Positions 1 to 64,000 of a DNA stretch of 64,000 bases are shown one piece after another (the first letter of the stretch is position 1; every line of letters begins with the position of its first letter). Both the position numbers and the translations under genes were made by a program. The DNA is from Afipia sp. P52-10 (GTDB lineage Bacteria; Pseudomonadota; Alphaproteobacteria; Rhizobiales; Xanthobacteraceae), in contig NZ_AZSJ01000003.1 of NCBI RefSeq assembly GCF_000516555.1, positions 274,460 through 338,459 of the forward strand. The letters run 5' to 3'. The notes below the pieces were generated by a model that was given only the letters and a program-made list of their open reading frames with translations, did not search any database and was not told the origin of the DNA.

Positions 1-44
1 GGGCGGCAAGGACAACCGTCCCGCATCCGTCGCGCAGGGAGCCG

Positions 45-1274
45 TTACTTGTCCGGCGATAGCGGCAGATCGATGCCACCTTTGATATGTTTGATCGGTC
101 CTGCCGCCGAAGGCATGATGTCGAAATCGAAGATTTCCGTCGGCAGCCACAGCGTCGCGCAGGCGTTCGGAATATCGACAACGCCCGAGATATGGCCTTG
201 GCACGGGGCGGTCCCCAGGATCGAGTAGGCCTGCGCGCCGGAGTAACCGAACTTCTTCAGGTACTCGATCGCGTTCAAGCAGGCCTGCCGATAGGCGATA
301 TGCACATCGAGGTAATGCTGTTTGCCAGCCTCATCGACGGAGATGCCTTCGAAAATCAGGAAGTCCTTATAGTTCGGCGTCACCGGCGACGGTTTGAAGA
401 TCGGATTCTTGATGCCGTACTTGGAAACGCCGTCCTTGATGATGTCCACCTTGATATGTAGCCAACCCGCCATTTCGATGGCGCCGCAGAAGGTGATCTC
501 GCCGTCGCCCTGGCTGAAGTGCAGGTCCCCCATGGACAGACCGCCGCCCGGTACATAAACGGGGAAGAAGATCTTCGAGCCGCGCGACAGATCCTTGATG
601 TCGCAGTTGCCGCCATGCTCGCGCGGCGGCACCGTGCGCGCCCCCTCCGCGCCGATCTTCGCCTTGGCGTCTCCGGTCGCCTTGCCCGCATGCGCGGTCG
701 CCGCAAACGGCGGATTGGCGAGCGGCGGCACGCGGGTCGGGTTGGTGGCGATGAAGCCGACCTCGCGGTCGTTCCACGTCTTCAGGAGTTTCGGATCAGG
801 CAGGCAGCCGATCAGGCCTGGATGAATCAGGCCGGCGAAGTTGACACCCGGAATATGCCGCGACGAGGTGTACAGTCCCTTGAAATCCCAGATCGACTTC
901 TGCGCCTGCGGGAAGTGATCCGTGAGGAAGCCGCCGCCGTTGTTCTTGGAGAAGAAGCCGTTGAAGCCCCACAGGCTCTCCTTCAACGGCCCGACATCGA
1001 GCAGATCGACCACCAGCAGGTCACCCGGCTCCGCACCCTTCACGCCGATGGGGCCCGACAGGAAATGCACGATCGACAGGTCGATGTCGCGCACGTCGTC
1101 CGCCGAGTCGTTGTTCTTGATGAAACCGCCGGTCCAATCATAGGTCTCGACGATGAAGTCGTCGCCGGGATTGACCCACGCCACCATCGGAATGTCGGGG
1201 TGCCAGCGGTTGTGGACCATGTCGTTCTCGTAAGCCGACTTGGTAAGGTCGACCTTGATCAGTGTGTCAGGCAT
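45..1274 (-). CDS. fmdA: Formamidase / short-chain amidase (FmdA family)
   Basis: Predicted cytoplasmic formamidase/acetamidase that hydrolyses formamide or short amides to ammonia and the acid. The 409-residue protein is of the usual family length (about 400) and is full length, with family-typical stretches such as VDLLDVGPL, CLPDP, PPREHGGNCDIKDL and GDLHFSQGDGEI. The start is taken at 1274 because AAGGGGAG lies 7 nt upstream of that ATG; an in-frame extension to 1358 has no such site and would run into the intergenic space after urtE. It is the last gene after urtABCDE on the same strand, 43 nt downstream of urtE, which suggests that the importer supplies its substrate. Family assignment is secure; the preferred amide is not visible in the sequence. 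Confidence 0.92.
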   Translation of the reverse strand: MPDTLIKVDLTKSAYENDMVHNRWHPDIPMVAWVNPGDDFIVETYDWTGGFIKNNDSADDVRDIDLSIVHFLSGPIGVKGAEPGDLLVVDLLDVGPLKESLWGFNGFFSKNNGGGFLTDHFPQAQKSIWDFKGLYTSSRHIPGVNFAGLIHPGLIGCLPDPKLLKTWNDREVGFIATNPTRVPPLANPPFAATAHAGKATGDAKAKIGAEGARTVPPREHGGNCDIKDLSRGSKIFFPVYVPGGGLSMGDLHFSQGDGEITFCGAIEMAGWLHIKVDIIKDGVSKYGIKNPIFKPSPVTPNYKDFLIFEGISVDEAGKQHYLDVHIAYRQACLNAIEYLKKFGYSGAQAYSILGTAPCQGHISGVVDIPNACATLWLPTEIFDFDIMPSAAGPIKHIKGGIDLPLSPDK

Positions 1275-1317
1275 AGCAAGCTCCCCTTGGATTACCGTTG
1301 ATTGGGTTACCGACGAT

Positions 1318-2007
1318 TCAGACTGAGAGAAATTTCGCGACCTGCTCGGCATCGACACTGGCGCGCAGCTCGTCGCGGACGATCTCGCCGTTCTCGATCA
1401 CCAGCACGCGGTCGGCGATATCGAGCGCGAAACTCAAGACCTGCTCGGAGACGACGATCGACAACCCTCGCTCGTCGCGAATGCGCTTCAGCGTGCGCGC
1501 CATCTCCTGGATAATCGACGGCTGGATGCCCTCGGTCGGCTCGTCCAGCAGCAGCACCTTCGGCTTGGTCGCCAGCGCGCGCGCGATCGCAAGCTGCTGC
1601 TGCTGGCCGCCCGAGAGATTCCCGCCGCGGCGGTTCTTCATCTCCAGCAGCACCGGAAACAATTCGTAGATGTCGTCCGGCACCTTCGATCCACCGGACG
1701 CGACGAGGCCCGTCTCGATGTTCTCCTTCACGGTCATGGTCGAGAAGATCATCCGGCCTTGCGGCACATAGGCGAGCCCTTTGGCAACCCGCTCGTAGCT
1801 CTTCAACCCGCCGACCTCGGCGCCGTTCATCCGCACCGTGCCGCTCTTGGCGGGAATGATTCCCATCAGCGCCTTCATCAGCGTGGTCTTGCCCATGCCG
1901 TTGCGCCCCATGATGGCGACGATTTCGTTCGGCGCGACGCTGACGTTCAGGCCATGCAGCACTTCGCTTTGACCGTAGGCGACATGATAATCGGTGATAT
2001 CGAGCAT
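1318..2007 (-). CDS. urtE: Urea/short-chain amide ABC transporter, ATP-binding protein UrtE
   Basis: Second ATPase of a branched-chain-amino-acid-type (LivF-like) importer, energising uptake of urea or short amides. The 229-residue protein has Walker A GRNGMGKTT near residues 34-42, the ABC signature LSGGQQQQLAIARAL, Walker B VLLLDEPTEG and a switch region in VVSEQ. In this last motif Gln occupies the usual H-loop His position, as is common in LivF/UrtE proteins. The start at 2007 gives MLDITDY, the usual UrtE N-terminus; a longer frame to 2352 would overlap urtD and reads as low-complexity shadow sequence. It is separated from urtD by a 47-bp palindromic repeat, unlike the other tightly spaced urt genes, so its expression may be partly uncoupled. 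Confidence 0.93.
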   Translation of the reverse strand: MLDITDYHVAYGQSEVLHGLNVSVAPNEIVAIMGRNGMGKTTLMKALMGIIPAKSGTVRMNGAEVGGLKSYERVAKGLAYVPQGRMIFSTMTVKENIETGLVASGGSKVPDDIYELFPVLLEMKNRRGGNLSGGQQQQLAIARALATKPKVLLLDEPTEGIQPSIIQEMARTLKRIRDERGLSIVVSEQVLSFALDIADRVLVIENGEIVRDELRASVDAEQVAKFLSV

Positions 2008-2025
2008 CACGCTTCTCTTCGCTTG

Positions 2026-2072
2026 AGCATGATCTTTCCGGAAAACCGGCTCCCACGTTTCCTGATCATGCT
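2026..2072. repeat. REP-like palindromic repeat between urtD and urtE
   Basis: A 47-bp imperfect palindrome with 9-nt arms AGCATGATC and GATCATGCT and an inner TTCCGGAAAACCGG core. It begins directly after the urtD stop codon (2073-2075). From general knowledge this matches a palindromic element scattered in intergenic regions of Bradyrhizobium and Rhodopseudomonas genomes. It can form a hairpin in the urt transcript. Only this one clear copy was noticed in the window. Confidence 0.7.
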
Positions 2073-2828
2073 TTAATGTCCGAGATAGACTTCGATGACT
2101 TTCGGGTCGGTCTTGACGTGCTCCATCGAGCCTTCCGACAGGATCTTGCCCTGATGCAGAACCGTCACCTTGTGGGCGATATCCTCGACGAACTTCATGT
2201 CGTGCTCGATGACGAGCACGGAGCGGTTCTTGATGATCCGCTGCAGCAGTTCGGCGGTCTTGACCCGCTCGCTCACGCTCATGCCTGCGACCGGCTCGTC
2301 GAGCATCAACAGCTCCGGATCCTGGATCAGCAGCATGCCGATCTCCAGCCACTGCTTTTGCCCGTGGCTCAAAAGATCAGCGCTCGTGTCGAGACGGTCC
2401 TTCAGGAAGATCATCTCGGCGACCTCCTCCACCCGCTCGCGCACCGCCGCATCGCGCTTAAACGCCAGCGCGCCGAACACCGTGCGGCCGCGCGGATAGG
2501 ATATCTCCAGATTCTCGAACACCGTCAGGTCGTCATAGATCGACGGCGTCTGGAACTTGCGCCCGACTCCCGCCTGGACGATGTCGTTCTCCTTCAACGT
2601 CGTCAGCTCCTGGCCGCGAAAGCGGATCGAGCCGGAGGTGGCTTTGGTCTTGCCGCAGATCAGATCCAGCACCGTGGTCTTGCCGGCGCCGTTCGGACCG
2701 ATGATGACGCGAATCTCGTTCTCTTCGACATAGAAGGAGAGATCGTTGACCGCCTTGAACCCATCGAATGAAACCGTAAGGCCCTCGACAGCGAGCAAAA
2801 AGTCCGGCGGCTGATATCCGATGATCAT
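2073..2828 (-). CDS. urtD: Urea/short-chain amide ABC transporter, ATP-binding protein UrtD
   Basis: First ATPase (LivG-like) of the importer. 251 residues with Walker A GPNGAGKTT near residues 43-51, a degenerate signature LLSHGQKQWLEIGM typical of UrtD, Walker B LLMLDEPVAGMS and H-loop VIEHDMKF. The GKFQTPSIYDDLTVFENLE-type stretch (here GRKFQTPSIYDDLTVFENL) is characteristic of UrtD. It starts 8 nt after the urtC stop, so it is translated as part of the same operon. Works with UrtE on the cytoplasmic face of UrtB/UrtC. Confidence 0.94.
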   Translation of the reverse strand: MIIGYQPPDFLLAVEGLTVSFDGFKAVNDLSFYVEENEIRVIIGPNGAGKTTVLDLICGKTKATSGSIRFRGQELTTLKENDIVQAGVGRKFQTPSIYDDLTVFENLEISYPRGRTVFGALAFKRDAAVRERVEEVAEMIFLKDRLDTSADLLSHGQKQWLEIGMLLIQDPELLMLDEPVAGMSVSERVKTAELLQRIIKNRSVLVIEHDMKFVEDIAHKVTVLHQGKILSEGSMEHVKTDPKVIEVYLGH

Positions 2829-2836
2829 GGCCTCTC

Positions 2837-3982
2837 CTATTCCGCAGGGGCGCCGTCGGTGACGGAGCTGTCATTCCAGCGCGCGGGCAAAGTCTTCCGC
2901 TTCTGCAGCAGGCGATCGAGATATGGCTGCGCATAATCGCGCCAGATCCCCGCGAGACCGTTCGGAAACACCAGCACCACGGCGATGAACAGCGCGCCGA
3001 GACCGAACAGCCAGAGCTGCGGGAAGGATTCCGACAGGCTGGTCTTGGCGAAATTCACCAGCAAGGCGCCGTACACCGCACCGAAGATCGATAGCCGACC
3101 GCCGACGGCGGTGTAGATCACCATCTCGATCGATGGCACGATGCCGACGAAGGACGGCGACATGAAGCCGACTTGAAGCGTGAACATCGCCCCGCCGATC
3201 GCCGCGAACACCGCCGCGAGGCAAAACACGAAGATCTTGAAGTTGGCGACGCTGTAGCCGGAGAAGCGGACACGGTCCTCCTTGTCGCGCATGGCGACGA
3301 GAATCCGGCCGAGCTTCGCATGACGGATGAACTGCGCCGCGACGATGCACCCGAACAGGCAAGCGACGCAGACGAAGTAGAGGATCAGCTTGGCGCTGTC
3401 GGTACGGATGTCCCAGCCTTTCAGCGTGCGCAAATCCGTAATGCCGTTGATACCTCCGGTGTAGCCCTGCTGGCCGACGATCAGGATTGTCAGGATTGCG
3501 GCGATCGCCTGGGTGATGATCGCGAAGTACACGCCGCCGACCCGCCGCTTGAACATTGCCGCGCCGATGACAAAGGCGAAGAACGCGGGCACCAGAACGA
3601 TGGCAAGGACCGTGAACGTCAGACTGTGGAACGGCTGCCAGAATAACGGCAGCTGGGTGAGCTGATTCCAGTCCATGAAGTCCGGGATGCCGGGCGTGGA
3701 CTGGATCTTGGTGTTCTCGATGCTAGAGGCTTCCAGCTTGAGATACATCGCCATGCAATAGCCGCCGAGGCCGAAGAACACGCCCTGCCCGAGGCTCAGA
3801 ATGCCGCCGAAGCCCCAGCACAGCACCAGCCCCATCGCCACGAAGGCGTAGGTGAGATACTTGCCGACGAGATTGAGGCGGAAGATATCGAGCGTCAGCG
3901 GCAGGATCACCACCAGCAGCAACGCGAGCACAGCGATGCCGATCCAGTCCGCGCGCTTGAGGAAGCGTGTGCTGTCCATCAT
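2837..3982 (-). CDS. urtC: Urea/short-chain amide ABC transporter, permease UrtC
   Basis: LivM-like inner-membrane permease of the importer, 381 residues, with about ten hydrophobic segments; the first is IGIAVLALLLVVILPLTLDI and the stretch GFGGILSLGQGVFFGLGGY is the conserved permease motif. An adjacent ATG at 3979 is possible; the upstream GAGGA favours 3982. It lies 10 nt after urtB and 8 nt before urtD. The polar C-terminal tail (RKTLPARWNDSS) is normal for UrtC. It forms the heterodimeric channel with UrtB. Confidence 0.93.
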   Translation of the reverse strand: MMDSTRFLKRADWIGIAVLALLLVVILPLTLDIFRLNLVGKYLTYAFVAMGLVLCWGFGGILSLGQGVFFGLGGYCMAMYLKLEASSIENTKIQSTPGIPDFMDWNQLTQLPLFWQPFHSLTFTVLAIVLVPAFFAFVIGAAMFKRRVGGVYFAIITQAIAAILTILIVGQQGYTGGINGITDLRTLKGWDIRTDSAKLILYFVCVACLFGCIVAAQFIRHAKLGRILVAMRDKEDRVRFSGYSVANFKIFVFCLAAVFAAIGGAMFTLQVGFMSPSFVGIVPSIEMVIYTAVGGRLSIFGAVYGALLVNFAKTSLSESFPQLWLFGLGALFIAVVLVFPNGLAGIWRDYAQPYLDRLLQKRKTLPARWNDSSVTDGAPAE

Positions 3983-3992
3983 GACACGATCC

Positions 3993-4919
3993 TCACTTGC
4001 GAACCTTGAGAGCGAACAGACCCTGCGGCCGCAGCATCAGAATTCCAACGATCGCCAATAGCGTCAGCACCTTGGCCATCGATCCGGACATGAAGAACTC
4101 CATGGTCGATTGCGCCTGGGAAATGGTGAAGGCAGAAGCGATGGTGCCGAGCAGGCTGGCGGCGCCGCCGAACACGACAACGAGGAAGGTATCGACGATA
4201 TAGAGTTGGCCGGAGGTCGGCCCGGTCGAGCCGATCATCGTGAAAGCGGAGCCGGCGATGCCGGCGATACCGCAGCCGAGACCGAAGGTGTAGCGATCGA
4301 CTCTCTCGGTGTTGATGCCGACGGCGCCAGCCATCACGCGATTCTGTACTACGGCGCGAACCTGCTTGCCCCAGCGCGACCAGAACAGCACGTAGGCGAC
4401 GACGAGCGTGATGACGACGGTCAGACTCATCACGAACATGCCGTTGATGGGAATCTCAACCGTGTCGGTGAGCTGCTTTGAGCCCATCATCCACTGCGGC
4501 AGCTCGACGCCGACCTCACGCGCGCCGAACACCGAACGATAGGTTTGCTGCAGGATCAAACTCAGCCCCCAAGTCGCCAGCAGCGTGTCGAGCGGCCGCT
4601 TATAGAGATGACGTATCAGCGCCCATTCCACCAACATGCCGAGCGCGCCGGCGGCGACGAAGGCGAAGGCCATCGCCACGAAGAAATAGCCGTTGAACAG
4701 GCCCGGCAAATGCTCCTGAAACAGGTTCGAGGTCAGCCAGGTCACGTAGGCGCCGAGGATCATGAACTCGCCATGCGCCATGTTGATGACGCCCATCTGG
4801 CCGAAGATGATCGCGAGCCCGAGCGCCATCAGAACGAACACCGAGAACAGGATCAGTCCGGCGAAACCTTGCATGACGAAGATTGAGGACAAATCGCCAA
4901 TCGAATAGTCGCCGAACAT
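3993..4919 (-). CDS. urtB: Urea/short-chain amide ABC transporter, permease UrtB
   Basis: LivH-like inner-membrane permease, 308 residues with the start chosen at 4919 (MFGDYSIGDL), because GGAG lies 6 nt upstream; the ORF could extend 10 residues to 4949 without a better ribosome site. Conserved LAIIFGQMGVINMAHGEF near the N-terminus marks the permease family, and RVDRYTFGLGCGIAGIAG is typical of UrtB. Some UrtB proteins carry a long N-terminal extension; this one lacks it. It follows urtA after a 115-nt gap holding repeats and an inverted repeat, a layout often seen where the binding protein is made in excess over the membrane parts. Confidence 0.92.
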   Translation of the reverse strand: MFGDYSIGDLSSIFVMQGFAGLILFSVFVLMALGLAIIFGQMGVINMAHGEFMILGAYVTWLTSNLFQEHLPGLFNGYFFVAMAFAFVAAGALGMLVEWALIRHLYKRPLDTLLATWGLSLILQQTYRSVFGAREVGVELPQWMMGSKQLTDTVEIPINGMFVMSLTVVITLVVAYVLFWSRWGKQVRAVVQNRVMAGAVGINTERVDRYTFGLGCGIAGIAGSAFTMIGSTGPTSGQLYIVDTFLVVVFGGAASLLGTIASAFTISQAQSTMEFFMSGSMAKVLTLLAIVGILMLRPQGLFALKVRK

Positions 4920-4945
4920 CGATAGCTCCGTGTGAAAGGAAGGCC

Positions 4946-5006
4946 GCATCGCGCCAACTCTTACGCGCCAGTCTGACGCGCCAAGTCTTGCGCCCCAGCG
5001 CGATGC
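4946..5006. repeat. Inverted repeat enclosing three short tandem repeats, urtA-urtB gap
   Basis: GCATCGCGC (4946-4954) and GCGCGATGC (4998-5006) are perfect 9-nt inverted arms. Between and overlapping them run three 13-14 nt direct repeats beginning GCGCCA (4951-4964, 4965-4977, 4978-4991). In the urt transcript this would form a stem-loop just downstream of the urtA stop, a place where such structures commonly protect the binding-protein part of an mRNA or attenuate read-through. The function is inferred only from position. Confidence 0.5.
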
Positions 5007-5034
5007 GACGATTGCCTTACCGGTCGAGGGAGGC

Positions 5035-6312
5035 TTACTGGTAGCCTTTCGGGAACGGATCCGGCTCGACCAGTTCGGCGGTCTCGTAGATCAACTCGTA
5101 CTGCCCGTCGGCCTTGGCGCGGCCGACCCGCGTCTTCGACCAGAGATGATGGTTCTCGTGGATGCGGACGTAACCTTCCGGCGCGCCCTTGAATTCCACG
5201 CCGGGCGAAGCAGCCGCGACCTTGTCGATATCGAAGGAGCCCGCCTTCTCCACCGTCGCTTTCCACAGCCACGGGCCGAGATAGGCCGCCTGGGTGACGT
5301 CGCCGATCACCGTCTTGTCACCCCACATCTTTTTGAAGGCCGCCACGAACTCCTTGTTGTTCGGATTGTCGAGGGACTGGAAATACTTCATGCAGGCATA
5401 AGCGCCGGCGATATTCTCGCCGCCGATGCCGTCGATCTCGTCTTCGGTCACCGAGATCGTCAGCAGCGTCTGCTTGGAGAGATCGATGCCCGCGGCCTTG
5501 AGCTGCTTGTAGAAGGCGACGTTCGAACCGCCGACGATGATCGCGTAGATCACGTCCGGCTTGGTGAGCTTGATCTTGTTGATCACCGAGTTGAACTGGG
5601 TATGACCGAGCGGGAAGTATTCTTCGCCGACCACCTTGGTCTTCAGATGGTTCTCGATGTGCTTGCGGGCGATCTTATTCGACGTGCGCGGCCAGATGTA
5701 GTCGGAGCCGAGCAGATAGAAGCTCTTGGCGCCCTTCTCCTTCGTCACCCAGTCGAGCCCGGCGATGATCTGCTGCGTCGCCTCCTGGCCCGTGTAGATC
5801 ACGTTCTTCGATTGCTCGAGGCCTTCATAGAACGTCGGATAGTAGAGCATGCCGTTGTACTGTTCGAACACCGGCAGCACCGCCTTGCGCGAGGCCGAGG
5901 TCCAGCAGCCCATCACCGACGCGCACTTGTCGTTGACGAGCAGCTTCTTCGCCTTCTCGGCGAAGGTCGGCCAATCGCTGGCGCCATCCTCCTGGATGAA
6001 CTTGATCTTGCGGCCGAGCACGCCGCCTGCGGCATTGATCTGCTCGATGGCGAGTTTCTCCGCCTGCACTGAGCCGGTCTCGCTGATCGCCATGGTACCC
6101 GTGACCGAGTGCAGGATGCCGACGGTCACTTCCGTATCGGAAACCGCAAGACCCGTGGTGTTGACCACCGACGTCGCCGGCCCGGCGCCGAATGACGGCC
6201 GGCCGCCCAGCAGCGAAACCGCCGGCAGCGCTGCCATCCCCATCAAGAGCTTTCTGCGCAGCGGCGACCGCAAGCCGCTGGTAATGACCTCGTTGTTGTT
6301 CTCGTCCGACAT
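5035..6312 (-). CDS. urtA: Urea/short-chain amide ABC transporter, substrate-binding protein UrtA
   Basis: Periplasmic binding protein of the importer, 425 residues. The N-terminus has a Tat-like signal: SPLRRKLLMGMAALPAV followed by a small-residue region ending near SFGAGPA. The mature part begins with VTVGILHSVTGTMAISE, the standard peripheral binding-protein fold of the UrtA/AmiC branch. The start at 6312 (MSDENNNEV) is chosen because the upstream extension to 6417 runs into the divergent promoter region and lacks coding character. First gene of the minus-strand operon urtA-B-C-D-E-fmdA. The amidase neighbour means that amides such as formamide or acetamide are as likely as urea as ligand. 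Confidence 0.93.
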   Translation of the reverse strand: MSDENNNEVITSGLRSPLRRKLLMGMAALPAVSLLGGRPSFGAGPATSVVNTTGLAVSDTEVTVGILHSVTGTMAISETGSVQAEKLAIEQINAAGGVLGRKIKFIQEDGASDWPTFAEKAKKLLVNDKCASVMGCWTSASRKAVLPVFEQYNGMLYYPTFYEGLEQSKNVIYTGQEATQQIIAGLDWVTKEKGAKSFYLLGSDYIWPRTSNKIARKHIENHLKTKVVGEEYFPLGHTQFNSVINKIKLTKPDVIYAIIVGGSNVAFYKQLKAAGIDLSKQTLLTISVTEDEIDGIGGENIAGAYACMKYFQSLDNPNNKEFVAAFKKMWGDKTVIGDVTQAAYLGPWLWKATVEKAGSFDIDKVAAASPGVEFKGAPEGYVRIHENHHLWSKTRVGRAKADGQYELIYETAELVEPDPFPKGYQ

Positions 6313-6364
6313 GACCCACCCCTTCGTTGCGGAGGACACACTGCAATCCGAATGGGCAGACGTT

Positions 6365-6408
6365 GGCGCAATTTGTGCACTGCACAGATACGCAAGATCG
6401 CGTATACT
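6365..6408 (+). promoter_or_regulatory. Candidate promoter and 13-bp palindrome, urtA / sensor-kinase divergent region
   Basis: The 153-nt space between divergent urtA (start 6312) and the kinase (start 6466) holds several signals. GG at 6365-6366 and GC at 6377-6378 with exactly 10 nt between them match the sigma-54 GG-N10-GC skeleton (TTGGCGC...TGTGC) facing the kinase gene. TGTGCA-C-TGCACA at 6374-6386 is a perfect palindrome with one central base, a candidate activator site. TATACT at 6403-6408, with a weak CTGCAC 17 nt upstream, is an alternative sigma-70 promoter. No convincing -24/-12 pair was found facing urtA. These are motif matches only. Confidence 0.35.
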
Positions 6409-6465
6409 GCACCGCAAAATCGCGAGCTAGGTTCTACGTATGGACCTCGGGGGAGTTCAAAGAGT

Positions 6466-9400
6466 GTGACCGGGCCGCAGCGCATCGACCGCGTCAGGCG
6501 CCAGTACAACCAGTGGGTAGCCAACCAGACGCTGGAAGACTACGCTCTGCGTTTCACGGCCAAGAGCGCACGACGCTGGTCGGCCGCCCGCGTCGCCAAC
6601 ACCGCGATCGGCTCGATCTCGTTTCTGGCGCTGGAGGCGATCGGCGGCACCATCACGCTCAACTATGGCTTCACCAACGCGACGGCGGCGATCCTCGTGG
6701 TCAGCGTCATCATCTTCTGCTGCGGTCTGCCGATTGCCTATTATGCCGCCAAATGCGGCGTCGACATCGACCTGCTTACCCGCGGCGCAGGGTTCGGCTA
6801 CATCGGCTCGACCATCACCTCGCTGATCTATGCGACCTTCACCTTCATCTTCTTTGCCATCGAGGCGGTGATCCTCGCGATGGCCCTGGAGCTGTGCTTC
6901 GGCATTCCCCGGCCGATCGGCTATCTCATCAGTGCGATAGCCATCATCCCGTTGGTGACGCACGGCATCAACCGGATCAGCCGCTTCCAGCTCTGGACAC
7001 AGCCGCTCTGGATCGTCTTGCACATCCTCCCCTTCGCCGCGATCGCCTTGAACCATCGCGAGTCGTTCACCGAATGGACCCGCTTCACCGGCGAGCATGG
7101 CAATCCATCAGGAGCATTCGATATTCTGCTGTTCGGCACGGCTGCGGCTGTCGTGTTCTCGCTGGTGGCGCAAATCGGCGAACAGGTCGACTTCCTGCGC
7201 TTCCTGCCGCGTGATCGCCGGACGTCGAAGACGGCCTGGTGGCTGGCGCTGTTGAGCGCCGGTCCCGGTTGGATCGTGCTCGGTGCGCTCAAGCTGCTGG
7301 CCGGCTCTTTTCTGGCTTTCTTCGCACTGAGCCACGGCATCAGCGCCGAGCACGCGGCCGAGCCGACGGAGATGTACTACGCCGTCTTCCGTTACGTGCT
7401 GTCGCAGCCGGATCTCGCCCTGGCGCTGGCCGGGACCTTCGTGATCCTGTCGCAGCTGAAGATCAACGTCACTAACGCCTATGCCGGGTCGATCGCATGG
7501 TCGAACTTCTTCTCGCGCCTGACGCACCGGCATCCGGGCCGCGTGGTGTGGCTGGTGTTCAACGTGATCGTCGCCGTGCTGCTGATGGAGATCGGCGTCT
7601 ACAAGGCGCTCGAGCAGACGCTCGCGCTTTATTCCATCGTCGCCATCGCCTGGGTCGGTGCATTGGTTGCCGACCTGACCGTGAACAAGCCATTGGGATT
7701 GCGACCGGCGCAGATGGAGTTCAAGCGCGCGCACCTGTACGACATCAATCCGGTGGGCGTCGGCACGATGGCAGTGGCGACCGCGACTTCGGCCGCGGCT
7801 CTCTATGGCGTCTTCGGGCCGACCACCAAGGCGCTGGCGCCGTTCGTCGCATTGGGCACCGCCTTCGTCACCGCGCCGCTGATCGCGCTCGTCACCCGCG
7901 GCCGCTACTACATCGCACGCAAGCCGATGAAGAGCTGGGAGGGGCTGGAGTCGATCCAGTGCTGTATCTGCGAACACGCCTTCGAACCCGAGGACATGGC
8001 CTCGTGCCCGGCCTATTCGGGACCGATCTGCTCGCTGTGCTGTTCGCTTGACGCCCGCTGCGAAGATCTCTGCAAGCCGCATGCACGTATCTCGACGCAG
8101 CTGACCAACACGTTCGCCAAGGCGATCCCCTCACCGGTCGATGCACAGGTCGCATCGCAGCTCGTGCATTACCTGTTCGTATTCCTGATGTCCGCCGGAC
8201 TGGTGGGCCTGACTCTCGGTCTGATCTACGTGCAGGTCTCCTCGGAGCCCGGAGCAGACGGCAGCGCCACCGCCATTGCCGACGCGCTCTGGAAGGTATT
8301 CTTCGCGCTTGCGATCGTCATTGGTGTGGTGGCGTGGTTGTTCGTGCTGGCGCGGCAGAATCGAGAAGCCGCCGAATCCGAGACCCGCAGGCAGACCACG
8401 TTGCTGATGCAGGAGATCGAAGCGCACGAGCGCACCGATGCCGAGTTGCAGCGTGCCAAGGAGGTCGCCGAATCAGCCAACCTCGCCAAGAGCCGCTACG
8501 TCGTCGGACTGAGTCACGAACTGCGTTCGCCGCTCAACGCGATCTCCGGCTATGCGCAGCTGCTCGATCAGGACGACGGCTTGCAAGCGAAGCCGCGCGG
8601 CCAAATCCGCGTCATCAAGCGCAGCGCCGACCATCTGTCCGGCCTGATCGACGGCATTCTGGACATTTCCAAGATCGAAGCCGGCCGGCTCTACCTCGCC
8701 CGCGACGAAGTGCTGCTGGGCGATTTCCTGGATCAACTCGTCGGCATGTTTCGCCTGCAGGCGAACGCCAAACAGATCGACTTCATCTTCGAGCGTCCGA
8801 ACTATCTGCCGCACGCCGTTTACACCGACGAAAAGCGATTGCGGCAGGTCCTCATCAATCTCTTGTCGAACGCCATCAAGTTCACCGCCCGCGGCAGCGT
8901 GCATTTCATCGTCCGCTACCGCGACCCGGTGGTGGAGTTCGAAATTCGCGATACCGGACCCGGCATCCAGCCAGACGATATCGAGCGCATTTTCGAGCCG
9001 TTCGAGCGCGGCGCGCTCGGCACATCGCAGCCGCAGACCGGCACCGGTCTCGGCCTGACGATCAGCAAACTGCTCGCCGGCGTGATGGGTGGTGACATCA
9101 GCGTCACCAGCACCGTCGGCGCTGGCAGCACCTTCCGCCTCAAGATGCTGCTTTCGGAAGTCACGTCACCGGGCCAGATTGCACCGCCCGTCGATGCCAA
9201 AGTGTCCGGCTATCTCGGCCCACGCAAGACCATCCTGATCACCGACGACGATCCGGCGCAGCGCGATATGCTTGGCGAGGTGCTGGCGCCACTCGGCTTT
9301 ATCCTGCTGAGCGCACCCAACGGGGCGGCCTGCCTCAGCCTCGCCCAGCACTGCCAGCCGGATCTGTTCATACTCGATATCTCGATGCCGCAGATGGACG

Positions 9401-9843
9401 GATGGGCGGTGGCCGAAGCGCTGAAGACTTCCGATCATCGCAACGCCAAGGTGCTGATGCTGTCGGCAAGTGCGCTGGAGGCGCATGGCAGTTCGCTCGC
9501 GCAGCGGCTGCACGACGGCTATCTGATGAAACCGATCGACATTCCGCGGCTGCTCGGCGAGATCGGCAAGCTGCTGGCGATCGATTGGACCAATGGCGGG
9601 GACAAACAGGAAAGCGCTGAACAGCAACCGACCCACTTGGTTCATCCATCGGCGGCGCAGATCATTGAGCTCATTCGACTCGGCGAGATGGGACACATCA
9701 GGGCCATCCAGTCCCATCTCGACGCGATTGATCGCAACCAACCCGAATGCCGTGGTTTCGTCGAACAGGTCCGCGTCCTGATCGATCATTTCAATTTTCC
9801 CGAGTTCCTCGCGCGTCTGAGACTGTTGCAACACCATGAATGA
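6466..9843 (+). CDS. NCS1 permease fused to hybrid histidine kinase (transporter-sensor kinase)
   Basis: Membrane sensor kinase of 1125 residues. Residues about 1-470 are an NCS1 family (nucleobase/hydantoin-type) permease: NQTLEDYALRFT and ARRWSAARVANTAIG near the start, then about twelve membrane segments. Residues 499-536 hold nine cysteines (CCIC, C514, C522, CC at 525-526, C532, C536), a possible metal or Fe-S site. Two more membrane helices (about 565-625) and a short coiled coil lead into HisKA (GLSHELRSP, H684), HATPase (NLLSNAIKFT, DTGPGI, GTGLGL) and a REC domain (LFILDISMPQMDG, D971; KPID). An 80-residue tail follows. GTG at 6466 is chosen because GGGGGAG lies upstream; an ATG at 6352 would add 38 non-conserved-looking residues. 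It overlaps the next regulator gene by 8 nt and diverges from urtA, suggesting it senses amide, urea or a related compound by binding or transporting it. Confidence 0.9.
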   Translation: MTGPQRIDRVRRQYNQWVANQTLEDYALRFTAKSARRWSAARVANTAIGSISFLALEAIGGTITLNYGFTNATAAILVVSVIIFCCGLPIAYYAAKCGVDIDLLTRGAGFGYIGSTITSLIYATFTFIFFAIEAVILAMALELCFGIPRPIGYLISAIAIIPLVTHGINRISRFQLWTQPLWIVLHILPFAAIALNHRESFTEWTRFTGEHGNPSGAFDILLFGTAAAVVFSLVAQIGEQVDFLRFLPRDRRTSKTAWWLALLSAGPGWIVLGALKLLAGSFLAFFALSHGISAEHAAEPTEMYYAVFRYVLSQPDLALALAGTFVILSQLKINVTNAYAGSIAWSNFFSRLTHRHPGRVVWLVFNVIVAVLLMEIGVYKALEQTLALYSIVAIAWVGALVADLTVNKPLGLRPAQMEFKRAHLYDINPVGVGTMAVATATSAAALYGVFGPTTKALAPFVALGTAFVTAPLIALVTRGRYYIARKPMKSWEGLESIQCCICEHAFEPEDMASCPAYSGPICSLCCSLDARCEDLCKPHARISTQLTNTFAKAIPSPVDAQVASQLVHYLFVFLMSAGLVGLTLGLIYVQVSSEPGADGSATAIADALWKVFFALAIVIGVVAWLFVLARQNREAAESETRRQTTLLMQEIEAHERTDAELQRAKEVAESANLAKSRYVVGLSHELRSPLNAISGYAQLLDQDDGLQAKPRGQIRVIKRSADHLSGLIDGILDISKIEAGRLYLARDEVLLGDFLDQLVGMFRLQANAKQIDFIFERPNYLPHAVYTDEKRLRQVLINLLSNAIKFTARGSVHFIVRYRDPVVEFEIRDTGPGIQPDDIERIFEPFERGALGTSQPQTGTGLGLTISKLLAGVMGGDISVTSTVGAGSTFRLKMLLSEVTSPGQIAPPVDAKVSGYLGPRKTILITDDDPAQRDMLGEVLAPLGFILLSAPNGAACLSLAQHCQPDLFILDISMPQMDGWAVAEALKTSDHRNAKVLMLSASALEAHGSSLAQRLHDGYLMKPIDIPRLLGEIGKLLAIDWTNGGDKQESAEQQPTHLVHPSAAQIIELIRLGEMGHIRAIQSHLDAIDRNQPECRGFVEQVRVLIDHFNFPEFLARLRLLQHHE

Positions 9844-10747
9844 CAGAAAGCAGAGCGATGTCGTCCTGGTCGTCGACGACTCGCCCGAGACCCTGCGGAT
9901 GCTGACCGACGCGCTCGATCAGGCGGGCATGACGGTGATGGTCGCCCTCGATGGTTCGGCAGCCATGAAGGTGGCCGAGCAGATCACGCCGGACATCATT
10001 CTTCTCGACGCGGTGATGCCGGGTCTCGACGGCTTCGAGACCTGTCGCCGGCTGAAGCGCGAGAGCCGGCTGAGTGACGTGCCGGTCGTGTTCATGACCG
10101 GGCTTTCGGAGACCGAACATATCGTCCGCGGGCTGGAAGCAGGCGGCGTGGACTATGTGACGAAGCCGGTGAAGATCGAGGAAATGCTGGCACGCATTCG
10201 CGTGCATCTGACCAACGCCCGGCTCGCGACCAGCGCTCGCACCGCGCTCGACGCGGCGGGACACTTCCTGCTCGCCGTCGATGATCAGGCCCGGCTGATC
10301 TGGGCGACGCCACAGACGCACAAACTGCTCCAGGACGATGGCCGGACCGGCACGGCAGTTCTGCCAGCCGCGCAACTGAACTGGCTCGAACGGGCCCGCA
10401 ACGCCGAGCACGAACAGCCCGGCAGCGGATGGGAGATGCGCGGGAGCCGTTTCGTCCTCCATTATCTTGGCCGGCCAGCGGCAGGGGAACACCTGCTCCG
10501 CCTGACGCCGGAGGCTGCGCGCCCGCAAAGCGAATTGCGCAAGGAGCTTGGCCTTACTAGCCGCGAGGCTGAGGTGTTATCTTGGCTTAGCAACGGCAAA
10601 ACCAATCGCGATATCGCGCAGATTCTGGGGCTCAGCCCGCGCACCATCGACAAGCATCTCGAGCAGATCTACGCCAAGCTCGGCGTCGAGAACCGCACGG
10701 CCGCCGCAACCATAGCGGTCAGAGCCCTGGGCCGGGATCGCCTCTGA
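9836..10747 (+). CDS. REC-LuxR response regulator, partner of the NCS1 sensor kinase
   Basis: DNA-binding response regulator of 303 residues. REC domain at about 8-125 with acidic pocket VVDDS, phospho-acceptor in IILLDAVMPGLDG and the conserved lysine in VTKPVK. The middle (about 140-225) resembles a degenerate PAS-like sensor segment (FLLAVDDQARLIWATPQT). A C-terminal LuxR/GerE helix-turn-helix occupies about 235-300 (LTSREAEVLSWLSNGKTNRD, then SPRTIDKHLEQIYAKLGV). It overlaps the kinase gene by 8 nt, so the two are translationally coupled and almost surely a cognate pair. Its target is probably the divergent urt/fmdA operon and its own promoter; this is inference from position. Confidence 0.92.
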   Translation: MNDRKQSDVVLVVDDSPETLRMLTDALDQAGMTVMVALDGSAAMKVAEQITPDIILLDAVMPGLDGFETCRRLKRESRLSDVPVVFMTGLSETEHIVRGLEAGGVDYVTKPVKIEEMLARIRVHLTNARLATSARTALDAAGHFLLAVDDQARLIWATPQTHKLLQDDGRTGTAVLPAAQLNWLERARNAEHEQPGSGWEMRGSRFVLHYLGRPAAGEHLLRLTPEAARPQSELRKELGLTSREAEVLSWLSNGKTNRDIAQILGLSPRTIDKHLEQIYAKLGVENRTAAATIAVRALGRDRL

Positions 10748-10919
10748 TAGACTCTGCGAGCTCGCTCGCCAAGACTGCCACCCCGATCACATTTGCGAGA
10801 CTGCCCAGGCAGTCTGCATCGACGGCGCATGGCAGCCATTCAGCTTGAAGCACGTATCTCAACAATTTGTAACCCGTTCGCGCGCGCATCGACCTTGATT
10901 GCTCTAAGTTCCCTTATTA

Positions 10920-10931
10920 TAAGCATGCTTA
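10920..10931. promoter_or_regulatory. Candidate MarR operator upstream of marR-emrAB
   Basis: TAAGCATGCTTA is a perfect 12-bp palindrome 20 nt before the marR start codon, set in an AT-rich stretch (TTCCCTTATTATAAGC) unlike the GC-rich surroundings. MarR repressors usually bind a palindrome overlapping their own promoter, so this is a natural autoregulatory site. It is the only good palindrome seen in the 204-nt gap. Confidence 0.5.
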
Positions 10932-10951
10932 CGATCTTTGGACCCCGCTCC

Positions 10952-11419
10952 ATGAACTCCAATCATTCGACACTTGGCTTCGTTCTGCACGATGTCGCGC
11001 GCCTGCTCCGCCGCCGCTTCGAGCAGCATGCGCGTGGCTCAGGGCTGACCCGCTCGCAGTGGCAGGTGCTCGCATATCTCGAACGCAACGAAGGCATCCA
11101 TCAAAGCGGCTTGGCCGAGCTGCTGGAGATCGAACCGATTACACTCGGCCGCATGGTCGACAAACTTCAGGAGCTTTCTTTGGTCGAGCGGCGGCCGCAT
11201 CCGACCGACCGCCGCATCTGGCTGCTGTGGCTGACTCCGAAGGCACGCCCCAAACTGACCAAGCTCAAGGCACTGGGCGACCTCACCCGCAGCGAGGCGC
11301 TTGCCGATATCTCGGAAAAGGATCGCGAGCATCTGTTGAAGACGCTGACGACCCTGAAAGTGAATTTGACAAACGCCATTGCCTCCCAACCATCACTGAA
11401 ACGAGCGAACAATGGCTAA
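10952..11419 (+). CDS. MarR family transcriptional regulator
   Basis: Winged-helix repressor of 155 residues, normal MarR length. The sequence has the family layout: helices 1-2 (VLHDVARLLRRRFEQHA), helix-turn-helix (HQSGLAELLEIEPITLGRMV), wing (VERRPHPTDRRIWLLWLTPK) and a C-terminal dimerisation helix. The wing motif DRR is intact. The start at 10952 (MNSNHSTLG) is preferred; ORF extension to 10793 runs through the promoter and palindrome. It overlaps emrA by 8 nt, so it is the first gene of marR-emrA-emrB and probably represses the operon until a ligand or substrate binds. Confidence 0.9.
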   Translation: MNSNHSTLGFVLHDVARLLRRRFEQHARGSGLTRSQWQVLAYLERNEGIHQSGLAELLEIEPITLGRMVDKLQELSLVERRPHPTDRRIWLLWLTPKARPKLTKLKALGDLTRSEALADISEKDREHLLKTLTTLKVNLTNAIASQPSLKRANNG

Positions 11420-12668
11420 GAACGAAACCGCCAACACGGCAAAGGCGCAGGATGATGCCGAAAACGTGCATCACCTGACGCGGACGAAGGCCGAGACCGC
11501 CCGCGTCGAAACTCCTGCCGAACGCCGGCCCGCCGAACACCCCGAATCTCCCGCCAGCGAGCAGGAGAGCGCCGCCACTCTCGCTCCGGGCGATGCCCCC
11601 CCTCCGGGCGAGGGTGGCAGGCGACTCTCGACCCGCAAGGTCCTGTTCGCGCTGCTGCCGATCGCGCTCGTCGTCTTCTGCTACGTCTACATCACCGGCG
11701 GGCGAACGATGACCACCGACAATGCCTATGTGCAGGCCGACATGGTCGGCGTCGCCAACGATATTGCCGGCATTGTTAGTGAAGTCGACGTTAAGGAGAA
11801 TCAGAAGGTCGCCGTGGGCGATGTGCTGTTCAAGCTGGATGACAAGGCGTTCCGTCTCGCGCTCGATCGCGCCGACGCACAGCTCAGCATCACCCGCAAC
11901 AACCTGATCGCCTCGCAGGCGAACTACCGCAACATGCAGGCGCAGATCGAACAGGCCAAGGCCGACGTCGATTTCGCCAGCGTCACCTTCAAGCGCCAAC
12001 AGGAGCTGGCCGCCAACAACTTCACGCCACGCGCCACCTTCGATGATGCCCGCCGCAATCTTCAGGTCGCGCAGCAGAAGCTGGCCTCGCTGAATCACCA
12101 GCTCGCCGGGCTTGCTGCCAGCCTGAACAACGATCCGAATGCGGCGGTCGAAAGCTATTCACAGTATAAGGAACAACTGGCCGTGCGCGATGAAGCCGCG
12201 CGCCAGCTCAGCCATACGGTGGTTCGCGCGCCGATCGCCGGCGTCGCCACCAAGGTCGCTTCGCTGCAACCGGGACAATATCTTGCCGCCTCCACCAGCG
12301 CGTTGGCCGTGGTCGCCACCGATCACGTCTGGGTGCAAGCCAACCCGAAGGAGACCGAGCTGACCTATGTGAAGCCGGGCCAGAAGGCGACGATCGAGGT
12401 GGACACCTATCCGGGCGTCCAGTGGAATGGAACGGTCGAAAGCATCAGCCCGGCGTCGGCGTCGAGCTTCTCGCTGCTGCCGGCCGAGAACTCGAGCGGC
12501 AACTGGGTGAAGGTGGTGCAGCGCATCCCGATGCGGGTGCGGGTCGAAACGGATCCCAACAAGCCGCAACTTCGCGTCGGCATGAGCGTGGAGCTCGGCG
12601 TCGATACCGGTCACGCGCGTGGCGTGCCCGAGCCGATCGCGCGGCTGTTCAGACACGCGGGAGCTTAA
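11412..12668 (+). CDS. emrA: EmrA-type membrane fusion protein (HlyD family) of MFS efflux pump
   Basis: Periplasmic adaptor for a tripartite multidrug efflux pump, 418 residues. A long polar N-terminal cytoplasmic region (residues 1-70, rich in Ala, Glu and Pro) precedes one transmembrane helix at about 76-95. Then come the biotinyl-lipoyl half-motifs (TDNAYVQADMVGVANDIAG; VRAPIAGVATKVASLQPGQ), a coiled-coil hairpin (about 150-255) and a beta-barrel domain (VWVQANPKETELTYVKPGQ). Typical EmrA is about 390 residues; the extra is in the N-terminal tail. It overlaps marR by 8 nt and is followed 3 nt later by emrB. An outer-membrane TolC partner is not encoded here. Confidence 0.93.
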   Translation: MAKNETANTAKAQDDAENVHHLTRTKAETARVETPAERRPAEHPESPASEQESAATLAPGDAPPPGEGGRRLSTRKVLFALLPIALVVFCYVYITGGRTMTTDNAYVQADMVGVANDIAGIVSEVDVKENQKVAVGDVLFKLDDKAFRLALDRADAQLSITRNNLIASQANYRNMQAQIEQAKADVDFASVTFKRQQELAANNFTPRATFDDARRNLQVAQQKLASLNHQLAGLAASLNNDPNAAVESYSQYKEQLAVRDEAARQLSHTVVRAPIAGVATKVASLQPGQYLAASTSALAVVATDHVWVQANPKETELTYVKPGQKATIEVDTYPGVQWNGTVESISPASASSFSLLPAENSSGNWVKVVQRIPMRVRVETDPNKPQLRVGMSVELGVDTGHARGVPEPIARLFRHAGA

Positions 12669-12671
12669 ATC

Positions 12672-14222
12672 ATGGCCGGCGCCGTATATGACGAAGGCGT
12701 CGTTCCAGCCGGCATCAATCGCATCGCGATCACCGGCTGCATCATCCTGGCGGTCATCATGCAGGCGCTGGATACCACCATCGCCAACGTGGCGCTGCCG
12801 CATATGCAGGGCAGCGTCGCCGCCAGCAGCGAACAGATCAACTGGGTGCTGACCTCTTACATCGTGGCGGCAGCGATCATGACCCCGCCGTCCGGCTACC
12901 TGACCAGCCGGTTCGGCCGCAAGCGGGTGCTGCTGATCTCGGTTGCGGGCTTCATTATTACCTCGATGCTCTGCGGCGCGGCGCAAACGCTCGAGCAGAT
13001 CGTCATCTTCCGCCTGTTGCAGGGATGTTTCGGCGCGGCCTTGGTGCCAATCGCGCAAGCGGTCATGCTCGACATCTTTTCCTTGAAGGAGCGCGGCACC
13101 GCTATGGGCGTATTCGGCGTCGCGGTGATGGTCGGGCCGGTGCTTGGCCCGGTGATCGGCGGCTGGCTCACCGATCAGCTCAACTGGCGCTGGATCTTCT
13201 ACATCAACCTGCCGCTCGGCGCGCTGGCCTTCGCAGGCATCTCCTATTTCATGTATGAGACCCGCAGCAAGGCGCCGAGCAAGTTCGACTGGCTCGGCTT
13301 CGGCAGCCTCAGCGTCTTCATCGCCGCGCTGCAGGTGTTCCTCGACCGCGGCAGTCAGCTTGACTGGTTCTCCTCGCTGGAAATTATCATCGAGGCCGTG
13401 ATCGCGGTCTCGGCCCTGTACATCTTCATGGTGCATGTCTTCACGTCGAAGACGCCGTTCATCAATCCGCGGCTGTTCCTCGACCGCAATTATGCGATCG
13501 GCATCGTCTTCATTTTCATGATCGGCATCACCTATCTCGCCTCGATGGCGCTGATGACGCCTTACCTGCAGACGCTGATGGGCTATCCGATCGTCACCGC
13601 CGGTATCGTCATGGGACCGCGCGGGCTCGGCACCATGGTCTGCATGTTCGTGGTCGGCCGCATGATCAACAAGGTGGACACCCGCATCCTGCTGCTGATC
13701 GGTTTCGGCCTGACGGCATGGTCGATGTACGACATGACCGGCTGGACGCCCGATGTCTCCCAGTGGACGATCGCCTCGGTCGGCTTCATACAGGGCGCCG
13801 GCCTCGGCTTCCTGTTCGTGCCGCTGACGACGGTGACCTTCGCGACCCTGGCGCCGCAACATCGTGGCGAAGCAACCGGCATGTACAACCTGTCGCGCAA
13901 TACCGGTTCGGCGGTCGGCATTTCGATCGTCACATACCTGCTGTCGCGCAACGTGCAGGTCAATCACGCGATCCTCGGTGAGCACGTCAATCCCTACAAT
14001 CGCGCGTTCGACAATCCGACGGTACTGAACCTGATGAGCCCATGGACTGCGAGCGGACGTGCCGTGCTCGACCAGTTCGTCAACGGACAAGCGTCGATCA
14101 TCGCCTACATCAACGATTTCAAGCTGATGATGATCCTCGCCTTGGCAGCGATGCCGCTGGTCTTCCTGCTGAAGAAGGCGACGCCTTCGAACGACGCGAG
14201 CCACGCGATCGCCGCGGACTGA
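12672..14222 (+). CDS. emrB: EmrB-type MFS multidrug efflux permease (DHA2 family, 14 TM)
   Basis: Proton-driven drug exporter of the inner membrane, 516 residues with about 14 hydrophobic helices. DHA2 motif D1 is seen in LDTTIANVALPHMQGSV, motif A in YLTSRFGRKRVLL and motif C in GVAVMVGPVLGPVIGGWLTD. It works with the preceding EmrA adaptor. The pair lies in one operon with the MarR repressor; only 3 nt separate emrA and emrB. The following 73-nt gap before the convergent hydrolase gene has only a weak 5-bp GC hairpin (14229-14242). Confidence 0.94.
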   Translation: MAGAVYDEGVVPAGINRIAITGCIILAVIMQALDTTIANVALPHMQGSVAASSEQINWVLTSYIVAAAIMTPPSGYLTSRFGRKRVLLISVAGFIITSMLCGAAQTLEQIVIFRLLQGCFGAALVPIAQAVMLDIFSLKERGTAMGVFGVAVMVGPVLGPVIGGWLTDQLNWRWIFYINLPLGALAFAGISYFMYETRSKAPSKFDWLGFGSLSVFIAALQVFLDRGSQLDWFSSLEIIIEAVIAVSALYIFMVHVFTSKTPFINPRLFLDRNYAIGIVFIFMIGITYLASMALMTPYLQTLMGYPIVTAGIVMGPRGLGTMVCMFVVGRMINKVDTRILLLIGFGLTAWSMYDMTGWTPDVSQWTIASVGFIQGAGLGFLFVPLTTVTFATLAPQHRGEATGMYNLSRNTGSAVGISIVTYLLSRNVQVNHAILGEHVNPYNRAFDNPTVLNLMSPWTASGRAVLDQFVNGQASIIAYINDFKLMMILALAAMPLVFLLKKATPSNDASHAIAAD

Positions 14223-14295
14223 CGTGGCCCGCCGAGCGGCGGAACGCTTGCGATTTTGACCCGAAAGAGAACCGAACACTCGGCCGGAAAGGGCT

Positions 14296-15063
14296 CTATC
14301 CCGGTCTCCGTGCCGCCAGCGCTTCACCAAATGCCTGGAACAGCGCCCGGTTGATGGGATTGCGCTGCGGGTCGTACTCCGCATGCCATTGCACGCCCAA
14401 CGCAAATCCGGGAGCATCGGCGATGCGGATGGCTTCGATCGTGCTGTCCTCGGCCACACCCTCGACGACGACGCGCTCGCCGGGCTTGAGGATGCCCTGC
14501 CCGTGCAGCGAGTTGACGCGGATCGTTTCGCATCCGAACAGCTTGGCGAACACTCCACCAGGCACCAACGCGACATCGTGGCGATCAGCGAAAACGACCG
14601 CCGGATCGGGATGGACCTCGCCCGTCTCGAGCCGCGGCATGCGATGGTTCATGCGGCCCGGCAGTTCGCGGATTTCCGGATGCAGCGAGCCGCCGAATGC
14701 AACGTTCAGCTCCTGCAGACCACGGCAGATGCCGAAGATCGGGATACCGCGCGCGACACACGCCTCCGCCAACGCGAGCGCCACGTCATCGCGGGCGCTG
14801 TCGTAGGGCTCGTGCTTCGGATCCGGCTCGACACCGAAACGGGTCGGATGCACGTTCGCTCGCGCTCCGGTCAGCAAAATGCCATCGACCGCATCCAGCA
14901 GTGCACCGATGTCGGTGACGTCCGGAACGCTGGCAAACATCAACGGCATCGCCCCTGCGACCTCAGCCACCGCGCGCAGGTTACGCTCGCCGACCGCCTG
15001 AACGGAAAAGCGCTTTTCGACGATCTGCGCGTTGCCGATCACACCGACGATCGGTTTACTCAT
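14296..15063 (-). CDS. Gamma-glutamyl-gamma-aminobutyrate hydrolase-like class I GATase (PuuD family)
   Basis: Peptidase C26 / class I glutamine amidotransferase-like hydrolase, 255 residues, the size of PuuD. The triad is visible: nucleophile C113 in FGICRGLQELNV, H227 and E229 in GVQWHAEYD. The oxyanion strand is DGILLTGARANVHP. In the known family it frees GABA or other amines from gamma-glutamyl conjugates in the cytoplasm. The start at 15063 (MSKPIVGVIG) fits the family N-terminus; the longer frame to 15213 does not. No other putrescine genes are nearby, so the substrate is open. Monocistronic, convergent with emrB. Confidence 0.87.
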   Translation of the reverse strand: MSKPIVGVIGNAQIVEKRFSVQAVGERNLRAVAEVAGAMPLMFASVPDVTDIGALLDAVDGILLTGARANVHPTRFGVEPDPKHEPYDSARDDVALALAEACVARGIPIFGICRGLQELNVAFGGSLHPEIRELPGRMNHRMPRLETGEVHPDPAVVFADRHDVALVPGGVFAKLFGCETIRVNSLHGQGILKPGERVVVEGVAEDSTIEAIRIADAPGFALGVQWHAEYDPQRNPINRALFQAFGEALAARRPG

Positions 15064-15263
15064 GGTGCGCGCCCACTTCTGCGGCGGGCCGTTCGCAAGC
15101 TGCGGCCATCGGTCGTCTGATCTCCCGTCCGTCCGGGCCAGCCCCAAGCAGCCCGAACTCCGCGGATCATGCCCGGCGTTCGCCGCAGGATCAATGGCGA
15201 AGCCGGATGGCACAGCTGCCGCCGGCGCGGTGCAGGGCGCGAGCGAACTGCGGATATGGAAGG

Positions 15264-17261
15264 CTAGAATTCGCCGTGCAGACGGCCCGAGATGATCGAG
15301 ACCGGACCGCGGTCCTTGTTGTAGGCCGGGCTGGCGATGAACTGATAGTCGGCAGTCAGAGTAATCGCCTTGCTCAACGCGAAGGCGTAGTAGGTCTCCA
15401 GGATACGTTCGGTGCCGTAGTTCAGCCGCCCGTCGCCGATCAATAACCCGATGCCGCCAGCCGCCAGATAGTCGCGGTGCGCAGCCGACAGGCCATTCAC
15501 CGCGCCACCGAGGCCGAAGGTGTCGGCCGGCCGGCCCCAGTAACTGCCCTTGACCGAAACACCCCCCGACAGGCTGCGGTCGATGTCGGTGAAGGACAAG
15601 ATTTCGTTACGCCCGTCATTCCAGCTCGCGCGGGCGAAAATGCCGATGTCGGTCATCACCTGCTGCTCCAGGTTGACGTAGAAGCCGTATTTCGACCGCT
15701 GGCGACGGTTGACCGCGGTGAAATCGTTGATATCGAGGGCCGGATCGGCCACCACCGCAGCCAACGCGTCCCGATAGCTGCCGGTGATCCCCTTGTTGGC
15801 GAAAACGCCAATGCGGACCTTGCCGGGCTGCACGAAGACCGTGTGGCGCTCTTCAAACTCGACCGCGGCGCCGCCAGTTTTCGACGTGAGAACGTCGCTG
15901 TTCGGCTTGCTCGGCACCTGGAAGACGCCGGCGCGCACCGCCCAATCCTTGCGATTGAGCTCGACCACGGCGCCGCGCGTCATGCCAGGCAGGTCGGCCG
16001 GGAAATCGTAGGCGGCAGATGCCCACATCGCCCAGTTCATGAAGTCGGTGCGCGGGTCTTTCGCATAGGCGTTGGCATCGAAGAAGTCCCCGACCGCAAA
16101 CCGGCCGACCGTCACGGTGATGCGATCGATGTCGCGCTTGCCGGCCAACTGGAAAGGCCCGTCGGCGACTTCCTCCTGCCCGCCACCGAGGCCGAAGGTC
16201 TGGCGGAAGATATAGCGCTGCAGACGGAAGCGCGGATAATCGGTCCCGCCCTTCTGCGCCTCGCCGTTCGAGAACCCGCCAAGTCCGAGCGTGCTGGCGA
16301 GCCCAAAACCTTGCGCGATCTCCGGGTTGAAATAGACTTCGCCGCCCTCCCACAACCGCAGCCCGATGAATGCGCTGGTGGTCCACGTCTCGCGAATTTG
16401 GCTGCGGCCCGGCAAGCTGTTGGCACCTTGATACGGCGCCCGGAACGACGGGTAGCCCTGCGTGATCAGCGTCGTCTGGCCGTGCACGTTCCAGTTCGAT
16501 GATTGCGGCATTTCCGGCGCCTTGAACACCGGCTCGCCTGATCCGCCAAGAGGCAGCGTGTCCCATAGCTTGTAGTTCAGGCCGGCCTTCAACAGGTGCA
16601 GCCTCGGCGCCGCCGTCACGTCGGGCAATCCCACATCCGCCAGGCTGTAGGTGCGCTTGCCGAGATCCACGTAGTTGTACTCGACCTTGCCGCTCCAATT
16701 GCGGTCGAACGCGTATTCGGCACCGATGCCGGCAATCCAACCAAGCTGCGTACCGGTTTTCTTGCCGAGTGCATTGCCGGCCGCATCGTTGATCACCACG
16801 TGAGTCTGGCCCCAGGCGGCACCGCCGGTGACGTATGGCATCAGCGCACCGAAAGCGTAGCCGATGCGCCCCCGCGCGGTCGCGAGATAGTCAAGGCTGG
16901 TATTGAAGGGTGTCAGTCGATGCTGTGCCTGATCCAGCGGCCCTGGAAAGGCGACGTCCATCTCGGCGCCGAGCACGAACCGGTTGGAAAGCTGGCGATT
17001 ATAGCCGGCCTGAAAACCGCCGGTTAGCCCCAATAGACTGTGCGGCAGAAACACGGCCTGGAGCGGCAGCGGGTGGGTACCCGACCCGAGGGCGCCGAAA
17101 CCGTAGCCGACCTGACCGCCGAAATAGGTGCCGGTCCAATCATGACTGGTGGCAGGCGGGCTTTTGAGGAAGGGACGGACAGGCTGGTCGGCGGCAAGCC
17201 CGGGGTAGGCGGTCGTCAGCAAGGCGGTGATCGCCCCCGCAGCAGTGAACGTCCCCTTCAT
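15264..17261 (-). CDS. Outer-membrane porin: Opa/Omp25-like barrel fused to OprB-type carbohydrate porin
   Basis: 665-residue outer-membrane protein. Signal peptide MKGTFTAAGAITALLTTAYP ends near GLAA|D. Residues about 40-235 form an eight-stranded Omp25/opacity-type barrel (DWTGTYFGGQVGYGFGALG ... AEYAFDRNWSGKVEYNYVDLGKRTY). Residues about 255-665 are an OprB-type carbohydrate-selective porin (NWNVHGQTTLITQGYPSFRA ... IYGTERILETYYAF-like end region). The C-terminus is Phe (GRLHGEF), the usual last residue for BAM-assisted barrels. Two-barrel fusions of this type occur in Bradyrhizobium relatives. It probably allows sugar or small-solute diffusion. The 240-nt upstream region to 17501 should hold its promoter; no clear element was recognised there. 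Confidence 0.85.
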   Translation of the reverse strand: MKGTFTAAGAITALLTTAYPGLAADQPVRPFLKSPPATSHDWTGTYFGGQVGYGFGALGSGTHPLPLQAVFLPHSLLGLTGGFQAGYNRQLSNRFVLGAEMDVAFPGPLDQAQHRLTPFNTSLDYLATARGRIGYAFGALMPYVTGGAAWGQTHVVINDAAGNALGKKTGTQLGWIAGIGAEYAFDRNWSGKVEYNYVDLGKRTYSLADVGLPDVTAAPRLHLLKAGLNYKLWDTLPLGGSGEPVFKAPEMPQSSNWNVHGQTTLITQGYPSFRAPYQGANSLPGRSQIRETWTTSAFIGLRLWEGGEVYFNPEIAQGFGLASTLGLGGFSNGEAQKGGTDYPRFRLQRYIFRQTFGLGGGQEEVADGPFQLAGKRDIDRITVTVGRFAVGDFFDANAYAKDPRTDFMNWAMWASAAYDFPADLPGMTRGAVVELNRKDWAVRAGVFQVPSKPNSDVLTSKTGGAAVEFEERHTVFVQPGKVRIGVFANKGITGSYRDALAAVVADPALDINDFTAVNRRQRSKYGFYVNLEQQVMTDIGIFARASWNDGRNEILSFTDIDRSLSGGVSVKGSYWGRPADTFGLGGAVNGLSAAHRDYLAAGGIGLLIGDGRLNYGTERILETYYAFALSKAITLTADYQFIASPAYNKDRGPVSIISGRLHGEF

Positions 17262-17501
17262 GGCCCCGACTCATCCTGCTCACAATTTCACTGCTTGCCC
17301 CATTTCCGCTCGGAAACCAACCGGGCAAGGGACGTCGTCCGCCGGGAACACCCACGCGACTGGCGGCTTAGTACAGAATTGTGACAACCGGATTATCGGC
17401 TGCGCGTGCCTCAAGGCGGCAGTCGCTACGCATGGCGGATGCCGTATGGAAAACCCGAGCAAGGATGAGCGCGCGAAGCTAACCGCTCGCTCATCGACCC
17501 T

Positions 17502-18488
17502 CTACTCGACGGTGATGCCAGCTGCTTCCACGAGCCGCCGCACCTTCTCGCTCTCGGCGCGGTGGAAGGCCTCGACGCCCTCCTTCGCCTGAAACGGAAG
17601 CGGCTGACTGCCAGTCGATTCGATATAGGCCACAACCTCCGGAGCCTGCATCACCTCGGCGAATGCCTTGACAAGATCATCGATCACGTTCGCTGGCGTG
17701 CCCGCGGGAGCGACAACGGTGGACCAGCCGCTCCACACTGCAGAAGGATAGCCAAGCTCGACCAGGGTCGGCGTGTCCTTCATCACCGGCGAGCGGCGCG
17801 ATCCGGTCACCGCGAGCGCCCGCAGCTTACCCGCCTCCAGAAGCGTCTTGAGCGGGCTGTAGTACTCGAAAGCCACATCGACAACGCCCCCTGTCAGATC
17901 CGTAAGCGCTGGCGTCGAACCTCGGTAAGGCACATGGGTCGCCTGGAAGTTTGCGGCACTGCGGAACAGCTCGAAAGCGAAGTGCTGCCCCGTCCCGGCG
18001 CCGGCCGATGCGAAATTGATCTTCTCTGGATGAGCGCGGGCATAGCTCACGAGATCGTCCACGGTCTTAAACGGACTTGACGCTGGCACGACCAGAATGG
18101 GCGAGGCTTCATGCAGCGTATGGATCGGCGCGAATGACTTGAACGAATCGTAGGACAGCTTCTTGTAGATCCACGGATTGGTCGCGATCGTACCCGAGGT
18201 GGCATAGAGCAGCGTATAGCCGTCCGGCTTCGCGCCGGCGACGAATTCGGTGGCGACGATACCGCCGGCGCCCGGCCGCGGATCAACGATCACAGGCTGA
18301 CCGATCTTCGCCGACAGCGTCTTGGCGATGACACGGGCCGACAGGTCAGTCACGCCGCCCGCAGGCGACGGCACCACCCATGTCACGGGTCGGCTCGGAT
18401 AGGGCTGCGCCTGAACCTTTGCGTGAGGCAGCAGCACCATTGCAAAGACAGCGAGGGCAGACGCACTCAAGGTGAATTTCGAAACCAT
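17502..18488 (-). CDS. Orphan TctC/Bug-family periplasmic solute-binding protein
   Basis: Tripartite tricarboxylate transporter receptor of 328 residues. Signal peptide MVSKFTLSASALAVFAMVL ends near KVQA|Q; the mature chain begins YPSRPVTWVVPSPAGG, the standard Bug-family motif, and continues with IVDPRPGAGGIVATEFVAGA and YRGSTPALTDLTGGVVDVAF. The start at 18488 gives a proper signal peptide, while the ORF to 18611 runs into the SDR gene. No TctA or TctB membrane subunits are nearby, which is common for Bug proteins. It sits 103 nt downstream of an SDR on the same strand, so it may be co-transcribed and bind an organic or aromatic acid; the ligand is unknown. Confidence 0.9.
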   Translation of the reverse strand: MVSKFTLSASALAVFAMVLLPHAKVQAQPYPSRPVTWVVPSPAGGVTDLSARVIAKTLSAKIGQPVIVDPRPGAGGIVATEFVAGAKPDGYTLLYATSGTIATNPWIYKKLSYDSFKSFAPIHTLHEASPILVVPASSPFKTVDDLVSYARAHPEKINFASAGAGTGQHFAFELFRSAANFQATHVPYRGSTPALTDLTGGVVDVAFEYYSPLKTLLEAGKLRALAVTGSRRSPVMKDTPTLVELGYPSAVWSGWSTVVAPAGTPANVIDDLVKAFAEVMQAPEVVAYIESTGSQPLPFQAKEGVEAFHRAESEKVRRLVEAAGITVE

Positions 18489-18591
18489 GGAGATCGTAAT
18501 CCTGTCGTTGATCCGTGGCCGCCGGACACAACGCTCCGCCGACGCGCGAGTGGGATGGAAAAGGATGGGAAGACCGGCTCCGGCGGAGCCG

Positions 18592-19464
18592 CTACGACGC
18601 CTTCGCGCCACGCGCCGGCATCTGTGCCCGCCGGCGAGCCCAGTCCTCGTCGGACCAGGCCAGCATTTCAGCGACGCCGCCGCGCGCCCCGCCGAGGTAT
18701 CGGCGACCGCCGTCGATCACGACGCTCTCGCCGGTGATGTAGGCGGCGAGATCAGACACCAGGAACGCGCAGAGATTCGCGAGCTCGACATGGTCACCGT
18801 GCCGCTGCAGCGGCACCCCCGGCGCATCCGTCCCGTTTGCACCCACCGTCGGATTCAGTCGCGATGTCGCACCATCGGTTGGAAAGCTTCCCGGCACGAC
18901 CGCGACCAGACGGATGCCCTTCGGCCCCCACTCGACCGCGAGGCTCTTCGTCATCGCATCGATGCCGGCCTTCGCCATCGCTGAGGGAACGGTGAATGGC
19001 GCACCGGACAGCGCCGACAGCGTCAGCACGCTGAGCACTGTTCCTGGCCGGCCACGCTCGATCCAGCGGCGTCCCATGCCGGTGGTGCAGTACGCGGTAC
19101 CGTGCAGGCAAATGCCGAGCACGGAATCGAGCGCGCGTGCGGAGAGCCTGTGCGTCTGGGCGATGAAGTTGCCCGCCGCATTATTCACCAGCACATCGAT
19201 CGGCGCCGCCGCCCACGCCGCATCCAGCATCGCTTCGACGCTTTCGGGATCGCGGATATCGCACGCCACGGTCTGTACCGTCCGGCCGAATGCCTGCTGG
19301 AATTCCGCGGCGGTCGCATCCAGAACATCCTTGCGGCGTCCGCAGATGGCGAGTTCGCTTCCCAGAGACAGAAACCGTCGGCCCATGCTCTTGCCGAGGC
19401 CGGTCCCGCCGCCCGTAATCAAGACACGCTTGCCGGAGAGCAGGTTTTCGGAGAATTCACGCAT
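18592..19464 (-). CDS. SDR oxidoreductase, 2,4-dienoyl-CoA reductase-like
   Basis: NAD(P)-dependent short-chain dehydrogenase/reductase, 290 residues. Cofactor motif TGGGTGLGKSMG (about 17-28) and NNAAG are present. The usual catalytic YxxxK is not: the lysine is in PSAMAKAGIDAMTKSLAVEW, with Ser at the Tyr position. This matches the dienoyl-CoA reductase branch, in which the Tyr is lost, rather than a dead enzyme. A strong GGAGGA site lies 10 nt upstream of the ATG. It diverges from an acyl-CoA dehydrogenase across a 100-nt region with a near-perfect operator, so it likely takes part in the same beta-oxidation-type pathway for an unsaturated acyl-CoA. The exact substrate is unknown. Confidence 0.87.
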   Translation of the reverse strand: MREFSENLLSGKRVLITGGGTGLGKSMGRRFLSLGSELAICGRRKDVLDATAAEFQQAFGRTVQTVACDIRDPESVEAMLDAAWAAAPIDVLVNNAAGNFIAQTHRLSARALDSVLGICLHGTAYCTTGMGRRWIERGRPGTVLSVLTLSALSGAPFTVPSAMAKAGIDAMTKSLAVEWGPKGIRLVAVVPGSFPTDGATSRLNPTVGANGTDAPGVPLQRHGDHVELANLCAFLVSDLAAYITGESVVIDGGRRYLGGARGGVAEMLAWSDEDWARRRAQMPARGAKAS

Positions 19465-19502
19465 CTGATATTCGTCCTCCAGACGGACTTCGCTGTTATG
19501 GA

Positions 19503-19532
19503 TTTTACTTGCTATTCAACCAGCAAGTAAAA
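19503..19532. promoter_or_regulatory. 30-bp inverted-repeat operator between SDR and acyl-CoA dehydrogenase
   Basis: TTTTACTTGCT (19503-19513) and AGCAAGTAAAA (19522-19532) are perfect 11-nt inverted arms separated by ATTCAACC. The site lies 38 nt upstream of the SDR start codon and 32 nt upstream of the dehydrogenase start codon, in the only AT-rich patch of this divergent gap. Size and symmetry fit a TetR-family operator, and two TetR genes lie 1.2-2.1 kb to the right. The same arms were not seen in the intergenic space between those two regulator genes. Confidence 0.65.
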
Positions 19533-19564
19533 AGAATGTCGAGAGCCAAAAAGGACAAGAAACA

Positions 19565-20719
19565 ATGTTGTTAGACGACGATACCCGGATGATTCAGGAG
19601 ACGGTCGCCAAGTTTGTCGACCGTGAACTGATCCCGCTCGAACCCCAGGCCCTGAAAGTGACAGGCACGGGCGGCGATCGCGCCGGGCTGACGGAGGCCC
19701 AAGTACAGCATCTACGTCAGGTGTCGCACAAGCTCGGACTGTGGGGCCTCGACGCCCCGGTGGAATTGGGCGGCCACGACCTGCCGGCGGTGACTCTCGC
19801 CGCCGTCAACGAGGAGATGGGCCGGACCTGCATCAACTTCACGCTGCCACCGGACTCCCCGAACCTGCGCATGCTGCAAGCGGTCGGTACGCCCGCGCAG
19901 AAGCAGCGCTACCTGAAGCCTTACATCGAAGGCCGCATGACATCGGCGATCGCGATCTCCGAGCCGGGCGCTGGCGGCGACCCGGCCGGGATGACCACCC
20001 GCGCCGTGCTGGAGGGCAACCAGTGGGTTATCAATGGCCGCAAGATCTGGATTTCTTCCGCAAAGACGGCCGACTTCGTCATCGTCATGGCGCGTGTCGG
20101 CGACGGCCAGCGCCGCGGCGGCATCACCTCCTTCATCGTCGAACGCGGCACACCCGGGTTCATCATCGAGCGTGAAATTCCGATGCTCGGCGGCGTCAAG
20201 ACCTATGAGGTCCTGTTCGAAAACTGCCGCATTCCCGAGGATTCGGTCCTTGGCCAGATCGGCCTCGGCTACGCGCCGATGCAACTCCGGCTGCTCACAC
20301 GCCGCCTCGAGATGGGCGCCACCGCCATCGGCATGACTCGCCGCGCCGTCGAGATGATGTGCGAGCACGCGAAGCAACGGGAAACGTTCGGCGTCAAGCT
20401 CGCCGACCGCCAAGCCATCCAATGGTGGATTGCCAATACATCCATCAAACTGCATGCCTGCCGGCTGATGGTGCACGACGCCGCACAGAAGACCGATCGC
20501 GGCGAGGACGTTCGCCATGAAGCCTCGATGATCAAAGTGTTCGCCACCGAAATGGCTTACGAGGCCTGCGACCAAGCCATGCAGACCCTCGGCGCACTGG
20601 GCATGACCGTCGAACTGCCGCTGAACGCGCATTGGCAACGCGCGCGGCTGATGCGCATGTATGAGGGACCGAGTGAGGTGCATCGCCAGACGATCGCCCG
20701 GCGCGTGCTGGGACGCTAA
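19565..20719 (+). CDS. Acyl-CoA dehydrogenase
   Basis: FAD-dependent acyl-CoA dehydrogenase, 384 residues, catalysing alpha,beta-desaturation of an acyl-CoA in the cytoplasm and passing electrons to ETF. Family motifs: AISEPGAGGDPAGM and WVINGRKIWISSA (FAD/substrate domain), VLFENCRIPEDSVLG, QRETFGVKLADRQAIQ. The catalytic base is E367 in MYEGPSEVHR. AAGGA lies 10 nt upstream of the ATG. It is controlled from the divergent promoter carrying the 30-bp inverted repeat. Chain length or branching of the substrate cannot be read from the sequence. Confidence 0.93.
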   Translation: MLLDDDTRMIQETVAKFVDRELIPLEPQALKVTGTGGDRAGLTEAQVQHLRQVSHKLGLWGLDAPVELGGHDLPAVTLAAVNEEMGRTCINFTLPPDSPNLRMLQAVGTPAQKQRYLKPYIEGRMTSAIAISEPGAGGDPAGMTTRAVLEGNQWVINGRKIWISSAKTADFVIVMARVGDGQRRGGITSFIVERGTPGFIIEREIPMLGGVKTYEVLFENCRIPEDSVLGQIGLGYAPMQLRLLTRRLEMGATAIGMTRRAVEMMCEHAKQRETFGVKLADRQAIQWWIANTSIKLHACRLMVHDAAQKTDRGEDVRHEASMIKVFATEMAYEACDQAMQTLGALGMTVELPLNAHWQRARLMRMYEGPSEVHRQTIARRVLGR

Positions 20720-20740
20720 GCGGATCCACGATCATCGGAT

Positions 20741-20764
20741 GGACCGGCTCCGTCGCGCCGGTCC
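20741..20764. terminator. Hairpin between convergent acyl-CoA dehydrogenase and TetR genes
   Basis: GGACCGGC (20741-20748) and GCCGGTCC (20757-20764) form a perfect 8-bp GC-rich stem with an 8-nt loop in the 58-nt gap between convergent genes. No clear U-tract follows on either strand, so an intrinsic terminator is possible but not certain. Confidence 0.4.
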
Positions 20765-20777
20765 GCTACCGTGGAGT

Positions 20778-21428
20778 TTATGCCGGCGGTGCCAGCGCCC
20801 GGCGCAGATTGGCGGTGAACGCATCGCGCAGAGCCCCGATCTCCATCGAATCGGGATCGATCAGCCATTGCATCACCGCCATGCGCAGCGTCGCCAGAAC
20901 GAGCTGCGCCTGGGCCTGAACGTCGATATCGGACCGGATGTTGCCGAGCTTGATTCCCTGCCGGATGTTGGATGCGATCCGCCTGACCGAACGATCCGTC
21001 ACCGCCGACATGGCCGGTTGCAGCGCCGGTTCGCGCAGCGACTCGATAATCGCAACGAGCAACGCCCGCGATCCCTGCCCGGCTCCGTCGAAGTAGGATT
21101 CGGCCGCAAACAACAACGACTCCATTCCCGGCTCGCGCGGCGAGGCCTTGGCAAGATTCTGCGCGAAGGAATCGACGATGAATCCGGCAAGCGCAGCGAT
21201 GAGATCATTCTTCTTGCCGAAGTAATGCCGCGGCAGCCCGCGACTATAGCCCGCGGCCTCACCCACTTCAGCCAGCGTCAAGCCGTCCAGCCCACGCTCG
21301 GCCACCAGCCGCGCGGCCGCTTTGAGCAGCCGCCCTTCGGCCTCGTCGCGGCGCACCGCGTGGGAGCGGGCCTGCTTTTCCGGCTCGGCCGCAGCCGCCG
21401 ATTTGGGAACTTCTTCGTCCATCGCCAT
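20778..21428 (-). CDS. TetR family transcriptional regulator (first of a paralogous pair)
   Basis: 216-residue TetR repressor. Helix-turn-helix at about 28-75: LVAERGLDGLTLAEVGEAAG then YSRGLPRHYFGKKNDLI. The C-terminal ligand domain has MAVMQWLIDPDSMEI, similar to the second TetR gene (INVQWTLNPTAVDH), so the two are paralogues of the acyl-CoA-related TetR type. The two genes are divergent with 197 nt between them. Candidate regulator of the SDR/acyl-CoA dehydrogenase promoter. No good ribosome site precedes the ATG at 21428; the ATG at 21422 is an alternative. Confidence 0.88.
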   Translation of the reverse strand: MAMDEEVPKSAAAAEPEKQARSHAVRRDEAEGRLLKAAARLVAERGLDGLTLAEVGEAAGYSRGLPRHYFGKKNDLIAALAGFIVDSFAQNLAKASPREPGMESLLFAAESYFDGAGQGSRALLVAIIESLREPALQPAMSAVTDRSVRRIASNIRQGIKLGNIRSDIDVQAQAQLVLATLRMAVMQWLIDPDSMEIGALRDAFTANLRRALAPPA

Positions 21429-21625
21429 ACCAGGAGGCGCCAGCGGCCAGCACCCTATTCTTGGTCGAGACCTAGCACACTGGCCTGCCTGCCACCAACA
21501 CGTCAGGCCGCGGCCAGGGGATTTGGCCGGGACTGGCCCGAAGAGCCCGGCGGCCAGTGCTCTTGCGGGCCTTTTGGCAAAGCCATATTCATGCGTTCAA
21601 TCTTATATCCTGACAGACGGCAACT

Positions 21626-22255
21626 TTGAAAGCGAACTCGCCCCCTTCACCCCGCACACGCCGACGGCAAGCCGACCGGCGGGAAGCTGCCGAACAGGCG
21701 CTGCTGCAGGCGGCCGTCCACCTCATTGCCACCAAGGGCATCCGCGGCACGACCGTCGCCAGCATCGGCGAGGCCGCCGGCTACAGCAAGGGCCTACCCG
21801 CCCACTACTACAAGAACAAGACCAGCCTGCTGAAATCGGTCGTCGATTACATCTATGAAGGCTTCGCCGAACGGCTGAGAACTGGACGGCCTGCGGAGCG
21901 CGGGCTGGACGCGCTGATCAAAGCCGTCGAGGTGTTCGCGCAGTCGAATCTTGAAATGGCCAAGACCCTGAATTTGATGCAGAAGGAAGCGCTGCTACCG
22001 GACTCCGAACTGCGCCCGGTTTTCCAGAACTACAATCGTGTGACGATCGCGCGGATTGCCAAGGAAATCCAGATCGGCATCGACAAGAAGGAAATCCGCG
22101 CCGATATCACGCCGCAGGTGGAGGCCGCTTTGCTCCTCGCCGCGCTGCGCGGCATCAATGTGCAATGGACGCTGAATCCCACCGCAGTCGACCATGCGAG
22201 CATCACCAGGGAAATGGTCGCCTTCCTGAAACGCTCCCTCGCAACCCGCATCTGA
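21626..22255 (+). CDS. TetR family transcriptional regulator (second of a paralogous pair)
   Basis: 209-residue TetR repressor with helix-turn-helix LIATKGIRGTTVASIGEAAG then YSKGLPAHYYKNKTSLL. It is paralogous to the divergent TetR at 20778-21428 in both the DNA-binding and ligand domains. The only usable start is a TTG at 21626, since an in-frame TGA lies five codons upstream (21611-21613) and no ATG occurs before the HTH. It is followed 57 nt later by an acyl-CoA dehydrogenase on the same strand, so it likely controls that gene. Ligand inferred to be an acyl-CoA or acid. Confidence 0.87.
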   Translation: MKANSPPSPRTRRRQADRREAAEQALLQAAVHLIATKGIRGTTVASIGEAAGYSKGLPAHYYKNKTSLLKSVVDYIYEGFAERLRTGRPAERGLDALIKAVEVFAQSNLEMAKTLNLMQKEALLPDSELRPVFQNYNRVTIARIAKEIQIGIDKKEIRADITPQVEAALLLAALRGINVQWTLNPTAVDHASITREMVAFLKRSLATRI

Positions 22256-22312
22256 ATCCCATTCCGCCCGTGACCTCCGCGGTCACCGCGCAACCGACCG
22301 ATCGGAGACGCC

Positions 22313-23494
22313 ATGTCACATCCATCAGCCTCTGTTTCCCAGCGCGCGGCAGAGATCGCTTCGCGGGTCGAAGCCTTCGTGCGCGAAACCATCATTCCTT
22401 ATGAGAAGGATCCGCGCCGCTCCAGCCATGGGCCGACCGATGCGCTCGTGATGGAAATGCGTGCCAAAGCCCGCGCCGCCGGCGTGCTGACACCGCACAT
22501 CCTGCCTGACGGCGATCATCTGACCCAGCGCGAGACCGCGCATGTGCTGAAGAAGACCGGTTTGTCGCCGCTCGGACCGCTTGCCTGCAACACCGCGGCT
22601 CCGGACGAAGGCAACATGTACCTGCTCGGCAAGGTCGGCACCCCCGAGCAAAAGCACCATTTCCTGAAACAGCTCGTCGAAGGGCACGCACGCTCGGCCT
22701 TCTTCATGACCGAACCGGCCAGCGAGGGCGGCGCCGGTTCCGATCCTTCGATGATGCAGACGACGGCGCATCGGAGCGGCAATCACTGGGTGGTCAACGG
22801 CCGTAAAGCCTTCATCACAGGCGCCGATGGCGCCAAGGTTGGCATCGTGATGGCCCAGTCGGAGGAAGGCGCCTGCATGTTCCTGGTCGATCTGCCCAAT
22901 CCGGCGATCCGCATCGAGCGCGTGCTCGATACCATCGACTCATCAATGCCCGGTGGCCATGCCGTCATCACCATCGACAACCTGCGCGTCCCTGCCGACC
23001 AGATGCTCGGCGCCAGCGGCGAAGGCTTCAAATATGCCCAGGTCCGACTGAGCCCGGCGCGGCTATCGCATTGCATGCGTTGGCACGGAGCAGCCACCAG
23101 GGCCCATGAGATCGCGACCGCTTATGTCTGCGGACGGCAGGCATTCGGCAAGCTGCTGATCGATCACGAAGGCGTCGGCTTCCAGCTCGCCGATAACCTG
23201 ATCGATCTGAAGCAAGCCGAACTGATGATCGATTGGTGCGCCGATGTGCTGGACGCCGGCTCCCTCGGCACGGCCGAGAGCTCCATGGCCAAGGTTGCCG
23301 TCTCCGACGCCCTGTTCCGCGTCGCCGATCGCTGCGTTCAGGTGATGGGCGGCACCGGGGTCACCCAGGACACCATCGTCGAACAGGTCTTCCGGGAAGT
23401 CCGCGCCTTCCGCATCTATGACGGCCCGACCGAAGTCCACAAGTGGTCGCTGGCGAAGAAGATCAAGCGCGACTTCATGGCTCACGCGAAATAG
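22313..23494 (+). CDS. Acyl-CoA dehydrogenase-like protein with Asp at the catalytic-base position
   Basis: 393-residue acyl-CoA dehydrogenase family flavoprotein. Motifs FFMTEPASEGGAGSDPSMM, HWVVNGRKAFITGADGA and CGRQAFGKLLIDHEGVGFQL are intact. The C-terminal base motif reads IYDGPTEVHKW, with D370 where most members have Glu, and no Glu stands at the alternative helix-G site (RLSHCMRWHG). This pattern resembles ACAD10/11-like members. GGAG lies 7 nt upstream of the ATG. It probably acts with the other dehydrogenase and SDR in one catabolic route and is likely co-transcribed with the preceding TetR. Its 3' end overlaps the convergent small coiled-coil gene by 20 nt. Confidence 0.9.
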   Translation: MSHPSASVSQRAAEIASRVEAFVRETIIPYEKDPRRSSHGPTDALVMEMRAKARAAGVLTPHILPDGDHLTQRETAHVLKKTGLSPLGPLACNTAAPDEGNMYLLGKVGTPEQKHHFLKQLVEGHARSAFFMTEPASEGGAGSDPSMMQTTAHRSGNHWVVNGRKAFITGADGAKVGIVMAQSEEGACMFLVDLPNPAIRIERVLDTIDSSMPGGHAVITIDNLRVPADQMLGASGEGFKYAQVRLSPARLSHCMRWHGAATRAHEIATAYVCGRQAFGKLLIDHEGVGFQLADNLIDLKQAELMIDWCADVLDAGSLGTAESSMAKVAVSDALFRVADRCVQVMGGTGVTQDTIVEQVFREVRAFRIYDGPTEVHKWSLAKKIKRDFMAHAK

Positions 23495-23873
23495 CCGGCG
23501 ATCTGGTGGTCTCCCTCGCCTCGGGAAAGCGCGACCACAGCTCCTCCCGCACGGCCTCGAACTGAGCGATCACCTGCTGCAGTTGCTGAAGCCGGCGCTG
23601 CGCGGCCTTGATTTCGGTATCGAGCGCATTGAGGCTATCGGTCGCCGCCTCGTCCCGGGTCAAGTACTCGTCGGCATCGTTTCCGACCGAGATCGCCGCG
23701 CGGGTCGTCACATCGCTCAATCGTCGATCGAGGCCTGCCTGCTCGGCCCGGGAATTGTTCAGCGCCTCCTCAAGCGCTTCCGCGACTTTCGCCACGCGGG
23801 CGGCATCGGTCTGCCGATCCCGCTCATCGGAGCGGGTGCGGAACGTGCGCGATTTGAAGAAGCCCACCAGCAT
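23475..23873 (-). CDS. Small coiled-coil protein of unknown function
   Basis: 132-residue soluble protein, not recognised as a named family. It is highly charged, with long helical stretches of heptad character (AKVAEALEEALNNSRAEQAG and TEIKAAQRRLQQLQQVIAQF), no signal peptide and no membrane segment. The coding reading is supported by the Arg/Glu/Ala-rich helical composition rather than the disordered look of shadow frames. It lies 53 nt downstream of ugd on the same strand, so it may be the last gene of the ugd transcript, and overlaps the end of the acyl-CoA dehydrogenase on the other strand. The start codon at 23873 lacks a strong ribosome site. Confidence 0.6.
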   Translation of the reverse strand: MLVGFFKSRTFRTRSDERDRQTDAARVAKVAEALEEALNNSRAEQAGLDRRLSDVTTRAAISVGNDADEYLTRDEAATDSLNALDTEIKAAQRRLQQLQQVIAQFEAVREELWSRFPEARETTRSPAISREP

Positions 23874-23926
23874 CTGAAGCGATCCCTGCTTGGCCGCTTG
23901 CGGGAAAGGGCTCCCGATAGCGAGCG

Positions 23927-25246
23927 TCAGTAGGATAGCGAAAGCGGACGGCCGACGCAGCTATAAAGAAATCCGCTGCGGGTCACCTCATCCGGCTCAT
24001 AGACGTTCCTGAGATCGACGATGACCGGACAGGCCATGACCGAGGCAAGCCGTTTGAAATCGAGCGCGCGAAACTGATCCCATTCGGTGACGATGACGAT
24101 CGCATGCGCATCGGCGGCGCATTCGTAGGCATTTGCGCAAAATTCGACGTGATCCGCCGTCTGCCGGAAGCGCTCCATTCCCGCCGGGTCATAGGCACGC
24201 ACCGTCGCGCCGAAATCCTGCAACGCCGTGATCAGCGGCATCGACGGCGATTCGCGGATGTCGTCCGTGTTCGGCTTGAACGTCAGCCCCAGCACGGCAA
24301 TCGTCTTGTCGCGCAGGTTGCCGCCGAGAGCGGTGGCGACCTTCTTCGCCATGGCCCGCTTGCGATGGTCGTTGACATCGATGACCGTTTCAACGAGGCG
24401 CAGCGGGGCTTCGTAATCCCGCGCGGTCTTCGCCAGCGCCGTCGAATCCTTCGGGAAACACGAACCGCCAAAACCTGGCCCAGGATGCAGGAATTTGGGG
24501 CCGATCCGCTTGTCCAACCCCATGCCGCGCGCGACGTCCTGCACGTTCGCTCCGATCTTCTCCGACAGGTCTGCGATCTCGTTAATGAAGGTGATCTTGG
24601 TCGCCAAAAAGGCATTCGACGCGTACTTGATCAGCTCGGCGCTCCGACGATCGGTGAACATGAGCGGCGACGCATTGAGATGGAGCGGACGATAAATCTC
24701 GCGCATCACATCACGCGCCCGCTCATCGTCGGTGCCGATGACGATCCGATCCGGATGCTTGAAATCATGCACAGCAGCCCCTTCGCGCAGGAACTCCGGA
24801 TTCGAGACCACCGGCGCTTCGATATTCTTGCGCTCGGAGCGGATGATCCGTTCGACCTCGTCTCCGGTCCCGACCGGAACGGTCGATTTGGTGACGACGA
24901 CGGTCGAATCCGACAGGGCAGCGGCAACCTCGCGCGCCGCCGAATAGACGTATGAAAGATCCGCGTGCCCGTCCCCGCGCCGCGAAGGCGTGCCGACGGC
25001 GATGAACACCGCGTCGGCGTCAGCCACGGATTCGCCGAGCGCGGTCGTAAAACGCAGCCGTTCCTCGGTTACGTTGGCAGCGATGATCTGGCCGAGCTGC
25101 GGCTCGTAGATCGGCGTCTCGCCGCGATTCAACAGCGCCACCTTCTCCTGGTCGTTGTCGACGCAAACGACCTCGTGCCCGAAATCCGCCAGGCACGCGC
25201 CCGAAACCAATCCGACATATCCTGCACCAATCATCGAAATCCGCAT
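23927..25246 (-). CDS. ugd: UDP-glucose 6-dehydrogenase
   Basis: Oxidises UDP-glucose to UDP-glucuronate with two NAD+, a precursor for acidic exopolysaccharide. 439 residues, the family length. Rossmann motif MIGAGYVGLVSG at 5-16; catalytic cysteine C263 in GFGGSCFPKD; LIKYASNAFLATKITFINE and VLGLTFKPNTDDIRESPS are all conserved. It heads or ends the minus-strand precursor block ugd, fkbM, manC, sugar transferase. Its presence suggests that the polysaccharide contains glucuronic acid. Confidence 0.95.
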   Translation of the reverse strand: MRISMIGAGYVGLVSGACLADFGHEVVCVDNDQEKVALLNRGETPIYEPQLGQIIAANVTEERLRFTTALGESVADADAVFIAVGTPSRRGDGHADLSYVYSAAREVAAALSDSTVVVTKSTVPVGTGDEVERIIRSERKNIEAPVVSNPEFLREGAAVHDFKHPDRIVIGTDDERARDVMREIYRPLHLNASPLMFTDRRSAELIKYASNAFLATKITFINEIADLSEKIGANVQDVARGMGLDKRIGPKFLHPGPGFGGSCFPKDSTALAKTARDYEAPLRLVETVIDVNDHRKRAMAKKVATALGGNLRDKTIAVLGLTFKPNTDDIRESPSMPLITALQDFGATVRAYDPAGMERFRQTADHVEFCANAYECAADAHAIVIVTEWDQFRALDFKRLASVMACPVIVDLRNVYEPDEVTRSGFLYSCVGRPLSLSY

Positions 25247-25317
25247 GCGTGCTCCTACTGATACTGGCTGTAGCGAGGGAAAACCGAACGAGCGAGCGCG
25301 TGCGTACGCAGCCGCCG

Positions 25318-26109
25318 TTAACCGAGCAGAATGGCGCGACCGTCAAGGTGCGCGGGAAAGAAGAAGAAGTTGTTGATGTAGTCGCGCCCCTCCTTACGCC
25401 CACCGTTGGCAAGCAAGGCGCTCGCGTCCTGCATCGTCCCCGGATCGAATTCGGTCACTGGGCGGACGTCTCCCTGGCGAAGGAAATAGCCGCGATAGCC
25501 ATAACGCGCGAAGAACGCGAAGACAGCAGCCGTTGTCGAGGCGCGGTGGCGCTCCTCGGCCTCGACCAGGAAAACCGGCTGGCTGCGCTGAAGCAAACCG
25601 GTCGCGCCGTTGAGAACGCTGAGCTCATGGCCTTCGACATCCACCTTGACGAAGGCGACATCATCCTGAACAGCCTGGTCAAGCCGCACCGTTCTGACGA
25701 CCTCATTCAGGCAGGTGCCCGCATCTGTCCCCACGCCGGCCTCGATCGAGGCGAGGCTGTGCACCGGTTCGTCTGAGTTCACCGGCACACACAGCGTGGC
25801 CACGCCTTCGCGATCCGACAGCGCGACGTGATGGATGCTCACGTTATCCGCCGCCGTGCGGCGGAGCAGATCGACCATCGCCTGCGCCGGCTCGAAGGCA
25901 TGAACCTGTCGCGACCGGCGTGCCAACTCGCGGGTATAAAGACCATAGTTGGCCCCGACATCGACGGTCACCGCATGTTTGGGGATGATCTTCTTGAGGA
26001 AATGCAGCTCCACTTCAGCCGATCGTGGACGGCGGAAAAAGTGCCATCGCAGCCACGCAGACGGGAATGCCTGTTTGAGGGTACTCTTGGTAGCCTTCAA
26101 CGCGCCCAT
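25318..26109 (-). CDS. FkbM family methyltransferase
   Basis: S-adenosylmethionine-dependent methyltransferase of 263 residues. SAM-binding motif I is VTVDVGANYGLYTRELA, followed by VHAFEPAQAMVDLLRR; the FkbM-specific VKVDVEGHELSVLNGA is clear. In polysaccharide clusters such enzymes O-methylate sugars. AGGGG stands 9 nt before the ATG. It lies between ugd and manC on the same strand, so it probably methylates the polysaccharide of this cluster; the methylated residue is unknown. Confidence 0.88.
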   Translation of the reverse strand: MGALKATKSTLKQAFPSAWLRWHFFRRPRSAEVELHFLKKIIPKHAVTVDVGANYGLYTRELARRSRQVHAFEPAQAMVDLLRRTAADNVSIHHVALSDREGVATLCVPVNSDEPVHSLASIEAGVGTDAGTCLNEVVRTVRLDQAVQDDVAFVKVDVEGHELSVLNGATGLLQRSQPVFLVEAEERHRASTTAAVFAFFARYGYRGYFLRQGDVRPVTEFDPGTMQDASALLANGGRKEGRDYINNFFFFPAHLDGRAILLG

Positions 26110-26166
26110 GATCGCTGCCCCTGCCCGGCGTGTCGGTCCCCTTCTGAAGCTGAGGGCATTGGCACC

Positions 26167-27594
26167 TCAAACACGCTGATAAACATCCTCGATCCGGACG
26201 ATATCGTCTTCGCCCAGGTAAGGACCGGACTGCACCTCGATCAGATTGAGCGGAACCTTGCCGGGATTCTCCAACCGGTGCGTGCAGCCAAGCGGCACGA
26301 AGATCGATTCGTTCTCGCGAAGCAGAACGGTTTCGTCATTCCGTGTGACGAGCGCCGTGCCGTTGACCACGATCCAATGCTCGGCGCGGTGATAGTGCAT
26401 CTGCAACGACAGTTTCGCACCCGGATTGACGGTGATGCGCTTGACCTGGAAGCGGTCGCCGGTGTGAACGGACCGATAATATCCCCAAGGCCGATGCACC
26501 GCGGGGGTTTCGACTGCCGACCGATGGCCGTTGGCGCGTACCCGCGCGACCAACTTATTGACGTCCTGGTCGCGGTCCCGCTTCGCAACGAGAACAACGT
26601 CCTCGGCAGCCATGACGATCAGATCCTCGACGCCAAGCGCGGCGATCAGCGGGCCTTCGCTGCGCAAATAACATCCCTTGACGTCCTCGGAGACGACCTC
26701 GCCGACCTTGACGTTGTCGGCATCGTCCTTCACGCCCATCTTCCAGAGCGCCAGCCAGCTGCCGACGTCGTTCCAGCCGATATCGACCGGCACGACGACC
26801 GACTTGTCCGTTTTCTCGATCACTGCATAGTCGATTGAGATCGATGGCGATGCGGCAAACGCCTGCTCGCCGATCCGTAGGAAATCCAGGTCGCCGACTG
26901 CGTCAGAGAGCGCGGCGCGGCAGGCAGCAAGCACCTCCGGCGCGAGCCGCTCCAACTCGTCGATATACGCCTGCGCCGGCAGCAGAAAAATACCGCTGTT
27001 CCAAAGGTGCTGACCGCTTGCGAGCAACGTTTCGGCTTTCTGCAGATCGGGCTTCTCAACAAAGCCGCCGACCTGGTGAATGCCCGGCGACGCGCTGAGC
27101 GCCTCACCCATATGAATATAGCCAAGCCCGGTCGCCGGCGCGTCCGGCCGGATGCCGAACAGAACGAAACGCCCGTCCCGCGCCGCCGGCAAACCAGTGA
27201 CCACCGCCTGGCGGAAGGCGGCCACATCGCGGACGATGTGGTCCACCGGCATCGCCAGAATGATCGCCTCCGGATCGTTCTTCAGTGCGATCAGCGCAGC
27301 AACGGCAATCGCCGGCGCGGTGCTGCGTCCGAACGGTTCCAGCACCATGGCCGCCTCCTTCCTGATCGCCCGCAGCTGCTCGGCGACCAGGAAGCGATGC
27401 TCGACATTCGTCACGATGATCGGCGCGCCGAACAGGGCGGGATCATCGACGCGCAGCATCGTCTGTTGCAAAAGCGTCTTGTCCTCGAGAATCGACAGCA
27501 ATTGTTTCGGATGATTCTCGCGCGACAACGGCCAGAGGCGGGTTCCCGTTCCGCCGGACAGCAGCACGGGAATAACGGAGGTCTTGGATGTCAT
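26167..27594 (-). CDS. manC: Mannose-1-phosphate guanylyltransferase / mannose-6-phosphate isomerase
   Basis: Bifunctional type II enzyme making GDP-mannose, 475 residues. N-terminal nucleotidyl transferase: VLLSGGTGTRLWPLSRENHP (10-29), NVEHRFLVAEQLR, AMPVDHIV and FVEKPDLQKAE. C-terminal cupin isomerase domain: PWGYYRSVHTGDRFQVKRI, LQMHYHRAEHWIVVNGTA and the end ENPGKVPLNLIEVQSG. It supplies GDP-mannose, or GDP-sugars derived from it, for the adjacent exopolysaccharide system. It lies between the methyltransferase and the initiating sugar transferase. Confidence 0.94.
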   Translation of the reverse strand: MTSKTSVIPVLLSGGTGTRLWPLSRENHPKQLLSILEDKTLLQQTMLRVDDPALFGAPIIVTNVEHRFLVAEQLRAIRKEAAMVLEPFGRSTAPAIAVAALIALKNDPEAIILAMPVDHIVRDVAAFRQAVVTGLPAARDGRFVLFGIRPDAPATGLGYIHMGEALSASPGIHQVGGFVEKPDLQKAETLLASGQHLWNSGIFLLPAQAYIDELERLAPEVLAACRAALSDAVGDLDFLRIGEQAFAASPSISIDYAVIEKTDKSVVVPVDIGWNDVGSWLALWKMGVKDDADNVKVGEVVSEDVKGCYLRSEGPLIAALGVEDLIVMAAEDVVLVAKRDRDQDVNKLVARVRANGHRSAVETPAVHRPWGYYRSVHTGDRFQVKRITVNPGAKLSLQMHYHRAEHWIVVNGTALVTRNDETVLLRENESIFVPLGCTHRLENPGKVPLNLIEVQSGPYLGEDDIVRIEDVYQRV

Positions 27595-27647
27595 GAGTTC
27601 CCCTCTCCTCTGGACGCGCCCAATTTGGTCTCAAGCACATGGCAAAT

Positions 27648-28397
27648 CTACATCCCGCTTCCCGCAAGAAACTCCCTGCGGATCGTGCGGAGGATAATGG
27701 TCGCATCAAGCCGCAACGAGCGGTGCGCGATATAATCGAGATCATGGTCCACGCGGGCGATCGCAGCCTGGGCGGTCGCCGTGCTGCCGCGATAGCCGCT
27801 GACTTGCGCGAGGCCCGTGATCCCCGGCTTCACGGCATGGCGCTGGAAATAATAAGGCACGAGATCCTCGTACAGAACTCCGGCGGCAAGCATTCCCGGG
27901 ACATGCGGGCGCGGCCCGACCAACGACATCTCCCCCTTCAGCACGTTAATCAGCTGTGGGATTTCGTCGAGGCTCGTGTTGCGGAGAATACGGCCCACGC
28001 GTGTCACCCGGACGTCGCCGACCGCAGTTTGCTGCCGTCCCGACGAATCGCCAAGCTCGACGTACATGGTCCGGAACTTGTAGATGCGAAACAGACGGTT
28101 GCGATAGCCGTAGCGGTACTGACGAAAGAAGATCGGGCCGCGCGATGTTGCCCGGATCGCGATCGCCACAGCCACAAAGATAGGCAACAGGAAGAGAAGT
28201 CCCAACGCAGCACCGGTGACATCCACCATCCGCTTGCCTAGCGATGAGGCCGGTTCGACTCCCGATACACGCGGCGCGTAACGCGCCTGACGGGCGCGCC
28301 TAGCATAGTCAGAAGAATAAGCGATCCGCGGACGATAGAGCTTCCACAGACGGGAAACATTATCCTGATCGACGGGCGGTGATACGAGAGAGGTCAT
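27648..28397 (-). CDS. Initiating undecaprenyl-phosphate sugar-1-phosphate transferase (short WcaJ/ExoY type)
   Basis: Polyprenyl-phosphate hexose-1-phosphate transferase that starts repeat-unit assembly on the inner membrane. 249 residues: only the catalytic domain with one re-entrant membrane helix ([20 protein letters not shown], about 58-77), without the four-helix N-terminal part of WcaJ. Catalytic-core motifs are [39 protein letters not shown] and [19 protein letters not shown]. The sugar is probably glucose or galactose, which cannot be told apart here. First gene of the minus-strand precursor block, divergent from the export genes. Confidence 0.93.
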
Positions 28398-28774
28398 CGC
28401 TCGGTTCCATCCAAGAGCAAGAAGAGAGGCACAGACCGAAGGCAGGATCGAATTCGCAAACGTTCCTCTACCTGTCCCGATGCAGTGAACGTTCGCACGC
28501 GAACACGTTCTCTAATCTTCTTGAACGAAGTTTGGCGGAAAAGCGAAAAATTTCGCGAGCGCAGCAATTGCACTGCACCTAATGTCGTCACGTGTATGTC
28601 GTCGTTGAAAAATGAATCGTGCCGCAAATGACTTAGGAGAGAATGCCCATTGGCTGAGCTGCATGTCAGTTGAATCAGACATGCAATTCGTCATAATGAA
28701 TCATCGTCACTGGAAATCGAAAGACACATCGGTTCATTTGGAACTGCTTCAATAAAAGACATTGCGATCTCACG
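28398..28774. other. Divergent intergenic region of the exopolysaccharide cluster
   Basis: 377 nt with no convincing gene, distinctly more AT-rich than the flanking coding DNA. It should hold promoters for the minus-strand precursor genes and the plus-strand export genes. GTTCGC-AC-GCGAAC at 28491-28504 is a perfect 6-nt-arm inverted repeat; it is flanked by GAACG and CGTTC halves, so the full motif at 28487-28510 is a larger, offset dyad. This is a candidate regulator site. No terminator or conserved RNA was recognised. Confidence 0.4.
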
Positions 28775-28993
28775 ATGAGCACTCAGTTTCAGAAACTCGA
28801 CAGCAGCACGCCGCAAAATGGGCGCGCTGACGATGTTTCATCGGTTAACTCCGGAATGACAGCCGGCAACACCAACGAGATCGCGACGTCGTCAGCGGCA
28901 AATCCAGATCGCCGCCTGCGAAACCGGATTCTGTTGATCAATGCAGCCGTCTGGATCGCCATCATCGTCCTCGTTAGATGGCTGTTGTTCTGA
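28775..28993 (+). CDS. Small single-pass membrane protein, hypothetical
   Basis: 72-residue protein with a Ser/Asn/Thr-rich soluble N-terminus (1-45), a basic patch DRRLRNR and a C-terminal transmembrane helix at 52-72 (ILLINAAVWIAIIVLVRWLL). Positive-inside topology puts the N-terminus in the cytoplasm. It is the first plus-strand ORF after the divergent promoter region and precedes the phosphatase gene. The ribosome site is weak. No family recognised; it may be a small accessory of the polysaccharide machinery. Confidence 0.45.
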   Translation: MSTQFQKLDSSTPQNGRADDVSSVNSGMTAGNTNEIATSSAANPDRRLRNRILLINAAVWIAIIVLVRWLLF

Positions 28994-29063
28994 GGCTGGC
29001 TGAGATTCGCGCAACCGAGCGCTGGTTCCGCAGGCAGGGCCGCTGCATTTTGCGCCAGATCGA

Positions 29064-29807
29064 ATGACAAACTCGCAAGCAGGCTCGTCCATCGATCTCA
29101 GCGCCTGGGCGGCATCGACACCTCGGAACACACGCATCTATGCTGTCGGCGATGTTCACGGGCGCGCAGACCTGCTCGCAGAAATGACCGAACGAATCGA
29201 CGACGATTGCTTCCGGCGACCGGTTCAGCACGCCATTGAAGTCTATCTCGGCGACTATATCGATCGTGGTGTTGCTTCGAAGGATGTGATCGACATTCTT
29301 TGCCGACGCCTCGTGCGACGAAACGCCATATGCCTGCGCGGGAACCATGAAGCACTGCTTGAACGTTTCATCATCGATCCGACCATGGTGTACGACTGGG
29401 CCCGGCTCGGCGGACTTGAGACGCTCAACTCCTACGGCGTCGCATTCGATGCGGATCAATCATCCCTCGACACGCTGCATGGAGAATTCTGTTCCGCATT
29501 TCCGCGCACGCACACGCTGTTCCTTCGCTGCCTCAAGAATATGTATCGCTGCGGTAACTATCTCTTTGTCCACGCAGGGATCAGGCCCGGAGTGCCGCTC
29601 GCCGCACAAACACAAGAGGATCTCACTTGGATTCGCGACGAGTTCCTGACATCGACGGTCAATCACGGGTATGTCGTCGTGCACGGTCACACGCCCGTCA
29701 TGCATCCCGAAATCCATAAGAACCGGATCAACATCGATACGGGTGCCTTCTATTCAGGCACGCTCACATGTGTTGTCCTGGAAGACACATCTATCCAGTT
29801 TCTCTAG
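29064..29807 (+). CDS. PPP-family Ser/Thr (or dual) metallophosphatase
   Basis: 247-residue calcineurin-like metallophosphoesterase of the PPP family. Metal ligands are in order: GDVHGR (D30, H32), GDYIDRG (63-69), RGNHE (92-96), HAG and VVHGHTPV. No signal or membrane segment, so cytoplasmic. It lies between the small membrane protein and the export gene, at the head of the export operon that encodes a tyrosine autokinase. The cluster has no low-molecular-weight (Wzb) or PHP-type phosphatase, so this enzyme is a candidate to dephosphorylate the kinase; this is inferred from context only. Confidence 0.88.
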   Translation: MTNSQAGSSIDLSAWAASTPRNTRIYAVGDVHGRADLLAEMTERIDDDCFRRPVQHAIEVYLGDYIDRGVASKDVIDILCRRLVRRNAICLRGNHEALLERFIIDPTMVYDWARLGGLETLNSYGVAFDADQSSLDTLHGEFCSAFPRTHTLFLRCLKNMYRCGNYLFVHAGIRPGVPLAAQTQEDLTWIRDEFLTSTVNHGYVVVHGHTPVMHPEIHKNRINIDTGAFYSGTLTCVVLEDTSIQFL

Positions 29808-29930
29808 TCAGTCGATGCAAAGCATCTGTTGCTGAGCAGCCGTTACATTCTTTTGCCTACATTGCCGCTGTTAATGCCGCCGTTCTTCTAAGAGTGGTTC
29901 CTGTGTTCAGAACCGTCAGTAGCAGTGAGT

Positions 29931-30545
29931 ATGAAGATGATCCGCCGATTGATGCTGCCGTCCTGCTTCGGTCTTCTTCTCGCCGCCACGCCTATCGCCG
30001 CTGCCACCAGTGGATTTGCAGCCGAAACAGGGCTGCCCCCGAACACTCGGACGCGCGCCGCAACATCACAACCGGATCACAGTTCCCTCTCCTATCGGCT
30101 GGGGCCGAACGATCGCATCCGCCTGAAGGTTTACGGCGAACAAGACGTCAGCGGCGATTACGAAGTCGATGGCAGCGGTTACGTCTCTGTTCCGCTTGCT
30201 GGACGCGTTCGAGCTGCAGGTCTCACGACGCGTCAGTTGGAACGCGCCATTGCTTCAGCACTTGCGAAAGGCATGCTTCGCGATCCCCGCGTCAATGTCG
30301 AGGTCGCAGCCTATCGCCCATTCTATATCTTGGGCGAAGTCAAACGCGCCGGCGAATATCCTTATAAGTCCGGCTTAACGGTGCTCGATGCGGTCGCCAG
30401 CGCCGGCGGATACACCTATCGCGCCAACGAGAGCAAAGTCGCGATACGGCGTGCCGGTTCCGCAGTAGAAGATATCTATCCGCTCGATGTTCCAGTGCTT
30501 GTGTATCCCGGCGATAACATCCGCATCCCCGAACGCTACTTCTGA
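29931..30545 (+). CDS. Short polysaccharide export (OPX/Wza-like) protein
   Basis: Periplasmic export protein of about 204 residues, with a signal peptide (MKMIRRLMLPSCFGLLLAAT) cut near GFAA|E. The polysaccharide-export domain (YRLGPNDRIRLKVYGEQDVS, SGYVSVPLAGRVRAAGLTTR) is followed by one SLBB domain (YILGEVKRAGEYPYKSGLTV, VYPGDNIRIPERYF). It lacks a lipobox Cys at the right place and ends at the SLBB, so the outer-membrane helix of Wza (about 380 residues) is missing. The next gene encodes a large beta-barrel, so the two may together make the outer-membrane exit. A GTG at 29925 is an alternative start. Confidence 0.9.
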   Translation: MKMIRRLMLPSCFGLLLAATPIAAATSGFAAETGLPPNTRTRAATSQPDHSSLSYRLGPNDRIRLKVYGEQDVSGDYEVDGSGYVSVPLAGRVRAAGLTTRQLERAIASALAKGMLRDPRVNVEVAAYRPFYILGEVKRAGEYPYKSGLTVLDAVASAGGYTYRANESKVAIRRAGSAVEDIYPLDVPVLVYPGDNIRIPERYF

Positions 30546-30916
30546 TCGCGCGGAACTTCTTTCGCGCACTGCAAGTGAACATGCACGAGGACTGTGCACG
30601 CTCACTCATCCGTCCGCCATACTGTGGTCTCTTTGCAAAGCAACATTCACGTTGCGAAGCGAGAGCAAGTTCTTCTCGGATGCGTCATCGCATCGGCCAT
30701 CTCGATCATTGAGTCAGGGGAGCGTTCGATGAGAAAGTGGTTGCCTGCAACTTTTGTCAGCATTCTTCGTCAAAGAATGTGCAACGACGACATCGTGCGT
30801 CGCCATCGCACGGAGCTAACGAGCTCCGGCCGATCCTCTTAACAATCTAATCTAGTTGTAACAAAGCACGTCGATTCTTGCGTTCGTGTTCAGCGTTCTT
30901 GCGCAGGAAGCAGTTA
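30546..30916. other. Intergenic region between OPX and beta-barrel genes
   Basis: 371 nt without a sure gene, AT-richer than its neighbours and unusually long for the middle of an otherwise tightly packed operon. It holds a possible 37-codon ORF (listed separately) and a stretch TCTTAACAATCTAATCTAG near 30837 that looks promoter-like. A separate promoter for the barrel/BY-kinase segment is plausible. No terminator was recognised. Confidence 0.35.
30729..30842 (+). CDS. Possible 37-residue small protein
   Basis: Short ORF beginning MRKWLPATFVSILRQRM and ending in SSGRSS, with a good ribosome site (CAGGGGAG, 7 nt before the ATG). It is basic, with a short amphipathic N-terminal helix and an Arg/His-rich tail. 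No family recognised and the length gives little statistical support; the Shine-Dalgarno site is the main argument. Confidence 0.28.
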   Translation: MRKWLPATFVSILRQRMCNDDIVRRHRTELTSSGRSS

Positions 30917-32296
30917 ATGGTGGCTGGCGTAACGGGACCATCGAGTCACACCAGATTGATCTTCATCTGGCAGTCTTTGACCGTGGTCATCTTCATCGGC
31001 CTCACGTCTAGAGCGGATGCGCAGGTGATCCCCTTGTTCAGTGAGCTGTTGTCTTCACCTTGGAGCGCTCAGCGCGTGTTCGAAAGAACCACGCTGCCAC
31101 AGCTCGACGATCCGGAGACCGTGGAACGGCCCGAGCCGGAGGACACTCCCGTTAAGACCCGTCAACATCCCGGTTACGAACCCGTCGGCATCCGCTCGGG
31201 ATCCTGGATGTTCAATCCGTCGCTGACCGCGGGAACATTCTACGACAGCAACGTATTCTCATCTTCGACAATGCAGCGAAGCGACATCGCAGCCGTCGTG
31301 GAACCAACGCTGCGGGCACACACACTTTGGGAGCGGCACGGCATCGATCTGAAGGTCGGCATGCAGTCCACTCTCTATAATAGCAACACGAGCCTCAATC
31401 AGACGAACTACGGCATTCGCGGCAGCGGCTGGATCGACGTGACCCGCGACCTCGCCATTCTGACCAGTTTCCAGGCATCGCATCTCAACGAGGGAGTCGG
31501 AACGCTCAGTTCTCCGGTGAATGCTATCCAACCAACGCCGTACGACCTGCTTTCCGGCGACGTCACAGTTCGCAAGCAGTTCAATCGCTGGTCGGCCTCG
31601 ATGGGCGTTGGCGTCGATTCGTACAATTACGGATCAACGCGCGCGATGGACGGCACCATCATCTCGCAGGACGCGCGCGATGGACAGATCTATTCCCTGC
31701 ATGGCCGCACAGAGTATGCGTTTTCCGCGAACCTCGGCTGGTTCGCGTCAGCCGAATACAATCAACGTGAGTTGCGCGGAACCGAGGCCCAGAGTCTGAA
31801 CTCGCGCGGATACCGAGCGCTCACTGGTCTCAATATTGCATTGACCCATCTCATCACCGGAGAATTCGGTGTGGGCTATGCACAGCAGCGCTTCGAAGAC
31901 CTCGCGATCGGCACGATCGAGGGCCCCGCCTATCGGGCTGTTCTGACGTGGCGGCCGACGCGGCTACTGGATGTGACATTCAAGGCCGAGCAGATCGTTA
32001 CCCAGACATCGGACACCAGCGCGACCGGCGTAAAAGCCAACGCATTTCAGCTCGGCATCGATTACGAACTGCTGCGCAATGTCGTCGTGTCCGTTGCGGG
32101 CGCTTATGAAGACGACCGGTTCCACGGACAATTACGCAACGACAAGGTCACCACCATCGACTCGCGGATCAAATACCTGCCGAGCCGATTTGGAATGATC
32201 TCGCTGTTTCATCGTTACTCGCAGCGCGACAGCAACACGCCCGGCTTCAGCTACGACAAGCATCTGGTTGGATTAAATGCTACGGCACAATTCTGA
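30917..32296 (+). CDS. Outer-membrane beta-barrel protein (BBP2-like) of polysaccharide export
   Basis: 459-residue outer-membrane protein. Signal peptide LIFIWQSLTVVIFIGLTSRA ends ADAQ|V; a Pro/Glu-rich linker follows (to about residue 95), then alternating beta strands to the end (WMFNPSLTAGTFYDSNVFSS, RAHTLWERHGIDLKVGMQST, FGMISLFHRYSQRDS), finishing in Phe (NATAQF). The start ATG at 30917 follows AGGAAGCAG and is preferred over a TTG at 30878. It overlaps the BY-kinase gene by 20 nt. Similar barrels lie beside exopolysaccharide genes in many alphaproteobacteria; with the short OPX protein it could form the exit channel. Confidence 0.85.
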   Translation: MVAGVTGPSSHTRLIFIWQSLTVVIFIGLTSRADAQVIPLFSELLSSPWSAQRVFERTTLPQLDDPETVERPEPEDTPVKTRQHPGYEPVGIRSGSWMFNPSLTAGTFYDSNVFSSSTMQRSDIAAVVEPTLRAHTLWERHGIDLKVGMQSTLYNSNTSLNQTNYGIRGSGWIDVTRDLAILTSFQASHLNEGVGTLSSPVNAIQPTPYDLLSGDVTVRKQFNRWSASMGVGVDSYNYGSTRAMDGTIISQDARDGQIYSLHGRTEYAFSANLGWFASAEYNQRELRGTEAQSLNSRGYRALTGLNIALTHLITGEFGVGYAQQRFEDLAIGTIEGPAYRAVLTWRPTRLLDVTFKAEQIVTQTSDTSATGVKANAFQLGIDYELLRNVVVSVAGAYEDDRFHGQLRNDKVTTIDSRIKYLPSRFGMISLFHRYSQRDSNTPGFSYDKHLVGLNATAQF

Positions 32297-34577
32297 TTAT
32301 CTGCCGGTCCAGGAGTTCGAGCCGGCCCCGCGCGACGACGGCCTGCGGCCGGTCGATCTGCGGGAGATCGTCAAGATTTTGCGACGACGCTGGCGCATCG
32401 TCCTCGCGATCCCTGCGGCCCTTGCCGCTGCGGCTCTCATCTTCGTCTTGACGGCGACCCCACAATACACCGCGACGGCGACGGTTCTGGTCGATCCTCG
32501 GCGGGCGAACATCGTCGATACGACCCAGACAGTGCTCTCCAACTTCGGAACCGACGACGCCACGATCGAGAGTCAGGCACTGCTGATTCAGTCAGTCGCC
32601 ATTCTGCGCCAGGCCGTCATCAAGATGAAGCTCTTCGAGGACGCAGAATTCGTCCCGCCGCCCACCTTGATGGGCACGATCAAGGGTTTGTTCCGAAGCG
32701 CATCATCCAGCGATGTCGATCCGCAAGAGATCGCAACGTCACGCGCCGTCGATTCGCTTCAGCCGCGGTTGAAGGTGGTTCGCCAGGGCACGACGTTCCT
32801 GGTCGACATCAACGTCAAGTCCGAAAGTCCGAGGAAAGCCGCGGCGATCGCCAACAGCATCGCCGACGCCTATTTCGGCGAACAGGTGCGTTCGAAGTAC
32901 GAAGCGACCCGCATCGCCTCGACCTGGCTGAACACCCAGATCGAGACGCTCCGCAAGCGGGTCACCGCTTCGGAGAAAGCGGTCGAGGATTTCCGCTCCG
33001 CCAACAATCTCACCGTCTCGCAAGGCGTAACCGTCAACGACCAGCAGATCACCGACCTCAACAACAAGCTGATCGAGGCGCGGGTGCAGACCGCCGAAGC
33101 GCGCGCGAAGTTCGATCAGACCCAAAAGATGGCAAAGAGCGGAGGCGATCCCGGCGCCATCAATGCGGCCATCTCTTCCGACATCATTACCAAGCTGCGC
33201 ACGCAATACGCGGATATCACCAAGAGTGAGGCGGACCTCTCGACCAAGTATGGCGCGCGGCATCCCTTGGTGGCCAATGTCCGCGCCCAGCTTCAGGACA
33301 CCCAACGCCTCATCACCGAGGAGGTGAAGCGGATCCTGGAAGCCACCCGCCACGATTATGACGTTGCGAAATCCCGTGAAGAATCTCTGCAAGCCAGCCT
33401 CTCCGAGCTGCAGGGCGTTTCAACCGTATCCAATCAGGCGCAGGTCCAGCTGCACGAGCTGCGCCGTGAGGCGGAGGCCAACCGCACCCTCTATGAATCC
33501 TATCTTGCCCGCTACAAGGAAGCGAGCGCGCAGGAAAGCCTCGAAATGCCCGACTCGCGGGTGGTCACGCGCGCAAGCATTCCGCTTGCTCCCTCGTTTC
33601 CGAAATCGACGCTGATCATCGGCATCGCTCTTGCTCTTGGATTCGGCGTGGGTTGCGCCGGAGCCTTCCTCGCCGACTATCTCGACCGACGCGTCAAGAC
33701 CCTCGACCAGGCCGAGGACTTACTCGGCTTGCCGGCGCTGGCCGCCGTGCCGCTCGTCGATGCTCGCGATCTCGCCCGGCTCGCAAAGCGCGGGCGCGAA
33801 TCCCTTCAGCGCCATGATCCAAGCGCGACCGGATTGCTGCCTCCGCCCCTGCAACCGCCCTTGATGCGCTATTCGACCGAAGAGCCCTCGTCGTTCTTCG
33901 CCGAATCCGTGCGCGCCATCAGGCTGTCGATTCAGCGGGCCCTGCGTGTCAAGCCGGTGCAGGTGATCCTGGTGACGTCGGCGATCGACAACGAGGGGAA
34001 AACCACGGTTGCCGTCAACCTGGCCCTCTCGTTGGCGTCCCTCGGCATCCGTACGCTGCTGGTGGACTGCGATCTCCGGAATCCGGAAACCACCCGCTCG
34101 CTTTGTCCACGGGCCGGGAGCGGCCTGCTGCAGGTCGCCCTCGACAACGAGCCCATCGAGCGCGCCATCTTGATTGATCGCAGCACAGGTCTTTCGGTCC
34201 TACCCGCACCGCCGAGCGGATACAGCCATCTCACCACCGAGTTCATGTTCTCCGACAAGATCGGCGACGTTTTCCAGCACCTGCGACAGCACTACGAGCT
34301 GATCATCCTCGATTCGCCGCCGCTGGTTCCATTGGTCGACGGCCGCGCGCTCGCCGAACATGCCGATCAAATCCTGTTGGCTCTCGCCTGGGACAAGACA
34401 CCGCTCGACGCGGCGATCCATGCCCTCGATCTGCTGGAGCCGGTGCGCGATCGAATCCTTGGAACGGTGTTGACCCGGGTCGATCTGCATCGCCTGCGTT
34501 TCTACGACTACTACAGCAGCTCAGCTTACATTAAGCCGTACGTCGATCGCGGCTTGACGCGGGGGGCAACCACGTGA
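32277..34577 (+). CDS. Polysaccharide co-polymerase fused to BY-kinase (Wzc/GumC-like tyrosine autokinase)
   Basis: 766-residue inner-membrane protein controlling chain length and export. Wzz domain with TM1 at 41-60, periplasmic coiled coils (about 170-410), TM2 at about 444-463, and a cytoplasmic BY-kinase: Walker A in TSAIDNEGKTT (about 567-577), Walker A' LLVDCDLRNP, Walker B LIILDSPPLVPLVD. The tail has a tyrosine cluster Y743, Y745, Y746, Y751, Y755, the expected autophosphorylation sites. It overlaps the barrel gene by 20 nt and the polymerase gene by 4 nt. Kinase activity is inferred from intact motifs. Confidence 0.95.
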   Translation: MLRHNSDYLPVQEFEPAPRDDGLRPVDLREIVKILRRRWRIVLAIPAALAAAALIFVLTATPQYTATATVLVDPRRANIVDTTQTVLSNFGTDDATIESQALLIQSVAILRQAVIKMKLFEDAEFVPPPTLMGTIKGLFRSASSSDVDPQEIATSRAVDSLQPRLKVVRQGTTFLVDINVKSESPRKAAAIANSIADAYFGEQVRSKYEATRIASTWLNTQIETLRKRVTASEKAVEDFRSANNLTVSQGVTVNDQQITDLNNKLIEARVQTAEARAKFDQTQKMAKSGGDPGAINAAISSDIITKLRTQYADITKSEADLSTKYGARHPLVANVRAQLQDTQRLITEEVKRILEATRHDYDVAKSREESLQASLSELQGVSTVSNQAQVQLHELRREAEANRTLYESYLARYKEASAQESLEMPDSRVVTRASIPLAPSFPKSTLIIGIALALGFGVGCAGAFLADYLDRRVKTLDQAEDLLGLPALAAVPLVDARDLARLAKRGRESLQRHDPSATGLLPPPLQPPLMRYSTEEPSSFFAESVRAIRLSIQRALRVKPVQVILVTSAIDNEGKTTVAVNLALSLASLGIRTLLVDCDLRNPETTRSLCPRAGSGLLQVALDNEPIERAILIDRSTGLSVLPAPPSGYSHLTTEFMFSDKIGDVFQHLRQHYELIILDSPPLVPLVDGRALAEHADQILLALAWDKTPLDAAIHALDLLEPVRDRILGTVLTRVDLHRLRFYDYYSSSAYIKPYVDRGLTRGATT

Positions 34578-35977
34578 GGAGCGCTTCGCGCCTGCCCTCA
34601 CCTGGGACCGGCACCCACGCTGTCTCCCCGCAGGGTCAGTGGCAACGCCGTCGTACAGTCCGGCCGGAAGCAACCCTGCTGGAACTCGGCATCGCCGGCT
34701 GCACAGCCCTGGCGATCCTGGCAACGCTGACCATCTCGTCCGCGCTGCTGACGCATTGGAAAATCCAGTATGTAACTGCAGGTGGCAACTTCTATGAGAA
34801 GCTGCATCCGGCAACTTACTTCACCGTGCTGGCACTCGGGCTCATTCTGCTGCGCTCGGGCAATCCGGTGCGTGAACTGGTACAAATTTTCGCAGGCTCC
34901 GTCACGATCCTGTTCTACCTGATCTGCTGGGTCCTCCTGCTTGTCCAGACGGTTCTCCTGCAGCGGCCGTTCACTACGGTCGTCGACACCTTTCTGCTGC
35001 CGCTCCTACTGACCATCGTGATTTGGCGGACCAATCCGTCGATCAGACGATTGCTGGTGTGGCTGGTGCACGGGCTCATTCTGCTCAACGTACTCATCGG
35101 CTACTATGAGTTCTTTGCCGGAAGCCGGATCATCCCGCTCACTCTCGGCAATATCCTGGTGGTGGGAGAATGGCGCTCGGCGGCGCTACTCGGCCACCCT
35201 CTCACGGCCTCGGGCCTGATCGCAGGTTACGTCCTCGCACTGCTGCTCAAGCCGTCGCTCTGCCCGCAGCCGATGCTGCGATTGGCCTTGATCGCGTTCT
35301 GTCTCGGCTCACTCATGGTGTTCGGCGGCCGCACCGCTCTCGTCACAACTCTCATCGTTTTTGCGCTGTCGGCTGCGTTCACCCTGCTGCGCATGCTTCG
35401 CGGCGAACGTTTCCCGCTGGCCGGCTTGATCTTCGCCATCGCCGTCATCTTCGCGAGCCTAGCTGCCATCTTTGCCCTGCTTGATCTCGGCCTGTTCGAT
35501 AAGATGCTGCTGCGATTTTCATCGGACAAGGGAAGCGCGCTCGCACGCGTCGCCACGCTCAACCTCCTCTCCCATTTCGATTGGAACGAAATCATTTTCG
35601 GTCCGAGCGTCGCACGCGCCAATGCCTTGCAAAGCCAGATGGGGCTCGACTATGGCATCGAGAATTTCTGGGTATCGTCAATCGTTCAATTCGGCCTGAT
35701 CCTGACGGCGCTGATGACAACGGCTTTGGTTGCTTTCTTCACCAAGATCTATCTCGTCTCGGACAGAGCGGTAATTGCGCAGATGGTCCTGATCGCCGTG
35801 ATCGCTGCGAGTTCGGTGAGTTTTTCCTCAAAGAACATTCAACTCGCCCAGTTTATCATCCTGATCACCACGCTTCTGCCCAGACAGGCACGACAGCCCC
35901 GGCGAGCCATGCAACCCCAACATTCCATCGATCGCCGCATGCCGATCCGCCAGACGGCCGCCGGGAGCGCGTCATGA
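34574..35977 (+). CDS. Polysaccharide polymerase, Wzy/O-antigen-ligase-like (VpsF type)
   Basis: 467-residue integral membrane protein with about ten to eleven hydrophobic helices and one larger periplasmic loop. GEWRSAALLGHPLTASGLIA and FGGRTALV are the kind of short conserved stretches seen in VpsF-like and O-antigen polymerase proteins. GTG start overlaps the BY-kinase stop by 4 nt (GTGA). It ends with a basic, Pro/Gln-rich tail. It would join lipid-linked repeat units in the periplasm. Family call is moderate because polymerases are very divergent; context supports it. Confidence 0.8.
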   Translation: MRSASRLPSPGTGTHAVSPQGQWQRRRTVRPEATLLELGIAGCTALAILATLTISSALLTHWKIQYVTAGGNFYEKLHPATYFTVLALGLILLRSGNPVRELVQIFAGSVTILFYLICWVLLLVQTVLLQRPFTTVVDTFLLPLLLTIVIWRTNPSIRRLLVWLVHGLILLNVLIGYYEFFAGSRIIPLTLGNILVVGEWRSAALLGHPLTASGLIAGYVLALLLKPSLCPQPMLRLALIAFCLGSLMVFGGRTALVTTLIVFALSAAFTLLRMLRGERFPLAGLIFAIAVIFASLAAIFALLDLGLFDKMLLRFSSDKGSALARVATLNLLSHFDWNEIIFGPSVARANALQSQMGLDYGIENFWVSSIVQFGLILTALMTTALVAFFTKIYLVSDRAVIAQMVLIAVIAASSVSFSSKNIQLAQFIILITTLLPRQARQPRRAMQPQHSIDRRMPIRQTAAGSAS

Positions 35978-37062
35978 CTGTCTATGTTGATCACACTCAT
36001 CTCGGCCGGCGCGTCACCGGCATCGAACGGATCACAATCGAGCTGTTCTCACCGTCGTCGCTTGCTCCGCTGCAGCTGACACCCATCACCGCGGATGGTG
36101 TCGGCGCCATGGTCATGAAACAATCATTCGCCTTGCCGCTGCGGTTATCTGATCCGTCGGCGATCCTGCTGTGCCCCGGCTTCCCGCCAAGCCCGCTGTT
36201 ATGGCCGTTCGCCGAACGGGTCATTCCCTACATTCACGACCTGTTTCTGATGACGCGACCTGACGACCTCAACGCCAGAGCCAAGCTCTACATGGCGAAG
36301 CCGTTCAAGCTTGCGGTCAAACGCTACCCGCGATTTCTCGTCAACTCAGCGGATACGGCGAGGAAACTGTCCGAATTCTGTCGCAGCGATGCCGAAATCA
36401 TCACCTACCGGCCGAAGGTCCGCAACGTCTTCGGCGTCGACGCAGCCAGCCGGGATGAGCCTCGCGCGAGCGGAACGTCGCTGCGATTGGTGAGTATCGG
36501 CACCGTGGAGCCGCGCAAGAACTACTTGTATGGCGCACGTATTCTCCAGGCCCTCCGACAGTCCGGCTTTGCCGACGCGACGTTGGAGATCGCCGGCCGC
36601 AACGGTTGGGGTGACCATTGGCAAGCGCTGGAGCGCGAGAATGGCATCTCGCTGCGAGGCTACTGCTCAAACGAACAAGTGAGATCACTATTGCAGCAGG
36701 CCGATGCGCTGCTGTGCACCTCCCACGAGGAAGGGCTCGGACTGCCATTGCTTGAAGCGCAATACGCCGGCCTGCCCGTCATCGCTCCTGACGACGCGGT
36801 GTTTCGGGAGGTTCTCGGCACCTCCGGCATCTTCATCGATCGGCAAGATCCGGTCGCCGCAGCCCGCACGATCGCAGCCGCATTGACGGCGGACGGATGG
36901 CGCGCCCGCTTCAAAGAACGCAGCATGCATAATCTCACACGCTGGAATGCCCTGGCTGACGCCGATCGAGCGGCCGTGAGTCAGATGATCTCATCGCTTC
37001 CCGCAAGCGCCGCGCGCGCGTCCCGGATCCGTACACCCGCATCCGGCAACAACATCCATTAG
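35974..37062 (+). CDS. Glycosyltransferase family 4
   Basis: 362-residue GT-B fold glycosyltransferase. Opening HTHLGRRVTGIERITIELF resembles mannosyltransferase-type GT4 proteins; nucleotide-sugar domain has VSIGTVEPRKNYLYGARIL, RGYCSNEQVRSLLQQADALL and the E-x7-E motif in HEEGLGLPLLEAQYAGLPVI. Start ATG overlaps the polymerase stop (ATGA), giving tight coupling. It adds one sugar of the repeat unit on the cytoplasmic face; given manC, mannose is a candidate donor sugar. Confidence 0.9.
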   Translation: MTVYVDHTHLGRRVTGIERITIELFSPSSLAPLQLTPITADGVGAMVMKQSFALPLRLSDPSAILLCPGFPPSPLLWPFAERVIPYIHDLFLMTRPDDLNARAKLYMAKPFKLAVKRYPRFLVNSADTARKLSEFCRSDAEIITYRPKVRNVFGVDAASRDEPRASGTSLRLVSIGTVEPRKNYLYGARILQALRQSGFADATLEIAGRNGWGDHWQALERENGISLRGYCSNEQVRSLLQQADALLCTSHEEGLGLPLLEAQYAGLPVIAPDDAVFREVLGTSGIFIDRQDPVAAARTIAAALTADGWRARFKERSMHNLTRWNALADADRAAVSQMISSLPASAARASRIRTPASGNNIH

Positions 37063-37074
37063 GCCGAACTCGCG

Positions 37075-38199
37075 ATGTCGTCACCGCTGCAACGCGCCAC
37101 CAACGATACCCGGCACCTTGACGGCCTTCGTATCGTCGCGGCCGCAGCCGTCGTCATTTTGCACTACTGCGAGTATGCAAAGAGCCATCCGGCGGCGAAA
37201 GCCGTGTTCGATCACGTCCAGCACTTCAACCTGTTCGTTGATCTATTCTTCGTGATCTCAGGTTTCGTGATCGCCAAGCAGTATCTCGACAAGGTCGGCA
37301 ATTCCCGCGGGATCGCGCGCTTCCTCTGGCGGCGCGTTGCGCGAATCTACCCGCTGCACCTGTTGACGCTGGCTTTCTATCTGGCGATTGCAATGGCTCT
37401 CCAACTCGGCATTGCGCACGGTGACAATCCGGCCCGCTATCCGCTGTCTGATATCCCTGCGCAACTCTTGATGTTGCACGCGGTCATCGGCGAACGGCTG
37501 ACATTCAATTTTCCAAGCTGGTCGCTGTCCGCGGAAATGATTTGCTATCTGCTGTTTCCCTTGCTTGCTGCAGCAGCAGCCACACGACGCGTGCTGGCAC
37601 CGCTGATTGCCGTTCTGGCGCTCTGCGCGAACAGCGCGGTGTCTCTGACGACTGACGCCGGACCGTGGACCGACTGGATCAATCACGGCGGCGCATTCCG
37701 TGCTCTGCCGAGCTTCGCGCTCGGCGTGTCGCTCTGTCTATTCCGCACGGAAATTGCCCGGCCGATGGCAGCCGCACCGTTCACGCTGCTGACGCTCGTC
37801 TTTATTGTCGCCGGCGGATTTCTGCCGTCGTCGCTTGGCCTCGTTTTCGTCTATGCCATCGCCATTCTCGGCGCTCGCGCCGACCTGACGGAGCAATCGA
37901 CAGCATTTGCGCGGATGCGCTTCGAACGCTGGTCCGACCTGACCTATCCGGTCTACATGCTGCACATTCCGATCGCGACCCTCGTGCTAAGTATTCTTGG
38001 TCGCTACGTGTCCCCGTTCGTGGCGGACGCTCGGCTTGTCCTCATTCCGCTGGCGATCGTCGTCCTTATCGTACTGAGCCATCTCTCCCTGCGCTATTTC
38101 GAAACACCAATCCGCCGCGCGCTCACCGATCTCTATGATCAACGTCATGGCAGTGGCATCTCCTTGCGCGCGACCGCTCCGGGAGGCGGCCCCCGATGA
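37075..38199 (+). CDS. Acyltransferase family 3 membrane protein (OafA-like)
   Basis: 374-residue integral membrane O-acyltransferase with about ten helices. N-terminal DGLRIVAAAAVVILHYCEYA holds the conserved His; LFFVISGFVIAKQYLDK and FLWRRVARIYPLHLLTL carry the conserved Arg segments of the family. It would acetylate or otherwise acylate the polysaccharide repeat unit. It overlaps the next acyltransferase by 4 nt, and follows the GT4 gene by 12 nt. Confidence 0.92.
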   Translation: MSSPLQRATNDTRHLDGLRIVAAAAVVILHYCEYAKSHPAAKAVFDHVQHFNLFVDLFFVISGFVIAKQYLDKVGNSRGIARFLWRRVARIYPLHLLTLAFYLAIAMALQLGIAHGDNPARYPLSDIPAQLLMLHAVIGERLTFNFPSWSLSAEMICYLLFPLLAAAAATRRVLAPLIAVLALCANSAVSLTTDAGPWTDWINHGGAFRALPSFALGVSLCLFRTEIARPMAAAPFTLLTLVFIVAGGFLPSSLGLVFVYAIAILGARADLTEQSTAFARMRFERWSDLTYPVYMLHIPIATLVLSILGRYVSPFVADARLVLIPLAIVVLIVLSHLSLRYFETPIRRALTDLYDQRHGSGISLRATAPGGGPR

Positions 38200-39248
38200 C
38201 CCTGTCCGTCAACAGCTCAGGTATTCCCATCGGATATTCCAGTGACGCCGCAGACAGTCGGAAGCGAGATCTCGCTATCGACAACATCCGTGGACTGGCG
38301 ATCCTCATGGTGATCGGCATCCATGCCCTATCGCAGCCTCTCGACTCCGGCTGGGGCAAGGTGATCGATGCTGCGCTTCGCCCTGCTGTCCCGCTGTTTC
38401 TGTTCGTGTCGGGCTACCTCAGCGGCCGCAGCATGCGCGTGCCTGTTCTCAAGCGGATCAAGGCTGCCTTGATCCCTTACACGATCGCCTTCTGTGCAGC
38501 TTATGTGTACATGGCCGCGCACAATCCCGTCATGGATCATCGCGCATGGGTGGGGGCGACCCGCTACCTGCTCGGCTACGTTCTTGTCTATTACTATGTG
38601 CCGATCTACATCGGCTGCACGCTGCTGCTCGGCCTGGTCTTCCGCCTGCGCGATCGCGCCTCGGATGATGTCCGCGACGCCGGACTGGCCGTCGCTCTGT
38701 CGCTGATGATCCTGTTTGGGATCGTCAGCGGCGCTTATCTCGATCCGCTGCTGGCGCGGCTTGGCTTTTCGCACGACCTGATCGAGGAAGCTCGACTGCG
38801 CGATATTCCGTTCTGGTTCGCGTTCATGGCAGCCGGGACACTCGTCGCGCTCACGCGGATCGACGAGACGCTCGGCAAATTCGTGCTTCTTCTGCTGCCG
38901 TCAGCAATCATCGGCCTCGCAATCTACGCGGCGATCCGTGTCGGCAACCTCGGCGATGCCGCAGCCTACGACTCGGTAGCCTTTCTGGCCTATGCCATGG
39001 CGCTTTGCCTGCTCCTTCTCGCCACGATCAGTTCTAGCCAGTGGCTCGCCTTTATTGGTTCCGGGAGCTATTTCATCTATCTCTGGCACATCTTCATCGT
39101 CATGATGATCCGTGATCACGCCGCGCGGATCAATCCCGTGATTGACTCGGCCATCACTTACGTCGCCGCTACCGGCCTCACCCTGACCGCGCTCGTTGCG
39201 ATCCGCTTTGGCCTACCGCCACGCGTGGTACGCTGGCTGGGAGCATAG
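38196..39248 (+). CDS. Second acyltransferase family 3 membrane protein
   Basis: 350-residue membrane acyltransferase, about ten helices, with AIDNIRGLAILMVIGIHALS, LFLFVSGYLSGRSM and SYFIYLWHIFIVMMI. It is divergent from the preceding acyltransferase and resembles the ExoH/fucose-O-acetylase side of the family, so it probably adds a second kind of substituent or acts on a different sugar. Translationally coupled through a 4-nt ATGA overlap; 3 nt before the flippase gene. Confidence 0.88.
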   Translation: MTLSVNSSGIPIGYSSDAADSRKRDLAIDNIRGLAILMVIGIHALSQPLDSGWGKVIDAALRPAVPLFLFVSGYLSGRSMRVPVLKRIKAALIPYTIAFCAAYVYMAAHNPVMDHRAWVGATRYLLGYVLVYYYVPIYIGCTLLLGLVFRLRDRASDDVRDAGLAVALSLMILFGIVSGAYLDPLLARLGFSHDLIEEARLRDIPFWFAFMAAGTLVALTRIDETLGKFVLLLLPSAIIGLAIYAAIRVGNLGDAAAYDSVAFLAYAMALCLLLLATISSSQWLAFIGSGSYFIYLWHIFIVMMIRDHAARINPVIDSAITYVAATGLTLTALVAIRFGLPPRVVRWLGA

Positions 39249-39251
39249 GCG

Positions 39252-40694
39252 ATGATGATCCGGCATTCACTGCTCTATCTTCCGGCGCAGATCGTCGGCC
39301 CGTTCATGCAGCTCGTGGCGATGGTGGTGTGGACCCATCTCGTCAATGAACACTCGCTCGGCATCATTACATTGGTGATCGCGATCCACGAGCTTCTGCA
39401 GATCGGCTGCCTGGCCTGGTGGTCGCAGTACGCACTGCGCTTCTACGGCAGGTTCCAAGGCGCCGAAGACAAAGATCGTTTCCATCGGACCGAAAACGTC
39501 ATCCTTACGCTCTCGGTACTGGTACAAAGCGTCGTCGCAACGATCATCCTGGTCGGCGTGGTCGCTCCCGATGCCAACAAGACGCTTATTGTCGCGACGG
39601 TCGCCTATGTCATGACGCGCGCGGTATCGCTCTACATCAGCGAACGCGCGCGTATCTCGCACCAGATCGGCATCTATTCCGCGCAGCAGATCATCGGGCC
39701 TGCCGCCGGGTTCGTCATCGGCTGGGCGCTGATCAAGCTCGTCGACGCCGCCCCGGAATGGGTCCTGGCTGGGTACGCCGCCGCGCAATTGCTGGCCGTC
39801 GTCGTGGTCCTGCCCGCGCTCCAATATGGGCGCAGCTTCCGCCCTATCGATCGCGATATCTTCAAGCAAGCTTTGCAGTATGGCGTTCCGTTGCTCATCG
39901 GCGGTTCACTCGGCTGGCTCGGGCTGAACGCTCCCCGCTTCATCGTCAATGATCTGATCGGGGTCGCGGCCGCCGGCCTGTTTGCAGTCGGTTACGGCCT
40001 CGGACAACGAGCAGCTGCGGTTGCTGCGATGCTGGTCACGGCTGCCGCCTATCCTATCGCGGTGAAGAGCATGGAGGAGAAAGGCAGCACGGCCGCCATG
40101 CAGCAACTTGCCGATAACGGCGCCCTGTTGCTCGCTGTCATGATACCGACCTCAGTGGGTGTCTTCGTGCTCCGGCACGATATCGTGATGATCATGATCG
40201 CCGAATCGTTCCGCGCGACCACATTGGCCATCCTGCCGCTCTCCGTGGCCGCCGGCGGCATCCGCAGCATACGCGCACATTTCTGCGATCAAGTCTTTCT
40301 GCTTCACAGCCGAACACGGCTGTCGGCACTCATCTCAGCAACCGAAGCTGCGGCTGCGGTCATCATCGGAATCGCGGGAACCCTGCTATGGGGCATCCTG
40401 GGCGCCGCCGTCGCGAGCGTCGCAGCGACGCTCGTGGCCGCGATCCTCAGCTTCAGCATCGGCTTTGTGCGCTTTCGCTTGATCGTTCCGTTTGTGCACC
40501 TGATACGGATTTCGATCGCGGCAATGGTGATGGCGGCAGCGCTCACGGTCATTACGCCGGCGCGTGACCTCTTGTCTCTCATTCTTCACATCGCGCTGGG
40601 CGGCTGCATCTATGCCTCAGTCCTGGCTCTTTGCTACGCGCCGTGGCTGGTCCGAAAGTTCACCACGCGATCGGACCTGACGCCCGCGGAGTAA
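39252..40694 (+). CDS. wzx: Oligosaccharide flippase (Wzx/RfbX-like, MOP superfamily)
   Basis: 480-residue membrane protein with about 12-14 helices, moving the undecaprenyl-linked repeat unit to the periplasm. N-terminal segment HSLLYLPAQIVGPFMQLVAM and the central QYGVPLLIGGSLGWLGLNAP plus AVGYGLGQRAAAVAAML are typical of polysaccharide-biosynthesis MOP flippases. Last gene of the first plus-strand block; only 5 nt separate its stop from the convergent xylanase gene, so there is no room for a conventional terminator. Confidence 0.9.
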   Translation: MMIRHSLLYLPAQIVGPFMQLVAMVVWTHLVNEHSLGIITLVIAIHELLQIGCLAWWSQYALRFYGRFQGAEDKDRFHRTENVILTLSVLVQSVVATIILVGVVAPDANKTLIVATVAYVMTRAVSLYISERARISHQIGIYSAQQIIGPAAGFVIGWALIKLVDAAPEWVLAGYAAAQLLAVVVVLPALQYGRSFRPIDRDIFKQALQYGVPLLIGGSLGWLGLNAPRFIVNDLIGVAAAGLFAVGYGLGQRAAAVAAMLVTAAAYPIAVKSMEEKGSTAAMQQLADNGALLLAVMIPTSVGVFVLRHDIVMIMIAESFRATTLAILPLSVAAGGIRSIRAHFCDQVFLLHSRTRLSALISATEAAAAVIIGIAGTLLWGILGAAVASVAATLVAAILSFSIGFVRFRLIVPFVHLIRISIAAMVMAAALTVITPARDLLSLILHIALGGCIYASVLALCYAPWLVRKFTTRSDLTPAE

Positions 40695-40699
40695 CCGGA

Positions 40700-41800
40700 C
40701 TAGACGCGCTTCGCTTGGCGGAACGCATCCGCCATCGCATACCATAACGGTTTGCGCTGCATGTTCTCGTCAAAAGGCAAGGGGCGCGGCGTGCGCTGGG
40801 AGGACGGATTTCTCTGCCGCTCGACATCGCGATAGAAGGAGTAGTTGTCGGCCAACTGCCAGGCGATCACCATCTTGACCGCTGGAACTGCCAACATTTG
40901 CGACAGAAATTTTTTGCCGGTTTCCGCCACCATCGCATCGCGCGCCTTGACATCGTCTGGGAACGTATCGTCCCGGACGTCGAACTCGGTGATATAGATG
41001 TCGACACCACGCTCGGCGAGCGCATGCACGAAATCCATGAAGCGGGCCGGGTCGTGCGGATACCGCGGCTGGAGATGGCCTTGCAGCCCCACAGCTTGCA
41101 GCCGAACCCCGGCCTGCTTGAGTTCATCGACCAGCCGCAGAAGACCCTCGCGAATAAGCCGGCCCGTATCGTCGTCGCGTTCCGTATGCGCCTCATTCAG
41201 CACAAACGTTGTGCGCTGATCGACGGAACCGGCGCGCTTGAAAGCACGCTGGACATAAGATGGGCCGAACATGTCGTACCAGGGACCGACGCGATAACCG
41301 CCCGGCGCCTTATGGCCCGGCCAGAACGGTTCGTTCACGACATCCCATGAATGGAGCTGACCGCGATAACGACCGACGACGTCATCGATATAACTATCAA
41401 AGAATTTTTCCCGTTCGGACGAACTCAGGCTCTTGATCCAAGCGGGAACCCACTCGTTCCAGATCAAGCAATGACCGCGCATCGGAATTTTGTGATCGTT
41501 GCAGAATTTCAACAACCGGTCGGCTTCTTCATAACGCTTTTCGCCGGGGGACGGAGCAACGCGGCTCATCTTCAGAGCAACGTCAGTGGTGATAATCTTT
41601 GCATGATCGACATAGAGCTGGCGATACGGTGCATCCTTTTCGATCACCGGACCGGCTGCTGCACCGAAGACGAAACCATTTTGTGCAGCGATTGCACCAA
41701 GCGAAGACATTTCAGCTTGAGCGAAGGACGGGATCGCAGCACCGACTGCGGAACCGGCCAGTGCAGCCAAAGTTCCTCTGCGAGAGATCATCGTGGTCAT
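40700..41800 (-). CDS. Tat-exported GH10 endo-1,4-beta-xylanase-like glycanase
   Basis: 366-residue glycoside hydrolase family 10 protein. Tat signal ISRRGTLAALAGSAVGAAIP, cut near SFAQA|E. Catalytic acid/base E157 in SWDVVNEPF and nucleophile E272 in YITEFDVRD; MRGHCLIWNEWVPAW and AVGLQGHLQP are further family motifs. Start 41800 has AAGGAG 8 nt upstream; the ORF to 41959 overlaps the neighbouring promoter region. It is the only minus-strand gene between 28.8 and 45.6 kb, inverted between the flippase and glycosyltransferase genes. It likely cuts the cluster's own polysaccharide during export or turnover, or plant xylan; context favours the former. Confidence 0.93.
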   Translation of the reverse strand: MTTMISRRGTLAALAGSAVGAAIPSFAQAEMSSLGAIAAQNGFVFGAAAGPVIEKDAPYRQLYVDHAKIITTDVALKMSRVAPSPGEKRYEEADRLLKFCNDHKIPMRGHCLIWNEWVPAWIKSLSSSEREKFFDSYIDDVVGRYRGQLHSWDVVNEPFWPGHKAPGGYRVGPWYDMFGPSYVQRAFKRAGSVDQRTTFVLNEAHTERDDDTGRLIREGLLRLVDELKQAGVRLQAVGLQGHLQPRYPHDPARFMDFVHALAERGVDIYITEFDVRDDTFPDDVKARDAMVAETGKKFLSQMLAVPAVKMVIAWQLADNYSFYRDVERQRNPSSQRTPRPLPFDENMQRKPLWYAMADAFRQAKRV

Positions 41801-41975
41801 CGCGCAACTCCTTCGCATGTTTCTTTGGTTCGCAAACGCATCGCCATTGTTGCGTCGCATTAGTTCGTTTTCATGACCTCGCTCACTCGAGCATCGAACG
41901 TCTTCCACATCGAGGATGAAAACCGATGATGATGTTTCTTCGATTCGAATTGAACACAATCATCGGGAGAGATGC

Positions 41976-42773
41976 ATGACGGAAGCCGAACGGACGCTCG
42001 GCTTCCGCGTCGATGGCATCACGATCAACACGCCGACGATGGACGATGCCGTGTCGTCGATCATCTCAGCCGCGGAGCAGGGCCAGAGTTTCTCCGTCTG
42101 CACGCTCAACCTCGATCACGTCGTGCAGCTGAAGGCACGGCGCGACTTCCGACAAGCCTATCAACGCGCGCGCTTTGTCACGGCCGATGGATTTCCCATT
42201 GTCGTCCTCGGCTGGCTCGCCAAGACACCACTGCAACGGACGACCGGCGCCGATCTCGTGCTTCCGATCTGCCAACAGGCAAGTCAACGCGACCTTTCCA
42301 TCTTCCTGTTCGGATCGAACGATGCGACGCTGAGCAAGGCGAAGGACCATCTCACCGAGCGATTTCCGGGCCTTTCCGTCACAGGCACGTTCTCTCCGGG
42401 GCCGCAATTCGACCCCTACTCGGCCGAAGCAGACCAAGCGATCGAGCGCATTCGCAGCTCAGGCGCCCGGCTCTGCTTTGTCGCGCTCGGCGCGCCTCGC
42501 CAGGAAATATTTTCGGCCCGCTGCCTCGATCTCCTGCCCGGCGTCGGCTTTCTGTGTATCGGCGCGGCCCTCGATTTCATCGCGGGAACTCAGACCCGAG
42601 CGCCACGCTTCGCGCAGAAGTCCGGTCTCGAATGGTTCTGGCGCGCGTCTCGCAATCCTCGCCGACTCGCACCCCGCTACGCAAAGTGCATGGCGATCTT
42701 GCCTGGCCTGTTCGCCAAGTCGGTGCCGCAGATCTTCGACGCTCATATGGGGAAAGCACGATGGCGCTCGTGA
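41976..42773 (+). CDS. WecG/TagA/CpsF (GT26) glycosyltransferase
   Basis: 265-residue family 26 glycosyltransferase, as in GumM, WecG and TagA. Motifs: GFRVDGITINTPTMDDAV, TLNLDHVVQL, RFVTADGFPIV, TTGADLVLPICQ (with the catalytic-type Asp), and CFVALGAPRQEIFSARCLDL near the C-terminal membrane-contacting part. The start at 41976 follows GGGAGAG by 5 nt; a 20-residue upstream extension is less likely. It overlaps the next glycosyltransferase by 13 nt. Acts on lipid-linked intermediates at the inner face of the membrane. Confidence 0.92.
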   Translation: MTEAERTLGFRVDGITINTPTMDDAVSSIISAAEQGQSFSVCTLNLDHVVQLKARRDFRQAYQRARFVTADGFPIVVLGWLAKTPLQRTTGADLVLPICQQASQRDLSIFLFGSNDATLSKAKDHLTERFPGLSVTGTFSPGPQFDPYSAEADQAIERIRSSGARLCFVALGAPRQEIFSARCLDLLPGVGFLCIGAALDFIAGTQTRAPRFAQKSGLEWFWRASRNPRRLAPRYAKCMAILPGLFAKSVPQIFDAHMGKARWRS

Positions 42774-44038
42774 CCACGACAGAGACTACTCCAAGCGCAT
42801 CAGGGCGCTACCAGATATGTCTCATTCACCCGTTCGACCCGCGCGGACAGAAAGTGGGCGGGCTGGAAACCTATATCCGCGATTTCATTACCTTCCATCC
42901 GGCGGATACGGATATCCTTTTCATCGGCGTCGACTCGATCGGCGATCTTGCGCTTGGCGCGTTGCACCGTCTGACGTTTCGTGGCCGCCAGTTCGATTTC
43001 CTGCCGATCCTGCGCTATTCGGATGAGGAGGCACGCGAGGCCGCGAGTTCGGTTCGCAAATCCCTCACCGGCCAGTTCTTCACAGCCCTTCTGCGCAATC
43101 TCGGAACGATCGCAGCGGAAGTCCGCCGCCGCCGGTGCTCGATCGATCTTCGCCGCGTCGAATTCTCGTGGCTTCCGGTCCTGCTCCGCCTTCCCTTCGT
43201 ACAGATGCTGCACGGGGAAGGCGTCCCGAAACTACGGATGGATTCGCTGCTCCGGAAATATGCCTTCGTTCATAACGCTGGCGAACGTTTCGCAGTCGCG
43301 CGCAGCGAACGCTTCCTCTGCGTCAACCCGCACATCACAGAGCGGCTCAAAGCCACTTATCCGACCCGTCGCGACAAGATCGATACGCTCTGGACCTGGG
43401 TGAACACCGACATCTTCACGGCTCGTCCCTTCCCGGAACGAACGTCTCCCTTTCGCATCGTGTTCGGCGGTCGTCTCGACGAGTTCAAGGTTCCCTCGCT
43501 GATGTTCAAGACCATCGAGCGATTGAAGGGCCGCCTTCCTGGCCAAGTCGAATTCCATTATATCGGCACTAGCAATCCCCACCGCTTTCCCGAATTCGCT
43601 GCGATCGAGGATGTCACGGTATGCCACGGCTTCAAGGATGCCGCAGGAATGGCTGCAACCATCGGCGACGTTCATGCCGGGATCTTGACGTCTGAATTCG
43701 AAGGCATGCCCCGGTTTGTCCTTGAGACGCTCGCCACCGGGCGGCCGGTGGTGGCGATGCATCTGCCGCAACTCGAAGCCGTCATTCGCGACGGACAGAG
43801 CGGCTATCTCGTCCAACGCAGCTCCTCGACGGAGGAAGACGCGGATAATCTCGCGCGGAAATTCATCAACACCCATGATCTGATCCAGTCTGGCCGCATG
43901 GATCCGGCCGATATTGCCTTGCATATTGCCGAGTTCACTCCTCGCACGCAGCTCGCACGGGTCTTCCGGCTGCATCACGACATTCAGAACGCGAGGGGGA
44001 TAGATCGCGGGCATCTTCCGCAAGAACGGCACGCATGA
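42761..44038 (+). CDS. Glycosyltransferase family 4
   Basis: 425-residue GT4 protein. N-terminal domain ICLIHPFDPRGQKVGGLETY with the GG loop; C-terminal donor domain FRIVFGGRLDEFKVPSLMFK, VCHGFKDAAGMAATI, SEFEGMPRFVLETLATGRPV with the E-x7-E motif. GGGGAAAG stands 5 nt before the ATG at 42761; the same frame is open far upstream only because it shadows the WecG gene. It overlaps the next glycosyltransferase by 4 nt (ATGA). Confidence 0.9.
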   Translation: MALVTTTETTPSASGRYQICLIHPFDPRGQKVGGLETYIRDFITFHPADTDILFIGVDSIGDLALGALHRLTFRGRQFDFLPILRYSDEEAREAASSVRKSLTGQFFTALLRNLGTIAAEVRRRRCSIDLRRVEFSWLPVLLRLPFVQMLHGEGVPKLRMDSLLRKYAFVHNAGERFAVARSERFLCVNPHITERLKATYPTRRDKIDTLWTWVNTDIFTARPFPERTSPFRIVFGGRLDEFKVPSLMFKTIERLKGRLPGQVEFHYIGTSNPHRFPEFAAIEDVTVCHGFKDAAGMAATIGDVHAGILTSEFEGMPRFVLETLATGRPVVAMHLPQLEAVIRDGQSGYLVQRSSSTEEDADNLARKFINTHDLIQSGRMDPADIALHIAEFTPRTQLARVFRLHHDIQNARGIDRGHLPQERHA

Positions 44039-45171
44039 ACATCCTGCTGCTCACAAGCGAATTCACCCCGGCAACGGGGGGGATCGGCACCTACGCCCGC
44101 GAAATCGCAACCGCCGCCAGCGAACTTGGTGCGAATGTGACAGTGCTTGCGCCGGATTATGCCCAAGCGACGCCGGACGATCAGTCATTCGCTTTCCGCA
44201 CCCGCCGGTTTTCCGGCGGCCTGCATTCGATGCGCGATCTGCCGGCCAAGATCATGCTGACCCGCCAGACGATCCGCATCGACGATTTCGACATTCTTCA
44301 CGCTGCGGACTGGCCATTTTTCATTCCACTCGCGCTCGCACGCGGCCAAACCAACGCGCGTACCATTCTGACGCTGCATGGGACCGAAGTGAACGAAACG
44401 CAGACCTTCCTCAAGCGCCTGGCCATCAGCGCCTGTAATGTATTCGGCGGCAACACCGAAATCGCGGCGAACAGCAATTTCACGCGCGAGCTGTTTCAGA
44501 AGCATTTTTCCGTCGAACCGCAGCGGGTGAATGCAATTCCGCTCGGCGTGTCGGAGTTCTGGTTCGGTGACCGGGCCTCACGCACCGAGACTCGACAGCG
44601 TCTGGAGATTCCGCCGGAGAACATCGTCATGACGACGGTGGCTCGGTTGACCCGGCGCAAGGGACATAGCCTGACGGCTGCCGCGCTGGCGAGTCTGGAA
44701 GGTCAGCTGCCCCACCCGGTAACTTGGCTGATCGTCGGCCCGGAGGGAGAAGCCGATTATGTGGAGGAGCTGCGGCAACAGCTCGGGCGTATGGCTTGCG
44801 ACATCCGGCTGCTCGGACGACAGAGCGATGCCGATATTCGCGATCTCTACGGCGCATCCGACTTCTTCTGTCTAACCGGCATTCCCGATTCCTCCGGCCG
44901 CGTCGAGGGATTTGGCCTCGTCTATCTGGAGGCCGCGGCTGCGAATCTCCCCAGCGTCGCGACCCGCATCGGCGGCGTCCCTGATGCGGTGCTTGCCGAT
45001 CGCACAGGCCTGCTGGTCGAACCTTCCGTTCAGGCTGTGGCCAATGCGATCCGGGCGATGGTCACGACGCCACAACTGCGGCAGCAGTTCGCGACAGCGG
45101 CCCTCGATCATGCACGGCGGCTGTCCTGGCGGCAATGCGCCGCCCGTACCTACACATTGCCGTTCAACTAA
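44035..45171 (+). CDS. Glycosyltransferase family 4
   Basis: 378-residue GT4 protein. N-terminus MNILLLTSEFTPATGGIGTY carries the GGIGTY acceptor loop; donor domain TVARLTRRKGHSLTAAALAS, WLIVGPEGEADYVEEL, RVEGFGLVYLEAAAANLPSV. It is coupled by ATGA overlap to the previous GT4. Counting the initiating enzyme, the cluster now has five sugar-adding enzymes, consistent with a repeat unit of up to five sugars. Confidence 0.91.
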   Translation: MNILLLTSEFTPATGGIGTYAREIATAASELGANVTVLAPDYAQATPDDQSFAFRTRRFSGGLHSMRDLPAKIMLTRQTIRIDDFDILHAADWPFFIPLALARGQTNARTILTLHGTEVNETQTFLKRLAISACNVFGGNTEIAANSNFTRELFQKHFSVEPQRVNAIPLGVSEFWFGDRASRTETRQRLEIPPENIVMTTVARLTRRKGHSLTAAALASLEGQLPHPVTWLIVGPEGEADYVEELRQQLGRMACDIRLLGRQSDADIRDLYGASDFFCLTGIPDSSGRVEGFGLVYLEAAAANLPSVATRIGGVPDAVLADRTGLLVEPSVQAVANAIRAMVTTPQLRQQFATAALDHARRLSWRQCAARTYTLPFN

Positions 45172-45186
45172 CGGGCCGATCGCGCC

Positions 45187-45633
45187 ATGGGCCGCCGTCA
45201 ATTTCCATATGTAAAACGCGCTCAATGCCTGCTGGCCGCCAGCGTGTTCGTCGCTATAGGCTCGGCGGAGGCCGCCGCTGATAATTGCGCGCGCAGCAGG
45301 GAATATCTGCTCGGCGGGCTTGCGGGCGAACTGTCCCAAGCCCCGGACTCGTACAAGCAGCTGTTCACGATCTGCATCGCCGCCGCAGCCCTTTCCAACG
45401 TCAAGGACGCCTTCGTCCTGAGAGACGGCGGCATCGGCGCGATCGCCAAGCGCGACAGCGTCTCCGCCACAGCCGCAACCCTTTCCGAGTTCTGTCAGCG
45501 CTTTCCGCGTGCCACCTTGCGTTTCATGAACCGGGCCGAACAAGCCCGCGGAACGAGCATCGGGCAATTGGTCCAGCTCTCTTCCGGTGGCGCTACATCC
45601 TGCCGCAAGATCATGGGCCTCTCAGATCGGTGA
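45187..45633 (+). CDS. Secreted four-cysteine protein of unknown function
   Basis: 148-residue exported protein. Signal peptide RAQCLLAASVFVAIGSAEA, cut near AEAA|A. Mature part is mostly helical with four cysteines (C34, C63, C103, C139) that could make two disulfides; FCQRFP and TSCRKI flank the last two. The fold type loosely recalls small periplasmic Rap1a/Tai-like helical proteins, but this is a guess. It follows the last glycosyltransferase by 15 nt on the same strand, so it probably belongs to the same transcript and may assist polysaccharide assembly or xylanase control. Confidence 0.65.
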   Translation: MGRRQFPYVKRAQCLLAASVFVAIGSAEAAADNCARSREYLLGGLAGELSQAPDSYKQLFTICIAAAALSNVKDAFVLRDGGIGAIAKRDSVSATAATLSEFCQRFPRATLRFMNRAEQARGTSIGQLVQLSSGGATSCRKIMGLSDR

Positions 45634-45786
45634 TTCCGGCGACCGATCATCGGCACTCTCCCTCCAGCATCACACAGCCAACGGCGGCGCTGGCGTCAGG
45701 TCGTCATGCCAAAATGTGATTGCTCGGCGTCTCGAACCCGGGATAACTGCGTTCCACACCAAACAAAAACGAGAGGGTCGGAAGCT

Positions 45787-46569
45787 ATGCATCCCAAAGG
45801 CAAGGTCTGCGTCGTAACAGGTGGCGCCAGCGGCATCGGCGAAGCCGTCGCTCGAGCCTATGCAAAAGCAGGCGCGCGCGGCGTGGTCGTCGCCGACCTC
45901 AAATCCTCTGGTGACCGGCTCACCCAGGTCGCGAACGACATCGGCGGCCTGGCCGTGCCGACGGACGTCGCGAACGAGGCCGAGATCAAGGCCCTGATCG
46001 CGGCCGCCGAAGCCAAGTTCGGCCCCGTAGATGTTTTCTACTCCAATGCCGGACTTTCCCGCAAAGGACAGGAAAGCGCTTCCGACGCCGACTGGGACGT
46101 GAGCTGGCGCGTCCATGTCATGAGCCACGTCTTTGCCGCACGCGCGCTGGTGCCCGGCATGCTGGCACGGGGCTCCGGATACCTGTTGAACACGGCCTCC
46201 GCCGCGGGGCTGCTCGCCTCGCTGAACTCGATGCCGTATGGCGTGACGAAGCATGCCGCGGTCGCGCTGGCCGAACATCTGGCCATTCAATACGGCGACC
46301 GCGGTATTCGCGTGTCCGTCCTCTGCCCACAATCGGTCCAGACCGGCATGACCACGCCAGGTCCAAGCGCTGCTCGCGTCGACGGCGTCATGTTGCCGGA
46401 TGAGGTCGCCAAGATCGTCCTCGAAGCGATGGAAGAGGAGCGCTTCCTGATCCTCTCCCACCCGACCGTGCACACCTACATGCAACGCAAGGCCTCAGGC
46501 ATGGACCGGTGGCTTTCCGGGATGCGGCGGCTCCGCGACAAAACCTACGGAGCCCCCGCCAAGGGCTGA
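45787..46569 (+). CDS. SDR family oxidoreductase
   Basis: 260-residue classical short-chain dehydrogenase. Cofactor motif TGGASGIGEAVA, SNAG, catalytic Ser in NTASAAGLLAS and catalytic YxxxK in YGVTKHAAV are intact; VADLKSSG after strand 2 suggests NAD preference by its acidic residue. The start ATG at 45787 is preceded by GGAAG; the ORF start at 45706 is upstream of it and lacks support. It is separated by 153 nt from the polysaccharide genes and ends at a strong hairpin, so it is likely monocistronic. Substrate unknown. Confidence 0.9.
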   Translation: MHPKGKVCVVTGGASGIGEAVARAYAKAGARGVVVADLKSSGDRLTQVANDIGGLAVPTDVANEAEIKALIAAAEAKFGPVDVFYSNAGLSRKGQESASDADWDVSWRVHVMSHVFAARALVPGMLARGSGYLLNTASAAGLLASLNSMPYGVTKHAAVALAEHLAIQYGDRGIRVSVLCPQSVQTGMTTPGPSAARVDGVMLPDEVAKIVLEAMEEERFLILSHPTVHTYMQRKASGMDRWLSGMRRLRDKTYGAPAKG

Positions 46570-46650
46570 GTTCGACATTCCGAAATCATCTGGTCCATAC
46601 GGGCGGCAATCGGAACACGAAACTACGCAGAGCCATCCACGCCGAACAAG

Positions 46651-46676
46651 AGACCCGGCCCGTCCTGGCCGGGTCT
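46651..46676. terminator. Bidirectional-looking intrinsic terminator
   Basis: AGACCCGGCC (46651-46660) and GGCCGGGTCT (46667-46676) form a perfect 10-bp stem with a 6-nt loop; TACCATTTTGACTTTA follows on the plus strand. It sits 81 nt after the SDR and 146 nt after the convergent kinase gene, so it probably ends both transcripts. Confidence 0.75.
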
Positions 46677-46822
46677 TACCATTTTGACTTTACGCATTAC
46701 CACTTGGCATGGCGCCTTGAACTGCGTCTGGATGAAATCGCCCGGGCTCGGTGGTGCCTCGCGCCGTAACTCGCAGCCGGGCACCTCCAGATCCACCTGG
46801 TCTCCCACGATGACGTCAATCG

Positions 46823-48697
46823 TCAATTGGCGACACTGGCGCTGACAGCATCCGCGCGCCGGAAATGCTCAGCCAGCACATTCTCCAGCACAACCTTGAC
46901 CACCGGCTTCTGCAACACCGGGTGCCCACGAAACCGCGGTTCGATCATGATGGACTCGTACCCTGTCGTGAACACGAACGGAATATTCTTTCGCTTCAGA
47001 ACATCGGCGAGCTGGTAGACGAGCTCACCGGCGAGATTGACGTCGAGAACTGCGAAGTCGACGGGCTGGACGTCCACGGCGGCAAGCGCTTCCCCGAGCC
47101 GGACGTAGGGGCCGACGGTTCGATACCCGAGCGAGGTGAGCGATTCCTGCAGAGATAGCGCGACCAGCATTTCGTCTTCGACGATCATGATCGACGGTTT
47201 CGAAGACGCCGCCCGCCCACTCGGCACGTCCCTCTTCCGGCCCAACGACTTCACCGATCTGCCGGCGACAGCATCCTGCAGCGGCACCTCGAGAGAACAG
47301 CGGAGCCCTTCGCGCTGCCAATCGAACACTACGTTCCCACCCTGCTGTTGCTTGACGCCGGCAACGATCGCCGCACTTCCAAACCCTCTCCGCTTCGGTT
47401 CAGAAACCGGCGGGCCGCCGCGCTCACGCCACTCCATTCGCAACACTCGATCGTCAATACGCCAGTCGAGTTGCACATGGCCTTCCGGTGTCGACAAGGC
47501 CCCATACTTCGCCGTGTTGGTCGCCAACTCGTGCAGCACCAATGCCAGCGTCTGCGCCGTGCCTGCTTTCAGGAAGATGTCAGGCCCATCCATGCCAATT
47601 CGCGAGGGGTTTCCCTGCGTAAAGGGATCGAGTTCCTCATGGATCAGGCCCGAAAGGCTCGCCCCTTCCCATCGCGACTGCGAGAGAATCGAGTGGACTC
47701 GGGAGAGCGACTGGATCCGCCCCTCGACTGCCGAGACGAACTCCTTCATCGTCGTCGCCCGTGTGAGACGCACCAGCGCTTGCACCAAGGCCAGGGTATT
47801 CTTCGCGCGGTGATCGACTTCGCGCGCAAGCAGCTCCTGACGCTCCTCCGCCGCCTTCCGCTCCGAGATGTCGATGATCACGCCGCTGATCTGGACCGCG
47901 CCCGTGGCAGCGTTCCGTGTTGCCGCGGCACTGCCGATGCACCAGCGCGTCGCGCCGGTCGCCGTACGGATACGAAATTCGATATGATGCGCCTCGCCGC
48001 CGTTCTGCAGATCGCTCATGATGGCGTCGAGCTTCAACCAATCATCGGGAACGATCATGGCGCGGATATTCGCCGAGGTCGGCGTGAACGTCTCGGGATC
48101 GACACCGAAGATCCGGCAAAGCCCCGCATCCCAGTGATAGGCGCCCGACACGCTATCCCACTGCCATGAGCCCATTTGTGCGGCGGCCAAGGCGAGGCTG
48201 CGCCTGCGCTCGCTCTCCATCAACTGCGCGGTCGATGCCTCCAATTCCGCCGTGCGCTCCTGAACCCGCCGCTCCAACTCTGAATTCAGGTGTTCGAGCT
48301 GCCTGGTCTTCCGGTAGAGCTCGGCGAAGATCTTGACCTTCGCGCGCAGCACTTCCGGCACCACCGGCACAGGCACATAGTCTACGGCGCCCATCTCATA
48401 TCCGCGCAGCCGATCGAGATCGGACAGATGGATCGCTGAAATGAAAATCATTGCAATCTTCTGATAGCGCGGATGCTCACGGATCATCGCGGCCAATTCG
48501 AAGCCATCGAGTTCCGGCATGCAGACATCGACGAGGATCACCGCAATCTCGGAGCGCAGCAGGCATTGCAACGCTTCGCGACCGGAACGCGCGGTCAACA
48601 GGTTCTCGCCCAATGGACCGAGAATCGCCTCATAGCTCAGAAGCTTTCCGGGCTGGTCGTCGACCAGAAGGATGTTGACCTTGTCAGTCGGGCCCAT
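46823..48697 (-). CDS. REC-PAS-HWE histidine kinase-REC hybrid protein
   Basis: 624-residue soluble signalling protein. N-terminal REC (NILLVDDQPG, phospho-acceptor in VILVDVCMPELDG), coiled coil (LEHLNSELERRVQERTAELE), PAS with PAC end (GSWQWDSVSGAYHWDAGLC ... VIIDISERKAAEE), HWE/HisKA_2-family dimerisation domain with the phospho-His in REVDHRAKNTLAL (H296), HATPase (LVLHELATNTAKYGALS, GFGSAAIV) and a C-terminal REC (IMIVEDEMLV, VLDVNLAGE). The start at 48697 has GAGG 8 nt upstream; an ATG at 48721 would overlap the giant kinase. It lies 8 nt after that gene, so they form one operon and probably one phosphorelay. Confidence 0.92.
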   Translation of the reverse strand: MGPTDKVNILLVDDQPGKLLSYEAILGPLGENLLTARSGREALQCLLRSEIAVILVDVCMPELDGFELAAMIREHPRYQKIAMIFISAIHLSDLDRLRGYEMGAVDYVPVPVVPEVLRAKVKIFAELYRKTRQLEHLNSELERRVQERTAELEASTAQLMESERRRSLALAAAQMGSWQWDSVSGAYHWDAGLCRIFGVDPETFTPTSANIRAMIVPDDWLKLDAIMSDLQNGGEAHHIEFRIRTATGATRWCIGSAAATRNAATGAVQISGVIIDISERKAAEERQELLAREVDHRAKNTLALVQALVRLTRATTMKEFVSAVEGRIQSLSRVHSILSQSRWEGASLSGLIHEELDPFTQGNPSRIGMDGPDIFLKAGTAQTLALVLHELATNTAKYGALSTPEGHVQLDWRIDDRVLRMEWRERGGPPVSEPKRRGFGSAAIVAGVKQQQGGNVVFDWQREGLRCSLEVPLQDAVAGRSVKSLGRKRDVPSGRAASSKPSIMIVEDEMLVALSLQESLTSLGYRTVGPYVRLGEALAAVDVQPVDFAVLDVNLAGELVYQLADVLKRKNIPFVFTTGYESIMIEPRFRGHPVLQKPVVKVVLENVLAEHFRRADAVSASVAN

Positions 48698-48705
48698 CGC
48701 CTGCC

Positions 48706-51700
48706 TCACCGGTGCAACCATAGCCGAAGAGCGGCGAGCAATTGCTCGGTATCCACGGGCTTGGCCAGATAGTCCGATGCGCCCGCATCAAGACACTTCT
48801 CTCGATCGCCCTTCATCGCCTTCGCAGTCAGCGCTACGATGGGCAAACGGCGGAAGGCGGAATTGCGCCTGATGGCAGCAATGGTCTCGTAACCATCCAT
48901 CTCCGGCATCATGATATCCATCAGCACGATCGCGACGTCGTCTGTCGAGCCGAGGATATCGATCGCCTCCCGGCCGGTCGTCGCCGTCAGGACATGCATG
49001 CCACGCCGCTCGAGTACGCTGCTCAACGCGAAGATGTTGCGCGCATCGTCATCGACGAGCAGCACCGTGCGCCCGACCAAATCCTCGTCGGTACCGTTCA
49101 ACCTCTCCAGCATCTGCTGCTTCTCGGCCGGCAGATCTGTCACCACGCGGTGCAGGAACAGCGAGGTCTCGTCCAGCAGACGTTCGGGCGACTCGACGCC
49201 CTTAACGACGATGCTCCGCGCCATCTTATGCAAGCTGGCGTCCTCCTGATCCGACAGTTCGCGACCGGTGAAGACCACGACCGGAATCTCCGATAGCACG
49301 GCGTCGGCCCGCATCGCCTCGAGTACGTCGAAGCCGGACATATCAGGCAGCTTGAGATCCAGCACGAGACAATCGACGGACGTTTTCCGCAGTGCCTCCA
49401 ATGCTTGCGCGCCGGTTCCGGCGGTCGCAATCTCGATGTCGTCGTGTCCCAACAAGGCCGCAATACTCATTCGTTCGGACGGGTCGTCCTCAACGACGAG
49501 AAGCCGCTTTCGCTTCTGCCCCGCGTACGATTTGATCCTGACGATCGCATTCTCCACTCCATCGCTCGTGGCCGGCTTGGTCAGGAACGCGAAGGCCCCG
49601 CGTGACAATGCGTGTTGCCTGTCTTCATCCAGCGTCACCACTTGCACAGGAATATGTCGCGTTAATGGATTCTGCTTCAGCTGACTGAGAACGGTCCAGC
49701 CGAGCATATCCGGCAGGAAGATGTCCAGCGAGATCGCGGTCGGCTGGAACTGTTTGGCCAGTTCCAGTGCATCGACGCCTCTCGCGGCGGCGAGAACCTT
49801 GAAGCCTTTCTCGTGGGCGAGATCGGCGATGATCTTCGCATAATGCAGATCGTCCTCAATGATAAGGAAAATCGAATCGCCCGCTTCGATTTCGCTCCGA
49901 TCGTCGACCAAGCGCTCGACGGGTCGATTTTGCGTTTCGCCACTCGGCTTCGTCTGCATCACGGCCGGTGGCCGCTGATCGGCCGGGTAAGATGTCGATG
50001 CTCCGGCATATCGCGTTGGGAGATAGAGCGTGAAGCAGCTTCCCCGCCCCGGCATACTGCGAAGTTGTATCTCTCCGCCCAACAACGCGGCAAGCTCGCG
50101 GCTGATTGCCAGCCCCAGTCCGGTGCCGCCATACTTGCGGCTCGTGCTCGCGTCCGCCTGCTGAAACGCCTCGAAGATGATCCTTTGCTTGTCGAGCGGG
50201 ATGCCAATGCCGGTATCCTCGACCTCGAACGCGAGCACCTCCGGAGCCTCCCCCAACACCGGATGATGCGGGCTCCATCCACCGGAAACCGGCGAGACCT
50301 TCAACCGCACACCGCCTTGCGCCGTGAACTTGCAAGCATTCGACAGCAGGTTCTTGAGAACTTGCTGCAATCGTTTGGAGTCCGTCGTGATGGTGCGAGC
50401 GAGCGCGGGGCTGAGCTCGACATCGAACGAAAGTTTGCGGCTTTCCGCCTCATGCTTGAACGGCCGCGCGATCGCATCAAGCAACGCTTTCAGGACGATT
50501 TCCTCGGCTTCGACGGTTACCGTACCGGATTCGATCTTGGACAGGTCGAGAATATCGCTGATCAAGTTCAGAAGATCCGTGCCCGCGCCATGGATCGTCC
50601 GCGCGAATTCGACCTGTCTCGGGCTCAAGTTGCCTTCCGGGTTCTCCGTCAACTGCTGCCCGAGGATCAGAATGCTGTTGAGCGGCGTCCGCAGCTCGTG
50701 CGACATGTTCGCAAGGAATTCGGATTTGTATTTCGACGTCAGCGCGAGCTCGCTCGCCTTCTCTTCAAGCGCCCGGCGCGCCTGCTCGATTTCCTGATTC
50801 TTCCGCTCCACATCGACGTTGCGCTCGGCAAGCTGCTGCGCCTTCTGTTCGAGCTGGTCGTTGGTATCCTGCAGCTCTCGTTTCTGCGATTGCAATTCAC
50901 CGGCAAGCGTCTGCGATTGCTTCAGCAGCGCCTCTGTCTGCATGGTGACTTCGATCGAGTTGAGAACGATCCCGATGCTTTCGGTAAGTTGCTCAAGGAA
51001 GGTGATCTGCGATGCGGTGAAGGCTTTGACCGATGCGAGCTCGATCACGGCTTTGACCTGATTTTCGAAAACGATCGGCAGAACCACCACGTTCTGGGGA
51101 ACGACCTTGAAGAGGGACGACCCTATCGGAACCGCATGCGCCGGCAACTGCTCGATCAAAACGCGCCGCTTCTCCAGAGCGCACTGCCCGACCAGACCTT
51201 CGCCGAGCCGGATCACATCGGGATGTCCAAAACTGCCGTCGCCTGCGTAGGAGGATAGAAGCCTGAGCGTCTGCGCGTTATCACCGGTCATCTGGTAGAT
51301 GACGCCGAGCTGCGCCTCTACCAGCTTGGTCATCTCCGACAGCAGAAGCCGTCCGACGGTAGCGAGATCGCGCTGACCCTGCAGCATGTTGGTGAAGCGC
51401 GCGAGGTTGGTCTTCAGCCAATCCTGCTCGGTGTTGCGGTCCGTCGTCAATCGGAGATTGTCGATCATCGTATTGATGTTGTCTTTGAGCTCGGCCACCT
51501 CGCCGCGCGCATTGACTTGAATCGATCGCGTGAGGTCACCCTTCGTCACGGCGGTTGCGACCTCCGCGATGGCGCGCACCTGCGTCGTCAGGTTCGCCGC
51601 AAGCAAATTGACGTTTCCGATCAGGTCTTTCCATGTGCCGGCAGCGCCAGGAACCATCGCCTGTCCGCCGAGACGGCCTTCGACGCCGACTTCGCGCGCA

Positions 51701-54423
51701 ACCGTCGTCACCTGATCAGCGAACAGCGCGAGCGTGCCGATCATATCGTTGATGGTGTCGGCCAGCGCGCCGACCTCCCCCTTCGACTTGACGGTCAGGT
51801 TCTGCTTCAGATCGCCGTTTGCAACCGCGGTCACCACCTTGACGATGCCGCGAACCTGCTCGGTGAGGTTCGCAGCCATGACGTTCACAGTGTCGGTGAG
51901 ATCCTTCCATGTTCCGGCAACGCCCGAGACCTGGGCCTGACCGCCCAGTTTTCCCTCTGTGCCGACTTCACGGGCAACACGCGTCACTTCGGAAGCGAAT
52001 GCGTTGAGCTGATCCACCATCGTATTGATGGTGTTCTTCAGTTCGAGGATTTCGCCCTTCACGTCGACGGTGATCTTACGGGACAGGTCGCCGCGGGCGA
52101 CAGCCGTCGTCACTTCGGCGATGTTACGGACCTGCGTCGTCAGATTGCCCGCAAGCTGATTGACGTTGTCGGTCAAATCCTTCCACGTACCGGCCACACC
52201 CGGCACCACCGCCTGGCCGCCGAGCCGCCCGTCGGTTCCAACCTCGCGCGCAACGCGCGTCACCTCACCAGCGAAGGAGCGCAACTGCTCCACCATCGTA
52301 TTGAGGGTTTCCTTCAGCAGCAGAATCTCGCCGCGGACGTCCACCGTGATCTTCTTCGACAGATCGCCGTTGGCGATCGCCGTCGCGACCTCGGCGATGT
52401 TTCGCACTTGCGCGGTGAGGTTGGACGCCATGAAGTTGACGTTGACGGTCAGATCCTTCCAGGTGCCGGCGACGCCAGGCACCTCCGCCTGTCCGCCCAA
52501 CTTGCCTTCGGTACCGACCTCACGGGCAACGCGTGTCACCTCGCCGGCAAATGCGTTGAGCTGATCCACCATCGTATTGATGGTGTTCTTTAGTTCGAGG
52601 ATTTCGCCCTTCACGTCGACGGTGATCTTTCTGGACAGATCTCCCTGCGCGACCGCCGTCGTCACCTCGGCGATGTTACGCACCTGCCCGGTCAGGTTCG
52701 ATGCCATCGAGTTGACGTTATCGGTCAGATCCTTCCATGTTCCCGCGACGCCGGGCACGTTGGCCTGACCGCCCAGTCTCCCTTCGGTACCCACCTCGCG
52801 CGCAACGCGCGTCACTTCGCCGGCGAATCGATTGAGCTGATCCACCATCGTATTGACGGTGTCCTTGAGCTCGAGCATCTCGCCGCGAACATCCACCGTG
52901 ATCTTCCGCGACAGGTCACCGCCGGCAATCGCCGTCGCGACGCCCGCGATGTTTCGCACCTGCGCCGTGAGGTTGCTCGCCATCGAGTTGACGCTGTCGG
53001 TCAAATCCTTCCATGTACCGGCAACGCCGAGAACGTTCGCTTGACCGCCGAGCCGCCCTTCCGTTCCCACCTCGCGGGCGACGCGCGTCACCTCGCCCGC
53101 GAATGCATTGAGCTGATCGACCATCGTGTTGATGGTTTCCTTGAGCTGAAGAATTTCGCCGCTGACATTGACCGTAATCTTCTTCGACAGATCGCCATTG
53201 GCGATCGCAGTCGCGACTTCGGCGATGTTTCGCACCTGGGCCGTGAGATTGCCGGCCATGAAGTTGACGTTGTCGGTCAGATCCTTCCATGTTCCAGCCA
53301 CGCCCGGCACTTGCGCCTGGCCGCCGAGCTTGCCTTCGGTTCCCACCTCGCGCGCGACGCGCGTCACTTCGCCGGCAAACGCATTGAGCTGGTCGACCAT
53401 CGTATTGATGGTGTCCTTGAGCTCATAAATTTCGCCGCGGACATCGACGGTGATCTTGCGCGACAGGTCACCGCGCGCGACCGCTGTCGTCACCTGCGCG
53501 ATGTTACGCACCTGGGCCGTCAGGTTTCCGCACATGGCGTTGACGCTGTCAGTTAGATCCTTCCAGGTCCCGGCGACGCCTGGAACGATCGCCTGGCCAC
53601 CGAGCTTGCCATCGGTTCCGACTTCCCGTGCGACACGCGTCACCTCCGATGCGAACGATCGAAGCTGATCGACCATCGTGTTGATGGCTTCCTTGAGCTG
53701 GAGGATCTCGCCGCGCACGTCCACCGTGATCTTCTTGGACAGGTCTCCGTTCGCGACCGCTATGGTCACTTCGGCGATGTTGCGAACCTGTCCGGTCAGA
53801 TTGTTCGCCATCGAGTTGACGCTGTCGGTCAGATCGCGCCAGACGCCCGTCACTTCCGAGACTTGCGCCTGGCCGCCAAGCTTTCCTTCCGTTCCGACTT
53901 CGCGCGCAACACGTGTCACTTCCGACGTGAACACGTTCAATTGCTTGATCATGGTGTTGACGATGGTCGCCGAACGCAGGAACTCGCCCTTCAGTGGGCG
54001 GCCATCGACATCGAGCGGAACCGATTGCAACAGATCACCGCGCGCCACCGCTGCAATTGCGCGCGTAACCTCGGTGGTCGGCCACAGCAAATCATCCATC
54101 AGTCCGTTGACGGAGGTCTCCATGTCGCCCCAGGCACCACCCGATAGCCCGAGCTTGAGCCTTTGCTTGGTCTTGCCTTCGCGGCCGACAGATTGCCCCA
54201 CCCGATCGAGCTGATTGGCCATCTGCTGGTTCGCGGCGATGATCTCGTTGAAGACATCGGCAATCTTGCCTTCGAGCCCGACGCCCCCGCCGCTCATGCG
54301 GGCAGAGAAGTCCCCGCTCTTCATCGCCTGCAGCGCGTTCAGAAGTTCAGGCAGGAATGAACTATCAACCTTCTCGGTCAAGCCGCCTTCAGCCGAACGT
54401 TCGGAGACAGCACTGCTCGGCAT
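48706..54423 (-). CDS. Giant poly-HAMP hybrid histidine kinase (Nik1/Os-1-like) with GAF and three REC domains
   Basis: 1905-residue cytoplasmic kinase with no membrane segment. A first HAMP-like region (about 20-232) is followed by eight near-identical 92-residue repeats (233-968), each holding [12 protein letters not shown]-, [19 protein letters not shown]- and AGTWKDLTD-type motifs, then a half repeat. A GAF domain (about 1010-1160) and a coiled coil (1165-1230) precede HisKA ([16 protein letters not shown]1242), HATPase ([25 protein letters not shown]) and three REC domains (D1567, D1689, D1836, the last in [11 protein letters not shown]). The repeat matches that of fungal group III osmosensing kinases. 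First gene of a two-gene operon with the HWE kinase. The signal is unknown. Confidence 0.95.
51520..53727. repeat. Coding tandem repeat, eight units of 276 bp
   Basis: Eight in-frame copies of a 276-bp unit encode the 92-residue HAMP repeats (residues 233-968 of the giant kinase). Copies read from high to low coordinate. They are diverged at synonymous sites but strongly conserved in protein, pointing to old duplication under selection. A ninth, divergent copy with a few extra residues lies on the high-coordinate side (to about 54015) and a half copy on the low side. The unit length never changes. Confidence 0.9.
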
Positions 54424-54714
54424 CGTTGCACCTTCCGAAGTTTATACGTCGCCCGCCGCATGCATACGGACAGCCGCGCTTGATCCGACGCGGATTCTTG
54501 CAGGAGTTTGCGGTTGGTTCCCTGCCGGAATAGGGCTAAAACATGGCTTGAACGTTTGGGCGCGCGAATGGTTCCATCGTCGCGACAATTTCCACAGCGA
54601 AGCGCTCAGAAGATGAAGCGATCGGAAAATACGGGCAAAATTCGTCCGCTCTCGGACGAAACCCTTCGTGCATTCCTGCCAATTAGAGGCGGGCCGTAAC
54701 CGGCGATGCGCAGC
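54424..54714. other. Intergenic region upstream of the giant kinase
   Basis: 291 nt between the giant kinase start and the cytochrome c stop, both minus strand. It should contain the end of the dehydrogenase transcript and the kinase promoter. No clear terminator hairpin, palindrome or small gene was seen. Confidence 0.4.
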
Positions 54715-56001
54715 TCATCGCGCGCCAGCCTGCTGCACAGGAACAGACGCTTGGCTGCGGATGTTCTTGATCGTATCCGCACCAACTGCCGAAGCGGCAT
54801 TTCCCCAGCTATTGCGAATGTAGGTGACGACGGCAGCAGCCTGATCATCGGTCAGACGAAAGCCGAAGGATGGCATCGCCGGTGCGGTCGGATTCTCGTC
54901 GGTCGCCGCCCCTTGCGTTCCGGCAAGGATGATACGCACCAGCGTCGTCGGATCGTCCTGGTTCACCACCGCATTGCCTGCAAGCTTGGGAAACATATGA
55001 CCGATGCCATCACCGGATCGGGTGTGACATGCAGCGCAGGTGTCGATGAAAATGGCCTCGCCGACCTGCATTCGCGGATCGGACGCCGCCACCGGCGCGG
55101 GCGCCGCCGCACCAGCCTCGCCACGCTCCTTCAAATAGACGGCCATCGCCTTGAGATCAGCGTCGGACATCTTCGAGGTCGAATTCTCCACGACCTCCTT
55201 CATCGGTCCGCTGGCATAGCTTGTGCGGGTCTGGCCGGTCTTGAGATACTGCACGATGTCTTCGACGGACCAGTTGCCAAGACCCAGCCGGGCATCGTTG
55301 GTTATATTCGGGGCCGTCCAACCGGTGATCTGATTGCCTTGGAGATATTGGCTAGCCTTGTTCGCGCCAAAGGCATTCATGGGCGTATGGCAGGCGCCGC
55401 AATGCCCGAGACCTTCGACCAGATAGGCGCCCCAATTGAATTCATCCGTGCGCTTTGGGTCCGGCACGAAACGTCCCGGTGTGAAGAACAACGCGTTCCA
55501 TCCGATCATCGCCATGCGAATGTTGAACGGAAACGGCAATGTCCTGCGGTTCACGCTGTTGGAGACGGGTGAGAGCGTCTTCAGGTAAGCGTAGATCGCA
55601 TCGACATCCTCGCGGGAGACTTTCGTGTAATAGGGATATGGAAATGCTGGATAGAGGTATGAACCATCCGGCCGCCGTCCCGCATGCATCGCCCGCGCAA
55701 AGTCATCGCTGGTCCAGTTGCCGATGCCGGTCGCCTCATCAGGGGTGATGTTCGGCGTCATGATCGGGCCGAAGGGGGTCTGCAGCGCAAGCCCTCCGGC
55801 AAACGGTTGGCCACCGGGAGCGGTGTGACAGGCCACGCAATCTCCCGCCGTCGTCAAGGCCCGGCCTCGCGTTACGTCCACGTAGTTGTCGGAATCCGCG
55901 AACGCCTGAGGAGACATGAGAGAGCACGCGAGGATCAGGGCCCACCGCAGCCAGGCCCTCGAGCTCACCCGTTTCGAACGGAGCTGACCGATCCGCATCA
56001 T
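54715..56001 (-). CDS. Triheme cytochrome c subunit of a membrane-bound dehydrogenase
   Basis: 428-residue periplasmic cytochrome of the gluconate/alcohol dehydrogenase cytochrome type. A signal peptide (RWALILACSLMSPQAFA, about 19-36) is followed by three heme sites: CVACH (55-59), CGACH (201-205) and CAACH (322-326), each with a downstream Met ligand candidate. The start at 56001 overlaps the GMC stop by 4 nt (ATGA). It takes electrons from the flavoprotein and passes them to ubiquinone or the oxidase. Last gene of the three-gene operon. Confidence 0.93.
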   Translation of the reverse strand: MMRIGQLRSKRVSSRAWLRWALILACSLMSPQAFADSDNYVDVTRGRALTTAGDCVACHTAPGGQPFAGGLALQTPFGPIMTPNITPDEATGIGNWTSDDFARAMHAGRRPDGSYLYPAFPYPYYTKVSREDVDAIYAYLKTLSPVSNSVNRRTLPFPFNIRMAMIGWNALFFTPGRFVPDPKRTDEFNWGAYLVEGLGHCGACHTPMNAFGANKASQYLQGNQITGWTAPNITNDARLGLGNWSVEDIVQYLKTGQTRTSYASGPMKEVVENSTSKMSDADLKAMAVYLKERGEAGAAAPAPVAASDPRMQVGEAIFIDTCAACHTRSGDGIGHMFPKLAGNAVVNQDDPTTLVRIILAGTQGAATDENPTAPAMPSFGFRLTDDQAAAVVTYIRNSWGNAASAVGADTIKNIRSQASVPVQQAGAR

Positions 56002-57761
56002 AGCTGCACCAGAGGACCAGGAGACTGCAGATACTTCCGAATTCCATCGATCGCCCAGTAGGTCAGCGCGCCGACGGTTCCGGTCGGATTGTAGCCGGCG
56101 TTCTGCGGAAACGCCGATGCGCCCATCACGAACACATTCGGGACATCCCATGACTGAAGATAGCGATTGAGAACACTTGTCTTGGGATCGTTTCCGAACA
56201 CCGCGCCCCCGGTGTTGTGGGTCGTCTGATACGGCACGACCGACCATGGACCGGTGAGGCGGTTCACCTGGGTCTGCTTCGCGCCCATGGCCTTGGCGAT
56301 CTCATCGCACCGCTCGGCCATCCAATTGGCCATCTTCCGCTCGTTGTCCTGATAGTCGAACGTCATTCGCATCAACGGCCTGCCCAGCGGATCCTTGTAG
56401 GTCGGATCGAGATCGAGATAATTGCCGCGATAGCTCATCACGCTGCCTTGGGCACCGACACTGGCGACACGCTGATAGGTATCACGCACCGCCTTCTTCC
56501 AGGCGCTTCCCCATGTCGGCGTGCCGCGCGGCGTCGGCCGATAGAGAATAGGCCGGCCGTTGGTATAAGCGCAGGTGATCGATGCGCCGCCGACAAAGCC
56601 GTGCGGAGCATGATCGAAGTTGTCGCTGTTGTAATCGTCGGCCGCAGCTCCGAGTGAACCGGCGGCCGCGAACGGATTGAACTTCGCATCCTCGAAGAAG
56701 GCTGTCGCCCCCGAGCCCGTCTGATACGCATAGTTGCGCCCAACCACGCCCTCATTGCGCTGCGGGTCGTAAGGCTTGCCGATGCCCGAAAGCAGCAACA
56801 ATCGCACGTTGAAGAGGCTGTAGGCACAGACCAGCACGAGGTCTGCCGGCTGTTCCCACTCCTCCCCGCTGAGATCGACATAGGTGACGCCGGTCGCAGT
56901 CTTGCCGTCTTTGGACAGGTTGACCTTCGTCACCTCGCAATCGGTTCGCGCCTCGAACGTCGGTTCACGCACCAGTGCGGGAAGAACGCAGGTTTGCGGG
57001 CTTGCCTTCGAGTAGTTTGAGCAACCAAAGCGTTCGCAGAAGCCGCAATAGGTGCAGGGTGCCATCCGGCAGCCGTAGGTGTTGGTATAGGCGACGGAAA
57101 TGTTAGCGGAGGGGCGCGGGAATGGATGCAAGCCCAGGTTCGACGCCGCCTTGGTAAACAGGTCTTGGGCATAGCCCTGCTTCATCGGTGGCGTCGGATA
57201 GTCGCGTGCGCGCGCTCCTTCGAAGGGGTTGCCGCCGGGCTGAATCTGCCCCTTGATGTTGCCGGCCTTGCCGGAGATGCCGGCGAGATACTCGAACTTG
57301 TCGTAGTACGGCTCGAGCTCGTCGTAGCTGACGGGCCAGTCCTGGATATGATTGTCGGCCGGCAGGATGCTTTCGCCATACCGTTCAGTCATATGGCTGC
57401 GAATGCGGAAATCGTCCGGCAGAAAGCGCCACGTCTGGCCATTCCAATGCACGCCTGCGCCGCCAACCCCGTTGCCGGGCAGAAAACTTCCCCACTTGCG
57501 GATCGGCAGCGCCGTCTGCGAGACGTTGTTGCGCATGGTCAGCGTTTCCTGCTTCGGCCGCAGGAAAATATCGTGACGCACCGCGTAGCGCAGTTCGTCC
57601 GGAGCTGTGCCGATATTGAAATCGGTCGCCGTGTCGCGCCACGGGCCGCGTTCGATCGCAACGACCTCAAGCCCTTGGTGAGCCAGTTCATAGGAAACGA
57701 TCGATCCGGTCCAACCGAGACCGATGACGACGACATCCTTGCGTGGACGACGGCGAGCCAT
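55998..57761 (-). CDS. GMC-type FAD dehydrogenase large subunit (gluconate/sugar/alcohol dehydrogenase)
   Basis: 587-residue FAD oxidoreductase. FAD motif VVIGLGWTGSIVSYELA (11-27), GVGGAGVHWNGQT (98-110) and a C-terminal active-site region with YQTTHNTGGAVFG and GYNPTGTVGALTYWA. A cysteine cluster (C231, C236, C239, C242, C247, C258) in the mid region recalls the Fe-S-binding Cys of bacterial FAD-glucose dehydrogenase. No signal peptide: it should be carried out by the Tat signal of the small subunit. The start at 57761 has GGGGAG upstream and overlaps the preceding stop by 1 nt. The sugar or alcohol substrate is unknown. Confidence 0.92.
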   Translation of the reverse strand: MARRRPRKDVVVIGLGWTGSIVSYELAHQGLEVVAIERGPWRDTATDFNIGTAPDELRYAVRHDIFLRPKQETLTMRNNVSQTALPIRKWGSFLPGNGVGGAGVHWNGQTWRFLPDDFRIRSHMTERYGESILPADNHIQDWPVSYDELEPYYDKFEYLAGISGKAGNIKGQIQPGGNPFEGARARDYPTPPMKQGYAQDLFTKAASNLGLHPFPRPSANISVAYTNTYGCRMAPCTYCGFCERFGCSNYSKASPQTCVLPALVREPTFEARTDCEVTKVNLSKDGKTATGVTYVDLSGEEWEQPADLVLVCAYSLFNVRLLLLSGIGKPYDPQRNEGVVGRNYAYQTGSGATAFFEDAKFNPFAAAGSLGAAADDYNSDNFDHAPHGFVGGASITCAYTNGRPILYRPTPRGTPTWGSAWKKAVRDTYQRVASVGAQGSVMSYRGNYLDLDPTYKDPLGRPLMRMTFDYQDNERKMANWMAERCDEIAKAMGAKQTQVNRLTGPWSVVPYQTTHNTGGAVFGNDPKTSVLNRYLQSWDVPNVFVMGASAFPQNAGYNPTGTVGALTYWAIDGIRKYLQSPGPLVQL

Positions 57762-58555
57762 CAGCGCTCTCCCCATGCAGCACGCCCGCGCAAAGCCACC
57801 GGCGGAAGCGTGTATTCCTGGTTCGGCTTGTCCATCACGTCGCGGAAGTCGTAACGGACTCCTGGAAACCCAACGAGCTTCCAGCCCACCATGTTGCGGT
57901 TGCCGCCGTAGATGGGATCGGAGAAGAAGCCCTCCATGGTGTTGCCGAGGATGGCGGAGAATAAGGCCTTGGCGTCGAAGCCCGGAAACTTCACTTCGCC
58001 GCGCTCCATTTGCGTCAGCAGCTTATCCCGCTCCTCTGGCGAAAGATCGGCAAATCCACGACCTGCGAACGTCGCCGTGCAGTAAGACGCGAGAGCCGCA
58101 AGGCCCAGGCGGTACTGCTCGCGCGGTGTCAGCGGCGACTGCAGTCCTTGGGATGGCAAGGGCGTCGATGAAAACGGGCCCTGCATGTAGAGCCAGTCAT
58201 GCCCGCCATAGGGACCGGTCAGTTGCCGATCGATGAAGATCGTTACGCCTGCTTCCTTGGCACTGGGGCCGAGCTCGTCGGCCGGAATCAGGCGCTCGAC
58301 GATGGCGTCCACCATGGCCGCCTCGGTGGGAGAGAAGAACAGGTAGCCATCGCCCGTCACCGGCGCGACTGGATAGGCCTCGTTCGGCTGCCATGGCAAC
58401 ACCTTGGTCACAACGCGCGCCCCGGCATTTGCGGTCGTCATCAAGACCGCGGCGCTCGCCAACAGACTACGACGTGTTATGCCCTTGGATTGTTTGGTTT
58501 TCTTGGCGGAGAGACAGGAATTTTTGGTCCACGCGGAATCGTCAGTACGAGACAT
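57761..58555 (-). CDS. Dehydrogenase small subunit, gluconate 2-dehydrogenase subunit 3 family (Tat signal)
   Basis: 264-residue subunit 3 (gamma) of a three-component periplasmic dehydrogenase. Tat signal ITRRSLLASAAVLMTTANAG with twin Arg; then DGYLFFSPTEAAMVDAIVER, LIPADELGPSAKEAGV and FIDRQLTGPYGGHDW, the family core. It is thought to help fold and export the flavoprotein subunit. GAGGAGGG lies just upstream of the ATG. First gene of the operon subunit 3-GMC-cytochrome c. Confidence 0.92.
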   Translation of the reverse strand: MSRTDDSAWTKNSCLSAKKTKQSKGITRRSLLASAAVLMTTANAGARVVTKVLPWQPNEAYPVAPVTGDGYLFFSPTEAAMVDAIVERLIPADELGPSAKEAGVTIFIDRQLTGPYGGHDWLYMQGPFSSTPLPSQGLQSPLTPREQYRLGLAALASYCTATFAGRGFADLSPEERDKLLTQMERGEVKFPGFDAKALFSAILGNTMEGFFSDPIYGGNRNMVGWKLVGFPGVRYDFRDVMDKPNQEYTLPPVALRGRAAWGER

Positions 58556-58694
58556 CGTCCCTCCTCGATCCGAATGATGGCGGTTCGCCGCCTGTGCCTT
58601 AGTGGCCCTGCCATCATCTTCGCTCTGTCAGAGACGCGCGTCCAGCATGGTTTGTTCCATCATCCGGACGCCAGCGCGATGGAGAATTGACGGC

Positions 58695-58726
58695 GATGCA
58701 TGGATCGGGACGGCGATCCATGCATC
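58695..58726. promoter_or_regulatory. Perfect 13-bp inverted repeat upstream of the dehydrogenase operon
   Basis: GATGCATGGATCG (58695-58707) and CGATCCATGCATC (58714-58726) with a 6-nt GGACGG loop. It lies in the 303-nt gap between the dehydrogenase operon (start 58555) and the binding-protein stop (58859), all on the minus strand. No U-tract follows, so an operator or RNA hairpin is more likely than an intrinsic terminator. The rest of the gap shows no gene. Confidence 0.5.
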
Positions 58727-58858
58727 AAACCGGCTATCATTGAACGTCAACGATCAGCTTCGGCGGTAGAAGCATGCTGCCTCCACCCGTCCACTTCGCA
58801 TGAGACGGACGATGGCTTCCGTCGGAGGTTCACGTCCGGCACGAAGCGCGAACATGCG

Positions 58859-60460
58859 TCATTTCTCGACGGTGACGTGCGTCAGATCCTGAAACCAGCT
58901 CTGCGCCGGGACGAATCCCTTAACCTTCTTCGACATCGCGCGCGGATTGAGATCGTGGACGATGTAAAGCCAGGCCGCATCATCGACGAGTTCGGCATGG
59001 GCTTCGCCAATCAGCTTGTCCCTCTCAGCCGGGTCAAACGTCTGGAAGGCCTGGTCGAGCGCCTGGTCCACCTTCGGATTGCTATAGTTGCCCCAATTCG
59101 ACCCGTTTGGCGGCATCGCGCTTGAGTGAAAGAACCGATACACCAGCGTCGGATCACCGAACGGCAGACTGATATTGATGGCATGATCGCCGCGCGAGAG
59201 CGCCGACGTCGGCGGATTGCGAAACGCAACCAGCATCGAGCCCCAATCCACCACGTCGAACTCGATGTCGAAGCCGACCTCTTTGAGATTCTGCTGCAGG
59301 AACTCGTTCATCGGAATCGGCATCATCTGACCGGAGCCCGATGTGGAGATCATCACCTTTGCTTTCACCGGCTTCCCGGGTCCAAAGCCCGCTTCCTTGA
59401 GCAGAGCTTTCGCCTTGGCGGGATCATAGGTGTAGCGGAGTTCGGACTTGCCGAACGCCGGATGCGCAGGATCGTAAAATCCCGTCGCGGGCCTCGCCGT
59501 TCCGTTCAACAGTTGCACCAACCCCTCGCGATCGATCGCGTAATTGATCGCCATCCGCACACGTTTGTCCTTGAAAGGTGAGTCACCCGTGGCGCTCAAC
59601 ACCCACGGCCAGAGATGCGGATAGGGCTTCAGGCTGATCTGAAAGCCGGCGGATTTCAGCGATGGGATCGCGTCCGGCGGCGGCACCTCGATCCAATCGA
59701 CCTGGCCCGAACGCAGCGCGGCCAACCTGGTCGTTGCCTCGGGCATCGGCAGCAGAACCAGCTTCTCCACCCGCGGCACGCGCTCTTTGTCCCAATAGCC
59801 CTCATTACGGGCGAGTTCGATCGAGACGCTCGGCGTTACCTTCGTCACCCGGAAGGGGCCTGTCCCCGCCGGCTGTTTACCGAAGGCGGCCCAGTTGCTG
59901 CCGGCCTTGGCAAACTGTGTCGGAGAAACAAACAAGATGCGGGTTATCAGGTATGGAAACGGGCTGAACGGCATCTTGGTTGTAATCACGATACGATCGT
60001 CATCGATCTTCTCGTACTTGTCGAGCATCGGCAGTGAGACTTTGACGATCGCGGCCTGCGCGCCGTCGTAATGCGGTGCCTTTTCGTTAAAGATCCGATC
60101 AAAGTTCCAGATTGCGGCATCGGCGTTGAAATCAGTGCCGTCATGGAACTTGACGCCCTTGCGCAAAGTGAACACCCAGCGACGCGGATCATCCTTATTG
60201 GCTTCCCACGCGGTGGCCAGCCCCGGCGTTAAATCCGCCAATTCCTCCGGCTTGCTGAAATCCCAATTCACCAGCGCGTCGTAAATCGGATAACCCGCGA
60301 AGCGATAGCCCTCGCTGCCGTTGTCGGGAATGCCGCCCACGGTCGGCACATCGGACGCGGTCATCGCGATCCGCAACGTCTGCGCCTGCGCTATCGCTGT
60401 CGCAAAGCTTACAAGGATGACGGCACCCGCGAGCGCGCCGACGACTCTGGACCTGGACAT
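58859..60460 (-). CDS. Dipeptide-family ABC transporter substrate-binding protein
   Basis: 533-residue periplasmic binding protein (family 5, DppA/OppA/DdpA type). Signal peptide RVVGALAGAVILVSFATAIA, cut near AQAQ|T; mature LRIAMTASDVPTVGG, WVFTLRKGVKFHDGTDFNAD, GTGPFRVTK, KDKRVRMAINYAIDREGLV are family hallmarks. It is the first-listed downstream gene of the importer operon on this strand: order of transcription is permease B, permease C, ATPase F, ATPase D, then this. The ligand could be a peptide, a sugar acid or an alkaloid-like compound; nothing decides it. Confidence 0.92.
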   Translation of the reverse strand: MSRSRVVGALAGAVILVSFATAIAQAQTLRIAMTASDVPTVGGIPDNGSEGYRFAGYPIYDALVNWDFSKPEELADLTPGLATAWEANKDDPRRWVFTLRKGVKFHDGTDFNADAAIWNFDRIFNEKAPHYDGAQAAIVKVSLPMLDKYEKIDDDRIVITTKMPFSPFPYLITRILFVSPTQFAKAGSNWAAFGKQPAGTGPFRVTKVTPSVSIELARNEGYWDKERVPRVEKLVLLPMPEATTRLAALRSGQVDWIEVPPPDAIPSLKSAGFQISLKPYPHLWPWVLSATGDSPFKDKRVRMAINYAIDREGLVQLLNGTARPATGFYDPAHPAFGKSELRYTYDPAKAKALLKEAGFGPGKPVKAKVMISTSGSGQMMPIPMNEFLQQNLKEVGFDIEFDVVDWGSMLVAFRNPPTSALSRGDHAINISLPFGDPTLVYRFFHSSAMPPNGSNWGNYSNPKVDQALDQAFQTFDPAERDKLIGEAHAELVDDAAWLYIVHDLNPRAMSKKVKGFVPAQSWFQDLTHVTVEK

Positions 60461-60517
60461 GTTTTCGTTATCCTTCGTGTTGTTGGCCCGTAGGCGGGCA
60501 GACTTGACGATGAGACG

Positions 60518-61546
60518 TCAGTTACGGACCGCGGAGGCGTCAGGTTCGGCGCGGATACAGCGAACCACCCGCCCCTCTCCCAGCACGATGTCCTGCGCAT
60601 CCTCCTTGTGGCAGCGGTCAAGCGCGTAATTGCAACGCGGCGCGAATGCGCAGCCCGGCGGCAGCGTCGCAAGATTCGGCGGTTGTCCGCGGATCATTTC
60701 GAGCGGCTTGCCGCGCATACCGCCATGAACCGTCGATGCGAGCAGCCCCTCCGTATAAGGATGCTTTCGTGCGCCGAGCACATCGGAGACCGAGCCGGTT
60801 TCCACCAGGCGCCCGGCATACATCACCCCCACCTTGTCGGAAATTTCCGCGGCGACCCCGACGTCATGGGTGACGAACACGACGGCCATTCCGAGTTCGG
60901 CCTGCAATTGCCGCAACAAAAGCAGAATCTGGATCTGCACGGTCACGTCGAGCGCCGTCGTCGGCTCGTCGGCCAGCAATACGGAGGGCTTGCACGCCAA
61001 CGCCATCGCGATCATCGCCCGCTGGCGCATGCCGCCGGACATCTCGTGCGGATAATTCTTCAATCGGCGAGCTGCGGACGGAATACAGACCAGATCGAGC
61101 AGTTCGAGAGCTCGTTTCGTGGCGCTGCGCTTATCAATGCCCTCCTGAGTGATGAGAATCTCCGCAATCTGGTCGCCGATGGTGAACACCGGATCGAGCG
61201 CCGTCATTGGCTCTTGGAAAATCATCGAGATCACCGGTCCGCGAATTGCCGAACGCTCGGCCTTGCTCATCGCGGCAACATCGCGTCCCATCACCGAAAC
61301 CTTGCCGCTCAGGCGCGCATAATCCGGCATCAAGCCCATCAGCGCGCGCAACGTCACGCTCTTACCGGACCCGGACTCCCCGAGGATCGTCAGGATTTCG
61401 CCGCGCGCAAGCGTCAGACTGACGCCGTTGACCGCTTTGACCGTCCGCTCACGCCGCACGAACTCGACCGTGAGATTCTCCAACTGAACCGCCGGAGACT
61501 GGGACACCGGCATAGCTGCGGCGGAGGAAAGCTCTGTTTTCAACAT
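60518..61546 (-). CDS. Oligopeptide-type ABC transporter ATP-binding protein (DppD/OppD-like)
   Basis: 342-residue ATPase. Walker A GESGSGKSVTL, signature EMSGGMRQRAMIAMAL, Walker B LLADEPTTALDVT, H-loop VTHD. The C-terminal oligopeptide-transporter domain has PGCAFAPRCNYALDRCHKED, whose cysteines in OppD/DppD relatives bind a Fe-S cluster. The ATG lies 1 nt past the DppF-like stop codon, so the two ATPases are coupled. 57 nt separate it from the binding-protein gene downstream. Confidence 0.94.
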   Translation of the reverse strand: MLKTELSSAAAMPVSQSPAVQLENLTVEFVRRERTVKAVNGVSLTLARGEILTILGESGSGKSVTLRALMGLMPDYARLSGKVSVMGRDVAAMSKAERSAIRGPVISMIFQEPMTALDPVFTIGDQIAEILITQEGIDKRSATKRALELLDLVCIPSAARRLKNYPHEMSGGMRQRAMIAMALACKPSVLLADEPTTALDVTVQIQILLLLRQLQAELGMAVVFVTHDVGVAAEISDKVGVMYAGRLVETGSVSDVLGARKHPYTEGLLASTVHGGMRGKPLEMIRGQPPNLATLPPGCAFAPRCNYALDRCHKEDAQDIVLGEGRVVRCIRAEPDASAVRN

Positions 61547-61547
61547 G

Positions 61548-62615
61548 TCATGCTCCAGCGATGGCCTGACTGTGCCCGGAAGCCGGACTAAATATGTGAC
61601 ATGCTACCTGGTGGCGCGGCGGCGAATCCGGCGTCGCTACAAGCGATGGCTCCCTCGACGCGCAGATATCCTCTGCGAACTTACAGCGTGTGCGGAAGCG
61701 GCACCCCGACGGCGGGTTGAGCGGGCTCGGCGGATCGCCCGTCAACGGCATCTCACGCGTGCGACAGTTCGGATCGAAACTGGGCTTCGACTTTAGCAAG
61801 GCCCGCGTATAGGGATGACGCGCATTGCTGTAGATTTCATCGACCGGCCCGGTCTCCACCACCTTGCCGAGATACATCACCATCACATGATCGCTGATGA
61901 ACTCGACGACATTCAAGTCGTGACTGATGAACATGTAGGTGAGGTCGAACTTCTCCTTCAATTCGACCAGCAGGTTCAGCACCTGAGCCTCGACGGACTT
62001 GTCGAGTGCCGACACCGACTCGTCCAAAATCAACAGCTTCGGCTGCAAAGCCAAGGCGCGCGCGATATTGACGCGCTGACGCTGACCACCCGACAGCTCA
62101 TGCGGATAGCGCCGCATGTACTGTGACGGATTCAGGCCCACCTCGCGCAGCAGCCGCTCTGTTCGCGCGTCGGCCTCCGCCGGCGGCAGGCCATGCATTT
62201 TCGGTGCATACGAGATCGAATCGGCAATCGTCAGCCGAGGATTGAGGGAGGCGAAGCTCTCCTGAAACACCATCTGGACCTGACGACGCAGGGCCGCGAC
62301 ACTGATGCCGCGCACATGCCCGACCGGATCGCCATCGTAGATGAGCGTTCCGGAATCGGGAACGATCAACTGCATGATCAAGCGCGCGGTGGTGGATTTC
62401 CCGCAGCCGGACTCGCCGACGACGCCGAGCACCTCCCCTTTCTTGATCTCGAACGAAACATCATCGACCGCTTTCACCTGGGCGGTGACACGATTCAGAA
62501 TTCCGCCGCGCACCGGAAAATACTTCTTGAGATTCTGCACGATCAGCAGCGGCTGTGCGGCACCGCCGCGGACTTCCTCGGGTGCTGGCGGAAAGTAAGC
62601 CTGGAACGACGACAT
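61548..62615 (-). CDS. Oligopeptide-type ABC transporter ATP-binding protein (DppF/OppF-like)
   Basis: 355-residue ATPase partner. Walker A GESGCGKSTTA, signature ELSGGQRQRVNIARAL, Walker B LLILDESVSALDKS (Ser-Val in place of the usual Pro-Thr, common in OppF), H-loop ISHDLNVV, and the C-terminal SGCRFRTRCKFAEDIC domain with its cysteines. The start at 62615 has AAGGA 7 nt upstream; extension to 62666 overlaps the permease gene. Works as heterodimer with the DppD-like subunit. Confidence 0.94.
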   Translation of the reverse strand: MSSFQAYFPPAPEEVRGGAAQPLLIVQNLKKYFPVRGGILNRVTAQVKAVDDVSFEIKKGEVLGVVGESGCGKSTTARLIMQLIVPDSGTLIYDGDPVGHVRGISVAALRRQVQMVFQESFASLNPRLTIADSISYAPKMHGLPPAEADARTERLLREVGLNPSQYMRRYPHELSGGQRQRVNIARALALQPKLLILDESVSALDKSVEAQVLNLLVELKEKFDLTYMFISHDLNVVEFISDHVMVMYLGKVVETGPVDEIYSNARHPYTRALLKSKPSFDPNCRTREMPLTGDPPSPLNPPSGCRFRTRCKFAEDICASREPSLVATPDSPPRHQVACHIFSPASGHSQAIAGA

Positions 62616-62625
62616 ACGGAATTCC

Positions 62626-63537
62626 TTACTGCTCGTGACGAATATCCATGGCGGTACGGAAGCCATCGCTCATGAGGTTGAAGCACATCGACGTGATGAA
62701 GATCATGACGCCTGGTATGGCCGCCACGAGCGGCTGGACGTAGATCGCCTGGCGCAACGCATTCAGCATCAATCCCCATTCGGCTTCCGGCGGCTTCGCA
62801 CCGAGGCCGAGGAAGGAAAGTCCCGCCGACAGCACGATCGAAACGCTGATCAGGCTCGTCGCGTAAACCAGAATCGTGCCGAGCACGTTCGCGAGAATGT
62901 GGTGACGGATGATCTGGGTAGTGGTCGTGCCGCTCGCCTTGGCAGCATCGACGAAGTCCAGCGAACGGACCTGGGCGGTCACACTCTCCGAGATGCGCAC
63001 CAGGGGCGGAATGAAGACGATCGACAACGCCAGGATGGCATTGGTGAAACCGCTACCGAGAATGCCACAGATGGCGATCGCCAGCAGGATCGACGGAAAG
63101 GCGTAAAAGACATCCATTGTCCGCATGATCATTGTGTTGACCCAGCCGCCGGCATATCCCGCGATCACGCCGAGCAAACCGCCGATCAGCAGCGCGATGC
63201 CGACGGGCAGCACGCCGGACAGCAACGACAGCCGACCACCGTAAGCGATGCGGCTCCACACGTCGCGCCCCGTCTCGTCGGTTCCGAGCCAATGATTCGG
63301 GGTGCCGATCGGCTTGAGACGACGCAGGATGCTGCCTGCATAGGGATCGTGACTGGTCACGAACGGCGCGAAAACCGAGATCGCAACGATCATCAGAAGG
63401 ATAATCGTCACCGTCATCGTGACCTTGTCACGTTTGAGGCGCCCCCAGACATTCCGCCAGTAGCCGGCATTGGAATTGAGCGGCGGCGCGATTACGACTT
63501 CGGTATTGCTGGATGAAACGGCCGGCACGTCAGTCAC
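62626..63537 (-). CDS. Dipeptide-type ABC transporter permease (DppC-like)
   Basis: 303-residue inner-membrane permease with six helices; N-terminal helix TMTVTIILLMIVAISVFAPF, periplasmic GTPNHWLGTDETGRDVWSRI, EAA-type loop VDAAKASGTTTTQIIRHHIL and SAGLSFLGLGAKPPEAEWG. GTG at 63537 is chosen: GGGGGG lies 5 nt upstream and it falls just after the DppB-like stop at 63551; the longer frame to 63678 overlaps DppB and reads as its shadow. Confidence 0.9.
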   Translation of the reverse strand: MTDVPAVSSSNTEVVIAPPLNSNAGYWRNVWGRLKRDKVTMTVTIILLMIVAISVFAPFVTSHDPYAGSILRRLKPIGTPNHWLGTDETGRDVWSRIAYGGRLSLLSGVLPVGIALLIGGLLGVIAGYAGGWVNTMIMRTMDVFYAFPSILLAIAICGILGSGFTNAILALSIVFIPPLVRISESVTAQVRSLDFVDAAKASGTTTTQIIRHHILANVLGTILVYATSLISVSIVLSAGLSFLGLGAKPPEAEWGLMLNALRQAIYVQPLVAAIPGVMIFITSMCFNLMSDGFRTAMDIRHEQ

Positions 63538-63550
63538 ATCGCCCCCCAAT

Positions 63551-64000
63551 TTATCGACGAATACGCGGATCGATGATCGCCTGCGCGATATCGACCAGCA
63601 GGTTGAGAACGACGAAGAAGAATGCCAGCACCAGAATCGTCCCCTGCAGAACGGGGATGTCGCGCCGGAAGATCGCAAGGTTGAGCAGGTTGCCCGAACC
63701 GGGCCAGTTGAACACCGTCTCGATCAGGATCGACCCGCCGAGCAGATAGCCGAACTGCAATCCCATCACGGCGAGAACGGGAGGCGCTGCATTCTTGATG
63801 ATATGCAGCAGAATGCGGCGCGGTCTCAGTCCCTTGGCTTCAAGCGCACCGACGAACTCCTGGCTGCGGATATCGAGCACCGTCGCGCGAACGAGACGGG
63901 CGACGACGCCCATCGGTATCAACGATAGAGTTACGACCGGGAGAAGCAGATGGACAAGAAGATCGAAGCCGCCGTCCCCCATGCCCTGCGCTGGTAGCGC
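63551..64000 (-). CDS. Dipeptide-type ABC transporter permease (DppB-like), N-terminus outside the window
   Basis: C-terminal 149 residues of a DppB-type permease, continuing without a stop to the right edge. Visible: LVHLLLPVVTLSLIPMGVVA, EAA-type loop FVGALEAKGLRPRRILLHII, GLQFGYLLGGSILIETVFNW, PVLQGTILVLAFFFVVLNLL and the end DIAQAIIDPRIRR, the standard C-terminus. The ATG at 63982 is internal. First visible gene of the importer operon, pairing with the DppC-like permease. Confidence 0.93.
   Translation of the reverse strand, partial: ALPAQGMGDGGFDLLVHLLLPVVTLSLIPMGVVARLVRATVLDIRSQEFVGALEAKGLRPRRILLHIIKNAAPPVLAVMGLQFGYLLGGSILIETVFNWPGSGNLLNLAIFRRDIPVLQGTILVLAFFFVVLNLLVDIAQAIIDPRIRR

Follow-up and report, generated by a model that had tools for sequence, protein, structure and literature searches.

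The 64 kb window of Afipia sp. P52-10, i.e., the whole stretch of DNA analysed, harbors a single reading frame that runs from a GTG codon to a stop and encodes a hybrid histidine kinase of 1125 amino acids with an N-terminal NCS1-fold transporter domain (Table 1). The gene of the partner response regulator starts within the kinase gene, the two overlapping by 8 bp, and the genes urtABCDE and fmdA are placed on the opposite strand; an FmdB-like zinc-ribbon gene follows fmdA just beyond the edge of the window. This is in agreement with a preliminary description, made from the sequence alone, which had reported the overlap with a REC-LuxR regulator and the divergent urea/amide importer with a formamidase. 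The frame of the kinase is also open upstream to an in-frame ATG at 6352. However, GTG 6466 is the likely start, as the sequence GGGGGAG is present just 5′ of it and the conserved operator would otherwise fall within the longer gene.

Table 1. Location of the genes, domains and predicted regulatory site within the window (TM, transmembrane helix).
Feature	Position	Strand	Evidence
Hybrid histidine kinase with N-terminal NCS1-fold transporter domain	6466..9843	+	ORF, Pfam, AlphaFold model, homologues
NCS1-fold transporter domain, residues about 12-480, 12 predicted TM	6499..7905	+	AlphaFold model vs CodB/Mhp1, hydropathy
Cys module, residues 499-536, predicted cytoplasmic	7960..8073	+	Homologue alignment, hydropathy
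Two-TM hairpin (571-629)	8176..8352	+	Hydropathy, AlphaFold model
HisKA dimerisation/phosphoacceptor domain, SHELR, H684	8488..8685	+	Pfam
HATPase_c domain with N and G boxes	8824..9150	+	Pfam
C-terminal receiver (REC) domain	9232..9558	+	Pfam
Partner response regulator, REC + LuxR-type HTH, 303 aa	9836..10747	+	Pfam, NCBIfam
Predicted operator TACGCAAGATCGCGTA	6389..6404		Shared inverted repeat, consensus TACGYM-N4-KRCGTA, 16 bp
urtA, urea ABC transporter binding protein, predicted target, divergent	5035..6312	-	NCBIfam
urtB	3993..4949	-	NCBIfam
urtC	2837..3982	-	NCBIfam
urtD	2073..2828	-	NCBIfam
urtE, start set by homologues; frame open as far as 2352	1318..2010	-	Aligns with matching gene of homologous loci
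fmdA, formamidase	45..1358	-	Pfam, NCBIfam

Hydropathy analysis showed 12 TM helices between residues 47 and 476, a loop of 94 residues containing nine cysteines, two further helices (571-589 and 611-629) and then the kinase. The HisKA, HATPase_c and REC (Response_reg) domains were matched by Pfam with E values of 1e-15 to 1e-27, and the hallmarks of hybrid histidine kinases, i.e., the H, N and G boxes and the REC aspartate, were found to be present. From the N-terminus, the transporter is thus followed by the Cys module, the pair of TM helices and the HisKA, HATPase and REC domains, and the presence of a transporter, two helices and these kinase domains in a single frame, as stated previously, is confirmed. 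The fusion is not a chance frame, since full-length homologues exist by the hundreds. As an even number of TM helices lies on either side of the loop, both the loop and the N-terminus are expected on the membrane side where the kinase is located, which predicts a cytoplasmic Cys module. The AlphaFold model of the protein was confident (pLDDT 85.6) and showed one unbroken helix, 598-699, from the last TM through the phospho-acceptor H684, which in the model provides a direct mechanical path between the two.

Transporter domain and its stand-alone relatives

The Pfam model Transp_cyt_pur (PF02133) did not match the transporter part of the window's protein even at E ≤ 10, nor any of 53 homologues, nor anything in the whole Afipia sp. 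P52-10 genome, and no sequence match to this part was found in the PDB or NCBIfam. The family was therefore judged by fold. Comparison of the modeled structure showed CodB as a close match (7qoa, Z 34.1, 3.4 Å over 396 residues) along with Mhp1 (Z 25.9-29.1; 4d1a, Z 29.1), with the best non-NCS1 transporter at 23.7. NCS1 structures far outscored those of SLC5, and no SSF (SLC5/SSS) match was found in the kinase protein with Pfam. As the fold is closest to CodB/Mhp1 and yet is unseen by the Pfam NCS1 model, the transporter part is, on the predicted structure, a divergent NCS1-fold branch and not a Pfam-defined NCS1 member; the earlier designation "NCS1-type transporter" holds for the fold and fails for the Pfam family.

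In NCS1 transporters, a conserved aromatic residue of TM3, mostly Trp, stacks on the substrate. With the reservation that alignment is uncertain at such distance, the classical TM3 motif W-x-G-x-Q corresponded to F-F-A-x-E, which places Phe at the usual Trp position and Glu133 at that of Gln, and the aligned TM8 stretch read K-I-N-V-T-N-A-Y. If the usual Trp is indeed Phe here, substrate recognition would have to differ from that of CodB/Mhp1.

Stand-alone permeases of the same clade share the pocket motifs of TM3, TM6 and TM8 with the kinases. One of the closest, an Acinetobacter protein of 43% identity, is encoded on plasmids ahead of ureEFG-hupE-ureDABC. The K. pneumoniae form, annotated as 'cytosine permease', lies directly after ureG, while the Moraxella form is paired with fmdA-fmdB, the Arthrobacter form with an aliphatic amidase, and the Tsukamurella gene is located near fmdA. 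Methylovirgula carries the kinase, the regulator, a stand-alone permease, fmdA, fmdB and amiE at a single locus. No urease, formamidase or amidase neighbours were found for the permeases of Streptomyces and Arthrobacter NicSoilB11. Judged by their gene context, the stand-alone relatives point to urea and short amides as the substrate class.

In a phylogenetic analysis of the transporter domain, the 56 kinases all grouped together (support 0.98), the stand-alone form nearest to them being the Methylovirgula permease, and the kinase fusion thus appears to have arisen once. The two forms differ in TM1: position 56 is D in 11/11 permeases and L in 52 of the 54 kinases with letters there, and position 57 is F in 10/11 permeases and E in all 54. 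Cation coupling in LeuT-fold transporters involves TM1. Such a role of TM1 has been described for CodB (PMC9379551). The sensor form may hence be altered in transport.

Cysteine module

The nine cysteines of the window's protein are located at positions 499, 500, 502, 514, 522, 525, 526, 532 and 536. Conservation over homologues had been named beforehand as the test that could refute a metal site, and conservation was found: eight of the nine are invariant in 134/134 homologues (59 of them from a diverse subset), with the pattern C-x2-C-x11-C-x7-C-x2-C-C-x5-C-x3-C, whereas Cys500, one of the nine counted in the preliminary description, varies. Eight candidate metal ligands are thereby present, similar to zinc-binding cross-brace (RING/FYVE/ZZ-like) domains, and the module probably binds metal, be it zinc or Fe-S. 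The top matches of a fold search with the module were RING/FYVE/ZZ-like but weak (Z ≤ 3.3; model pLDDT 73.5) and are not taken as proof. The two CxxC pairs seen in four-Cys stand-alone forms suggest a division into two sites, C499, C502, C522, C525 and C514, C526, C532, C536. A structural zinc would explain the invariance of the cysteines equally well.

The region between transporter and kinase gave no significant match to the Pfam library used, which may or may not include a STAC model. That the Cys segment is a widespread domain was rejected, as its matches at E < 1e-10 in 398 genomes were confined to these kinases, a cut-off that the shorter tails of stand-alone permeases would miss. The segment had been described as a linker joining transporter and kinase. 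An origin as a kinase-specific linker was rejected, because the nearest transporters of this clade that have no kinase also terminate in the module. Their C-terminal tail holds eight Cys in Methylovirgula and four in the proteins of Acinetobacter, Klebsiella and Moraxella; the motif is lost (0 Cys) in Arthrobacter and Tsukamurella. From these alignments, the Cys module is best described as the tail of the transporter clade, brought along into the fusion.

Genomic distribution, neighbouring genes and predicted operator

Relatives are encoded in 331 stretches of the GTDB scan. Of 398 evenly drawn Pseudomonadota genomes, 52 encoded a kinase-type homologue and 61 had a match of any kind, and among plasmids of PLSDB, 530 records had a match, of which 342 were from Klebsiella. 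An annotated Klebsiella plasmid shows formamidase-urtEDCBA divergent from the kinase, and S. meliloti pSymB contains the kinase, the regulator and urtABCDE. The neighbouring genes of 53 loci were surveyed by tblastn with a reach of about 10 kb, two loci on contigs under 6 kb being uninformative. All 51 informative loci had urt, ure, fmdA or amiE within this distance; the preliminary description had held that neighbours mostly unrelated to nitrogen compounds would speak against an amide/urea link, and the link is instead strongly supported. The commonest layout was urtABCDE-fmdAB divergent from the kinase (31 loci, 13 of these with amiE); Urt systems of a second type also occurred, in some cases together with urease. 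Urease genes were directly adjacent to the kinase at L151, L154, L156, L158, L159 and L163-L166, the subunits being confirmed by NCBIfam at L154 and L151. A dedicated importer was already present in most loci and varied in type (ABC, NCS1, or none within reach in urease-only loci). Taken as gene context, the neighbourhood fits urea, formamide and acetamide alike, and at the FmdA/AmiE loci an amide rather than urea could be the signal.

The inverted repeat TACGYM-N4-KRCGTA was found with ≤1 mismatch in the urtA-kinase intergenic regions of 30 of 34 diverse loci as against 0.09 expected from shuffles, the pattern having been derived from these 34 regions themselves and then tried on other loci. 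Spacer lengths other than 4 occurred in just 0-2 of these loci. Where urtA lies kilobases apart from the kinase (L142, L145, L152, L156, L165 and S. meliloti L179), the site is located upstream of urtA; the site follows urtA, and conservation as a mere marker of the kinase gene was therefore rejected. Two overlapping sites are present between the kinase and the stand-alone permease of A. baumannii (L192), one lies upstream of amiE in Methylovirgula (L190), and the Klebsiella plasmid (L180) has one in the gap separating urtA from the kinase. No site with ≤1 mismatch was found in the urease-linked loci L151, L154, L159, L163 and L166, nor in L161/L162. In permease loci devoid of the kinase, the only match was in L185, at a large distance from the permease. 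Within the window, no site other than 6389-6404 has ≤1 mismatch, and across the 5.09 Mb genome nothing else fits the relaxed pattern TACGYMN4BRCGTA with 0 mismatches. Sites with 1 mismatch were fewer in this genome than in a reversed-pattern control, and a wider regulon is not claimed. The comparison of loci thus reveals a putative operator, newly found here, that is conserved at kinase/urtA loci, and the partner LuxR-type regulator is assumed to bind it.

Proposed signalling and comparison with known systems

We consider it probable that the kinase and its regulator constitute a transceptor two-component system for urea and short amides that activates urt/fmd/ure genes. The analysis establishes the architecture, fold class, Cys invariance, synteny, fusion monophyly and operator conservation; the ligand, the metal, the direction of regulation and the binding of the regulator to the operator we infer. 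In the proposed scheme, an NCS1-fold permease of a urea/short-amide clade, carrying its own Cys tail, would have been fused once to a two-TM hybrid kinase. Occupancy of the transporter pocket by urea or a short amide (formamide, acetamide) would cause a conformational change that travels through the cytoplasmic Cys module, which probably holds a pair of metal ions, and through the TM hairpin, the second helix of which continues into the HisKA helix. This change would set autophosphorylation at H684. The phosphate would then pass to the partner regulator, which would act at TACGYM-N4-KRCGTA in the divergent promoter region and activate urtABCDE-fmdAB or, in other species, urease, aliphatic amidase or stand-alone permease genes, with the internal REC modulating signalling. 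Its most likely role is to turn on the genes for urea and amide uptake, both in soil bacteria and on plasmids of Klebsiella. A more elaborate version, which we hold only tentatively and rather doubt, is that the permease became a dedicated receptor in the one fusion: cation coupling through TM1 would have been lost or altered (D to L, F to E) with the pocket kept, and the ancestral Cys tail would have become an obligatory two-metal element gating the kinase, making the response possibly metal- or thiol-dependent. Gating by redox or metal state, raised in the preliminary description, is thus still a conjecture.

The domain might still transport urea or amide, the kinase reading turnover of the transport cycle and not mere occupancy, a mode that has been discussed for CbrA. 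The complete 12-TM domain with its retained pocket motifs is consistent with such a flux sensor, as is CbrA, whose SLC5 domain transports histidine (PMC7096432, PMC7918813). It is nevertheless unlikely, given that in TM1 every kinase differs from each of the 11 stand-alone relatives (E throughout in place of F57, and L nearly always in place of D56) and that most loci already have a dedicated importer. Transporter-contact sensing, for which DctA-DcuS and LysP-CadC are models, would have the domain bind no ligand and report instead how active UrtABCDE or a stand-alone permease is. The importer frequently co-occurs with the kinase, and A. baumannii and Methylovirgula pair the kinase with a stand-alone permease; the type of importer varies, however, whereas the sensor pocket is conserved, and we regard contact sensing as improbable. 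Least of all is it to be expected that the Cys module is the primary metal/redox sensor, tying nitrogen-source uptake to metal or thiol status with the transporter as an anchor, for although its eight cysteines are invariant in every kinase and variable in stand-alone permeases, the module was inherited from the permease clade, the neighbours are nitrogen-compound genes and not metal or redox genes, the transporter pocket is conserved, and structural zinc accounts equally for the invariance.

As a urea/short-amide transceptor, the kinase is a candidate sensor for these compounds, and it probably governs urea/formamide uptake in rhizobia and on the Klebsiella plasmids, hundreds in number, that carry it. 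Transporter-fused kinases have so far been mainly of the SLC5 type (CbrA, CrbS), and NCS1 would be the second transporter family. No description of an NCS1-kinase fusion was found in the open-access literature, a body which mostly does not cover subscription papers, and the fusion is provisionally considered undescribed. One report draws an unnamed hybrid histidine kinase and LuxR regulator beside urtABCDE and names no transporter domain (PMC13296017). By its description, the UrtABC/AmiF 'UTS' cluster of CG307 K. pneumoniae (PMC13060141) can be set beside the Klebsiella-plasmid urtA/kinase locus; a term search of that paper for a sensor, a histidine kinase or a two-component system gave no match. 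A urea-transport cluster of this kind has been discussed for urinary fitness without its regulator. The change from transporter to receptor is directly testable, with extant stand-alone permeases as controls and the predicted operator as readout.

Similar to CodB, Mhp1, PucI and MetT, the domain has an NCS1 fold with 12 TM helices, and the metformin transporter MetT shows that NCS1 members can take small non-cyclic nitrogen compounds (PMC13390362). Unlike these, it lacks a Transp_cyt_pur match, has, as aligned, Phe/Glu for the Trp/Gln of TM3 and is joined to a Cys module and kinase. With the stand-alone 'allantoin/cytosine permease' genes of urease/formamidase loci it shares the pocket motifs and the C-terminal Cys tail, but those permeases have no kinase, D/F in place of L/E in TM1 and 0 to 8 Cys. 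The SLC5/STAC kinases (CbrA, CrbS/MxtR, RpuS, PrlS) likewise combine a complete LeuT-fold transporter, a (hybrid) histidine kinase and a cognate regulator, and structural work on CbrA frames the transceptor idea for SLC5 (PMC13022988). The present kinase deviates from them in having an NCS1-type transporter, a Cys module and a two-TM hairpin with no STAC or PAS domain seen, and a linkage to urea/amide genes in place of histidine, acetate or pyruvate. The cognate regulators CrbR and PrlR are of the LuxR type, as is the partner here, and CrbR activates through an imperfect 17-bp inverted repeat (PMC5715377). CrbS/CrbR is thus the nearest worked-out parallel, its 17-bp repeat corresponding to the predicted 16-bp repeat of the present system.

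Kinases on Klebsiella plasmids and a shorter variant

The transporter-fused kinase was found in 342 Klebsiella plasmid records in the PLSDB scan. The annotated example is a conjugative IncFIB/IncFII plasmid on which urtABCDE-formamidase is divergent from the kinase. The customary annotation of the plasmid kinase is just "ATP-binding protein" or even ArcB.

A shorter kinase of about 894 aa, lacking the C-terminal REC domain, was observed at two loci (L161 and L162) and partially at a third (L122). It is followed downstream by a protein of 416–422 aa, which carries REC and HATPase_c in L161, and fmdA lies at about 5 kb; the predicted TACG operator was not found at these loci, with up to one mismatch allowed in L161 and L162. 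This variant is a signalling layout distinct from the main kinase type.

Neighboring genes and record labels

There is no indication that the EmrA/EmrB-like efflux genes are part of the kinase-regulator system. Two record labels are apparently wrong: L065 is titled Frankia, yet its matches are Bradyrhizobium-type loci, and the 3.97 Mb Acinetobacter baumannii "plasmid" (L181/L192) resembles a chromosome.

Features of the window and of homologous loci
Feature	Position	Strand	Remark
EmrA/EmrB-like efflux pair	window 11412-14222	+	downstream of response regulator
1905-aa ORF with histidine-kinase region	window 48706-54423	-	match near window 49666-50799
Transporter-fused kinase	L180 12001-15381		Klebsiella plasmid
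NCS1 relative, 29% identical	L183 7977-9404		Rhodococcus plasmid
"Cytosine permease" (annotation)	L185 7956-9563		K. pneumoniae urease cluster, next gene past ureG

NCS1 relatives outside the kinases

The Rhodococcus relative lacks the Cys module and adjoins hydantoinase/oxoprolinase genes, which hints at the ancestral substrate range. The K. pneumoniae product falls within the NCS1 clade linked to urea and amides, and a role as a urea permease is more likely for it than one as a cytosine permease.
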